Assembly: GCA_021234155.1 (NCBI GenBank)
Contig: JAJEKV010000330.1
Location: 124,001-188,000 of the forward strand
Reading direction: 5' to 3'
DNA length: 64,000 nt
Source of the DNA: Isoetes taiwanensis
Lineage: Eukaryota > Streptophyta > Lycopodiopsida > Isoetales > Isoetaceae
Part shown: piece after piece, positions 1 through 64,000 of the stretch
Layout of the letters: each line of letters opens with the position of its first letter
Position numbering within the stretch: position 1 is the stretch's first letter
Made by a program: the position numbers and the translations under genes
The notes under the pieces: model-generated
The model's database searches: none
Told to the model about the DNA's origin: nothing
The model's input: the letters and a program-made list of their open reading frames with translations, nothing else

Positions 1-46
1 AGAAAGAAAACAAGGAAAATAAGTTAGCCCAAAGAGTGTGGCGGCA

Positions 47-208
47 GATAAATTTATACCACGGTTTGCCTTGTCTTGTCAGAAAAAATTTTACCACGGC
101 GGCAAGTCAGATAAATTTATACAAACATTGCCTTGTCAGATAAATTTATACCACGGTTGTTCCACCGCTTAAATTTAAACAAGGCAACCGGTGGTATAAA
201 TTTATACC
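47..208. repeat. Palindromic AT-rich motif array, left cluster
   Basis: Four copies of the core GATAAATTTATACC occur at 47-60, 110-122 (truncated), 139-152 and 193-208. The last is the full 16-bp perfect palindrome GGTATAAATTTATACC. Spacers are short and unrelated apart from a recurring CCACGG or CCGCGG after the motif. The same motif forms a denser cluster at 3.0-3.7 kb, so the two clusters bracket the intervening 2.8 kb. The cluster may continue past the window edge. Confidence 0.85.
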
Positions 209-1580
209 GCGGAGTTACAAAGAAAAGAAAAAGCGTTGAAAGTAAAGCTTACCAAACGCAGCTGGGCTTCTGTTACATGCATCCGCTCCCATAGGTTTAA
301 GCACCGACATCGCCTCAGAGGTCGGAATGGAAAATGATGACCCTCCGCTTAGCGTGATATATCGGACTTCCTTCAAAGCCATCCAAAAGAACGGACTTGC
401 ACGCGGCATTGAAAGCCTCCGCCAAAAAAGCGCTTATCCTTAATTTTAAAGCCATAAGGAATATCCGCAATGCATAATGTAAAATTTTGCTTGTCTAAAA
501 GAGTCCCCACTCGCAATCACCCCCAACAACCCTTGGCATAAGCAAATTCCGACCAAATGTTGTAAATCTCTCATAAGTAGTGTCAAAACTACCAAGCATG
601 CACCTCTTTACCCTGCTCAATTGCCTTTAAGTCTCGCCTCTTCTCTCCTTGGCCCTACTTAACTAGGTTTAAAAATCCGGGCTTGGTAGGCCCCTTCTTC
701 TTGTTTCAGAAGAATACTATGAGACAAAGGCACAAACACGTAACATATTTTCTACAAAACTTACCCAGCCCACCGGAAGTTAACAAGCCAGGTTCTCCGA
801 TGATACTATATGTGGTACAACTTGGGTATAAAGCTTGCACTCCTCCCAAATTCTCTAGGTTTAGTCGCTTCATTAACTCGGCCCGGTGTGACAATGTCTT
901 TTCCGACCGCAAAGGGAAAATAATGTAAGACAAAAAAGGTAGAAAAAAACACCAAGATAGCAAAATGAGGCTTACATCTTAGCTTCCTTTGGCCATCTCG
1001 GCCCAATGTGAATTCCTTTGGCCACAACTTTTTCCAAGAGGCTTAACAAAAATTTTTTGCTTTTTAACCCTCAGAATCAAGGGTCACTGGTACAATGCTC
1101 ATATTTTTTTTGTTTTGATTCGCCACCTTTTTGGTTTTTTCATGGAGCTAGCTTGTTCTTTAAGCTCACCATCTTCAACATTACAAAAATTCTGAAGATC
1201 CCTCTTGAAGATCCCATCGCTGTACGCGGGTTCCAACGCCTAAATAAGATACCGCACGGTGACTAGGCACTATGTGATAAATTTATACCGCGCCCCAGCT
1301 AATACACACTTCTAACCACGCTAAACATACTACAAAAAGATTGAATTAAAGCATTTACTTATTTGACCATCTCTCAAAGCGAAGCCGAAAGTAGTTATCG
1401 TATTGTTTCACGTACCATAATGGGCTTCTTATCGTAATCATAACTGAGGCAAAGACTGGTCACAATGTGCTTCTGAAGCTCTTGAAGCTTGTTCTTTTGT
1501 TTTTTGAAGTCCTCTCCATGCACTTGTTTGAAATCCACGCACTCTGCAGGTGAAACGGATCTTGTCTATTAGGCTCATTT
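209..1580. other. No recognisable gene; one isolated palindromic motif
   Basis: Short ORFs exist on both strands but none shows a family motif or convincing codon use. One further GATAAATTTATACCGCG motif lies near 1275-1290, tying this stretch to the flanking palindrome arrays. The minus-strand ParB-like relic described next may continue into the right part of this region in other frames. Confidence 0.5.
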
Positions 1581-2775
1581 TTAGTCTAAAGTCATTGTGA
1601 GATTATGACTCACGGCAAATGACTTTTTGCCTCTTCGCCCTGCTACACCCACGTAAATATGGGCTTCCACGCTTTTCCACACTTCGCTACGGCTTTCTTC
1701 CTTTGATAGTTCTTTTTTCTTGCCTTGTAACCGTGGTGTGCCTCCAAGGACATAATAAGTGTAATCTTCAAAGTCCGCCTTTTGTAATCTTTTAATTGGT
1801 TGCAATCGACTTCTATCAACCATCACAACTAGTGGCTTAATACATGCGCATGAGGATTCCTTCTCATTCTTTGCTTAAGGATAGCCACATGTGCCGCTGC
1901 ACAACTTTCGGAATAGGTGGCCTCTTAATAGTGCTTTAGTGTCAAGGAAATGGAAATGGTTTGCTTGAGGAGTTTGGTTTCATTTACGCTTTTAGAATGG
2001 CACTTGACTTGTCCGAGGGTCGCGACAACAATATCAGCTCCGTGAGCCTTTTGTAGAGCTTCACGACTCATCTATAGTCAAGGTTTTGTGGTTCTTTTCT
2101 TTTTGGTAGGAGGTCAGGTATCTACTACCGGGAATGCTTCCTACCCTTCCCCTTTGGCACCACCGGTTCCTCCTCCTCTTCCTCTTCTTGTTCTCAAAAC
2201 CTCGCCCTTTTTCGGACATCTTCTTGAGGACTTGGGTACCAAAGACCCTTTTACCATTTTTCTTTCAAAGTATTAATCGAGACAAAATGTCCACTATGTC
2301 CCCAGAATGCGTGGTAAATTAGAAAGATGATGGTATAAATTTATATTTTGAGGCCACTAAGACATACTTACATAGCCATTCTTGTAATTTTCCCGCCATG
2401 TAATCATGGACGCCTTTAGGTCTCCAGACATGCTTATGCGGAGCATTCTAACCTGCTCGTAACATAAAAGACTTCACCGTTGTCATTATTGCACTTCATC
2501 AAAACCTCATCTTCATTTCCAGCTTGCGGTAGTGTTATCATTTCCCCAAATGGGTAGTAATCATCTTTGGTAAACTTTTCCTCCCCCGATTGGTTACACA
2601 AATAAAGGTAGGCCTCGTGGGTTTGCGCCTCTTTCGCCCTCAGGCACGCATTCACGCCGGGTCCGGACAGCTCATATGTTTGTGGCTCGGGTGGTGCCAG
2701 CCTTTGATGATTGGCCTCTCCGCGGTGAACTTGATCTTTGGGTTGAAAAGGAGCAAAACCCATTTTTACACCCAA
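1581..2775 (-). pseudogene. ParB/sulfiredoxin-like domain relic (tentative)
   Basis: Reading on the minus strand, the first segment (2775 to 2434) is an open 113-residue frame ending in NGEVFYVTSRLECSA. A second open segment (1826 to 1581) begins MVDRSRLQPIKRLQ and contains YYVLGGTPRLQ followed by a stretch reading EVWKSVEAHIYVGV and ending near SHNLTM. Basic RxxPIxxL, the YxVxGGxxRL turn and a trailing HN resemble the ParB-N/sulfiredoxin fold used by some plant transposon-associated proteins. That family assignment is inference from the pattern only. The region between the two segments has stops and frame changes, so this is a broken gene or one with undetected introns. It lies between the two palindrome clusters and is transcribed away from the neighbouring plus-strand transposase, so it may be a partner gene of the same element. 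Confidence 0.35.
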
Positions 2776-3012
2776 AAATACAATTTTTCCGCCACTATTT
2801 TAGACACTTTAACTATAAGAAAAACGGCTTTAAAGGACCTAAAATGCACGCTTATTTTAACCCTTTTATTTGTGTCATTTGACCTTTAAAATACAACATT
2901 AATACTAAACTAATGAGGTTTAGGACATTTTTTTAGACTTTTGACATTTTACGCAGAATAGAAGCCACAAAATGTTGTCTTTCTCAGAAATTTAAACCGA
3001 AAAGTGTTCGAA

Positions 3013-3733
3013 CGGTATAAATTTATATACCTCGAGCAAGAGCGTATAAATTTATATCATTTGCAAAACACTTCCACGGTATAAATTTATACTGAAAATT
3101 AACGAGCAATATAAATTTATACCGCTCGCGAGAACACCCTGATAAATTTAGCGCCTCGAAAGCATAGGGGTATAAATTTATACCGTAACAGAATATAAAT
3201 TTATATACCGTAGCCGAAGCGATAAATTTATACCGCGAGTGTTTAATAAGATAAATTTATACCGCCGGTGGTAGGGCGATAAATTTATACCGCTCCGTAA
3301 CAATTTCGTATAAATTTATACGAAGGACCCCAAACTCAACAGATTAAAAAGAGACGAAACTAGAATAGTATGGAATAGAGACTTACGTGGCCATGATCGT
3401 ATGGATTCGGGCTTTTATAGCCGCTTTTGGAGAAGCAAATTGGGGAGGGTATATAAGGTAAAGACGAAACTTTTGACTCGGGCTTAAGTACTCTGTTAAG
3501 TCGTTTAGTATAGCGTTTCTCCATAAAAGTTTCAATACAAGTGTTCAGTGGGAATTTAAGTATAAATTTATACCGTTTCTGTTCTATGTTGACCTCCATC
3601 AGATAAATTTATATACCGCGAATTCCATATAAATTTATACGGTCACGCTCAAAGTTTCTCTTCTCAGATAAATTTATACCATCTCGTCAGATAACTTTTA
3701 CCGCCCGCTTCTCCGTAGAGATAAATTTATACA
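3013..3733. repeat. Palindromic AT-rich motif array, right cluster
   Basis: About 18 copies of TATAAATTTATA-based motifs occur in 720 bp, for example near 3013, 3044, 3073, 3109, 3169, 3192, 3220, 3250, 3278, 3308, 3560, 3601, 3628, 3665 and 3720. Many extend to GGTATAAATTTATACC. Spacers are about 15-30 bp in the densest part (3013-3320) and differ in sequence. One more copy sits near 2332. The cluster ends immediately before the first open frame of the transposase-like gene (3737), the position expected for subterminal transposase-binding sites or a promoter-proximal regulatory array. Confidence 0.85.
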
Positions 3734-3736
3734 AAG

Positions 3737-6700
3737 GTGACGCTTAACTTTCTTCGAAAGTATGGCTCGAGAGAAAAGAACGCAGAAGCCTCCAATCCCC
3801 TATTCGCGGGCTTCCTCCCCGCAACGACTCTTTCACACCTCCTCAACCGACACTGTGAAGTAGCCACAAAAATTCTTCCTCCGATATTCAAACCCCCAGC
3901 TCTATTGAGTTTACTTCCAAAGACATTCACCTCGGCTTCCACCACCGGCTCATTTACTCCACCACACCCCAAGCCCCGAGGGTCGCTTGCCCCCACCAAC
4001 GTTTTTACTCCACCACAGTCGGAGAGCTCACTACCTCCTCCAGCTTCATTTTAGTACGTCGCCCATAGTCCAACGTAGGCTCCCTCCCCGGAGGCAAACA
4101 CGCCAACTCCATCCATTTCGCTAAATGGTACTACAACAAGTGGGAGCAGTCAACGCCACACTTCAGGAGCTGGTCAATTACGTCACCAACTTTGATTACT
4201 TTTTCCCAGAGAGAGGGAAAGCACCTCCCCCCAGGACTTGCCCACACCAAACCTCTCAGCATCTACTAGTACACCTCATGTTGATCTCTCAGACGAAGAA
4301 ACACCTCATGTTGATCTCTCAGACGAGGACCTACCAAAGCCACAAGACTCTATGTTCGAATTCAAAGCTCCTGCAAGTAAGAATCTTAAGCGAAACTTAC
4401 ACAAGAAAGCATGTACAACCCAAAGAAGAAAGAAACTCATGGACGAGGCTCACTTGAGGGCAACACATACAAAGCACTGTTGTTCTCAACGTTGTTTGCT
4501 TAAGATTGGACTAAAGGAATTGAGGTTGATTCGTGATAGTTACAGTTCAATGACTCTGCTAGACCAAAGGGGCTACTTAGCCTTCAATATTAGGCCAGAT
4601 TATGGTGAGAAGTTTACTTACACAGCTGGTGGCCACAATCGTCTAAATCAAACAGCCTTTTAATTGATTCATGCTTTAGGCAGCAGACGACTTGACCGTC
4701 TGAAGAAAAGGCTTGACAAGAATCCAGGCATTAATGACTACTGCCATTCATGAGGTATATCCAGAATTCATGCCCTTCAATGTGTTTCCCGGATGGAAGG
4801 TTTTTTAAGGAGTCGCGCGAGAAACTCCCTAACAGCCCCATGTATCACTTGAGTGACAACTTCCTAAAACGTGAAGTCTACTTATAATTATAAGGACATG
4901 TGTGTTGAGGTCGAGAATGCCATGTTCCGCTACTCTTACTCAATCACTGTTCTCGAAAAAGAGTTTTCTCAAGGTCCATTCCTAGAAAGCACCGGATGTC
5001 TGTTTGTGCTACATGCTCAATTAAAAGCTCGTAGACAAAATGCAAGGACACTTCACACTAAAAGTAAGCTTCCAAAACATGTTCTTGCCTAGTTCTACTT
5101 AAAAGTAGGTTCTTTTCCTAAACATATTTCCATTTCAGTGATGAATTGAAAGAGAAACCCAATGCTAATGCAGAACAACAATCTTTGGAAAGGAGAAAAT
5201 TGACAAAACATAGGAAGAAAAGTAATCGAACAACCACTCAACCTCATATCTGGGTTGTTATTGATGGAATGGACCGTAAGAAGACCACCCTACCACATTT
5301 TGTCAATGTGCCTAAGGATGTCGCCGAAGAAGATTTCATACACCGCATGTTGTTGGTGCTATGGTATTTAATGGAAAACTATCTTGCAAGGCATTTTGAA
5401 CTATCCAAACATTCATGCTGATCCAAATCTCACTATCACAATATTGAATAAGCTTCTTTCCAATCTAGAACATATACCACCGCTCTATATCTTCAGCCTA
5501 GACAACACGACAAGAGAAAATAAGAATCAGCGTTGTTTGCTTATCGTGTTATGTTAGTTGAGAAACAAATCTTCAAGAAGGTGAAGATTGGTTTCCCCGC
5601 TTGTTGGTCATACACACCCATCAAATTGATCGATGTTCAAGAGGTTCTTTAAACGCCTTGCTCGAAAAAGCTCTCACCTTACCAAAGCAATGATTGAGGT
5701 TATCCAAGATTCCTACAATCCTCGGCCCGCACATCGAAGTTATTAGAAGAAACTTATGATTTCAAGGAATGGATTTTTCAGAGAGATCAACTGGGTCATC
5801 GTGGTTATTGAGCCATTGAGAAACATTACATTTCAAGATCGATCAAAATTTCACTTGTAGATGGCAAGGCCATCTTACAAGGAAAGAAATATGCCACATC
5901 CTTGCAGTGGCAGCCAAAGAATGTGTATTCAATTCATTCGCACCATCCCCTAATACTAGTTCTATGCTCTCGCAGAGCAAATGCCTCTAAAAAGCTTGAA
6001 AGAAATCACAAAAAGTAAAAAGAAGGGAAGAGCATTTGACTCAAACAAATCATTGGATTATATTGAGACAAGTATTCATCGTGGTCTAACCACTTTGGGG
6101 AGGCAGATGCTTTATGGTGGCCCTCGCTTTTTCAACAACGTGACATGTTGCAAGCTTCATTACAAGGTCGAAGACCGTTATATTCAACCGCCATCTAGGC
6201 AAACTCTCCCCTCGCAAGTTGAGAATCAAGAGGAACATGTAGAGATAATGGCTAGCTCAAATGAAGATGACAGAGTCATGTACACCGCCCCTGACGCACG
6301 GCACAACAAGTTGCTCGAAGTCTCCTGCTCAAGATCGAGATTCGAAAAGGAATGCCTATAGCCGTCCCACCGATAATGATGAACTGGGAAGCCATTCGCT
6401 AGCTAAAGTACCAGAGGTAACAAGAGAGATGGAATTCCCACTCAATTAAAAGTGCATCGGATGAGAACAAATGCCGCCAATGCTTTCAAAGTGGGAGTTA
6501 TACTTTGGAGATGGTAAAAAACAGAGTGGGAAAGAGAGCAAAGTCCAAAGCAAACACATTGGCCATAGATCTAGCTGAAGTAAAGGTTATTGCATATGAC
6601 TTTGTTCTCGCCGCTAATAAGTTACGTGATGGTCACTCAAACTTTAATAAGGCTCTCAGATGTGGATTAGACAAACAACCCAGAAAGGTGGCCAAAAAAA

Positions 6701-6859
6701 GACGATGATGAAGACTCACTTGTAGACAAAGTGGGAGGAAAAAGATCGCTCAAGTACATCCGGGGCTTTGAGAGTGAAGCCGAGGATGAAGGCTCAAGTG
6801 ATCGTGGATTAAATGAGTCCGAGGATGAGATGCATCCCGATATTGTCGCGAAAATGTAA
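3737..6859 (+). pseudogene. DUF7869-like transposase relic, family 1
   Basis: A multi-frame coding region. The N-terminal segment (4238-4663) encodes two SIM-like repeats, a basic stretch, a cysteine pair region HCCSQRCLLK and then FTYTAGGHNRLNQTAF with a following LIHALGSRRLDRLKKRL, matching the N-terminal pattern of plant DUF7869 proteins as I know it. The central segment (5146-5421) contains VVIDGMDRKKTTLPHF, the signature first-aspartate block of that group. Around 5480-5530 another frame reads LDNTTRENKNQ, and 5575-5630 matches the block that normally carries VGHTHEDID but is disrupted. The C-terminal part (6505-6859, one frameshift at a poly-A near 6697) ends in a very acidic tail with DDDEDS and SEDEMHPD. 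Function (DNA transposition) is inferred; the group is not well characterised. Several stops make it non-functional as read. Confidence 0.6.
4271..4330 (+). repeat. In-frame 30-bp duplication encoding tandem SIM-like motifs
   Basis: Two adjacent 30-bp units, nearly identical, keep the reading frame and encode TPHVDLSDEE followed by TPHVDLSDED. Hydrophobic-acidic-hydrophobic-serine followed by acids resembles SUMO-interacting motifs. It lies in the N-terminal region of the transposase-like gene. Confidence 0.7.
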
Positions 6860-8200
6860 GTTTGTCCGATGACTTAACATGTAAAGAACGTAAAGTGTGT
6901 GATGAGTGTTTGTCAAAATGTCCTATATTTTTGACAATTTTGTTCATAATTTTGTACAATTTTCACAACCTTGAATATATCACTTCTTTATCAATCTACT
7001 ACCCTTGCTATATTTTTTATTGCCCCTTTTTTGCTACACTTTATATAAGTAACTATTTTTGTTCTAAATTAGAGGATGAAAATTGCTATTTAAAATTTTT
7101 GCATGGAAGTTATGTTCAATCAACCCCTCAAAAATGGTACCTAAATTACCTAAATTGTCGACCGGTCAAAAAAAATCTTAAAAATGGACTTTTAGGGGAA
7201 TTTTAGGAATCTTTCAAAGATTCCTTTGAAGTGCGCTTTGAGCAAATAAGTGCTTTTCATTTTAAACTTTGTTCCAAGGCATTGTTCCTACTAAGACATT
7301 ATTCCCCGCTTCGCTTTTACCAAAAAGCATTATCAAAACTAGATTGCAAACCTTTAATTGCTCCTCTATATTCTCAAGGGAAAACATGCAAGAAGCTTAA
7401 AAACATCTTAAATCTTCTCGCCTCCAGCCTTCATTCGCCTCGATTTTATTTTTGTTTTTTTCCGCCACAAAGAAGAAGTTGAGATCACCGTAAACACATT
7501 GATTCATTTACTAGTACGCCATATATGGGATATTTACCCTTGAGAAGATGGCACGCCTCAGAAGGCACCGGATTATTGTTACTTATTGGCTTTCTCCTTA
7601 CCCCGCTTAATATTTTTTAGCAGCAGCCCATGTGGTATGAACATCCACATCTTTCTATCTTTTCACTTTTTGCTATCGCTAGTTACATGGTTTTCTTTCT
7701 TTTCAAGATTCAGGTTCCTCCCCCCACACATGATTTTTCTTACTTTGGGCATTGCAGATATACCGCAAGGGTTGAAAGAAAGTTCGCAGGATGGGCATCG
7801 GGCCAAAAAGGCTACAGCTTGAAGAAGGATATGGATTTATGGGGGGGCGTAAACTATCTTCGGGTTAAGGATTGCCGGGTCTAAAGCAAAGAATAAGTGA
7901 GATTTTTTTTTTTTTGTTTTTCCCCATCTTTTAGGGCCTATAGCTTTTGAACATAAAACTACCTAGCAGACATGGCGTAAATGGTGGCAATCTTTGGTAT
8001 GGTGTCTTAGGTGAAATGCACCATCACATTGTTAGCAAGCTACGTTTAACTTGGATAAAGGTTTAAGTTTTCATCCGAACAAAGGAATCAATGTTCAAAA
8101 CATTGAAAGCTCGAACTTAGGCTTAAAAAACTATAAATAAGAATAAAAACAAAAGACTTTAGAAGAACTCTATGCTTATAAAATTACTATGCCTCATGGA
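6860..8200. other. No recognisable gene, AT-rich downstream region
   Basis: After the acidic C-terminus of the transposase relic the sequence becomes AT-rich with poly-T runs (for example 7896-7918). Several short ORFs (near 6862, 7231, 7630) have no family features. I see nothing further that can be supported. Confidence 0.5.
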
Positions 8201-8201
8201 C

Positions 8202-8228
8202 TTCTTTTTGGGTTCGATTCCCCAAAAA
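8202..8228 (+). other. Hairpin with perfect tRNA-type B box
   Basis: The string GGTTCGATTCC at 8211-8221 is a perfect Pol III B-box/T-loop sequence. It sits in the loop of a 9-bp stem formed by CTTTTTGGG and CCCAAAAAG. No A box is visible 44 bp upstream and no cloverleaf can be drawn, so it is not called a tRNA. It could be the remnant of a tRNA-derived SINE. Confidence 0.3.
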
Positions 8229-8269
8229 GGTTTTTCTAAGAGAACCTAAGAACAACTAAAATATAAGCC

Positions 8270-8945
8270 AACAAGAAATTCTTATCTTTAAATATTTTAT
8301 TTGGTAAAATGCACGTTGTTTTTGTAAATTTAGTGTTTTCTTTTATTTGTATTTTCACAAAAACAACACATGAAACAATAGCTATTTTTAAGAAATAACG
8401 TGTTAATATTTTTTATAACTACATTTGAAAATAAATATTTATATAAAACCAATATGGATTTTATTTAAAACAATACTTAAAACAACATCTACTTTAAAAA
8501 CCACGATTTATTTTTTTAGGAAACCAACATTTAAAAACAACATAGTTAAAAGAAAAAATAGAAAACTACATGTAGTTTCTAGCAAAATCTGGACAAAATT
8601 TATATAATGTGTTTTTTAGTGTTGTTTTTCACAAAATAACAGCTTAAAAACCATATGTGGATTTTTAGCTTTACAAAGAACCACTATCTATTTTTAGGAA
8701 AGCAACACTTGAAAACCACATCTACTTAAAAAACAAGATGTAGACACACGTAATTTCTAATACGTAGATAATTTTGACAAAACTCTACGCGGTAGACTTT
8801 TAACAAAAAAACTAATGTATAAAAATTTGGCTAAAAACTACCTCGTTGTTTCTAGCAAGATCGGACAAAAACACCACGAAAGTTTTTATGTTGTTTTTAG
8901 TAAAACCACACTAAAAAAACAACATGTGGACCAAAAGATTGGGGT
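8270..8945. repeat. Degenerate AT-rich tandem repeat field
   Basis: Phrases such as AAAACCACAT, AACAACATGTGG, TTTTTAGTGTTGTTTTT and GCAAAATCTGGACAAAA recur with variation every 50-120 bp, with complementary versions mixed in. The field contains no ORF with recognisable features. It resembles subterminal repeats of a DNA transposon or an old satellite. Confidence 0.55.
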
Positions 8946-9039
8946 GGTTGTGGGGCCCTTGGGAGCTACAACCTTTCTTGCAACCAATATTTGATGACGA
9001 AGTCTATGGAGCTTAAATGTTGGCTTTTATGTGTCAATG

Positions 9040-10009
9040 ACTCAAGATTGCGCCCGCTGTGTTTAGTATTTCTGATTTCTTCCCATCTTATCTTCCTCCT
9101 TCGCTATGCTAATGACCTGATCTTGATCACTTCTCTTGAATCATATCTCATTGCTCTCAAAACCTAGCTGCATCAAGAATTTCACGAAAAGTTTAGGATC
9201 TATATACCACTTTCTTGGCCTTCTAAGCAAGTTTTTAGACTCTTCCACATTCATCAAACCAAATATCTCCATGATCTTTTTGTAGACTGATATGCTTTTA
9301 TTGTAGTCCTGTTATAACTCCTCTAAAATTTGGCATCCCCGCCCAAATAACCCTCCATGCACCTCATGTCTTCTTCTATGTCCAACATCAATACTATAAT
9401 ATACTTGGTATACTAACTTCACCGCAATATCACTCTCCCCGACCTTTCTTCCTTTCTTCAAACTCAGCTAATTTGCAAATGATCCTCGCCACTCATTGCC
9501 TTCATTACATTGCCGGATCACTTTCCCTTGGCCTTCATTATACCGTAAGTGGGGAGATAAAGTTGTTGATTATTCTCGATTTTGATTGGGCCAATACTCG
9601 ACCGCAAGTCAACCCCAAGTTATGTGTTTCCTCAGATATGCAAGTAGCGCCAAGTGGGAGCAGCTCAACAAAGGATGTGTTTCTCAATCTACCACGAGAC
9701 AAAGTACTATTCTATTATGGCTTCAACGCTTGAAACTCGAAAAGCGAAATTCATTCTTCTACAGGTCTTTCTCTGATGGTTGAGAATCAAGGGGCTATTG
9801 CCATTTCCAAATATCATGTTGATCATCAATGCATGAAGCATGTGAACATAAATGCCATTTTATTAGAGATGTTCATCGAGGCCTTCTGCAACTAAGGTAT
9901 TCTCCTACAAATGGCATGGTCACGACATATTGACAAAAGCTCTTGCCCGTTCAAATCTTGCACACTTTCTAGACATGATCGGGCTTCTTCCTCCGCCACC
10001 AAAACCATG
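9040..10009 (+). pseudogene. Ty1/copia reverse transcriptase C-terminus and RNase H relic
   Basis: Split over frames, the order of motifs is that of a copia polyprotein end. RYANDLILITS near 9103 replaces the usual Y-V-D-D-L block. It is followed by LHQEFHEKF and SIYHFLGLL, then LHYIAGSLSLGLHYTVSG and DFDWANTRPQ at 9490-9610 (usual form RYL.GT..LGL and D.DWAG). A KHVNINAIFIRDV-like segment near 9835 corresponds to the conserved HIDIRYHFIRE block. The frame reading LARSNLAHFLDMIGLL ends at a stop at about 10007, matching the usual C-terminus (ADILTKAL...F...R..LGL). The catalytic Y-x-D-D is already mutated to YAND and there are stops and frameshifts, so it is dead. The 5' part of the element (gag, integrase) is absent upstream. 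Confidence 0.75.
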
Positions 10010-10029
10010 ATCAATGGGGGTTCTTTCTA

Positions 10030-10540
10030 CTTCTAAGGCCCAGATTCTCTGTGGCATCAAATGCCATAAAAAAATATCTACCGTTAACCAGATGTATGAT
10101 TCCACTATGGCAAAGGTAGTTCTTCCACAACAAAATCTACTCCGTTGCTCTGATTCATGTTAAGATCTAGAGAATGGCCTTGGGTAACAAGATGGTAAAA
10201 ACATATAGGAGTAAGATGGCCCAATATGTGGTGCCACAAGGATTTGGGTGTGGGTGGAGTGGACACAAAATTGATAAGTTCTAGTGGAGCGGTCCCATCT
10301 TGAATCTGGTAGAGATTGCCAATGCATATGCCTCAAAAGAATTTTCTTTTCTGTGGCAAGAACATGACAAGTGTTAGAAGAAATAGCAACATGCAAGCCT
10401 GCATTTGTAAGTCGCTTAGAGAAAGTAAACACTTCTGAAGACCAAGACATGATGAACTTCACACGTGCATAAGTTTGCAATGGCCGACAAGCGTATTTCA
10501 ATTGTTCCAAGCAATGGCATGATCATCTTCCATGCGAACA
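10030..10540 (-). pseudogene. Ty1/copia GAG-pre-integrase domain relic
   Basis: On the minus strand one frame reads LYQIQDG followed about 20 residues later by SLWHHILGHLTPICFYHLV. This is the LWHxRLGHxxxxxLxxL signature of the gag-pre-integrase domain in copia polyproteins. Upstream residues resemble the protease-to-integrase linker, and downstream the frame approaches the position where a C..C..GK zinc motif is expected but is degraded. It meets the plus-strand copia relic almost end to end, in opposite orientation, so these are two different insertions or a rearranged one. Frameshifts make it non-functional. Confidence 0.6.
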
Positions 10541-10799
10541 ATTTTGGATTGGAGAAAAGGGGAGTATGAAATCATGGCAGCTCTTTTGAGATGTCATATG
10601 GCTTATAGCACCCAGTCCAAATACCATGTGGGGAGTAAGAATACGAGGATCGATTCAAAGGCAAAGATAAAGGTAACCTTGAACCATGTTAGGAGCCGGT
10701 GGATTAGGAGCTGGTGGATTAGGAGCTGGAGCTCTGGTGATTCTTTTGCAAGATGTCCTCCTTTCTCGCATCAATAACATGTTATCTTGTTTGTGATCA

Positions 10800-11190
10800 A
10801 ACCGAGACTTTTTGAGGGATCTTTAGGACCTCAGATTTGGAGTCCGGATCCGCCTTTTTCTGACAAATCTCGGCCAAGATTTCCGACTCTAAGTGACCAG
10901 CCGCATTCATGGCCATGTGAATGCGATAGGGAGGCATCAACCCCGCCATGCCATTCGGCATGCATCCGAACGCGGCGGTTCAACCGCTGATGAACATACC
11001 GTGGGGGCCGCCTGTGGTACTGTCGCACAAGCCCCACAGTTCGTGGTACCTATGGGTAGATGCATTCAAGAGGGGGCCGCTTTGAACGAGGCGCGGAGGT
11101 GGTATTTCGGGCGAAGCAGAACGAATTGGCCATGGTTTTTCCGCCACTGGCATGGTATTTTCGCTATGATAACTAAGGTTATCACAACAT
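10800..11190 (+). repeat. Dispersed repeat R1, plus-orientation copy
   Basis: This stretch is homologous to the reverse complement of 29720-30130. Shared landmarks are GATTTGGAGTC, CCAAGATTTCC/CCAAATCTCG, GATAGGGAGGCAT, CCATGCCATTCGG, GCATGCAT, CATACC and ACAAGCCC. One frame encodes glycine-, proline- and methionine-rich sequence (MGGINPGMPFG in the other copy). Similar GMP-rich coding appears in the LINE copy at 12.0-12.2 kb, so R1 may be the N-terminal ORF1 portion of the same LINE family. Confidence 0.6.
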
Positions 11191-11195
11191 AAATT

Positions 11196-12955
<1,760 letters not shown>

Positions 12956-13600
12956 CTAGACTTTAGAGCAATATAACTATTGCTTATATTAAATTTGTAA
13001 GTGTAAAAAGCCTTTATTTGTTAGAAATTGATATAGTCCTCACTAACAACAAGCTTGTCCTTATAATAACACTCGCTTATTTTTTCCTAATAATGTGTTA
13101 TTCTCCCTGGTTTTGAATAAATTAATATGGTAAGTTAATATGGTATTTTTGGCCAAATACATGGTATTTCTGGCCATATACCATGGTATTTCTGGCCAAT
13201 ACCTGGTATTTCTGGCCATGATCACTAAGGTTGTCACAATATAAATTGTTTTAGATCAATACAACTATTAAATTTTTAAGTGCAAAAAAAGCCTTTATTT
13301 GTTACAAAGTGACATAGTCCTCACTAGCCACAAGCTTAGCCTTATAATAACAGTGGCTTCAATTTTTTTTAAAAATGTGTTATTTTCCCTGGCTTTGAAT
13401 AGATTAATATGGTAAGTTGATATGGTATTTCTGGGCATATACCATGGTATTTCTGGCCAATACCATGGTATTTCTGGCCAAATACATGGTATTTCTAAGG
13501 TTGTCACGCGGCCATGCCATTTCTAAGGCCATGTCACAACATAAACTGTTTTAGATCAATACAACTATTAAATTTTTAAGTGCAAAAGGGTAAAAGCACG
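12956..13600. repeat. Two-and-a-bit tandem ~290-bp units with CCATGGTATTTCTGGCC motifs
   Basis: Units start near 12956, 13255 and 13550 and share, in order: CAATACAACTATTAAATTTTTAAGTGC, AAGCCTTTATTTG, a CATAGTCCTCACTA segment, ACAAGCTT..CCTTATAATAAC, TGTGTTATT, then a run of ATGGTATTTCTGGCC motifs and AAGGTTGTCACAA. The motif run contains self-complementary ATACCATGGTAT. The terminal phrase ACTAAGGTT.TCACAACATAAATTGTTTTA also occurs just left of the GATA tract (11165-11195), showing the LINE was inserted into this repeat. A related copy is at 27.6-27.9 kb. Confidence 0.75.
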
Positions 13601-15690
13601 CTGTGGTGTTCCAATTCAGTGCCCCTCGCCCCCCAAAATGTGGTATGCTGCATCCACCACTTTTGTGGTATGAAAGTATAATTATGGCACCGCCAACCGG
13701 CCGCTATTTAAGAATAGAGTCCCAATTTGTGGGGGAAATTTAATTTCAAAAACTAAAATTCAAATTCAAATTCCTATTCTTTGGTCCTTCCTCGCTTTTT
13801 GCCTACGCCCCGCTTTTTGGCTCCTCCATGCCGCAAGCTCCAATCCATTGTGGATATGGATGTCAATGAGGTAATCTGTCCACAAACCGGCATTTCGCAT
13901 GTGAAAACGAAGAAGAACCAAGGAACAAGAAATGTTGAAGAAAAGACGCCGTGAGGAAAAGAAGAAGAGAAGAAAAATTGAGCTTGCGTAATTGGCGTAA
14001 GGATCCGGCTCATCAAGAAGTGCAAGCAGAAACGCCGATTTGTCCTTAATTTGCTAACGCCTTTTCCATAAAACGTAATTCAAAAAAGAATGGAGGATAG
14101 CATTTAAGAAAGAAATTTTACTTGATTTTTGAGGGATAAAACATTGGAAAAATTCATAGGTGAAGAATTAAAGGATTTGGAAGCCAAGAGCATCGCTATA
14201 AGGAGCCTCCGGGACTCCATGCAGATTGTCAAACTCTCTACCAAAGAATGACTACCTAGCAGCCCAAGAATATCCGCTTTGTAACAAACAGACACTGCAC
14301 CGTGATTCTCAAACAAGTGACAAAATCAGCCATGAGATCTTGAAAGATATTAGGTGTTCACCCAAGAAACCCGCAAAAAGGCAAAAGAAAAAGAAGGAAG
14401 AGATCGACACAATGGTGGTAAATGGGTTTCTTACAAGAGGGCTAAAAGATTCGATGCAATTTCGTGATGAACATATAGAAAAAATTCAAAAATTTTGGAT
14501 TGAAAACACAGTGAGTGTCTCCTAACACAAAGAATGTTAGAACTAGAAGATTGGAGAGAAATGTAAGAGAAGAACATGTCGCCCCACTATCCTGGAGGAA
14601 TCATGTGTTAGTTTATTTCTCGTTATTCATGTTTTCTTAGTTATGGTGCTTAGTGTGGTGGTGCATGTGGTGGTTATTGTGTTGTACGTTGATTGTGGTG
14701 TAATCAGATGCAAAGATGTGAATTGTGTGTAGTTGACTCTAGTCCTGAAATGCAATATTTAATGTTTGGAATATTATTAGAACATGACAGTAATTGAGTA
14801 CCTTTTACGGGTGTGTGTACCTAAAATATTTGAGAATGATAACTAACCGATCCTCGAGATACAAATTTTGTTGAATAAAGACAATTTTTTGTCGATTCAA
14901 GCAATACTGCTGGAAAGTATGATATATTAAAAAAAAGGATCTTTACAAAATTTGGTTTTTACAAAATTTGGCTTTCCATTGAAAGCTCAGCACGGTGAAC
15001 TAAATTTACATGCATGATTTCTAAGCAATGTGAAATGCCGGTATGACTGCTCGAGAACCGGTGCATCCAAAATTATTGTTTTCTCGCGACTAAAGCATCT
15101 AAGCTTTTCAGCAGTCATCCTGAATTTAACAGATGAGGTTTGCCGCTGCTTCCCCGTGATCCCCCGGGTGGTGGCACGCACTTCGCCAAGAAAACCCGCT
15201 TGTTGCGCAGACAGAGCGACAAGTGACAGAGAACAAATATATCACCGCCTTTGCAAAGAGCATGTAACATAAGCTCATGGACTCGCCTAAGAGCTCTTCC
15301 TCCTCAACCGACTCCAAGCATAGCCATTGAAGGCCCAAACATCCACCTGCTGTATGCCTTTAGGTTGGATTCGAAATTAGCAAAGAAGGTGGATTTAGGC
15401 ATATCCACCTTCGAGATTGATCACGAGCCCCGCTTAACATGTGCCTAATGCCATCCTCGCCACCCTACAATAGTCGAGTGATCTCCGAACATCCCTCCTA
15501 CCATGTTGCCGAATGAACTTGTTCAAATTGGCGAATTGGGAATGAAACGCCAAAAATCGACGTAGGAATGTGGATTTAGGACCCGCATCCTTTCTAATGA
15601 TTAGAAGAGGAATGTAATTATTATCGTGGTGTAATAATTTCAAAAAGTGTTTATGAGATGTGCTAGGCAGATTTTTTATGTCCATTTAAA
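13600..15690. other. No recognised gene; several unidentified short ORFs
   Basis: Open frames at 14226-14525 (plus; lysine-rich, with KKPAKRQKKKKEEID) and 15434-15685 (minus) have plausible composition but no family signature I recognise. The lysine-rich frame could be part of a nuclear protein or of the DDE-like element further right, but nothing in the sequence proves this. No repeats or RNA genes were seen. Confidence 0.4.
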
Positions 15691-15694
15691 TAGG

Positions 15695-16460
15695 ATAAAA
15701 GTGATGATGTGATGTGTGGTGTCGCGGATGGTGTGGTGTGGTGTCGGATGATGTGGTGTGGTGGTGTGGGTTGCGTTATGTCCATGGTGTCATGTGGGTG
15801 TGTGCATGTTAATGTATGACATGTGTGGATTCAATTTTATTTATTCTCCCCCTCACCCCACCACACCCCATCTATCCCACCACCATAGACTACCACCACA
15901 TCTTTGCACCACCACATTACCAACACATGCACACACATCCCTGGCACCACATCCCATGCCACACCCCCTCCACCACCACCACCACCACACTCCACCACCA
16001 CCACATCACACCACAATCCACAACACCACACTACACCACCACCACTACACCCCCACCACACCCACCACACACCACCACCACCACCACCCACACCCCACCA
16101 CCACACTCCACCACACCACATCATACCACCACACACCACTACACACACTACTACCACCACCCCCACCACACCACACACCACTCCACCACACTCCACCACC
16201 ACCACCCCCACCACCACGCCCACCACCACACACCACACCACACCTCCACCACCACCCCCCCCACACCCCCACCACCACCACACACCACTACACACACTAC
16301 CACACCACCACTCACACTCCACCACCACCCACACCCATCATTTGGTGTATGGTGTGTGTGTGGTGGGGTGTGGTATGGTGTGTGACTAAGGTGCTCGCTC
16401 GTGAATATGATGAGTGTGGGGCATGGTATGGTGCATGGTTTGGTGTGGTATACACATCTT
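15695..16460. repeat. Very long CCA/CAC-type compound microsatellite
   Basis: The left edge (15700-15790) is GTG/GGT-rich on the plus strand. From about 15840 to 16335 the plus strand becomes almost pure CCA, CAC and CACACC units, and the strand bias flips back to GTGTGG at 16335-16450. The repeat has no stop codons in several frames on both strands, which produces long artificial His/Pro/Thr or Gly/Val/Trp ORFs. It is compound, with blocks CCACCA, CACACT and ACCACC in varied order. Confidence 0.95.
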
Positions 16461-16479
16461 AACAGCTTTAGTGTTCATT

Positions 16480-18415
16480 TCATGTGTGCTATTGTTCAAG
16501 AGGTTTCGGACCAACATCCCAAAATTAAGATTCGCCTTTCGAAGCTTTTGAGAAGCTAAAACCCCGGGTTTGTTGTGAAATTGAAGGACTTCAATAGTTG
16601 ATGTTGCATTCAAAGACGTGAGGATGCAAATGCTAGTGGATGGACTCAATGGGATGAGAACCAAACATCCAAAGAATTGCACTTGCACTGCCGCGATGTT
16701 TGTAGATCACATGAACTTGGTCAATGCAGGCACACCAAAGATAAAATTGCAAGTACGTGAAGCTTGTGGAGATCTATATTGTGTCCAAAGAGTGAATTAG
16801 ATGAGTTTCACAAGAAGGCTGCATCCTGGAAATTGTGAGTCAGGTGGAATCAAGAAGTTTCTGACCGCCCCATGGAAGGAAGTGGCAAGAGGAAAGTGAA
16901 ATGGGAGTACATTGACTATGAAAAGACAACGCCTCGAAGTTCGGTAGGAGACTCCACTCATCAAGATAATGAGACGTAACCCAAGGAGCTTCTAGATAAA
17001 TTGAAAGAGCCGCCTAAAAATCTTTCCATCGCATAATTTCAGTACCAATGGCGTGCAAAATAGTTTTTAAGGAGCTTCGAGAATCTCCCAACAGATGCAT
17101 GTCTCTAAGAGTGGATTTTGCAGAGAACTATACATTCAAGGAACAAGAGGAGGTGCAAATGATACCGGGTCAATAAACCGATTACCATTTTGGTTCAAAT
17201 AACATATCAACGATGACTCAAAGGGCCAAAGGATGAGATTATCAAGGAAACACATTACTATGTATCGATGATAGGGAACACGATACTTTGTTCGCGGCAA
17301 CACCGCTTCATGAAGTACCACAAATATCCGAGCAAAAAGGAAGGGTTCCAAAGAGACATTATGTGTTTTCGATGGTGCAAAGATCTCAATTCAAGGCTTC
17401 TAGACCATTTTATTTTGTGGTTAGGTACACAAACATTAATCGATGTCTATATGATGTGGAATTTTTTTGGTTCTAACCACTCGGAAAGGTGAACACGATG
17501 GCAAAGCCGCCGAAGTTGAAGAGATGGTTAAGACAACGTAATTAAAAATACAAAGAAAGATAAAATTGAATAATGCTCATGAAGTGGTAGAAGTTGTCAA
17601 GAGATATTTACTTGTGGAACATCCGAGTGGATGAACACATCCAAAACCAAGAAGAGGAAGAATATAAAAAGGTTCTTTTGGGAAGTCAAGGTGGAGGATA
17701 TAGATAGAAAGAAAGCATGGGGTGCGAAAAGGATTTTGGACACTAGGCGATCCATTGTGTACATGCATTCAATCCTCAATCTCCATTGCTGGTTGCACAC
17801 GAGGGAACTTTCATGCTTCTCGCAGCCTACCGCTTGGATGGCATGTGGGATGTTTTAGTGTGAACAAGCACCACGCTGATGATTGGAAACTTCAAGTTAT
17901 TGTACCATCCTCCAATGTGCATGCCGACATTGAGGACCGTGAATTCAAGCAGTCCTTGTTCTCCTCCAATCCCACATGTTAGCAGAGGCACTTAGAGTTG
18001 GTGATAATTTTGTCGCCGCTGTTCAAAGGGAATGATGAGGGTTCAATTTTGATCTCGATGTGCACAAAACCAAAATGGATAGTGGAGAAAGACTTCCAAC
18101 TCAATGGAACATGGTACCTCACGGGGTGATAGTGTCATAGAAGGTATGTATTACAAGAAGGGCGCAAGATCAACCGGCCGCCTATGATCTTTGCAAGAAA
18201 GACGCCTTTAGGCATAGTATTCACAACACGATCAGGCAATCGACTTCACATGCCACCAACTAAACGCAAAAAACAGATCAGATATAGGTCGATCCTTTAT
18301 ATGAGGAGAAAATTCTACGTAATTTACCCAAAGTTCTTCTCGATGATGATGAAATGTAAAACCATTCTCAGAGTTTTCGTAACTCATGTGAAGTTTTGTG
18401 CTTCACCGTGAAAAA
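16480..18415 (+). pseudogene. DDE-like transposase relic (family with DFAENY block)
   Basis: Reading across frames, the N-side contains GWTQWDENQTSKELHLH (16630-16690). Then comes CMSLRVDFAENYTFKEQEE at about 17098-17155, a conserved first-aspartate block with EN and Y. Next CIDDREHDTLF (about 17258-17290) resembles the second-aspartate block (SDD..HD). A third block gives FDGAK.S.Q near 17365 and a downstream frame (17480-17515) resembles the HGKGEHDG element. It is followed by a C-terminal frame DDWKLQVIVPSSNVHADIED (about 17876-17940). I know this order from uncharacterised transposase-like proteins in plants and animals, without being able to assign a superfamily. Many frameshifts are present. 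It follows the CCA microsatellite directly. Confidence 0.5.
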
Positions 18416-19141
18416 TGAGTTTGTCTTGATTTCTTTTGAAGATTTGAATTCTTCTAAAACACTTGATTCCTTTGTTTGTGAGATGAATTGAATATGAATT
18501 TTCATTGAAATGAATCGAGATTACAATAACAATTATGTACATAAGAAAGATATACAAAGGATTTAAGTACCAGGTGACTCATGCACCTACATACTTCCCA
18601 ATACATATGTTCCTTCAAGCCCAGCCTTTTGTTGCTTCTAATCTTAAAACTTCAAGCATGAACACTCTAACATCAACTAGATCCCGGATCGAAATGTCCA
18701 CAACGGCAGCTAGCCACACTTTGTCAATAAATGCAGTTTGGTTTGTCTCACGATTTAAGTTGACTTACTAGATCAGGCAAACAATATATTCACCTTTCAA
18801 GTACCCCTCACAAATTTGTGCATAAACTTAACATATGGGCAGGCCACATGAATGACCATCGGTTTGAAGAGGCGCTCTAGAAATTTTCACAACATCCGAG
18901 GTTGTAAACCGGAAAATTATTGTGTCCAAGCAATTCCGTGAACCTCAGACTCAAAGTTTATTGTCATTGTGCCACAACAGCAAAATGCAATGAGCAAGCA
19001 CTAACCTTCAATATGTCTGTTTTCGCCATGCAAGCCCGAAGCTATCAAAGTGATATATCCCCGGTTTATATCTCTCGGCGTAGACACGCCAGTGGCTTAC
19101 AATCAAAACAAAGTCCAAAGATGTCCATCACAAGCAGGCAA
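18416..19141. other. No recognised feature between transposase relic and LTR element
   Basis: Short ORFs at 18535-18771 and 18920-19204 lack recognisable motifs. The second runs across the start of the LTR and therefore cannot be a genuine single gene. Confidence 0.5.
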
Positions 19142-19146
19142 AAACA

Positions 19147-20721
19147 TGTGACACACCTAGGGGTTGTGCACAAGTTAACATTTGAGTTTTTAACCATAGG
19201 TTAGAAATAATTAACTTTGAAAGAGATTATGAAAATACGATAAATACGGTATTCGTATCATGCTAGATATCTGATGGAATATCAGATATGAATAGTGAAG
19301 CTAAGTTTAGAAGATTTTATTGTTAGTTTGGGAAAAGGGAAGATATTTTCCTTTTAACCTTAGGGAGTAAGGGTATTTTAAAGGGAAACGTCTTTTTGTT
19401 TGAAATTTCTGGAGAGCTTAGCCTGCGCCATCGAGCTTAGTTACAGAAGGAGAACAATCCAAGCAGGTGGGTTAACCGGAGCCAAAACCATAAGATTCCG
19501 TGAAGACTTGGCCGCTAATGCTAGATTGATATGTTTGTTGTTGCTAAATTCACAGAAAGTATCTGGTTGTTCAAATCTGCCATTGTTGTTGTTCTTGCAG
19601 CCAGCGGATTATACAAGACAAACTCCTGTTATAAGTCTTGAAGCCGTTCCTTATCCATTCATGGTTTGATGTAGTTTGTTTTTCTTTTTCTTCCAGGAAG
19701 CCTATGAATCTACCCTGGCGGCCAAACACTTGTTCTCAGACTGAACGGCCTTGAATCCAGCTTCTATATGTCATGCAGAGAATCATTCCTTAAAATCGGC
19801 CTGAGATTTGCTTATTCCGGCCTGTTCCGGTCCTTCTCGCTAAGATCCGATCATGTTTTGCTGAGCCCATTCTGTTCTAATACGCAGTCTTAAGTCTCTG
19901 TTATACCTTATTTGAAACCCTTTGTATCGTTCTTCATCCATATTTTCTCATTTGTTTTAAAAGCCATTGGTAGCTTAGTTGGTTAAGAGTTTATCCTGTT
20001 GTTCCATAGACCCAAGTTCGAGTTTCTGTTTAAACTCAACTTTTGTCTAGCCTTTCCTTTTAAGTGTTTATAGTACCTATATACCAAGTACCCCCCTTTT
20101 ATAGGATTTCTTGCTAGTATTTAATGAATTGTTGGAACGTTTTCTATTTTGTGTTTTCTAATGCATAACATGGTTTATGTGGAATGTTAATAAGATATAG
20201 ATTAATTGTGTGAACGAACCCGCCTCCCTTGCCGGGATGAGAGGGTCGATGATAGAGCATCGTGCAATACCGTGATTGGTGTGTGAACGCAGATCCGCGG
20301 TCGCGAATCTGCATTTAATGGGAGCTTCGGCGAGGGACCCATCATCCCCGGATAACATCAATAATTGATGATGTCAGTGTGTTGTGATGTTGTGTTTCTT
20401 TTCCGTTGAAGTTGTGTTGCCATGTTGCGTTTCTTTTCCGTGATTGTCTAGACCGTGTAACGGCTGCCCACTTAGTCCTTTTTGTCCCGACTAATCCTCA
20501 TCATTTCATTCTCTTTTCTTACAGATTATTCTAGTAGTTACGGACCAAGGTTGTAGGGAGCATGAGCGATAGAAGAGATGCTATTTTTGTGTTGAATTCC
20601 TATGTAGTTCCAATTGTAACCTTGAGTTATGAATATTATTAATGAAAGATATTTATTATTCTCGGGTCCTCTATTCTCTCGTTTTTTATCTCAGTGCTTA
20701 ACGCTTCTAGGAGCTGCTTCA
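19147..20721 (+). repeat. 5' LTR (1575 bp)
   Basis: Begins TGTGACACACCTAGGGG and ends GGAGCTGCTTCA. It matches the 3' LTR along its whole length with many small indels, mostly in homopolymers, and one diverged patch around 20215-20340. Contains a tRNA-like A/B box pair (see separate entry). A polyadenylation-type context (TTAATGAAAGATATTTATT) lies near 20638. I do not see a clear TGG-initial primer-binding site after 20721. Confidence 0.9.
19964..20035 (+). promoter_or_regulatory. tRNA-like internal Pol III promoter inside 5' LTR
   Basis: A box TAGCTTAGTTGG at 19971-19982 (consensus TRGYNNARNNGG) and B box AAGTTCGAGTT at 20014-20024 (consensus GGTTCGANTCC, two deviations). Starts of the two boxes are about 43 bp apart, the spacing of a real tRNA gene. 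Flanking sequence GCCATTGG..TTAAGAG..CCCAAG..TTTCT is reminiscent of a tRNA but the stems are imperfect, so this is tRNA-derived rather than a functional tRNA gene. It may be a fossil SINE head or a true element promoter. Confidence 0.6.
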
Positions 20722-21133
20722 TTTGCATCGAGCCTAGGTTCCGATCATTAACCATTGTTTGGTTATTGACCAAGCCAATGGGAGTCATTAACATTAGAGT
20801 TATGGGAGCCAAGAAGGAAAACTTTGGGAAAGTTATCTAGTCGAGATATTAAGCGTGGTCGAGGGGGGCAAGGGAGAGCCCACCAAGCTTCAAATGGGAG
20901 AACTAGAAAACCCAAAACCAAGGCCAAATACCATTCTTTGAACATGATAGATCCTATGAACCTCCCGAAGGATAGATGTCATGTGATTAGATCACGTGTG
21001 TATTCTCTCGAGAATGAATTAAAATATGTTTTACTTGTGTCAACCATTCCATTAGCACTAACCTTATGTTAAGGATTGACTTAGATTGTCTTCTAGAACT
21101 CTAACAAACTTGCTAAGGTGGATTATAGATTAA

Positions 21134-22200
21134 CATGGAGGGAGGTGATGACAACGCCACAGAAGACAAATGCTAGGTCAAATATCGCAAGGAGTGCAAA
21201 AGCAGCTGGGTTTGCTCCGAACCGTGATGTGTCATTTGCAAAAAGATCCCGTTAGCCCGGACGAGATTAACAAGATCCTTCGCAATGTCAAGCAAGAACG
21301 ATTGACGGGGAAAGGATACCACAGCATGATGCGATGCGCATTTATGGCTCCGCGGGGCATAGAATTCTATTTTAGCGTAAAGAAGACGCCGAAAAGCGTA
21401 AAAGTCATATCATGGATTTGTTACTCACCGCCTATGCTAAGATTTGGTGGGACGATTATAAGAAGATCCATAAGCTTTTACCTTTGAAGATATTGACGGA
21501 TGTGTTCCGTGAAAGCTTTTCAAACACATTACCGCATGGGGATATAGATTGACGAAGATGCATGATTTCTTGAATTTTGCTCCAAACAAATTAGGTTGAA
21601 GATTATCTGCTAAGTTCCAAAGAATTGCAAAATTTTATGGACCTCCCGCTCGAGCCGTAAACGCTAGCCGATAAGTATATTAAGGGTTTGAAGCCGAAAG
21701 TTAACTGCTCTAATTGGAGGTGTTACATATCCTAGCTTTGGGTGAAGCGATTAGAGTCGCTAAGTATAAGGAAGAAGTATTGGCACAAAGACAAAAGAAG
21801 CGTGCAAATGATGATATAGGTTGGAATCGGGCCCACAATCACGACAACGAAGTTGAGGATATTTTGACATTGAAAAATATCAATAGCGGACAATGCCAAC
21901 TGGGCGTAAAAGTTAAGGGCTAAGTTATTTCGAGAACGAAGTGTTTTTATTGCCACCGGTGGGTCATCAAATGAGAGATTGTCCCCGGAAGTTACAAGAA
22001 CATCGATTCGATGGCATATCCAATCCTACGGTGGAAGTACTCTAGAGGATAACCGAGGTAAACAACCCATGCATGCTCGAAAGCAATTACCATTGAAGAT
22101 CACACCAAGAGTTCAGAAAGGCGTGCATGTGCACCACCGATGGGAATCCACCAGAGGGCCCAAGCTAGTATGATTTGTGTTCCACGTAAGTTTGAGAATC
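21134..22200 (+). pseudogene. Gag-like relic with CCHC zinc knuckle
   Basis: Broken over frames. A segment near 21530-21610 reads TAWGYRLTKMHDFLNFAPNKL and continues toward a core-like stretch; 21714-21923 is an open 69-codon frame ending GQCQLGVKVKG. At 21942-21982 the frame CFYCHR, then after a one-base shift VGHQMRDCPRKL, gives a CX2CX4HX4C zinc knuckle of retroviral-type gag. Nothing with protease or polymerase motifs follows before the 3' LTR. Its family role would be packaging the RNA; as read it has several stops. Confidence 0.65.
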
Positions 22201-22229
22201 TTTCCATGAGGACATGGGTAAATTTTTAG

Positions 22230-22240
22230 TGTGGGAGAAA
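22230..22240 (+). promoter_or_regulatory. Polypurine-like tract before 3' LTR
   Basis: The sequence TGTGGGAGAAA lies directly upstream of the 3' LTR start, the position and composition of a plus-strand primer in reverse transcription. Assigned by position. Confidence 0.55.
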
Positions 22241-23793
22241 TTAGACACACCTAGGGGTTGGTGCACAAGTTAACATTTGAGTTTTAACCATAGGTTAGAA
22301 ATAATTAACTTTGAAAGAGATTATGAAAATACGATAAATACGGTATTCGTATCATGCTAGATATCTGATGGAATATCAGATATGAATAGTGAAGCTAAGT
22401 TTTAGAAGATTTTATTGTTAGTTTGGGAAAAGGGAAGATATTTTCCTTAACCTTAGGAGTAAGGGTATTTTAAAGGGGAAACGTCTTTTGTTTGGAAATT
22501 TCTGGAGAGCTTAGCCTGCGCCATCGAGCTTAGTTACAGAAGGAGAACAATCCAAGCAGGTGGGTTAACTGGAGCCAAAACCATAAGATTCCGTGAAGAT
22601 TCTTGGCCGCTAATGCTAGATTGATATGTTTGTTGTTGCTAAATTCACAGAAAGTATCTGGTTGTTCAAATCTGCCATTGTTGTTGTTCTTGCAGCCAGC
22701 GGATTATACAAGACAAACTCCTGTTATAAGTCTTGAAGCCGTTCCTTATCCATTCATGGCTTGATGTAGTTTGTTTTCTTTTTTCTTCCAGGAAGCCTAT
22801 GAATCTACCCCTGGCGGCCAAACACTTGTTCTCAGACTGAACGGCCTTGAATCCAGCTTCTATATGTCATGCAGAGAATCATTCCTTAAAATCGGCCTGA
22901 GATTTGCTTATTCCGGCCTGTTCCGGTCCTTCTCTGCTAAGATCCGATCATGTTTGCTGAGCCCACTTGTTCTACGCAGTCTTAAGTCTCTGTTATACCT
23001 ATTTGAAACCCTTTTGTATCGTTCTTCATCCATATTTTTCATTTGTTTTAAAAGCCATTGGTAGCTTAGTTGGTTAAGAGTTTATCCTGTTGCCCCATAG
23101 ACCCAAGTTCGAGTTTCTGTTTAAACTCAACTTTTGTCTAGCCTTTCCTTTTAAGTGTTTATGAAGTACCTATATACCAAGTACCCCTTATAGATTTCTT
23201 GCTAGTATTTAATGAATTGTTGGAACGTTTTCTATTTTGTGTTTTTCTAATGCATAACATGGTTTATGTGGAATGTTAATAAGATATAGATTAATCAGGT
23301 GAACGAACCCGCCCTTCGCCGATGCCTGAGGGGTCGGAGTTAGAGCATCGCATAACACCCGTGATTGGTGTGTGAACGCGGCATCCCGTCGCTAACGGTA
23401 ATGGAGAGCCCCGGGCGAGGGACCGATCATCCTCGGATAACATCAATAATTGATGATGTGTGTTGTGATGTTGTGTTTCTTTTCTCGCTGAAGTTGTGTT
23501 GCCATGCGCTTTCTTTCCCATTGTCTAGACCGTGTAACTGCTGCCCACTTAGTCCTTGTCCCGACTAATCCTCATCATTTCATTCTCTTTCTTACGCATT
23601 ATTCTAGTAGTTACGGACCGCTGAGCGAGGGAGCATGAGCCATAGAAGAGATGCTATTTTGTGTTGAATTCCTATGTAGTTCCAATTGTAACCTTTGAGT
23701 TATGAATATTATTAATGAAAGATATTTATTATTCTCGGGTCCCTATTCTCTCGCTTTTTTTATTCAGTGCTTAACGCCTAGGGAGCTGCTTCA
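22241..23793 (+). repeat. 3' LTR (1553 bp)
   Basis: Starts TTAGACACACC (TG mutated relative to the 5' LTR) and ends GCTGCTTCA. Indel-rich but colinear with the 5' LTR. The A box (23062-23073) and B box (23105-23115) are conserved with the same spacing, and the base difference between them (TTGTTCC versus TTGCCCC) lies between the boxes. Confidence 0.9.
23055..23125 (+). promoter_or_regulatory. tRNA-like internal Pol III promoter inside 3' LTR
   Basis: Second copy of the A box TAGCTTAGTTGG and B box AAGTTCGAGTT, both identical to those in the 5' LTR although the surrounding LTR has accumulated indels. Confidence 0.6.
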
Positions 23794-23798
23794 AAACA

Positions 23799-26280
23799 TG
23801 TAACGGGCACTTATCCGTATTCACATGTTTCTTTATTGTTTTGTAACCATTTGTGTCCTTGGACAATGTCGAAAGTGAAAAAGAGGGTCAAAGAAATGAA
23901 AGGGATGGCTCATTCCTTGGAGAATCGTATAGTATTCCATGTATCAAAAACATATGCATATCATCCGCAATAATCCTCGAGCGATCACAAATCGATGAAA
24001 GTATCACCTTGAGAAGAGGAGGATCAATTGATCATTGAACCAATCTGACGCCTTCCAAAAATTTTGATGTGGGTGGAGCTAATCACTCTACGCCAGCCTT
24101 CCACTCAAAGACCACTTCCGGATGTGTTTTTGGCTTTAGATAGTCGTGGACCGGCCAAGCTCTATCATCTCTAGTTCTAAAACACACACGAACATTTGCT
24201 CACAATCCATTCAAATATTTTAAATTGAAAAAGTACAACACATATCATAGAAATTTTTTACTTATATTGACTTTCAAAGAGTGTTACAAGATTCATTTAT
24301 GAAAATACTTGTGAAAGCATTTTCATGCAGCCATATACACTTCTTTTCAATCCGACATGTTCCACATTTGATGTTCCTTCACATAAGCCGCACACTTTCT
24401 CAGCAGCCTAAGTCCCTCCAGCCATGGTTTGAGTTGTTCAAAAAAGGAAATTGGAATCCAACCCGTCGAGCAAAACTATTTGGACATATCATTGTGTTCT
24501 ACCGGGTTGGCGTAACCCTTATATCCGGCCTGCCATCTATCAACAATGTGTTTGTCACCGGTATTTCCAAAATTTCTCGTACACTTTGGACAGATCCTTA
24601 AGGAAAATTTGGCTTATTAACCACTTTTAATTTTGTGTTGTGCAAACTATCCCGATTCCAAATAAAAAAGAAATCAGCCTCTTATATTCCCTCAAACAAC
24701 TTTCATCAACAAGTCAACATTACTTTAGCCATGCCGACCACAATGCAATCTCAAATTTTGAAAACGCCATTCTAAGAACTCCTGAAATCCAGCCCGAAAC
24801 CGCGAACTTTTGATGGTTAAATTTCGATGGTCACTGCTCTACCGATGTAGATCCTCTTTTCAAGTCATAAAACTTGCCTAAAACCCCATTAAAAATCCGT
24901 AACAAGGAGAATTTCGCTTAACCTCTTGGTTTTTTTGGTTGAGGTTGTATTGGACTGCTGAGCAGCCCGATGATCTTGTCCAGATCCTGTTTCTTTGTCA
25001 AACTTCATCACTTGTATCCCAAGATTTGGCTCATATTCAAAGACCAAAACTTTTTTCCGGGTGAAGGACCCGCATTTAATGAATTCAAGGAATTAATTTT
25101 CCCCCTAAATCGTGATGTACTAGGAATCTCTTCGGGATGGCTTCCAAATGGGTGAGTATTTATCTCAAGTGAATATAATTGAAATGAGGAAGACCACGTA
25201 AAATAAATAAATCATGTATGTGGCATCTAAGATTTACTTGATACGACGATTCAATTGACTATCCAAATTTCGCTTTTGGAGTTCTCCATCACCACAAATT
25301 CGGGATTGGACTTAGGAGTATCAAATGGGGTGAATTTGTGGTACAACCGGGAGGTATCTTGCGCCTCATAACCCATCGACGACGTGGATAATCTGGATAT
25401 CCTTGGTCTCAAATTTCGCACTCTCGAAAACACTAAGTCAAGAGACCCGCTTGGACAACATCGTATTCTTTCACCCCTCTTGGACTTCATTTGTGTCTAT
25501 TGGTTCTTGTGGTACCACTGAACACCAAAAGCCAAAAGCCATGTCTACTATAATGTGGGCACAATCGGGCCGCAGCAAAGTTCTAGAGTATTCGCAAAAC
25601 AAATTCAAAATCAACAGAGTCTTTAGGACGTGGGTTAGAGATGATAATATTTACCTCAAATGGTGTGATAGACATGGAATGTGATATCGGGTGACCGTGA
25701 TTTTGCTATCACAACGGGCAACATTTTACCCTCCCATTTCGCATAACGCCCACAAAATAGACAACCTTCATCACCCTTCTTCGGCCGTGAAGCATGGAAG
25801 TGCGGTGATCTAAAGGAGTGTCATGACCACTACGCCGTAAAAATCTCAAATCTTTGCATTCGGGAGGTAGCAAAGAAGAAGTCTTCACATACCTTTTAGC
25901 CCAATTTTAGTTTCGCTAATTCTTTATTTAATTGTTTCACCCTCGTGCAACATCAGTACCATTTAGCTCTTTTCATCCTTTAGTTCAAGCATACAACCCT
26001 AACACCCTCCTGCTGTTTTCTGGATTTGTCCGCCATGATTGATTGCCATCCGCAAATCACTCTAATTTCCGATGCTTTATGCTCCATCAACTCAATCTTT
26101 TTTTGATATCATTTTTCCTATCCTCGCTTGTTTGTAATCATTGCCTCGTGATCTATCAAACCTACCGATGTTGGGTACCCAACCATTCCTTCACAAGTCC
26201 GACATAGTCTCAGAAAACAAAACAATACGTGATATGTGTCTCCTAACATAGTGGTAAATCATTACAATCACACCACACAA
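23799..26280. other. No recognised gene
   Basis: Open frames at 24281-24601 and 25403-25684 (plus) have no motif I recognise. Composition is like decayed transposon sequence. Nothing else can be supported. Confidence 0.45.
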
Positions 26281-26351
26281 CACAAGTAGTTCTCATCACC
26301 CATTATACACCGTCAACACACAACATACGACAGACAAGACACACCACAACA

Positions 26352-26590
26352 ACACTGTGGTGGTGGTGGTGATGGTGGGGTGGTGGTGGTGGTGGTGTGT
26401 GTGTGGTAGTGGTGGTGGTGTGGTGGTGGGGTTTGGTGGTGGTGGTGGTGGTGGGGTATGGGTGGTGGTGGAGTGGTGGTGGTGGTGGTGGGTGGTGGTG
26501 GTGGTGGTGGTGGTGGTGTGGTGGTGGTGGTGGTGGTGGTGGTGGTGGTGGTGGTGGTGGTGGTGGAGGTGGTGGGGAGTGTGGCATGGG
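26352..26590. repeat. GGT/GTG microsatellite
   Basis: About 240 bp of almost pure GGT with occasional GTGTGT and GGGTT interruptions; the purest block is 26525-26570. Produces artificial Gly/Val/Trp or His/Thr/Pro ORFs on both strands. Same unit family as the 15.7-16.4 kb array but in complementary orientation. Confidence 0.95.
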
Positions 26591-26599
26591 GAGATGGTA

Positions 26600-27590
26600 G
26601 ATTTGTAGTGGCGGGATATGGGGCGTGGGGGACATGGTGGGATGCCAACGCATCCCACCACCACACATACTGAATGCATCCATCACGATGGCATCATATA
26701 GACACAACATGACAATACAACCTAACATGATGCAAAATGGTAGTAGACATAACCGGATTCTTGAAGTGGATTTGATGTTACCTTTTCGGTTGATAGAAAC
26801 ACCTTAGATCTTGAGATTTTTTTCTGTAACACAACTAATAATTGAACATACCGCAATGGCATGTTTTGGTCTCGTAACATTGCTCGCTCGCTTTTTTGAT
26901 TGTGAGTTCGGGATTGAATGTGTGGTCTAGAGGAACCCGATTTGGTTTTTTCCCCTATCATCTTCATCATCCCCTGCCACTTTACTATTTTCCTCCTCGC
27001 CGTTGGATTTGCCTATGCTTCTTGGGTCTAGAAGAACTGCCTCCGCTCTCATCGAGTTTTATAATAACCGAGAAGTTTCTTCCACTAATCTCCCTTTTAT
27101 ATGCAAATAATATCGGGCCTGTGTTCAGGAGAGCCATTCCACCCCATGTATGTGGCTTCCTGTAACTTTTGTAAATTTGCATGAACTCTTTGTATTGTTC
27201 ATTGCCGATTCTTCAACCCGCATAAGAAAACATATGCCTTAATTTTTTCGCTTGAACAAAACATTTGGGGAAAATACCAGAATGCATTTATTTGGAACTC
27301 CTCACCCCAAAGCTTCTTTATATCTTCGGGGCACAATCTCTTGTTTGAGGAGAGATTTCATCGTGGTAACCAAGTATGCTCAATTACTCCATTAGGTTCA
27401 ATCGGGCAAGAAGTTTGCAAAAACGTAGAAGAGGTCATTATTTCTTAATTCAAAAGGTGGACAATGATGACGGCATAAAATTCAAATAACCGACGCCATT
27501 AATTCAAGACCGCACCCGCTTCTAGATGCACCCACCCGATTCTACCCAAAGGTGGTGCTAAAATGTATGCCAAAATGCACGCTATTGATA
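26600..27590. other. No recognised gene
   Basis: A minus-strand frame (27182-26985) and neighbouring segments are open but without family signature. One frame near 27340-27300 reads CPEDIKKLWGEEFQINAFWY, which looks protein-like, yet I cannot assign it. Confidence 0.4.
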
Positions 27591-27594
27591 CACC

Positions 27595-27900
27595 CACAGC
27601 TGCTTTTACCCAAAAGCCTTTAATTTGTTGCAAAGTTTAACATAGTCCTCACTTAGTGGTCTATAGTCCTCATAGTCCTTTACTTGCCTTATAATAACAC
27701 CGCTTTAATTTTTCTTTTGAAGATGTATTATTTTGCCCGGCTTAGATTAATGATAAGTTAATATGGTATTTCCGCCAAGACTTTGTATATTTAGCCATAT
27801 ACCATGGTATTTATGGCCAATATACCATGGTATTTCGGCTATATACCATGGTATTTTTGGCCAATGCTATTTGTGGCCAACACCCTCATCCTTCATGAAC
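27595..27900. repeat. Related copy of the CCATGGTATTT repeat
   Basis: Shares AAAGCCTTTAATTTGTTGCAAAG, CATAGTCCTCACT, CTTATAATAACACCGCTTTAATTTTTC and a run of ATATACCATGGTATTT(A/T)TGGCCA motifs with the tandem units at 12.9-13.6 kb. Self-complementary ATACCATGGTAT recurs three times. Confidence 0.75.
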
Positions 27901-28079
27901 CCGTTATATGACATGTGGGTTTCTAATATACGCGGTCAAGATGTAAATCAACCAATCAATTCGGGCTTTCTCTCAAAGCATGCTTAGAGACCTCTAATCT
28001 TCTCTTCATGTGGCCATGGTAAGACTCTATGCCAGCATTTGTCTCTTTGCTGCCGTGGAGGATATATCCTTGTCGAATT

Positions 28080-28830
28080 ATCCAATATGTGATGTTATTG
28101 ATTTAGACCTTGTTCATATACCTTACAACCCTCTTTTCACATCTTGTACTTTTCCTTGAATTCATCCAGCTTTCAATGCCCTTTACGACAAGCCCCCACA
28201 TAATCAATGGTCCTTCTTTGATCACATTCCACACAAGTGGTATACATGATATGCCCCAGGTTCTTAAACATTTCCCTCTCACCTTCCATGGATCTATAAA
28301 ACCCTATTCTATTCTTTTCTTATTCTTGACGACTTCAAGAGCGTTTCATCCAGCTTCTTCTCACATGCCAAATACATAACCTCAATATTGGTTCTAGGCC
28401 ACACATCCTTCAAGGCATTGATCTCAAGTTGTGCGCCATCCACAATGAAACATGAAGGTTCCTGTGGTGGGTCCTCCCTATGTATACCGGGGCTTCTTTC
28501 ATTGCAACCAGCCAAGGGTGGATATCTTCCCGGGGTGGCACTAGAGGTTAGAACCAAGCAACATGGACACTATTTCCATGCTGCCATATACTAGCAGTGG
28601 TATACAAGCCAGAACAATGATCATTGGTCTTGAAGGTTGAGTCCATGGCTACAATATTCCCTCGTCCATGTTCCAACAAGACTTTCATTTGAAAGGGGGT
28701 GATGATGCCCAAAATAAAAGGGACACTGTGGAGCATCCATGTGTCAGCAGCCACCTTATGGGACAAGTTATACAAAAATCATCCGTGAAATGTGAATTCA
28801 TCATCTCGTTTGGGAGCATTGGGGTGCATC
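28080..28830 (-). pseudogene. Mutator-like (MULE) transposase core relic
   Basis: On the minus strand, 28775-28548 encodes PFQMKVLLEHGRGNIVAMDSTFKTNDHCSGLYT and then IWQHGNSVHVAWF. This is the first-aspartate block of MULE/FAR1-type transposases (M-D-x-T-F-x-T-N followed by a D..G..VPVAW block). The next frame (28557-28309) has SCFIVDGAQLEINALKDVWP, the second-aspartate block (D-x-A..E..AI....P). The usual following CxWH block is replaced by VMYLACEKKL, and only scraps of the rest can be seen to about 28080. Frameshifts lie between the blocks. In the family the protein cuts and pastes DNA as a nuclear DDE transposase; this copy is dead or mis-sequenced. Related FAR1-type domesticated proteins are an alternative but the DNA-binding N-terminus is not visible. 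Confidence 0.7.
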
Positions 28831-29719
28831 CTATGCTTTAAGAACCATTACTCCTCATGTTGATGATAGACTTCCGGGAGTGGTGTTCTGAGCAACATGG
28901 AGCTACATCGCCTTCTACACTTTGATAACCATGGAGCTACATCAGCCTTGTTCTAAAGCATTGGGGATCCTCCATTCCATGGGCACTATGCCTTTACTAT
29001 CAACATGTCTCATCTCATAGAATGTTACATATCTCTAAGCCACATACAACCGCTGGCCTCGAAAATGGTACTTGCAACCTCGCCAATACTCATTCCTCTC
29101 CTCTTGAGTAGGAAGGATCCTTCCTCTTAGCTTTAGCAATTGTAGCTCGATGTTTTATCTTTTGATCTCATGAGTGCACTCACGCCCTCAAAGCTATAGC
29201 CGCATCGTGAGGGCTACAAAGAAGAAGACTACTTTAATTATTAACCTAAGTAAAGAAAGAAGTCCGGCCAAACTAATTGAAACCAATTTCCTTACTAACA
29301 AACTTGTGTGTCCAAACAATCAAATCAAATCGCATACCATGCAAGAAATGGCTTACTTGGTTAACTTCAAGTGCATGTCGATCAACTTTCTTGGCTGATT
29401 CCCCGCCCCTCCCCGAGATCCACGCCTCGAAGGTGGTATTGCATCCTCGGCAAATTCTCGGCCTTCGGCCCACAAAACTCGAACCCTATTGTGGGGATAT
29501 AGCATACATGTATAGAAACAGACTGGTGTGGAGTGGTGGTTTTGGCTACATAGACATGATGTCGATCTCCCATTGCAATTGCAAATTAGAAAATAAAACA
29601 GGGACGGGATTTCAAACTGGGAGCAAAGAAAAGCTTCGGAAAATCACAAATGCAACAAAGATACCTAAAGCTGCTGAAAAATGCCGCCACAAATTGCTCT
29701 TATTAGTCCAAATGCAGAT
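28831..29719. other. No recognised gene
   Basis: Contains a plus-strand 174-codon open frame (29277-29801) that runs into repeat R1 and has no domain signature; I do not call it a gene. No other structure seen. Confidence 0.45.
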
Positions 29720-30130
29720 TTCGGTAAGAGTCCAACCATGGCCAATTCGCCCTGGGTCGACACCGCACTCCCCTCGGAATGAAAGGGAGCGTAAAAATTG
29801 AGAGCAGATTTAGGAGTCCAACCATGGCCATCTCACGTAAATACCATCTCAAAAAAATGGCCCCCTTTCTTGAATGCACCGCCCGGAAGGTACCACTTGA
29901 ATGTGTGGGCTTGTGCGAAGGAAGTACCCGGGCAGCAGACCCTGGTATGTTCATACGCGATTGAATTGCGCGGTTCAGATGCATGCCCGAATGGCATGCC
30001 GGGATTAATGCCTCCCATCGCATTTGGATGGGCATGGCCTGGCTGATCACCAGAGTCCGAAAATACCGATCGAGATTTGGCCAGAAAGACCGGATCCCAG
30101 ACTCCAAATACGGGGGTTTGGATCTTTAGC
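29720..30130 (-). repeat. Dispersed repeat R1, minus-orientation copy
   Basis: Reverse complement is homologous to 10800-11190 (see there). On the minus strand it has an open frame with SDSGDQPGHAHPNAMGG followed by INPGMPFGHAS, ending near ALIPACHSGMHL in another frame. Possibly the N-terminal portion of the L1-type ORF1. Confidence 0.6.
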
Positions 30131-30189
30131 GTCTTGGAAAGAACTTTAACATCTCTAGAATCAGAAGATTTAGAATGCAAATCAGCAAG

Positions 30190-30620
30190 CATTAAGGTAT
30201 CAAAAGGTATTGATTTGGTCTACTGTTGCCAGATGGCTTTAGCCTTTACACAATCCATGGCCTTGTCAAAAGTATAGTAAAAAAGCCGTCCTTTTAAATT
30301 TATGACAATGCCTTCAAAAGGCTTGGACAAACTATTTAAGAGCATGCATACTTTTATCCTCTCTAATAGCAATCTGAGTTGCATACAATTCATCCAGAAG
30401 ATATTTCATTTGGCATCATGCTCCATAAAATCCCTATTATTAGAGAGGTGAAGAGTGTACAATTGCTTGCGTAGAGCAAGGCAATTTTCTAGCAAGATTA
30501 GATGCATAATGATTTAGCGACATTTGGCAAATCTCACGAGTAGAAATTGCCCCTTTTACCTAACGTGCAAGGGTATCTTCTAAACTGGAGCAACAGTTAT
30601 GGTGCCCAACATTGCTAGGC
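30190..30620 (-). pseudogene. Ty1/copia gag (UBN2-like) relic
   Basis: On the minus strand, combined frames read LRKQLYTLHLSNNRDFMEH, then KYLLDELYATQIAIREDKS, then LLNSLSKPFEGIVINLKGR and FDKAMDCV. This is the order of the copia gag helical region (L..L...V..H...F..L...L...G....E......L..LP.S....V). Stops and shifts interrupt it. It lies next to an R1 copy and has no other copia parts beside it. Confidence 0.6.
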
Positions 30621-31394
30621 ATCAATGCGCATAATAAAACTGACATTGGCAATCCCAGTTACTATAGGTTGAATTCCAGATAGGATTTTGTGGCGCAATT
30701 TGTCACCAAAAGGATACGTCAATATGCTGGAGCCAGAAAACATCAAATTATTATTGATGGCCTTATATTGTGTGCAACCTAGAAGTAAGAATTATAGTGG
30801 AGAAATTCGAATAGGTATTTTAATTGGCTTTTTTGCTTGCAAAGGTCATTCTTGCACTGTGACTCACTTGAAAACAACAACATCCTGATAGATAGGCTTT
30901 TCATTCATCTCAGCAGTTTTTTCTACAATGGTATAGGGTGGGTAGCTGCACATCGCAGGCTAACCAAAAAATGAAAAACATAGGGAATATCCAGTTATAA
31001 CACATGGACCCTAAATCAAATTGTGTGCTACAGATGTTGGCTAGTGTACCTGCCGAGAGCTTATCACCGGGATTAAAAAACCCCTCCCTTTCGGGTTTAC
31101 GAGGAAAAACCCTAGCGATAAAATCTCGGCAAGGGGCTTGGACAATGCAGGGCTGCTAAACGTTCCCAATAAAACCCACGCCCACGTAGAATATCAAGTC
31201 GCAAGATCACCCCCGGACTTGCACACATCACCAACGTAAAAACTAATAGCAAAAACCCCAAAAGCGAGGGGTGGTCACGCGTGCCACGCCGCAAAAACAA
31301 CATTTACACCTCGAAAAAAGTGAGGGCTGGTCACGCCGTACACGCGACAATTATAACAAATATGAACATATAAATGACAATTTTAAGGGGAGGG

Positions 31395-31610
31395 AAAGGG
31401 AGCCATAGATACTGGCCGAGAGATGAGAAAGCCGATGAAACGCCGATGAAGAACTCGCAATAAATAGCGATCCCCAACTTGATGAACGGCCTAAAAATGC
31501 ATGCGCGATGCATGCATGCGGACGACATAATGCATGCATGCTCGCCTTGTGCAAGAATGTTGATCGCTACGCGAATCGATGATATTCTTGCAATGCGACT
31601 GCTGCGGAAA
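31395..31610. repeat. Extra partial copy of module U start with ATGCATGCATGC palindromes
   Basis: About 200 bp matching the beginning of modules U and U', including GATGAACGGCCTAAAAA, GATGCATGCATGCG, AATGCATGCATGCTCG and CTTGTGCAAGAATGT. The repeated ATGCATGCATGC strings can pair as hairpins. Confidence 0.75.
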
Positions 31611-31737
31611 AACAACAACATCCCGATCTGGCGATACCGAGAACTTCAAATACTAGATCCGAGGAGAAAAGTTGAAGATTGTCCTATGCTCGACAAAAGG
31701 ACAAAGATAGAAGAGGTTAGAATGGATATGAATGGTC

Positions 31738-33095
31738 AAGAAAGAGTAGCCCATGCAAGAAGAAGCCCCTCCTCCGCATGAGATCAAAGAATAGAAGCCA
31801 TGGATACCGGCCGAGATGAAAAAAGCCCGGATGAAACGCCGATGAAGAACTCGCAATAAATAGCGATCCCCCAACCCCGATGAACGGCCTAAAAAATGTG
31901 GGCGCGATGCATGCATGCGACGCACGCAATGCATGCATGCTCGTCTTGTGCAAGAATGTCGATCCGCTACGCGAATCAATGACATTATTGTAATGTCTTT
32001 CTTTTTTGTATGTTTCCTTAATTCGTTTGTTGGTTATGTGTGGAAGAGGTGATCTTCAGGTTTATCAATGCAACGTGGCAATGTGAATGGAACGTGCCAT
32101 TCATAGATTTGTGCCTAGGGATTATTTGTTTGTTCAACACAAAAAATCAATATGGATTTTTCCAAGATTGTTCTTTTGTTTTATGTTGTTATTCTTTCTT
32201 ATCTGGACTTTGGGCCTGGCATAGGCATTTAAAAATGACGTTACAATATAAACAATGTGCCTTACATAGAATGGCACGTGGATCCTGAATCATTCTAAGC
32301 CTGAATCCGGAATCATGCTAAGCCCATCTGCATCTAGCTATGCAGGCCTTGTCTTCCTGCAAAACCAAGAATGAAACATTTCTAGGGTCTCCCGCCCACT
32401 AGAAGCCCATGGCTCTCAATCTGCCCCGTACATCATGACTACCAGTACACAAGCCACCCCTTGCTGGGAAAGGGGAGCGCATGCCCTGCTACATGTTAAG
32501 CAAACTACCACAAAATCTTCAAAATAATTGCAGACGGATTATGAGGAGTTGCTCCACTCAATAGATCTTATTCTTGCCAACTCCTGGCATCTGCTCAAAG
32601 AAAGTTTACAGCCTAGTACTAATAATGGAAGCAGCGTCTTCTTCTTCCTTACCATAGTACTATAGAAGAGCATCACTTCTTTCCAGCCTTTGCCTTTTTG
32701 CCCAGACTTTAAAGATCCCTTCCGAAAAATGTTCTAGCAAAGGTTTCTGTACTAGCAGTGCTCTCCTTCTTCCTTAGGCGGTGAATACTATAGCTATGCT
32801 TACATTGTTTTCCTGAAAACTGTATGACCTTCTCCCAGTCGGCATACTAGAAGTAACCAAGAAAAGATATATCTTAAATACAGCTCCTCCCCATAACCTT
32901 GGCCACTAACCTGAGGCACAGCTCCCCTGACCGGAAATCTTGTGGAAGATGCTGAAATATGCAGCAGAAAACCAGGTATGCCGTCCTTGCCAAGCAACAC
33001 AGAAGCCCCTGGATCGTTAGAAGCTGAAAGATAAGGAAGGAAGGCTTTCCTGATTAGTAGCACAAAAGGGAACAAAAGAGTGGAAAAACCCAGCT
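31738..33095. repeat. Module U (first copy)
   Basis: 1358-bp unit, nearly identical to 33935-35260. Starts AAGAAAGAGTAGCCCATGC and ends AAAAACCCAGCT. Relative to U' it has a 27-bp extra segment near 32138-32165 and other small changes. It includes paired ATGCATGCATGC palindromes. An 82-codon frame (32040-32288) and a 99-codon minus frame (32800-33099) are open in both copies, but I recognise no domain in them. Confidence 0.85.
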
Positions 33096-33934
33096 GCATA
33101 GAACCGATTCCTGCAGCCCTGTTATCTGAAGTGCAGATCCCTAATGGCCCTCCAGCAGCTTGCCAGAAAACGACTCACCAAGCAACAGAGACGGCCACAA
33201 CCGTCTCCTACTTTTCGGCCAAGAACTTGGCCGCCATCACCGGCCCGTTTTCATCCACTTTTTCCACTATTTTGCTGGATTTTGTTTTAAAAGTCTAGAC
33301 ATAGATGTGAATGGAAAATTATTTTAAGGTTATTGAAAAGTTAAGTGAACTGAAGCTGAAGTGCCCAATACCAAAATGAAACGAAAGCGTAACAAACATG
33401 TGTCGAGTTGTGATGCAACAAATGTAATGGCAAAACTCCATTGCAAGTTTGTATATGTGGTTGCACCTTTTTAACCCAAGAGCTAGAACGCCAAAAGCTG
33501 CAACTATAGTAGATGTAACTTTAAAATTTAAGGAATATGCAATCTACCACAGAAAAAGAGCTACAACAGCCTAACTCATGGGGATGCCATAGTCTCATGA
33601 GGATGTCACAGTTTAGTTGCATGATGAGGAAATAATACAATAGAACATACCCTCTAAAAGTTGTGGTGCATTATCACCACCACAACAGCTAGCAATGGAT
33701 AAAACAAAAGGCTTGCATATGCGGCAAACAACATTGAAAGTTGAGTTTCCAAAACGCATCTATCTACCATTGGAAAGTAGCCTCCCAATACTTAAGACAG
33801 AACTTGCCTGTATGCTTCAAATAATCTTACCTCATAAAGGATTTGAAATAGAAGTCGAAGAATTGGTGCTTGCAGTTGTTGTTAACATCAGTCGTGCCCA
33901 TTTCCTTTCCACAATAAAATCATCTCCAAGCACA
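33096..33934. repeat. Module A (first copy)
   Basis: 839-bp unit homologous to 45441-46301. Starts GCATAGAACCGATTCCTGC and ends CATCTCCAAGCAC. Joined directly to U on the left and U' on the right. No gene recognised within it. Confidence 0.85.
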
Positions 33935-35260
33935 CGAAGAAAGAGTAGCCCATGCAAGAAGAAGCCCCTCCTTCGCATGAGATCAAAGAATAGAAGCAAT
34001 GGATACTGCTGAGAGATGAAAAAGCGTCGATGAAACGTCGATGAAGAACTCTGCAATAAATAGCGATCCCCCAACCTGATGAACGGCCTAAAAATGCATG
34101 CGATGCATGCATGCGACGCACGCAATGCATGCATGCTCGTCTTGTGCAAGAATGTCGATCCGCTACGCGAATCGATGACATTATTGTAATGTCTTTCTTT
34201 TTTGTATGTTTCCTTAATTCGTTTGTTGGTTATGTGTGGAAGAGGTGATCTTCAGGTTTATCAATGCAACGTGGCAATGTGAATGGAACGTGCCATTCAT
34301 AGATTGGTGCCTAGGGATTATTTGTTTGTTCCAAGATTGTTCTTTTGTTTTATGTTGTTATTCTTTCTTATCTGGACTTTGGGCCTGGCAGAGGCATTTA
34401 AAAATGACGTTACAATATAAACAATGTGCCTTACATAGAATGGCACGTGGATCCTGAATCATTCTAAGCCTGAATCCTGAATCATGCTAAGCCCATCTGC
34501 ATCTAGCTATGCAGGCCTTGTCTTCCTGCAAAACCAAGAATGAAACATTTCTAGGGTCTCCCGCCCACTAGAAGCCCATGGCTCTCAATCTGCCCCGTAC
34601 ATCATGACTACCAGTACACAAGCCACCCCTTCTCGGGAAAGGGAGATGATGCCCTCGCTACATGTTAAGCAAACTACCACAAAATCTTCAAAATAATTGC
34701 AGACGGATTATGAGGAGTTGCTCCACTCAATAGATCTTATTCTTGCCAACTCCTGGCATCTGCTCAAAGAAAGTTTACAGCCTAGTACTAATAATGGAAG
34801 CAGCATCTTCTTCTTCCTTACCATAGTACTATAGAAGAGCATCACTTCTTTCCAGCCTGCCTTTTGCCCAGCCTTAAAGATCCCTTCCGAAAAATGTTCT
34901 AGCAAAGGTTTCTGTACTAGCAGTGCTCTCCTTCTTCCTTAGGCGGTGAATACTATAGCTCTGCTTACATTGTTTTCCTGAAAACTGTATGACCTTCTCC
35001 CAGCCGGCATACTAGAAGTAACCAAGAAAAGATATATCTTAAATACAGCTCCTCCCCATAACCTTGACCACTAACCTGAGGCACAGCTCCCCTGACCGGA
35101 AATCTTGTGGAAGATGCTGAAATATGCAGCAGAAAACCAGGTATGCCGTCCTTGCCAAGCAACACAGAAGCTCCTGGATCGTTAGAAGCTGAAAGATAAG
35201 GAAGGAAGGCTTTCCTGATTAGTAGCACAAAAGGGAACAAAAGAGTGGAAAAACCCAGCT
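33935..35260. repeat. Module U' (second copy)
   Basis: Second copy of U, ending AAAAACCCAGCT exactly where the inverted-repeat-bounded 10.2-kb insertion begins. Carries the same minus-strand open frame (35240-34965) as the first copy. Confidence 0.85.
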
Positions 35261-35285
35261 AAGCACGATTTCATTAATTGGAGAA
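35261..35285 (+). repeat. Left terminal inverted repeat
   Basis: AAGCACGATTTCATTAATT followed by GGAGAA. Pairs with 45411-45435. AGCAC-type motifs recur just inside this end. Confidence 0.75.
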
Positions 35286-35373
35286 AATAAGCCCATTTTG
35301 AGAATTTTAAGCACACCTAATTTGCTCTAGCACGAATACTTTCACCTACTTCTCGAGCACAAGAAACATGAGG

Positions 35374-35432
35374 TAATTAACATACACATATACATACAAA
35401 TACACATATACATACACATACACATATACTCG
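35374..35432. repeat. CATACA/CATATA microsatellite
   Basis: Run of ACATACACATATACATACAAATACACATATACATACAC-type units near the left end of the 10.2-kb element. Confidence 0.9.
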
Positions 35433-35440
35433 TAGAAGCT

Positions 35441-35674
35441 CAATAATGGCCCTACATTGTACACCAATAATTCACATCAATAATTTAACTTCACTATAAA
35501 AACGGCTTGACGAGGGGTAGAGGCCATTCATCTTCCATGGCTTCCTCGATGCCCCTTCGAGCACATCCGCTCTTTCAAGTGTTACTTGAGCTACAACGAT
35601 CCGGGCTAATGCGCTTAGAAATGGCGTTAAGCTTGATCCATGGCTCTTATCTAAAGCCGATGGACACCGCTTAG
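35441..35674 (+). CDS. Promoter module 1 and 45-codon ORF
   Basis: CAATAATGGCCCTACATTG, then CCAATAATTCACATCAAT and CTTCACTATAAAAACGGC (TATA box TATAAAA near 35494), then an ATG at 35537 and an open frame of 45 codons (MASSMPLRAHPLFQVLL...) ending TAG at 35672. The upstream block is duplicated at 36041-36138. Downstream frames remain open for some distance in another register (LDPWLLSKADGHRLVLARK), so the gene may be longer and frameshifted. Product unknown. Confidence 0.35.
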
Positions 35675-36040
35675 TGCTTGCGAGGAAGCTCACTTTCGTG
35701 TTAAAGTCCACATTTCGGCTTCGATCGGGGAGATCTATGAGTGAATGCCATCCACGAGCTTTGATGTTGATGACGAAAGTGAATGACCGCTAATAATGTA
35801 ATAATGACATGGGTACCTAATAACTAAGTAAGGATGTAATAGCATTACGATTAAGGATGTAATATCACGTACCTTAAGCGAGTATATTGTAACGATGTGC
35901 TATCCCACCTCCACTTTTTACGCAAGTCGTCATTGAATTCAATCATAGCTAAATTCGGCAAGCAAACATGTTTTCAAACACACGATATACTAGTATGAAA
36001 TAAGTATTATTCTTGTACGTATATAACGATACCGATACAC

Positions 36041-36323
36041 GTTCAATAATGGTGAACTCTACCCCAATAATTCACCTCAATCATTCCACTTCACTATAAA
36101 AGCTTCTCAGTTCGGGGCTACATTTCATTCATCCCCCATGGATTTCTCGCCTTCTTCGATTCACCACATTGAGGCGATCAAGTGCTCAATGAGCCACGCA
36201 GATCTTGTTGGTTGCCTTGACAGGCATCTTCTTCTTGATCCCTACCCTGAAGAAAAGCTTTGGGCGAGATTCATTGCCCAAGCGTCAATTAGGTGTTATG
36301 ATCCATCTGATTTGGCTTCCTGA
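36041..36323 (+). CDS. Promoter module 2 and 61-codon ORF
   Basis: A second copy of the promoter block: CAATAATGGTG, CCCCAATAATTCACCTCAAT, CTTCACTATAAAAGC (TATA box near 36096), then ATG at 36138. The frame MDFSPSSIHHIEAIKC ... LLLDPYPEEKLWARF ... DPSDLAS ends at 36323. The LLLDPYPEE stretch parallels LDPWLLSK in module 1 at the same position, so the two are diverged tandem paralogues. I do not recognise the family. It could be a small cargo gene of the transposon or the first exon of a longer one. Confidence 0.45.
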
Positions 36324-36516
36324 GCGCATGAGCTATGAGATATCAGGGATCACTACTACAAATCCTGAAGATGAATGAATCACCTGTTTGGCATTGTATA
36401 GTGTAAGAGCTCTTGTGTTGAGATGAAAAACACAAAGCCTAATGAATAATAACTAGTCTATTGTAAGGTGCATGTCATGTATGATATAGTAATTATGTAA
36501 AAGAGCATTGCATACC

Positions 36517-38990
36517 TCAAGAGTTCTCATCCTCGTCGTTAGCTTCTTTAGCCACCAATTCTTGCAACTGAGACCTCACACTACTGGGGATCACTGCTGA
36601 CAACGGCCTGGTCCCTACGGCCCAACCATAGTCTATCGTTTTCAAATGTTGGTAGCGTGGTGGGTCATTAGGATTCGGTCTCCAATTCTTGCTCCAACAA
36701 TCCCTATACTGCATTGCATATGAGGTACCCTTTCTTTGCAATGGGCTCAAACCAAGAAACAAACACCTCTTCATAGTGAGGGAGATTAGGGTCCTCTACT
36801 GGGTCCTCTTCCGCAAAGGCCATCCACGTCGGGCAGTTATCATGTGGCCTGATCAGCAAGAGCATTCCTTTCTTCACATCTTGGTAGGGGTCGAATATTT
36901 CAACAGGGTTCTTGGGTCTACCAGAGAAAGGCCCGACATAATGAGATGCACCAATGTGTTCATCCACCAATAAGTTGTCGGGTTCTTCTAATGCGGTTTA
37001 ATGCAGTCTTTGGGCCGAAATCGAATGACAGTTCTACCGGGTGAACGTCCCCAAGCACTTTCGCAACAAAAGGTGGACCAGTAGTCAATAACTTCATTCA
37101 TATATGTGTTAGACCATGAGTTATCGCCGGCTCTAGAAATAGCTGCCTAGTGCATCATGTACTTGGCAATTGAAGCTCTCAAGGCACCTATATCTGTCAA
37201 GCTCTGATATGGCTGCACGACCTTAGGTGACCCTCTAGGAATCATAGGTAAGCCTTGGGCATCCTCCTTCCACATTTTAATTCCCTTTTCAGGTAGCCAC
37301 TCCCTATGCCCTGGCCTCATCTTGTAGAACATTAGTGGCCATCCATCATTCATGCAGAACTTGAAGAGTAGAGGTTCCAAATGACCACATAAGCGGTCCT
37401 TCTTATCGGGGATAAAACCTTTCACGAATTCTTTCGGTTGGGAACCTCGGACACAAGGTAGGGCGTAGGAGACTTTGAACTACACTTTGCCGAAGAGTTG
37501 CATAAGCTCCGAATAGTCAATGCATCGATCTTCTCAGCAGAGTGGAGTAGTTTCCAAAGAGGGCATCTATGTCATCGTGGGTGTGTCCAACCATCATGAA
37601 TCCCGGTTGCACTGATCGAAGACACCTAACGGACCAAATATGACAAGTAAGAGAAAAAGATACCTGTTCTTGTTTTGTCACGAGCAATTGTCTAGGCAAG
37701 CAAGTAAAGCCTCCTAGGCAACTTCTTTGGTATCAGAGGGCCCTTGATAGGAGGCATAAAATCATTTCTAGTGCCATTCACCATTTTTGTCCTAAGGGCT
37801 TCCGTGTTCATAATTGCTCCACCCCAGCAGCTCCCTTGATGATCTGTATTTCTCAAATGACCCCAGTTGTCCTCAGATTGATTCTCTAGTGTTTTCAAGG
37901 TATGATTTAAAGATCCCACATGAAAATTCGAATCATCTGGCCAGAGGTCCAGCGAGAAGTGCCCCAAAGCACCTACACCATGCCCATGCATGAGAGCACC
38001 AGTAAGACTCACCTTCAACCGTTCACCCCTCCATACAGATTTTGCTAGCTTCTCCAGACGAGGAACCATCGTCTTATTCTGATCCATCTTATCATGTATA
38101 ATGGTTAAGGCATTTCAAGGAGATCGATGAGACAAAGCTCTCCACGACCCGGTAGAGACTCCTGCAGGAAAGTTGGGCTGTCATGTGAGATTTCCTTTCC
38201 ACGGCGAGCTCTCTTCTTTCTCTTGGATCTCTAGTCTTGGCAAGTTTCTCCTTTATCACAATACAGGTATTACACTTAGAAAATGCTATTCTTTTGGCGA
38301 TTGCTACCTCAGAGTGGTTCTCCTTCCACGTTGACAAGAAGGACGATTGAGAAACATGTTTTCCTGTCATGTCGTGGGCGGTTATATCTACCTCTTGATG
38401 AATGTCCTTTTTAGTCAAGATGGAAGGTAATCTCTTCACATTTTCTCTAGTTCCCCCTTTCGTAACCTTTGGCGGTGTGGCATAGTTTGACATTCTCATC
38501 TATGTACATAGATAGCCACGGCACCTCCGGCCGATTGTATGAGACCTTGGCTTCATGGACCCGGAGTTTCCATGCTCCGCAATCCTGTGCCCTTCCATGA
38601 AAAGCTTCCTCCATTTGTAAAATGTAGAAACTGGTATACCGTATGCACTATGCCATGCCTTCACACAGACTACCCTGTTGTTCAGCATTAGCTTTTTCAC
38701 ACATCCATTCTACGAACAAAAAGATCTAGCATGTTATGCGCAAAAAGTCGTGCGTTACGAGCTTTTCATGTTCGATAGAAGGTCCTCATGGCGGATATCT
38801 TCTTTAGCTGTGAAATTAGCACAACATCTCTTCAAGCGACACATGGAGGGACTGAGCGCAAGATAGCTTGGTGTGGTTTTCCTTTCACCTTTTTTTTTTT
38901 GGGGTCGGCGTCCTCTGCGCCTTCTGTTCACCATGTGGTGCTTGTCTTTTTTTGTTACTCCAGCCTCGGGCACGGCGGCATAAGCTTCCT
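36517..38990 (-). pseudogene. DUF7869-like transposase, family 2, nearly complete
   Basis: Minus strand, N- to C-terminus. A basic, cysteine-bearing start (MCRLKRCCANFTAKEDIRHE, 38860-38800) is followed by the segment KLMLNNRVVCVKAWHSAYG and IPVSTFYKWRKLFMEG (38700-38590). Then comes a linker with NYATPPKVTKGG and KNxC-type residues FSKCNTCIVIKEKL (38290-38240). HDKMDQNKTMVPRLEKL at about 38095-38045 is the first-aspartate block and LMHGHGVG follows. MMVGHTHDDIDALFGNY (about 37600-37545) is the invariant VGHTHEDID block. A C-terminal frame PVEIFDPYQDVKKGMLLL runs to an acidic stop at 36517 (ANDEDENS). One stop or shift separates each block, roughly four in all, at places where indels would restore the frame. 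Expected length is near 750 residues. Likely role, inferred: transposase of the surrounding TIR element. Confidence 0.65.
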
Positions 38991-39880
38991 TCGACCTCGG
39001 TCTCCTTCCGCGGCCGTAACTAGGCTAAGCTGGAATATTGTCAGCGAGAACCAATGCTATTGGCCATCTCACCAAGTCATGCATCGTGGCATTTTGCACA
39101 AGCAGCTTTGTGAGCATAGTAATCTTCTCGGGCATTGGCAACAAATTGGTCTGAAACCCCTATCCATGCTTCACCCAACTTCATATCCGGATCTGACATC
39201 GTTTGGATCTCGAAAGCGATGATTTTTTGTAGCATAAGCGGTTTGCGACTTTTCGTGCATTAACTCACATGTCTTTTCCACTAGTTTATCCCCGCAAATC
39301 CCACGCAATTCAATTGGTTCATTGTTTCCTTCCGGGGAGTTTCTTTGGAACTTGCCAATTTATCCGTTTGATCGACGGTGGTGTGCTAACATCGGTCTTT
39401 GGAGTGATTTCATCATGAGCGTAAACTTTTGGACCAAAGAATGAAGCTACCTTGACCTCCTCTAGGTGGTTCAATTAAAACTACGGAAGCGGCGGTGGTA
39501 TCGCCCATCAAAGACAGCGACTAGAGAAACTACTATCAATTAAATCGACGCGCGGGGCGTTGTGGTGATTTTTGAAGTTATGCACTCGCCCTCGACCACC
39601 TTCTTCCCCAGCGGGTAGAAAGGCGTAGAGCTTCCATCTGAATAAAGTCAACAACGCTTTCGTCAACATCGCGATGGCGTCGTTGGACCTCATTAGAAGA
39701 AAAAAATGCGTACTCAAAGACCCAAAGGGACAACATAATACCTCGGGGGAAGATCGCCAAAGGGAAGGCGATTCTCTTGAACACATGGGTATAAATGGCG
39801 GAAGCACAAGACAGCGGCGGTAGGGGAGATGGCGGCGGCGATCCATCCGACCTCTATGGTGGACCTTCAATCCTTCAAAT
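38991..39880 (-). other. Possible N-terminal extension of the transposase
   Basis: Upstream of the cysteine-rich start the minus strand has short open segments including RGICGDKLVEKTCELMHEK (about 39300-39245) and SQTAYATKNHRFRDPND. They look protein-like and in the correct orientation but are separated by stops. No domain recognised. Confidence 0.35.
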
Positions 39881-41630
39881 CTACCTAGAAACTTTGTCTA
39901 ATCTAACTAACCATTTAAAAACCACCTATCTACTAGACTTACCTCGAAAGATGCATAATCGCGATTAATTTGAAATAATCTGTGTCGCTATATAGCTGCT
40001 ATGCTCGGGATGAGCGCGTCGCGATTCTTTCATGGAACATCCAGAGCGGTGGCCCGAGCAAAAATAGATGCTTGAGTAAGTCTACGCCAAATCAAATGTC
40101 TATGTGAATATTAATTTAAATTTATTATTTCCACAGCGAAAATTGCTGTCAGTTAATTAAAATGGAGATCTCGTGAATTGAGCATTTGGGAGCAAAACCA
40201 TTAGCACTACCATTAAGCGAGAACCATTATATTACCGTGATATTCCCTCACTATCAATTAGTCCAGAAATAAACAATTCAATTGGGCCTCGCTAACCGGA
40301 TTATGGGATCCACGAACGGCATATACCAAGAAAGAGATGGTGCATATGTTGTTATGGTTGTGAGGGCACTATTATAACCTATACATAAACAACAAATCGA
40401 AAATCTCTCACGAGATTCGACAACTTCTAGGCTATTTGGATAGGCGGTAAGGCATTAGGATTTTGTACCCGGTAGCTTAGAGTGAAGGCGCCTTCAAGAT
40501 GAGCACTATAGCCCGATGGCGGATCGAGCGCCTCAAAAAACCAACGGCGCCCGGACGAGAAGAGCGGCGCCTTCGAACACCTGCTTTCGATTACAAAGCT
40601 GGAAATCCCGCCCTCTTCATCGGCCTTGAAATTCAGGTTTAAAATTTGAAATCGAGTTGTCTCTTCGGGCCTTCAACCGGCGCTCGGAGGCGTCTTAATT
40701 ATGGTTAGTAGGGCCTTTATTATGTACATTTTTTGAATTTGGAGGTGCGACCGGAAGTACCTCTTGTCAGGAGAATGCCACGTTTACAATAAAGTTGTTG
40801 TGTGTCCATTAATACGGGCTGCATTAATGGTGGGTATTTATGAATGCGGCCGTATTAATGGCTGCCATTTATGGCGTGTCGGCTCATGCGTGCGGATTAA
40901 ATTAATCCGGCTTCCAGGCCGATATTTATTCTCGCGATCCCTTGGACTTTCATTAGCCCGGCGATTTCGGTGGCCTTCCGCGATTCCAGCGCCGCCTCCT
41001 CGGCGCCTTCCACCACGGTCGAAATCAACCCGTTTTCGAAAGTTTCCAGCCCGGCGATCCATGGCACCAAAAGCCCACCTCGGAAGGTTAGTTCCAACCC
41101 CTCGGCTCGAAGGGTCGCGGTAGCGATTTCTTTCGATAGTGCATGTTCAATTAGACTCTTCACCTTACCGTAATGTAGTCATTAGAAAGTGCGGAACTCA
41201 AGGAGGATGCTGCTCGGTGGTCGGACGGATCGGCGTCGCGATCTGCTGATTGCTCGGTAGCGGTAGCGGCGCGATCGTGTTAGTGGTCAACAACATCGCG
41301 GTCGCGATCTTCTTGACTTGACTCACCACTGCCGGCTATTTGCGATCTTCTGAATCACTCATGAGGATGCGGTCGCGATAAAATCAAAGCGATGATTGGC
41401 GCATCACGGAAGAACTTGTGCATTACGGAATCTTGACCCACTTCTTACTTGCGACTCTGGATTTGTATCAGCGGCCGGACGTTGAACCCAATAAGATCAT
41501 CACACCTTCAAATGAAAGAAAGTGGTGTATAGAAATTGCGGCGAGGCAATTCCACGGACGAAAGCGACCGTAGTAAAGACCTCTGCTTGTTCCTCGGGGT
41601 GGCAAAGCCGATGACATCTCAGCGGATGGG
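39881..41630. other. No recognised gene; GC-rich patches with repeated GCGGTCGCGAT
   Basis: Between the two gene-bearing parts of the element. The string GGTCGCGATCT or a variant occurs near 41231, 41297 and 41371, and inverted phrases of GCATTAAT/ATTAATGC occur at 40808-40870. Short ORFs on both strands (for example 40764-41123) show no family motif. Confidence 0.45.
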
Positions 41631-41632
41631 AA

Positions 41633-44600
41633 TTGCAATCGCTATGTGGGAAGGAACAAAAACAATGTCAAAGGCGCTATTATATGCGGCGTAGAGGACA
41701 CCACGAGAATTTGCGGTTCATTGAGTATGTCCTTAAATGGACAAACTATGATCCCTCGCTCATGGCGGCTAGCAAATTAAACAAGCCGATCCTTTGGAAA
41801 GAATGTTGGCCGGTCACGAAGGATCTGGTGAGTCCCTCTGAATCTGTCTCACATGCGGAATATCCGGGCAATAGGGATATATTGTCGGCTTCTCGACATC
41901 ACGAGAAAAGGTTCTTGAGCGGATAAGAAACCACCTAGCATTGCTTTGAAAGCTAAGCGAGATGAGAAGATGCCTTACGTAATGGACACGAATTGGTTAA
42001 GGGCTCGGTGAAGAAAAAACATGTGAAACTGTATCTATAGGGAGGCCTCTAGAACCCGAGCCCTCTCGTTGAGCTGTTTCCTTTGCCCAACCATCTAACG
42101 TTATAGATCTGCTCAACCTCGGCTATTTGTGCTCCCCCTCATTGCCTAAAGATTCTACCATCCCAAAGTTCGGAATCAAACTTCGGCAAACTCAATACTT
42201 CGATAAATGAGAACCTTCTTCTTCCAACAAGTCTCGGGTCTTTGATCGTCCAAGAGGCTAGCATTTCCTATTATACAGGCTGCAAGGCGGACCTCAAATT
42301 CAATCAAGAAGAAGCGCAAATTGCTTGAACAATTCAAGCGGTTCTATCCGGCTTGGTGTGGCCCCGGGTTTATGAAGGTTTCAATATTCGATTGCGAACC
42401 AGCTCACTGCTAACCTCACGCGCCGAATGCGTTCAAAGCGACCCGTCGCGGACTCTCGTGAAGAGTTTCAAGGCGTATCCTACGGAGGTGCTCACACCGA
42501 TGTTGTCCCCGCCGACCCCATTACCGGTGATTGTTATTGTTCATGATTTACGGTTTGTGGTACATCTAACTTACAAGTGCACATTATTTAGGAAAAAGAT
42601 CACATGGAGTCTGAGAGGATGACTTGAAGGGCAAGAAATTTTGGATAATATCGGTAACCACGGTATATGTGCGGCTCAATTTGCTATATTTGTATTGTTG
42701 GAGAAGCGGGAGCGGCGGATGGGTTTGCTAAAGCCTCTGGCGAGGAGAAAAACAAGAGTGCTTAGCGGAAACTTGGCCAGATAGAATATATTGAGTTGAG
42801 CATTGATTGCAATGAAGTCGCCGCTAACCTTGTATATAGAGAGCCATTGTTAGAGAAGCTTCATGACTCACGACATCAACATAAAAGCGTATGGTTGTCC
42901 TCCTCAAAGGTCCCATTGAATGCGCCACCACCTCGGCATGGAAGGTATTTTTATTATCTTTGCTCAAAGACGCCCGGCGATTTTCCCTAACCATTTGTTT
43001 TGTAGGACTTCCACGAGATAGCTACCACAGCGTTGAAGGTGAAGGAGCTAAGGGCGAAGCAATTTATTTTTATGGAGGAGGCGGGTGTTGAGAAAGTTAA
43101 TGGAAGTAGCCATGGATGGGTCAACAAGAAGATTTGTGATGAGCATGGAGATTTTCACGATAAGCCCTCGAAGGACTTCTTCAACAAAACCTGGTTAAGA
43201 TACCTTGAGGCATGTCTATCACGAGAGGCTTCTCGGCTTCTCGATGAGATTTTGGAAGGAAAGACATATCGTTAAGGTGCAAAGCGGATATCATGGCAGG
43301 TTTAATTGCGGGCGCCATTGATATTAGAAGCGACCTTCATGCGGAAAGAGATTTTGTCATACGCATCCGCGCTTGCCGGAAAGATTACACATTTTGGGAG
43401 GAGTTGCTTTTCGACTTTCACGATTTCCGGAACGGTGGTTACGGATATATCGATTCGGATCTGATACGTGAAAGCAAATTACAATAAGGAGCATGTTGTG
43501 GGTAATTTGCCGTTGCATTTCTAGAACCCATTAGATCGATTTTGAAACCTGAAGAGGCTATAAAGATCAAGGAGAAGAAAAATGTTGTGCATCTTTGTAA
43601 CAAAGGAAGGGATTCCCACCTCCCACTCCGATTAATGCGAGAATGCAACTATGGTGTTCATAGACTTTAGAGGATTCTGCATTGTGGGCGTGCAAGAAAT
43701 ATATGGAACTCTTCACAAGAATATCCGGCATGACAATTTGCTAATATTTATCACCTTGTCATTCTAATGCGGTGCGAATTTGCGTTTGCTTATGCGATAA
43801 AAGCAATTCAAGGCGGGTCCCATATTTCTGTAGGTACATATGACGAGCGGGATGGGTGAACAAGAAAGGGTGAAGGAATATCGATATTACATCACCCATA
43901 TGTGCGTGCTGAAGCGACTCGGGGTGAGCGATAATGCGGGCTGGAGCTTCGTTTGAAACCGCAGTGTGTACTGCACCAAAGAAAGCGCCCTTGCCACCAA
44001 TGCATCGGTGGTAGCGAAGATCTTGATGAGAAAATGAAGAAGAAATGGCGGACATATTTCCGCGGGTAAACCCGGTACAAGTTTGGCCGGAATGGAAGGT
44101 GAATACGTGATGAAGTGCGGATAGAAGACATCATATGCCTACTACACGGTTGACAAGCTTGTGCGAAGGATAGTTGTGTTCTTGATTTCTTCTGGCCAGT
44201 GCTTGCTCTCATTGTCGTGTCCTTCTTGCCGGGGAAAGAAGAGTATTGCTTTACCGAAAGCGAATTAAAAAGTGTGCCGATTTACGAGGGCTTTCTTGGA
44301 TAAGCTTCGAAAAAAAAATTCGAACGGTATTTGGGGAGGCAGATAGCGAGGATAAAGGCGAGAGCGAGAATGATCCTCATCGCGATCAATTTAAACATTA
44401 CCCAACGAGCGGATATATCTAACATCGATTCAATCTTGGATCAAATGGATGAGAAAAGCTACGAGGAAAGAATCACGGGAAGCGAAAAGACTTAGGAGGC
44501 TAAAGAAAGGTATTCTTCTTGGCTTGGGCCGATGTTTCAAAAATTAGGGGCTCTAAATGAAAAAATTGATGCCTACATGCCTTTTTTGACAGGCGGTCCG

Positions 44601-45058
44601 GAGTTCGAATCGTAGGTATGGTCGAGGGACCTGCGGATCAAGAGGGTGAGCCATCGGGCACACAAGAGCATCGAGGTTCGGCAAAGAAAAAAAAACCAAA
44701 CTCTTCCATGCACCCAGATATCGCATGTCTTTGGCGAGTGAAGCCTTGGATGTCGAAGGACCCCCATGGAATCTTGACGACGAAGGACCGGATCCCATGT
44801 CCAACTCCTTGCTTGAGGCCATGTACGTAGAAATCCCGGATAAACAGGCTACTTGAGATGGACCCGAGAAGATGTTTTACAAAGGGGCGAGGAACATGTA
44901 GCTAGGATAGGCTGGCGAGAGCTCGGTGTTGTACACGAGGCGATGCTCGGAAACCCGGATGGACTAATTTACGCCCATATGGCAAAGAAATGTACATTGA
45001 AATGTTTGAGGAATACAAATTACAATGCTTTGAGTTTACTATTTGGTTATTTTGTCTA
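41633..45058 (+). pseudogene. Long unknown plus-strand gene-like region with a probable 61-bp intron
   Basis: A string of open segments, all plus strand: NLRFIEYVLKWTNYDPSLMA (41710), a segment ending WK at 42944, DFHEIATTALKVKELRAKQF (from 43006), FFNKTWLRYLEACLSREASR (about 43180), MAGLIAGAIDIRSDLHAERD (43293), and YTFWEELLFDFHDFRNGGYG (43386). Sequence 42945-43005 begins GTATTT and ends TTGTTTTGTAG, and removing it keeps the frame (ATTSAWK|DFHEIATT), so it reads like an intron. Later segments (43.5-45.0 kb) have KSxP-, KKK- and EEYC-type stretches. I recognise no domain. It lies within the 10.2-kb element and is oriented opposite to the transposase. It may be a second element gene or captured cargo. 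Frames shift every few hundred bases. Confidence 0.4.
42945..43005 (+). other. Probable intron of the unknown cargo gene
   Basis: GT...AG boundaries with a T-rich 3' end (CCATTTGTTTTGTAG) and frame continuity across it. Sixty-one bases is short for a plant intron but possible. Confidence 0.4.
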
Positions 45059-45410
45059 AACATTCCTTCCCACGACAACTCACAATGTTAAGCCACCGCG
45101 ATCCTCATTATCACTTTCAATTCTTTTTTATCCATGTGAAGAGCTTAGCGGAATTGTAATATTACATCCATGGCTGCCTAGGCAGCTTCAAATCTTCGCC
45201 GTGGCGATCCTGGCTGAGTGTTTTCACTCTTTCACGTGGACCGCTCTTGCTCAGAAGGAACTTAGGATAGCCTTATACATGTCCAAATCGGATCGTCGTC
45301 ATTGTTTGTGCCCAAAAGCGGCGGAAAAAAGCGATCAACTTTACTCGGTGCAACCATTTGCGGTGTTTTATAACACCAAGAACCTATTTCATGCTAAGCG
45401 AGAATTAAAA

Positions 45411-45435
45411 TTCTCTAATTAATTAAATCGTGCTT
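45411..45435 (-). repeat. Right terminal inverted repeat
   Basis: Reverse complement begins AAGCACGATTTAATTAATT then AGAGAA. Two mismatches against the left end over 25 bp. Confidence 0.75.
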
Positions 45436-45440
45436 ATTTT

Positions 45441-46301
45441 GCATAGAACCGATTCCTGCTGACCCTGTTATCTGAAGTGCGGATCCCTAATGGCCCTCCA
45501 AGAGCTTGCCAAAAAGCGACTCACCAAAAGCGAGGCGGCCACGGCCGTCTCCTACTTTCGACCAAGAACTTGGCGCCATCACGTTTTTTTTTTTTTTTTT
45601 CATCCACTTTTCCACTATTTTCTTTGGATTTTGTTTTTAAAAGTCTAGGCATAGATGTGAATGGAAAATTATTTTAAGGTTATGAAAAGTTAAGTTAAGT
45701 GAATTTGAAAATTTGAAGTGCCCAATACCAAAATGAAGCGAAAGCGTAACAAACATGTCGAGTTGTGATGCAACAAATGTAATAGCAAAACTCCATTGCA
45801 AGTTTGTATATGTGGTTGCACCTTTTAACCCAAGAGCTAGAAGCCAAAAAAGCTGCAACTATAGTAGATGTAACTTTAAAATTTAAGGAATATGCAATCT
45901 ACCACAGAGAAAAAGAGCTACAAACGACCCTAACTCATGGGGATGCCATAGTCTCATGAGGATGTCACGGTTTAGTTGCATGATGAGTAGGAAATAATAC
46001 AATAGAACATACCCTCTAAAAAGTTGTGGTGCATTATCACCACCACAGCGACTAACAATGGATAAAACAAAAGGCTTGCATATCGCGGCAAACAACATTT
46101 AAAGTTGAGTTTCAAAAACGCATCTATCTACCATTGGAAAGTAGCCTCCCAATACTTAAGGCAGAACTTTTTGTATGCTTCAAATAATCTTGCCTCATAA
46201 AGGATTTGGAAATAGAAGTCGAGAAGAATTGGTGCTTGCGGTTATTTATTAACATCGATCGTGCCCATTTCCTTTCCACAATAAAATGCATCTCCAAGCA
46301 C
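45441..46301. repeat. Module A' (second copy)
   Basis: Homologue of 33096-33934, separated from U' by the 10.2-kb insertion. Differences concentrate in homopolymers and at CAG/CTG sites. Includes a pure T run of about 17 near 45584-45600 where the first copy has ordinary sequence. Confidence 0.85.
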
Positions 46302-47690
46302 AAATCATAGTTGGCATTGAGATTGTACATCCTTCTTGTATAAAATGGCGGTCCATAAAAGCATGAAGTCATATCCATTTAGAAAACAAACCATTGATAA
46401 GCTCCATTAATGAGATCAATAGCTTTCTTTTAAAAGAAATGGACTGCATGAAAAAACACAAAGCAACCCTATCATTGCTTCAAATCCACTTAAACAAACA
46501 AAAACAGACATGCTCCATCTACACCAAAAGAAAGTTCAGGGCAAGGGTGCTGGCCTATGAGCTAGAAAGCATGCAATCTAAATCCCTTCTTAGGATAAAG
46601 ATCTCCATTTATTTATATAGTTTGCAAAGCGGGCCATGAATAACTTCGGGAAGAACTCAAGAATGCTACCAAGATCAACATCATCAGCCAAAAATAATAT
46701 GTAGAGGTGCATAGGCATCCCAATTGGGCAAAAAATATCATATTATAAAATGAACTTAAAGATGACCTCATTTAGCCTCGGCCTTGGCATTTACGTAAAA
46801 CAAAGTACTAAGATGATTTAAATATCTAAGGCCCATAGCATGGAATTTTTTCTGTTATATAAAAGGCATCCATGCTTAGAACATAGCTGTCAAAAATTCC
46901 TTTTCTAACCTTAACTGTAGACATGAATTGGATCAGAGCTAGAGAATCGTTCTAGACCCAAGATCCTCGTTTAAGCCCATCCTCCAAAACCTAGCAAAGG
47001 AAAGGCCTTCAGAAAATAAAGCATTGATAAAAAAACAAAAAGCTTAACCGAGGAAACACAGCTAAGAATACTGAGCTTGCATGAAAAAAAACTTGAAGAA
47101 GCCTTGAAGAAATGAATTTGTTGAAACATAGAATCGCAGGCCCTAATGCTGACAACCACCTTTTCAAATGCCTTTGGTAAGAAGACCATTCAAGGGAAAT
47201 GAATCGAATATTGCATGCCAACAACCACGATTCTTCAAATTAGAGGCCCACTCGCTTTATCAGAAGCGAAGCATTCAGGAAAAACAAAAAGCTTTAACTC
47301 TTAGGAAGTAGGTACCCAAGCCCATCTTAATTGCGGATACAAATCTAAGATAGCCATGAGAAAATTTCACGGATGGGCAAGGCTCGCGACTGAACCTCTA
47401 AGCGAGGCATGCTAATGCAATTTCTACCTATGAACGAGGGCGGAATGAAAGGGCCTTCAACTCGGCATATCCGGGAGTCCGGATAGCGAGTAGATCAAGC
47501 CCTTGTCGGTTCATCACCATTAATATTGCCAAGCGGAAGAAGTCTTGCGGATACGTACCAATCGCTAAGGCCACCACCAATATGGATCATCTCCTTCTAT
47601 CTCCAGGCACCCCACAAAAGCCCAGACTGCACCAATGCATGCTCTATCATTTGGCCATAGCTTCTCTAAGGCCCTTTTCCACATTAAGTC
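46302..47690. other. No recognised gene
   Basis: AT-rich stretch with short ORFs (for example 46394-46639 plus, 47224-47009 minus) and no domain or repeat structure I can support. Confidence 0.45.
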
Positions 47691-47832
47691 ATAAAATATG
47701 GGCATCATATACAATATATGACACTATTTTCGACTCAGGGGCTAAAATGAGACACACAAATTTAAACTTATTTTCCATTTGCATGGTAGTCATAAAATGT
47801 GATACCACTAAAAATAGTATTGGAAAACCATG

Positions 47833-47943
47833 AAAAAATAAGACCACGTCTTATTTTTAGTCATATTCTAAATCCCAGGAATAAAATAAGACTCAATTTA
47901 CAAATCCAAACGCATTTCAACCTAAATAAGACATGTCTTATTT
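47833..47943. repeat. Pair of AAATAAGAC palindromes
   Basis: Near-palindrome AAAAATAAGAC-CAC-GTCTTATTTTT at 47833-47858 and perfect 20-bp palindrome AAATAAGACATGTCTTATTT at 47924-47943, with one more AAAATAAGAC at 47883. A MITE core or overlapping inverted-repeat ends are possible. Confidence 0.6.
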
Positions 47944-48172
47944 TTATAGTGTAAAAGTGATTTTTTTTTTAGGACAATAGGTGGCCAAACATCATTTGAT
48001 AAAATATGTGACTTTTGTAAATCGACTACCGTGGAAAAGGGGCCTAAAAGCGTGGAAAAGCCTAAATCGAAGCAAGAATAAAAAAGGGAGCTATGTGGAC
48101 CATCTAATTGTGCGTCAAATTTGTGCGTCGGATGTAGGAGTGGTTCAAGACACACCCTATAACATTATAATA

Positions 48173-51049
48173 CTAGTAATATATAGTGCCCGGCGTTCGG
48201 GCAAATGTCGAACATGTCAATGATAAAGCAAAAAAGAGCATAAGTAGGTGGTATTTTTATTTACTATGATAGCGAAAAACCTAAATAGTGATATAGGAAG
48301 CAAGTCGTGTAGTTAGTGTTGTTGGACTAAGTTGGATAACATGTAATTAAAGTTTTGTGGATTCTACGTTAGATTGTTGTTGAGAACTATGTGCATGATC
48401 CCCAAATGTCTAAGTTTACATTTTAGCATATGGTGCGTGTTAGCACTATCCAATGCCATTTTATATTTTACGTATCTTCTTTCCCCTTGGGTGAAGAAGT
48501 TTAATGACCCAGATAAGATGATTGAGAAAAAGTTATTGATGTGGTGTAGCAATCATTTGATAACTTCTTAGATTGGAAAGCATTCACAGTCTCTTTCTTA
48601 TTATTCCATGTGATCGTCTATTTTTTATTCCATTGAATCTAGTTGGAATAAGTAGTGAACCATAATAATGAATTGTGGCTTTTTCGACTCTTATGGCAAA
48701 ACCATTTAGTTTGGAAATTGAATCAACTATGCTTTTCTAAACAATCTCACATGGTCTATTGCTATTGTAAGGATGGTGATCATACACTTGTCACTTCTTT
48801 TAAGATGTTTTCATGTTTCAGGATTGTGATCACACACATTATTACTTTATTTATTTTCATAATTGTGATCATATACATATTATCACTTTGTTGACCATCA
48901 TGGAGAAAATGGTCCAGCAACATCATGAGTAGTTCCGAATCTAGCGACAAAGGTGCAACTAGGCTTTTACACTAAGGCGTTTTACACAACTTATACGCTT
49001 CTAGCAACAAAGACAGGAACTACAATCCTTCTTATCGTTTTTTTATTATCAAAGGTCAACATTTAGGCCAGACCCCATGATGATCTGCTAGTATAAAAAT
49101 AAGAGTGTCACCTTCTTGAAAATCCATGCACTAAACACCTTCTTGAAGATCCAGGCATTAAACTTTGCTTAACAATAAATGACAGCATGTAAGAACCTAA
49201 CTGAGCTAGGAAGCAAAGAAAGCATAAACCGCAACCAATGTCATACGGTTACGGCGAGAAATGGCTATAATTGCAAAAGAAAGATCATAACATTGGGAAG
49301 CCTAAACAATCAACTGACGCATGCCGAAGCTGCATGCCTTTGTTCAATAGATTCATTGGTAAATGGTTCATAAAGTTACAATTTAAAATGGTAGCAACTG
49401 ACATAGGTAATATACTTGAAATTTGAAAATGATAAAATCACGTACACGCTGATTGGCTGCACAACATGTATAGCTATAGTACATGATAATTTACAAAGCC
49501 TAGAATCATGTCAAAAGATTGTATATGATGTCTAAATATTTCCATACCTTCTGCTTGTGAACACTTCCAAATTTCATAAAAACAATACATAATTTCTATC
49601 ATCCAACAATTCAAAATAAGTTAATCCTAGTTGAGATATTAAGAAGAATGCATAACCTTCTTAAAAGTCATAATGCAGCATTCTGACACACTACGTTGTT
49701 GTAAAGAAAGAATACGTTTGGTTATAAATATTTTCAAACTAGAAACAAATCTGCCAAGGACTGGCAAACAGAAGATTGTTAGATACATCTTGGTCGATAA
49801 TGCAGGAGAAAATACAATTTTGCAAATGAGCTAACTGACCTTCATCTATATCCATAGCCACTTGTAGCCATTTTGAAATGCAGAAATTGTCCAGTATAGC
49901 TGAGTCCTTTTCACCTAAAGAATTGCCCAATGGATCTGCAAACATAGTGTATAACCCTATTTTCAGAGGCAGAAAGCATGGCCAGGTCTCCAATAACCGA
50001 CTCACCAAGTACTCCTTTGCTGGACCCATCTAGATTTACCTTGCCCATTCACGTTTTGTAAATCTGGGCTGCAAGCCCTAGGATGATCTTGCTCTCCATA
50101 CTATATAATACATATCAAATGTTCGACTTTTGCATCAAATGATTTACATTAGACAGTGCTAAAAAACTTGATCTTTCCATGCTTCCACATTTTATGTGCA
50201 TGTTTTAGCTGTGTATATGCAAATCTGCATAAATGGAGCCTTTGCGGATGCTTGATATCAATAGGGTATTCACATTTCCTACATCAAGCAATAACTCCAA
50301 GCTAAAGTTTTCTTATAACAAAAGAAGAAGAAACAGGGCAAAGCTTTAAAATCGCATACCTTGTAACAATCTATCATGTGGGCTTCATATGCTCTGCTTC
50401 AATCCCTATTTCCCAAAGAAGGTTGGGCACAAAAACCCTTTGCACAAAACCCAAATTATTTAGATAAGGCCTGGCTTTAAGAAAAAATCCGAAATGAAGC
50501 CTTCAGAATAAACTCGAGACTTGAGATATGTTGCCTTCAAAATTGCAGCATGTGAATGGCTGCCAGTCCTTGCACTTGCTCTGCCAAGCAAACCCAATCA
50601 TATTCATGATTTTAGGATTTAGTACGATTTTAGAATTTAGAGAAACTCAAAAGCATACATTTTACCTCTTCTTGCCACAACTCTCTGGAGACTTCAAAAA
50701 ATTAGACTCGACCCTGCATAAATTACCACCAAAACTTATTACAATTCCTATGCTCAAGTTTTAAATTCTGATATCCAAGCTTCCTAATTGGCGTTTCCTT
50801 TACTTTGTCCAAAGAAAAACTTGATAAACATCACAATTTGCAACACCAAAGAATGGGCACATGGGGAGGTCTACGGGAAGCGAGCTGACAAACCGACGCC
50901 ATCGCCACTTACTTTGTGTTTTAGGGTAAAAAAAAAGGGTGAGTTTCGGATCCGGAGCCGTTTAACTTTTAACTAAAATTTGGGTCGTTGGATCTAGGGC
51001 TGGGTCCAACACTTACAATAAAAACTTTATAATATAGGATAGGATAGGA
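48173..51049 (-). mobile_element. Non-autonomous Helitron 1
   Basis: Read on the minus strand, the 5' end is a TCCTATCC-type sequence at 51049-51039 preceded by A. The element continues with TTATAAAGTTTTTATTGTAAGTG. The 3' end at 48173 is CTAG followed by T, preceded by a hairpin at 48203-48187 (TGCCCGAACGCCGGGCA, stem TGCCCG/CGGGCA) 11 bp from the end. TC start, hairpin and CTRR 3' end inserted between A and T are the Helitron hallmarks. No RepHel coding seen in 2.9 kb. The interior holds an open minus-strand frame at 50029-49739 that could be captured sequence. Confidence 0.7.
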
Positions 51050-51539
51050 TCATGATTTCAGAAAAAAAAAAAAAGATTTGAGGGACCAAAACAAATTGAG
51101 AGAAAAATCTCAATGTACTAGTAGCAATTGCCCGGCGTTGTTTGGGCATAAGTTAAACGTGTTAATGATGAACCTTAGATATAACAAATAAGCCAGCATA
51201 GAAAAAAGAGGAGAGTAGGCCTTTACTCCATGTTTTGTTGATGTCGCGCAAATAGAATAGTAGGCCCTTCATTACGTGGTTGTGTTGTTGTGCAAATCTT
51301 ACATTTAGTATGGCTTATTACTCTAATGTGCATTTTATGTTATAGTGTGTTAGGGTTAAATGTTATTATGTTGCCCTAATGTAAGTTATTTATTACGACT
51401 TGTTAAGTTGAATGTTGGCATATTGTAAGCAACAAATCTCAAAGCAATTTGTTTACCTAGTGTTCTTTGAATTGTTTATAGTATTCAAAGGTACACATAA
51501 AAGCTCATCATGTATGTGTTTTACTAATGATGGTTTTTT

Positions 51540-51880
51540 ATTATAGGTGTTTTACTAATGATGGTTTTGATGGTACTTGTGACTTGCTTATGTGTTGTGG
51601 CGCATTGCCCCGCTATAAGGAATTTGACCATATTGGATTTTTGATGTTGTAGTTGTGACTTGCTTAGGTGTTGTGGAGCATTATAGATTTTTGATGTTGT
51701 AGTTGTTGTGACTTGCTTGTGTTGGATTTTTGATGTTGTAGTTGGGACTTGCTTAGGTGTTGTGGAGCATTATAGATTTTTGATGTTTTAGTTGTTGTGA
51801 CTTGCTTGTGTGTTGCTGCAACTATAAGGAATTTGAGTGTAGTTGATTTTTGATGTTGTAGTTGTAACTTGCTAATGTCT
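51540..51880. repeat. Imperfect tandem repeats GATTTTTGATGTTGTAGTTGTGACTTGCTTAG
   Basis: Five or six units of GATTTTTGATGTTGTAGTTG and GTGACTTGCTT, with TGTTGTGGAGCATTATA between, length about 60-100 bp each. Located within Helitron 2, where such internal repeats are common. Confidence 0.8.
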
Positions 51881-52491
51881 TGTGGAGGTTATGTGTTATG
51901 GAGCTTACAAATTGATCCATTTTTTGCTTGATTCTATGCATTCAAATACAATTTTGAATTTAATGATCAAAGTTCAATGCCTTTTCTGCTTTTTTGTTGT
52001 ATTTATGTAGTGATTTTCTCATTAGAATTCAATGCCTTTTTGCTTCTTCATTGACCCTATATGTTGCAATTTCGTAGTCATTTTAAGTTCACATGTTCAA
52101 GTGTTGTAGTTAGTATATTGAAAGTTTGCATCATCACCGCATTGTTTTATATAAACTCAAATTTCATCCAAACTGCTCATGTGGATCATCACCATGATGT
52201 TCGTAGGCCCAAACCTCAAGTTGCAATTTCACAAAAGGTTCAAGCACCAATATGCCAATCCAATCTTCTTTATCAAGTCTCTTTATGTTGACCAAAAGCA
52301 AAGGCTCAACATTTTATGTAGATGACTCTGACAGAGGAGCATGATAGATACAAAACATAATGAGGGGCAACTTAATATAATGAGGGGCAACTTGAGTAGA
52401 TACAAATGTACTCCGGAGAACACTGAAGTTACACATAACATCACAAAAATCAGGAGCATTATTGCTACCTCTGCATAGACCAACTTTTTCC

Positions 52492-52569
52492 CTAAGAGAC
52501 CTATGCACCTAAGATCTCCCCTCTTAGAGAGAATCTACTATACTAAAGGCTTTCATATTGTTATCAGAT
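52492..52569. repeat. Direct repeat, left copy, flanking LINE insertion
   Basis: About 78 bp starting CCTAAGAGACCTATGCAC and ending ATTGTTATCAGA, matched by 53201-53278 with about eight differences. Consistent with an unusually long target duplication or with insertion into a repeat. Confidence 0.7.
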
Positions 52570-53200
52570 CCAACTTTTTCCCACAAGACCGAGCTTTGAA
52601 TTTACGTATTATAGGGGTAGAGGAGACAGACACTGAGGGTCAGACAGATTTGGAGGTCGCTAAGCAGTTCTTCTGTGGGGTTATGCATGTCCCAGCTATT
52701 GGACTTGTGTCTGCAGCTAGGGTGGGGGCTGCGCGTCCTGATCGACCTCGACACCTTCTAATTCGCTTTCGGGATGTGTTGAGTCGTCTAAGTGTTCTTC
52801 AGCACAGAAATCATTTGAGGGGCTCTACTTTTTCATTACAGGAAGATCTTTCTCCCATACAGCTATGCAATCGCGGGAATGAGTTGTGCAAGGTTAGGGA
52901 AGCCCGTCAACACAAGAAATGGGCGGTATACCGAGGAGGAGCAGTAATTATCCTAGACCATTGGCCGTCTAACCCGTGGACAGGCTATGTCTAGGGTCTC
53001 TCAGCAGTACCATATCATCAGAACAAATAGCTTTCATTTAGTTTGGGCACTTGCCCTCAGCATGTATATATACTACTTTAGGCTTCTGCGATGGGGCTTT
53101 GTCCTCGAGCTCTTGTTGGGGGTTACACCCCTCTTTCATGTACTGGTCCCATAACCCGATTGGGTTTCCGTGGACGTTAAAAAATCTTCTTCTTCTTCTT
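52503..53200 (+). pseudogene. L1-type LINE insertion with ORF1 only (copy 2)
   Basis: Open frame from 52503, with a natural-looking core from about 52590: ALNLRIIGVEETDTEG, ARVGAARPDRPRHLLIRF, LSVLQHRNHLRGSTFSL, QEDLSPIQLCNRGNELC and HKKWAVYRGGAVIILD, stop at 52994. This order (V-E-E.., VG..P..PR.L.IRF, R..L.G, DLSP.Q, W..Y.GG..II) is the RRM and C-terminal region of L1 ORF1. About 200 bp of 3' UTR follow and end with CGTTAAAAAATCTTCTTCTTCTTC, a simple-repeat tail. No endonuclease or reverse transcriptase lies downstream. The N-terminal half of ORF1 is missing (5' truncation), and the true ORF1 part starts inside the insertion at about 52570, so the upstream in-frame codons come from target sequence. 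Confidence 0.7.
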
Positions 53201-53278
53201 CCTAAGAGACCTATGCAACTAAGATCTCCCCTCTTAGAGAGGATCTGGTGTACTAATAGCTTTCATATTGTTATCAGA
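53201..53278. repeat. Direct repeat, right copy, flanking LINE insertion
   Basis: CCTAAGAGACCTATGCAACT through GTTATCAGA, matching 52492-52569. Immediately follows the (TTC)n tail of the LINE insertion. Confidence 0.7.
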
Positions 53279-54879
53279 CGCATGACATATGATGGTTTCC
53301 ACAAATGTTAGTGTGAAGCATAATTTCACCTTCACATATAGATCAAATGAGTTGCATGTACACAAACGGCTATGAAGCTAAGACTATGAAACAACTATGT
53401 ATCGGGTAGACCTACTGAAGTGTAGCGTGATACCAATTCCAGTTTAGCATGATAACAATTTCAGTGTTGCTTGAGTTAAACATTGAGCAACAATGCTTAG
53501 CTTACTTCTAAATAACACAACAAAATTGATGCCATTGTGGATCTTTATAGAGTGATGCCTACCTCACAAATAAACACTTCCAATCCTTCTATGAAATCAC
53601 AAGATCGTTTACAAACATTATTTATAATGTAAATTCCACACAACCTCAAGACTACAAAGAAGGAGAATAATGGTTTTAGCATTATTATCTCCTCAACATG
53701 TCCTGTTCTAGAGAATATATAGCATATATGAGGGTCTTGAACAAAGATTTACTTGTGAACAAACATATACGAATAAACACATTTGAACATACCGGACCTT
53801 ATGTCTGCATGAAGCTATGAATTTGATTAAAATTCTCACCTTACAACTTTATTATGCATAAAGAGGTAGGGATGGTACTCAATGCAACAGGAACAATATT
53901 TTAGTAACCAGGCGTCTGAGTAGCGGATGTGCTCTTTTTTTTTTGCTTGTGAATAACACATGCACAATAAATACATGCCCCTGCTGAGAATTCATCTCAA
54001 ATTAAAACAACGATTGAAATTAGCCTAGAACCATACCTTAGAGGGATCTACTCACGGAAGATCCCCACAAAAGCCATGGCCATAGGATCTAAAGCAAGTT
54101 ACGTGTAGATATTTTGCTCTAGCAAAAATCTGAAAATCTGATTCACTTAGAATAATGGTATGTTTGTTAGCTTTTCGCTCCCAAAATTTAAAAATTTCTC
54201 GGGCTTCCTTAAAGCCTTTGTCACCCCAAGATCTAGTAACAATATACTCTTTGATATCTTAGGAGAACAAAGATTTAACAGGATAGCAACAAACCGGATG
54301 GTGGCACCTCCTTAAAGAAATAAAATTTCATAATCATCGGGATCTTATATGCCCGATAAAATCCTTACTCCATGACTCATTTCCATAACGCTCATGCCGC
54401 TTCCTCTCTAGTTGAGAGCTCCTCTTGATTCTGTGGAAAACCTAAGTCAAAACCTTGTTAATTGAAGAGGCCTGAGAAGAGCTCTTACGATTTTAGAATC
54501 GGGGATGCATGTCTTCCTTTGCTCGAATAACAATGAGAACAACATGTCTTCTGCTTGACGTAACAACTCTAGCACACCGGTGATGGAACAAAACTAACGT
54601 TTATAAACAGAGAGAAAAAGAATTTCAGAGAAAAAAAAGGGCTTCGTTTACACCATCGAAAAAAGATCACATTTAAAGATAGATAGATAGCATTTTTAAA
54701 GAAAAAGGACCGGGGCTTTGTTTGAACCCTTCGATCTGGTCAGGTGATTTGTGGCCGTCGGATCTAAGGCTGATCCCTTTTATCAGTTGAATCCCCATCG
54801 TCGAATTAAGCCAATCAAATTCTGGCCGCCAGATTTAGGGCGTGGTCCATTACTTGCACTAAAACATTATACGTATACG
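53279..54879. other. Interior of Helitron 2, no recognised gene
   Basis: AT-rich with a poly-T run (53935-53944) and a short (GATA)4 block at 54680. No open frame with family features. Confidence 0.45.
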
Positions 54880-54903
54880 AGGAATTGAGAAGACTGATGT
54901 TTA

Positions 54904-55205
54904 TCACCCAATCAACATGATGCCAAACAACAAGACCAATATTGAAGCTAAGAAATGTGGCGATGGTGTATTGGAGCTGCTTTTATCGGCTGGATACGTA
55001 CCGGCAGGCGATACAACCGCAGAAGAGGAGGAAGATGGGGAATTTGTAGTATTAAGGTAATGGATAAAATCTCTAGAGTCGGTAACTGCTACAACCACAT
55101 TGAAACTGTGGGCTGTCTCGGTAGCAGTTAGATTGGCCACTCTAACATTGGTAGTGTATGCCTCACCGACTGCTATGTAGCCCAGAGAATCAGATGCATA
55201 GATCT
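54904..55205 (-). CDS. C-terminal part of a GPI-anchored cell-surface protein
   Basis: Open minus-strand frame, read from 55205: VFSEIYASDSLGYIAVGEAY, TTNVRVANLTATETAHSFNV, VVAVTDSRDFIHYL, then a Ser/Pro/Thr-rich linker (NTTNSPSSSSSAVVSPAG, SSSNTPSPHF) and a terminal hydrophobic run LASILVLLFGIMLIG before the stop at 54904. The pattern (ectodomain, Ser/Pro linker, hydrophobic end without cytoplasmic tail) is that of a GPI-anchor signal. Several N-glycosylation sites occur (NLT, NTT). A 3' splice-like CTGAG precedes the first clear residue, so upstream exons may exist, but I could not find a start. The ectodomain family is not recognised. Its neighbour on the other side is a divergently transcribed gene for another GPI-type protein, and a Helitron begins 24 bp past its stop. 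Confidence 0.5.
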
Positions 55206-55558
55206 CAGAAAATACGAAAAAAACGGGACCCTAAAATTACAGGGCTAAATAGCAACTTTTTTCAAATCGAAAAACAGAGTCGAGATTGGGTCGATTCAAT
55301 CCGTCGGCCCCTGCCTCCGTCCCCTGCTTCCGTCCGCCCCCTGCTGTCCCCTTCTAACCGGCGCCGCCAATATTTCCGGCGGATAAATGCCGGAAAAGCA
55401 AAAAAAAAAAAATTCAGGGTCCCCTTTTTTTCGGTTTATTACAAAATAAGAAGCTTGACGATGTCGATATTCCTCAGGTCCCAGCTTGTTACACCACGTA
55501 GATGTGACGGCAAGCCGCGGTAGGCATGTCGCACGATCAGCCAGGCGGCCAACGGAAT

Positions 55559-55566
55559 ATTTAAAG
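55559..55566 (+). promoter_or_regulatory. TATA-like box of the AGP/extensin-like gene
   Basis: TATTTAAA lies about 110 bp upstream of the ATG at 55675, a normal plant spacing for a short leader. Confidence 0.55.
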
Positions 55567-55674
55567 GAGTTGGGCGCAGAAGCATGAGCAAAGATAGTTG
55601 AGCGAGGAAGAAGAAGAAGAAGGGCAAGGCAGGAGCATCGCTGATAGGCAGGGTGTGTGTGTGTGGGATAACCA

Positions 55675-56202
55675 ATGGCAGCCGTCAATCGTCATGCAAT
55701 GGCTGCGCTATGTCTCTTCTTCACAATACAGGGAGTATGGAGTGTGGAGTTTAATGTGTTGAGAGCAGCCAAGGAAGGCTTGTCTAATGCCTACGCCTCT
55801 GTTTTTGATGGGCAGCACCATGCACCACCACCACCCATCTCCTTATCTCCTCCATCTCCACCTCCTTATGAATCTCCTTATGCATCTCCATCTCCAGCTC
55901 ATCCTTCTGAATCTCCTTCTCCTTCTTCCATACCACCGTCTCCTTATGATTTTCCTCCTTCTTCCACGCCACCACCACCAAGCTCCCCGCCTCCTCTGTC
56001 TCCTGTCCCCGGCCTGCCCCCTCCTCCTCCTCCTCAACTATCTCCCCCTCCCCCGTTTACTGCCCAGCCACCATCCATTCCCCCTTCTACTTCTCGCCCC
56101 CCTGCTATCGCCCCTTCCCCGTCCAAGAGCAGCTCCATGCTACTTTTGCCACCATTCCCTCCAGCCTTGCTCCTGCTCTCCATCATGTTCTTGGGATTAT
56201 AA
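55675..56202 (+). CDS. Proline-rich arabinogalactan/extensin-like GPI-anchored protein
   Basis: Intact 175-codon frame, the cleanest gene in the window. Residues 1-25 form a signal peptide with the hydrophobic core AALCLFFTIQGVWS. Residues ~26-47 are an N-terminal non-repetitive segment. Residues ~48-150 are rich in Pro, Ser and Ala, with PPPP, SPPSPPP, SPSP, PSPS and PPPPPP tracts typical of hydroxyproline-O-glycosylated arabinogalactan or extensin proteins. The end, SKSSSMLLLPPFPP then ALLLLSIMFLGL, is a hydrophobic tail after small residues, fitting a GPI-anchor signal. The ATG at 55675 is the first one in frame and gives the signal peptide. A TATA-like TATTTAAA is upstream. Expected location is the outer plasma membrane or wall. 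Whether it is a classical AGP or an extensin chimera cannot be settled: SP-type AGP repeats and SPPP blocks are mixed. Confidence 0.8.
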   Translation: MAAVNRHAMAALCLFFTIQGVWSVEFNVLRAAKEGLSNAYASVFDGQHHAPPPPISLSPPSPPPYESPYASPSPAHPSESPSPSSIPPSPYDFPPSSTPPPPSSPPPLSPVPGLPPPPPPQLSPPPPFTAQPPSIPPSTSRPPAIAPSPSKSSSMLLLPPFPPALLLLSIMFLGL

Positions 56203-56960
56203 TCTATATCAGCTCTTCCTTAAAAATAATTTTTATATGCCTTGCCATCTACTATCTACTTGGAGGACAGTTTCATATCCGATTGCAGTATGAATTCGAT
56301 TTTGAAGGAAAGTTCTGTCATCATTAGCTGGGGTTTGCTTGTGGTTAATATAACACACACGCACCGTCAAGAAGAAGAAAAAAAAACTAGTAAAAAAAGC
56401 AAGTTTGATTATTTTTACAGAAATTACATGTTTTCACAATGTTCTTTTGCCTCTGTAATTTGTATATGAAATTCCCTATATAAATGTATCAAAAGGAGCG
56501 CTAATTTCTAGTTATAAAATAAAAAATGTAGTTTCCTTCTTCCGAATGCTCGGCTTGTAGTTCTCTAGTACTATGCAACAATACTTTGCACTATAATCAC
56601 TATAATTTGATGTGTTTGAAAAGCAACAGCATTCTTATTACCTGGATATTGCATCTAAAAAGACAACTTAAGTGCAATTTCAAACTAGCATTGGTGGAAA
56701 TGATTGCAGGCGCCATGTTGCAATGCCAAAAGAGCCTCATTTGCTTTTGCCAAATAACCATATGAGATGGTCATTCAACATTGCAATAGGATCAAGTCCA
56801 ATGAGGACTATAAGATTTGTCTTGCACCCAATAGGTCATTCTCCCTTATACCTGCAAAAGGGTATATGCTTTATTGTCCCTTAGAGAGCATTTAAAATAA
56901 TAATAATAATAATAATCTATCCCTTGTTTATCCACAGTCTCCGTGTTTTAAGCATTTACT
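56203..56960. other. 3' flank of the AGP-like gene; no further gene
   Basis: AT-rich, including an (AAT)n microsatellite at 56896-56916. A short plus-strand frame at 56672-56884 is protein-like but I cannot assign it; it might be extracellular sequence of the adjacent receptor-kinase relic. Confidence 0.45.
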
Positions 56961-56961
56961 T

Positions 56962-57123
56962 GTGAGAGACGACACTCGAAGAAGCTTTTCAAGACTAGCC
57001 AGTAATTTTAATGAGAAGCTTGGAGGCATTTAGAACAAATTATTACCAAATGAAAATTGGTGTGCAGTGAAGACCTTCAATGCATTAACTCAGAAAACCA
57101 AAGAATTTTCTCCTGAGGTATCT
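56962..57123 (+). pseudogene. Receptor-like kinase N-lobe fragment
   Basis: One frame reads ASNFNEKLGGI, stop, NKLLPNENWCAVKTFNALT and QKTKEFSPEV. This matches the N-lobe of plant receptor-like kinases: TNNFSEKLGxGGFG..Y.G.LPNG..VAVK....GQ..KEF..EV. The glycine loop end (GGFGxVYKG) is deleted or replaced by a stop, and the invariant lysine is present in AVK. A GTATCT splice-donor-like sequence follows the last glutamate. It sits ~100 bp from an inverted kinase fragment (next entry), as if a single kinase gene had been broken and part inverted. Confidence 0.6.
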
Positions 57124-57224
57124 ATTTTAAGCAAATCTAATCTCTTTAATTTGATGCAATTGCTTTGTTTTGCTTAAAATGAAATATGCATTCAATGGAC
57201 ATCTCATAACAAATCCATGCCAAA

Positions 57225-57490
57225 TCTACCTAGCAAAGTACTAAACTCACGCAAGAAAATAAATGTGGTACTTCTAGAACATGGAACCAACCTGAACCAA
57301 CGTAGCCAGGGGAATAAGAGAGACAAGAACTGTTGCTTTCCACTGGCCAACAACAGACTTAACAAGATTAAAATCTGCAATAGAAGCTTCGAATTCCAAT
57401 CCAAGAGTATATTGTTACATTTCACATCCCAATAAATGAGTCTAGCATTGAAATCATGGTGTAGGCAGCAGACCATATAAGTCAATGTGA
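57225..57490 (-). pseudogene. Receptor-like kinase catalytic-loop fragment, opposite strand
   Basis: Minus strand from 57485: CLHHDFNARLIYWDVKCNN and ILLDWN correspond to YLHHxxxPRIIHRDVKSSNILLDxx. The catalytic HRD is replaced by YWD. A one-base shift later a frame reads FEASIADFNLVK (DFG as DFN), and another small shift gives a GYVGS-like GY.APE block. It is a receptor-kinase (LRR or lectin type) catalytic segment with destroyed key residues and frameshifts. It lies in opposite orientation to the N-lobe piece at 56962-57123. Confidence 0.6.
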
Positions 57491-58850
57491 AGAATAATAA
57501 ATGTGAAGATATAAATCATTCTCTTTACGGGTGCACGGGCCTTCTATTTTTTACAATCTTCACAACTACATGAGACAAAGTCATGTATATGTGTGTTAAC
57601 TACATTCTCTACATGTACCATACCTAGTTTTTCTCAGAAAAAACTTCCAGATGTCTCCTATTTCATGGCTCATCTCTGTCCATCATCGCCTATCTCCATA
57701 AATAATAGAAAGAGCTATATGTAGCATCCTTTAGAAGGATCCAACTCGATAACATACTCTGCAGAAATCTAACTGCAATATTCATATTGGGCTATTGTTT
57801 TCTTGAAGTTTGAAGTTAGAATGCGATAACAATATGAAGTCACTGCATGGCTACACCAACTCTAGTAGATTGCAGATTTTTAATCTTTTGTGTCCATGCA
57901 TATTGATAGCAAGAAGCCATTTTATCAGGCTATGTTGGCAACCAAAGATCAATGCACAATTCTCTCTACTCCCTTGTTGCAAAACATTCTCTGCGCCGAA
58001 GAGTAGACATATCAAGTTGTGTTGCGAGGAATTATAATATAAGAGAATTCCCATGTATAGAAAATTGTGTCAAAGCTAGCTTATAAACATCGCACTTGTT
58101 CTTGGCACCACTACTACAAACCCCTTAATCCACTGGCCTAGCAAATTTTGGCTACTGCATTGTTCCAGTACACCTAACAATCTACTTAATTTAGCTGAAC
58201 TTTAAAACAATTTCTTTGTCACAAGTCTACATCTAGATAATAGATTAACATGTTCAGACAAAGGAAGCGCTACGATTTTACAGCATGGTGGCTTATTTAG
58301 TTTTGTCTTCGTAAAACTACACCATTAAATTGTATCTCAAGAAATGGAACATAAGGGAAATGAATCACTTATCTTAGGACGTTTCTTAACTAATTGAATT
58401 GCTGGAGAACTTACTTCTTGACCACTGATCCTGAATATGCTACAATTCAGTAGTAGTGACCTTGCAAAACATTAGGTTGAACTTCATGTTATAAGTGCCA
58501 AATAAATCTTGTCAGTTAAACTCAGATCCAACTAGTTGTTCCATTTTTTACAAGGCCCTTCTGCACAGATTAATGAAAGGATACACTTCTTAATCACTTT
58601 ATATCTGCTTATTATTCTATATCCAATTGCTTGTGGCCCAATTTTGGGAATAGAGTACACATCTCTAATTGGGAAATGAAGTTTGAAAAATACCCAAAGT
58701 GTGAGTAACTCTGCACCATTATTTAGCAAGATATTTGTTCAATAATATACCATAACATTATCTATGTTTTAGTGTTTTAATGATGTTTCAATTCCTAGAA
58801 GTTTTTGAAGTATGTAATACAGATCTGGAGCTTTTATATCAATAGTTCGC
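57491..58850. other. No recognised gene
   Basis: AT-rich intergenic-like DNA with short ORFs without family features. Confidence 0.45.
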
Positions 58851-59070
58851 GATCAAGGTGCATATGTCTACGCCTGTAATTTTTCTGACAGTAGTCTGCC
58901 AATGGTTGCATTATACATTATCTTTTATTTTGATCCACCATGCCTATAAATGTACAAAGGAGCATGTGTCTAAGCCTCGAAGATTCTGAGAGTAGTCTGC
59001 CAATGACTGCATTATACATAATTATATTTTTCTTGGTTGATCCGCCATGCCTATAAATCTACAAAGCAGC
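58851..59070. repeat. Two tandem ~108-bp repeats
   Basis: Both units share CATATGTCTACGCCT/CATGTGTCTAAGCCT, GAGAGTAGTCTGCCAATG, TGCATTATACATTA, TTGATCC(A/G)CCATGCCTATAAAT and CTACAAAG(G/C)AGC. Located at the 3' side of the RNase H fragment (minus orientation). Confidence 0.85.
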
Positions 59071-59116
59071 CTAAGTTGCATATCGGGATTTACCTTTCTT
59101 TTTTGAATGAATGAAT

Positions 59117-59665
59117 TTAGGATATATCCCATTCACTGTTGATTATAACTTCATTGATTGCCTTTTCCTGGGATGCATTTATAACTAGGATGGGACAGAG
59201 CTCCTTAGCCTCATCCTCATCGAAATCTTCCTCTGGTATAGCTCCCTCAGATAAATAAGTCATCAGAGTATCTCTGCACAAAGCATCAGCTTCCCAATTC
59301 TGCTCCCTTGGGATATGAGTAATTTCCCAAGAGGTAAAATGAGCAAGCATCCCCATTACCTGGTTTCTCTGGAGCTCCATATCAGCATTCTTGGCTTGAT
59401 ATTCACCATTTACCTGTCTGCAAACTAATTGTGAATCCCCATAGATATGTATGATTGAAATATCCATAGCTCTAGCTTCTTGGAGACCTGCAATCAAAGC
59501 CTTGTATTCTGCTGCATTAGAAGTTATTTGGGGAAAAATTCTTCCTACCTTGGCCAAAAGTTTATTGGCAGCTGCCACCATCCCAAGAACTTGGAGCAAG
59601 GCAAGAGGAGGAGCTCATGCTCCTCAAGAACCTTTTATAAACATTACTTCTTATCTTGACCTTTG
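59117..59665 (-). pseudogene. Gypsy-type or plant RNase H domain relic
   Basis: Long open frame of 160 codons. Minus strand: NAAEYKALIAGLQEARAMDI, HIYGDSQLVCRQVNGEYQAK, GMLAHFTSWEITHIPREQN and WEADALCRDTLMTYL. This is the RVT_3/RNase H order: AEY.AL..GL..A...., I.GDSQLV..QV.G.Y, F....I.HIPR..N..AD.L. Three of four catalytic positions are visible (E of AEYKAL, D of GDSQ, D of EAD). The first (FxDGS) is FIKGS upstream at about 59640 in another frame, so it is likely inactive. The upstream reverse transcriptase is absent here. Integrase remnants at 62.5-64 kb lie upstream on the same strand, which is the wrong order for one intact gypsy element, so two elements are probably involved. Confidence 0.65.
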
Positions 59666-59800
59666 ATTTTTTGCCTCTTAATCTCCACCTTTGATCTTGC
59701 CTCTTCATCTTCACCTTTAATTTCGACCCCTTCATCTCCACCCTTAATCTTGCCTCTTTATCTCAACCTTTAATTTTTGTCTTTTTTTAATCTCCAACTT
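59640..59800. repeat. CTTGACCTTTGAT / CTTCATCTCCACC imperfect tandem repeat
   Basis: Six or seven pyrimidine-rich units of about 24-26 bp, each with CCACC(T/C)TT(A/G)AT or CAACCTTTAATTTT and CTTGCCTCTT. Confidence 0.7.
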
Positions 59801-62050
59801 GAGCTTTCACTCAAATTGGGGTTAGAACCTCCAGATCACTTAAGGTGATCAATCTATGCAAGCAAATTTCAATGATAAGTCAAAAACTTGAAGTTTTGTA
59901 CCTTTCCCATTTCCAGAAATTGACACCTTTGTCAAAACAGTTGTGGTACTGATATGCAAATCGATTTTTTGAGTCAACCACTGTAGACTTAGTCAGAAAA
60001 GATGTAGGTACTCAATGGTAAAGCTTCTGACCAAGTAGAAATATAGTTTGTGAGTTATTCGAGCTCAAAGTGCGATCAAAATTTGGTCAATAGCAGTCAA
60101 AATCTGAAAACAAATGATCGAGAGATTGGAATTTTGGAGTTGCAGACGAGTTGTTGAGAATCTCCAAAGCAAATGTGCTTTAATGGTGATAAGGAATCTA
60201 GGCAAATGGTCAGATTGTCATCGGATAAGCAAAAGTAATTTTTGTATTTGGATTTGGCAAAATACGATCAAGAATAGTCAAAAAGCGAGTGCAAAAATTT
60301 CTAACTCAAGTTGTGAGTGGGATTTTTTGGATTTTTCAAGGCATATAGGTTCAGATGCTTCAAGGATTGATGGCAAATGGATCAAAGGTAATCAAAAAAG
60401 TACTCGGGGATTTTCTATAGAATTTTGAGCAGGAGGAAAAATTGTAAAGGATCATAACGAGAGATAATTTCTTGAGATAGGCATCAAATTTCATTGATAG
60501 GAATGTAAATCAATCATAATAATGTTGGATAATAATAATTCAGTACTTCAAAATCAACTTCAGGTCAATAAAAAGTTTCAATAGATAATTTCCAACCAAA
60601 TCTCTTGTGACTTGATGGGGATTACTCGAGAGACTTCCAAAATCCTTCAGTCATGCTCAAGAATGATCACGGTAAGGTTTTGTACGCCACGGGCCTTCAA
60701 GAAAATCCTTTTTGTCGAATCCCATGTTTTTATCTTAGTTTTCAAATGTTTGCTTAATCTTAGCCTTGATTGATGGGTTTATTAGGTTCATAAAGGGTGG
60801 GAAGGTCAAAATAGGTAGATTCAGAGGGCTCACGGTGCCAAATCCGTGAGATTCGAGGTGGAAGCAGAAATTTAGGGTTCTTGGCTGTATTTTTCGAGAA
60901 ATAAGCGACACGATTTCGTATTTTTGCCCCAGTATATCCATGGAATATCTTTGTATTTTTTATTTTTGCAAAGCTAGGCCATGGTTTTAAAAAGGTCACT
61001 TATAGAAAATTGAAGAGGTGAATCACTTTAGCAATGGCAACCCTAATTTTTCTTTGGGAATATGCTAAGTCCTTGGGCATAATGGTCAAGAATATTCCAT
61101 GAAGTATACAAGTGGCATGGCATAATGGTAAGGACTTGCAAAAGGGTCTTGGCTAGGGAAATTTGCAAAACAAATGTCATATGAAGTGAGAAAGTATAGA
61201 GGCAATGGGGAATGTGGATGTAATGGAGAAAGAAAGGAAAATTTGGGTAGGGCAAAATAAGGTAGGCAAAGGGTAAACAAAAAGGAGGGTATGGGTGTGG
61301 GAAGAAATGGCTAGAAAATCTCAATGGATAGAGATAGAATATGAACAATGATTGGATGAGAATGGCTAAGGGATAAAATCAAGCACCATGGGGTCTTCCA
61401 AACTCTTTGACTTCCAATCTTCAAAAAATGTCTTCCAAACTTCATAACCCAGAATCTTCTAGAGCATACTTTTTGACTAAGCATCTTGACCTCGAATAAA
61501 GTACCTCATGTAAATTTGAACCTCGAGCACTTGTTGACCTGAAGAAGGAACATCCTTTGACCTCCATATCAATGTTAAATGCCAAGGGTCTTCCAAACTT
61601 TGACCTAGTCTTCTAAAGTAAATTGACCTAGTTTGAATGCATAGACCACAATTAGCATGTTGCCCTTTGGGGGCAACATCTATAAAAACAAGAAAAAGGC
61701 TGGTCCCCTCGACCATGTGATGTCGAGAAATGGATCACTAGGGGGGTCTTCAACTTTGTGCCAATGTATCCAAGTGGAGATATGAGAGTGTGAGATGTAA
61801 GTGGAGGTGAAGTGAGTATGAATGTGGTGATGAAATAATATAGATAGAAAAAGGTGGAAGTGAGTGTGAGTATGGAAGTATGGATGTGGTGAGGGAATAA
61901 TATGGATAAAAAGGCATAAGAAGGGTGGTGGAATGATTGTGAATGGAATAAGTAGTGAAAAGGAAATGAGTGTGTATATGGTGAGGTGGTGGTAAAATGG
62001 AAATGGAGTGAGTGTGCAAGTGTTTGAAACTTCGCCAAAACAAGAAAATA
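59801..62050. other. Probable non-coding end of a retroelement; no gene called
   Basis: Lies between the RNase H relic and the integrase relic. Low-complexity phrases CTTCCAAACT..TGACC recur at 61390-61620. Minus-strand frames at 61652-62080 are Ser/Thr/His-rich but repetitive. No clear LTR pair found. Confidence 0.4.
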
Positions 62051-62066
62051 TGTCTTCCTCCTAATC

Positions 62067-62400
62067 TTCAACAAGTGCAACTCTGCTGTGATGGTAAAGA
62101 TGAATTGCAGAGTGCTTTTCTTCTTTAGGGAATGAGAATAAGAATAAGGAGTTCAAATGGGAGGTAGGGCTACTTAAGACAGATGAAAAAATATGGAAGA
62201 AGAGTGCACTGTCATGGAAACACATAAACCAATTAGTCTCAAACCCTTGCAACTTCTGCTATGATGGTGAAGGTGATTTTGCAGAGTGCTTGTTAAGGTA
62301 TGGAAAAACAAGAATAAGAGGCTGGATGGATGGTAGGAATGCTTAAGGACAGGTGAATAAAGATGGAGGAAGGATGCTCCTGCATATGACACTTGGTAAT
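62067..62400. repeat. Two diverged tandem ~170-bp copies
   Basis: 62067-62215 and 62250-62400 share CAACTTCTGCTATGATGGT, GATTTTGCAGAGTGCTT, AAGAATAAG(A/G)GG and GTAGG(A/G)(A/C)T(G/A)CTTAAG. Confidence 0.65.
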
Positions 62401-62508
62401 TATTAGTATCAACCCCTGTTCTTGAGATCATTTGCACTATTACGATCAGATCAACCTAGGAACATGAACCAAATTCTATTAGAGTAATGTGCTCAAAGTC
62501 AAACTGTT

Positions 62509-63990
62509 CTATCTCTTTGAAATAATGTGCTTAAAATCAACTGATTTAACTACTTTAAACCTACTATAAATCTCTAAACCTTTTAATAAAAGAAGAGGGA
62601 CAAGCAAGCATCTTTGGTCCCAATACCTTTCAGGTGCAAGATGTTGATAGGATTTGGCAATGGCATCCTGAAGCAACTTCCTGTAACCAATAAGAATTAG
62701 TACTGCGGGATCCAACACTACAAAGGGCCCTTCCCAAATGTTGTCAAATTTGCCAGCTGAATCCTCCTTTGACTTGTTCCATTTGAGAACAAGCTCCCCT
62801 TTTAAAAGTGCCTTGTATTTTGTGTGCAGCCTTGAATGCGGCCGGATCTTTAGCCTTTTTCAACAAGTTTGTGTTCTCGGCTTCCATTACGTACTCATCC
62901 AAATGTAGCGAGGGGCATCCGGTCTTTCTGTAGAGCATGTTCAAAAGGTAAACACAATTTGTGAGCTAATCTTAAAGAAGGTAATTCGAGTTCTCTTTGG
63001 TAGAAGCTGCCTCTATGCCATAAACCAAATTGAAAGGTGTGTGATTTGTAGCTGTTTTGATAGTGACCCTATAAGCCCAAAGGGCGTCCACTATTTTGAT
63101 ATGCCAATCCTTTTTGTTGATCTCCACTGTTTTCTGCAAGATATTTTTCAATACTTTGTTAGTAGCCCGACTTGTCCATTACCCGAGGATAATATGAAGA
63201 ACTTTTGGTGTGCTTGACCTTCAAAATGCTCAACAAATTAGCAATGACTTCATTAACAAAGGGGTACCTCTATCGAGAATGTATCCGGAAGGAATACCAA
63301 ACACGGAGCAAATAAATTCATGTAAAACCTTGCGGTTGTGAGGGCATTAGCTTGTCTCAAAGGTATAGCCTCGCCCACTTAGTGAAATAATCTGTAGCCA
63401 CAATAATATGTTGATGTTGACCTGCAGAGGAAGGATTAATAGGACCAATATAATCTAGCCCCAGATTTGAAAAGGTCCACGGAGATATGATAGGATTTAA
63501 AGGCATTTGGCAATAAAATTCTTTTACTAAAAATTTGACATTGATGGCAAGTTTTTTATAACCTCATAGCAATCTCTAAAAACAAGTAGGCCAATAATAT
63601 CGGACACGAGAATCTTTTTTGCGGTGGTATCCCCGGCAAAATGTCCCCCACAATTCCTTTGTGCATCTCTTTAATTATCAAGGCGATTCTTCTTCACTTA
63701 CACACCTCAAAGCAAGATTCCATCCCTGTTGACTTTGCATAGGATATTTTCTATTAGCTTGAATTATGCGCACTTGTCTTTAAGTCTTCTTTTCTGACTT
63801 GGGTGAGGTTTGGAGAAGTGAATCCATATTGCAAAAATCCCTAATAGGTTCTTTGCCATCCTCCTTGGGCTTGACCTCCACGAGTTACTTCCAAATGTGC
63901 TCTTGCAAGCGAAGTGTCATTAATATTCATTTCATCCTCATGATCAAAAAATATATAAGGCAAGTAGAGGCTAGGATTTAGGTGTCAAGT
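62509..63990 (-). pseudogene. Ty3/gypsy integrase relic, runs to window edge
   Basis: Minus strand, from about 63500 to 62510, in several frames: GLDYIGPINPSSAG, IIVATDYFTKW (first-aspartate region), GYILDRGTP and PFVNEVIANLLSILKVKH (second-aspartate region), INKKDWHIKIVDALWAYR, KTATNHTPFNLVYGIEAAS (the conserved ALWAYRTTxKTxTGxTPFxLVYGxEA), then WEGPFVV. This is an unmistakable gypsy integrase C-terminal half. The catalytic glutamate block near NGQxE is changed (MDKSGY). The N-terminal zinc finger is too degraded to place. Upstream polyprotein lies outside the window. Frameshifts separate almost every motif. Confidence 0.75.
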
Positions 63991-64000
63991 GCAACTCTTT

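Follow-up and report, generated by a model that had tools for sequence, protein, structure and literature searches.

The insertion that splits a duplicated module of the window (the whole stretch of 64,000 nucleotides of Isoetes taiwanensis DNA analysed here) belongs to a DNA transposon family with many copies in this genome, hereafter family 1, which very probably moves by cut-and-paste with its minus-strand DUF7869 gene as the transposase. Its copies have exact ends, differing flanks, 4-bp target duplications and DUF7869 beside the ends, and one insertion of a second family is built in the same way.

Ends, insertion site and copies of family 1

A module of ~2.2 kb is present as a tandem duplicate (31738-33934; 33937-35260 plus 45440-46302), with 31738-33095 matching 33937-35260 at 95% and 33095-33934 matching 45440-46302 at 90%, and it is the second copy that the element occupies and splits, at the exact position of the inverted arms (35260-35285/45411-45436, complementary at 92% of 26 nt). 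Substitutions and numerous short indels separate the two module copies. A sequence-only reading of this DNA had delimited the insertion by the duplicated module and its empty site and had given it inverted repeats of ~25 bp; the module matches bear out the former, the arms and the ends of other copies the latter. Comparison with those copies moves the right end from 45440, as first read, to 45435, and defines an element of 10,175 bp with exact ends at 35261 (AAGCACGATTT) and 45435 (AAATCGTGCTT). Its target duplication is unreadable from the window alone, because the right-hand copy is damaged (Table 1).

Table 1. Features of the family-1 element and its insertion site, in window positions.
Feature	Position	Strand	Basis
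Whole DNA transposon, family 1	35261..45435	(-), that of the transposase gene	Ends common to 16 other copies; empty site in tandem module
Left terminal inverted repeat, AAGCACGATTTCATTAATTGGAGAA	35261..35285	+	First 200 bp identical in 8 aligned copies
Right terminal inverted repeat, TTCTCTAATTAATTAAATCGTGCTT	45411..45435	+	Arm pairing and other copies
Left target-duplication copy, AGCT	35257..35260	+	AGCT flanks both ends of the C103 insertion, which uses this site
Right target-duplication copy, damaged: ATTTT where C103 has AGCT	45436..45440	+	
Empty target site AGCT, first module copy	33092..33095	+	Module comparison
Promoter-ORF module 1: TATAAAA box, then a small gene (L007: 80 residues; frame broken in window)	35495..35780	+	
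Promoter-ORF module 2: TATAAAA box, then a paralogue of that gene (L002: 80 residues; frame broken in window)	36095..36375	+	
DUF7869 transposase gene (probable), broken in window	36610..38844	-	Frame segments, protein matches, Pfam profile
Predicted catalytic core with acidic residues: HDKMDQNKT (b1), CLDNC..QNKN (b4), VGHTHDDID (helix)	37523..38102	-	Row conservation; fold of relative P0002
Large accessory gene, divergent from transposase gene, broken in window	41403..44964	+	tblastn with copy-derived protein; open frames in other copies

A search of the 1.66-Gb genome (1110 contigs) with the left end gave 1638 candidates, and all 40 that were scored, the window included, match at 93-100%. 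Right sides were fetched for 20 copies picked from the best left-end matches; the exact right end was found in 16 and was not found in L009, L011, L012 and L017. There are thus 16 other copies with both ends, the kind of copies that the sequence-only reading had proposed as a source for the target duplication, and in every one of them identical four bases flank the element on both sides (AGAA, GCTA, AATG, ATTT, AGTC, CAAT, TATT, TAGG, GGAT, TTAT, TAAG, ATAT, TGTA, AGCT, TAAA and TAAA), A/T-rich and with no fixed letter, while the 30-bp flanks differ visibly from copy to copy. The C103 copy (L026, L039), the one whose longer flanks were compared for kinship, shares its AGCT site with the window insertion and has both AGCT copies intact; on the right, 3.8 kb of its flank run collinear with window 45440-49275 (93%, 97 gap openings), and the right halves of the two elements are 87% alike. 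These two insertions probably represent one locus seen in two haplotypes, or else a duplicate, noisy contigs being a further possibility.

Past the 200 bp shared at the left end by all eight aligned copies, family 1 varies. The counts compare the window with left-end copies L002-L008 and with right-half copies drawn from L009-L028. At CpG, the right half (14 copies) has 0.135 substitutions, 0.060 deletions and 0.035 insertions per site and copy, against 0.041, 0.007 and 0.008 at more than 20 bases from CpG; C to T and G to A are the commonest changes at CpG, where other changes and indels are raised as well. The clustering could stem from methylation decay or from read errors at methylated sites, and since both give the CpG pattern, the window copy is not claimed as a true pseudogene; the effect matters for pseudogene calling in this assembly. 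Elsewhere in the window, long imperfect CAC/GTG trinucleotide arrays lie at 15959-16329 and 26357-26575.

The DUF7869 protein and the other genes of family 1

Twelve minus-strand frame segments, from 38844 to 36610, join into a read-through of 742 residues with five stops and 11 frame changes, matching the transposase of ~750 residues with HDKMDQNKT and VGHTHDDID blocks that had been proposed, both blocks being present. Against the Pfam profile PF25273 (DUF7869; gathering cut-off 26) the read-through protein scores 88.9 bits (E 4.3e-25); a single piece alone reaches 23.8 bits, just under the cut-off. The predicted fold of the relative P0002 is integrase-like, with RNase H-like order and conserved acids, and its predicted domains are Tudor/KOW-like, an RNase H-like core, and BAH- or MazF-like. 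On this model the DUF7869 region would be a nuclease of RNase H-like fold whose three conserved acids are D479 and D660 together with, most likely, D702 (P0002 numbering), the last being D in 168 of 170 aligned rows. The alignment makes D the likely third acid, short of proof because, among the 169 rows listed, residue 699 too is mostly acidic, with D in 125 and E in 36. An RNase H-like core and its D, D and E residues had been suggested as things to check: the core appears in the P0002 model, and the E probably gives way to D.

Most DUF7869 homologues among the matches listed are unnamed, and the named ones come from two mosses, a liverwort, a fern, a green alga, a coral and a bivalve (Ceratodon, Physcomitrium, Riccia, Ceratopteris, Cymbomonas, Montipora, Solemya), the closest being from plants. 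The named proteins share the domain and the conserved blocks of the window transposase; homologues are entered under hypothetical or DUF names, with no element ends given for them, and a literature search by name found no paper mentioning DUF7869, PF25273, DUF8039 or PF26133.

The two promoter-ORF modules of the sequence-only reading hold, each being a TATAAAA box followed by one of two paralogous frames. The boxes lie in a ~110-bp duplication (73%), and the proteins read from L007 and L002, each of 80 residues, can be aligned over their whole length with no gap, none of 5000 shuffles scoring as high. Both genes were found by tblastn in all eight left ends examined and are intact in few of them, frame changes breaking several, including those of the window. 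The plus-strand gene, also suspected earlier, is real: other copies carry stop-to-stop frames of 547 (L016), 395, 360 and 312 codons at the same place, and it codes for ~1100 residues or more, with no match in the domain and protein libraries searched.

A second family, other DUF7869 loci and the role of DUF7869

On C1007 a family-1 copy is interrupted after element position ~5399 by an insert of 13,075 bp (L011 from 240, into L045), directly past which family-1 sequence resumes. The insert, the one insertion from which family 2 is known, has perfect 32-bp inverted ends (AACCATCATTCAATTAAATTGGGATTATGTCT) with GTTG on both sides, and codes for a different DUF7869 protein (tblastn with P0004, E 5e-83), transcribed towards its adjoining end as in family 1. 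The ends of the two families resemble each other more than shuffled sequences do (21 and 7 of 5000). The right part of family 2 encodes a phosphatase domain of the NIF (FCP1-like) type (PF03031, 33.6 bits; cut-off 21.8) and has other, unassigned frames, and the best tblastn match of the family-1 accessory protein to this element has an E of 0.28, leaving that protein without a counterpart there; we infer that the cargo of these elements would be captured host genes. The sequence-only reading would have been refuted if other DUF7869 loci lacked these ends or if the repeats did not recur as ends; other copies do have these ends and another DUF7869 locus has comparable ones, in one genome and for two families, the second represented by a single insertion.

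Element ends were looked for and not found at two further loci, L044 and window 5146-5731 (plus strand). The latter is a decayed DUF7869 gene of another lineage, with DGMD.KKTTLPHF, LDNTTRENKN and VGHTH blocks. In L044, the palindrome AAGTGTATTCCGGAATACACTT occurs five times or more, besides incomplete copies, at 7351-7661 upstream of an intact DUF7869 frame of 987 codons, and this array is a possible operator or transposase-binding array. L043 (34-137, 486-514, 3821-3838) has a DUF7869 gene preceded by palindromes of the type TTTAGCTCGA.TCGAGCTAAA and followed by an incomplete one; its contig, filed under a Synechococcales bin, is probably plant contamination of that bin.

Two other accounts of family 1 have to be set against a DUF7869 transposase. 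Another, unseen transposase might serve the ends, with DUF7869 as cargo, and in principle the recombinase could be encoded by the second large gene or by either of the two small genes; we consider this quite unlikely, as two families with different second genes keep DUF7869 in the same place and orientation, the accessory protein of one goes unmatched in the other, and the DUF7869 model is integrase-like with conserved acids. Less likely still, and very improbable, is a dead relic spread by segmental duplication: it accords with the broken frames and with the single site and collinear flanks shared by C103 and the window, and it is opposed by the visibly different 30-bp flanks and separate 4-bp duplications of the 16 copies. 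With DUF7869 as transposase, the enzyme would bind the ~25-32-bp ends, excise the element and join it to a 4-bp staggered cut in an A/T-rich site; its Tudor/KOW-like and BAH-like domains may read chromatin or tether it there, the two small genes may help or regulate transposition, and the large plus-strand gene may be captured or accessory cargo.

Placement among superfamilies and meaning

PIF/Harbinger elements, whose target duplication is a 3-bp TWA, are ruled out by duplications of 4 bp. CACTA/EnSpm elements resemble those described here in being large and cargo-bearing, and the P0004 N-terminus has a weak TNP1/EnSpm (Transposase_23) match (E 0.023, below cut-off), but their CACTA/G terminus and 2-3-bp duplications differ from the AAGCACG and AACCATC ends and 4-bp duplications of DUF7869 elements, which rules them out. 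Academ and Chapaev duplicate 3-4 bp. The transposases of Mos1 and Sleeping Beauty and the retroviral integrases, which have target rules of their own, share the RNase H-like catalytic fold of the DUF7869 model, whereas in DUF7869 the last acid is most likely D, the b3-b4 stretch is long and helical, and the flanking domains are others. Kolobok and piggyBac, which a list of superfamilies gives as TTAA (PMC9587614), are ruled out on that entry, none of the 16 duplications being TTAA.

Sola elements, in the available parts of their descriptions, have a DDD transposase, 4-bp duplications, lengths of 2-9 kb with some above 15 kb, inverted repeats of 11-1124 bp and variable sequence, and a host in the moss Physcomitrella (PMC10741241); a Physcomitrella Sola1 is tabulated (PMC9033089), SOLA elements occur in the fern Azolla (PMC6786969), and among the molluscs studied Sola is confined to bivalves (PMC10294476). 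Comparing by description only, we consider it probable that the DUF7869 group falls within Sola, with DUF7869 as a Sola-type transposase domain, because duplication length, repeat length, size range and host range agree with those parts and a DDD triad is likely: duplications are of 4 bp in all 16 family-1 copies with both ends and in the single family-2 insertion, repeats are of ~25 and 32 bp, elements of 10,175 and 13,075 bp, the third acid is likely D, and Physcomitrium, Ceratopteris and the bivalve Solemya are among the DUF7869 matches. A separate cut-and-paste superfamily that arrived at 4-bp duplications independently is possible and, given this agreement, rather doubtful; it would fit the lack of literature found under DUF7869 or PF25273, the lack of a Sola transposase name among the protein matches listed (most without a name), and the BAH- or MazF-like and Tudor/KOW-like domains around the core, the small genes and the large cargo, features absent from the Sola descriptions as far as available. 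Thus the earlier suggestion that this locus gives DUF7869 termini and structure stands for the ends, the small genes and the transposase, and the new superfamily that it might define is not established, the traits fitting Sola. Equally tentative is the wider picture of a separate superfamily as a main class of transposable elements in non-seed plants, ranging from green algae to corals and bivalves, in which 10-13-kb cut-and-paste elements would combine a DDD transposase between Tudor/KOW-like and BAH-like chromatin-reading domains, 4-bp duplications, related AA[GC]CA..ATT ends, two small TATA-driven genes and an opposite-strand cargo slot whose genes are exchanged from family to family (an unclassified protein of ~1100 residues in family 1, the NIF phosphatase in family 2).

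Whether or not the group is Sola, a domain of plants, algae and animals gains defined ends in two families and a likely function, and DUF7869 genes are predicted to sit within elements that have inverted ends of ~25-32 bp and duplicate 4 bp of target. A first-look count gave 9901 DUF7869 candidates in the genome (150 scored), which suggests that elements of this kind may make up a sizeable share of certain plant genomes, poorly annotated and catalogued there as normal genes. Should the BAH-like domain prove real, they may be selective for chromatin, and a DUF7869-Sola link, if confirmed, would let curators name many proteins.
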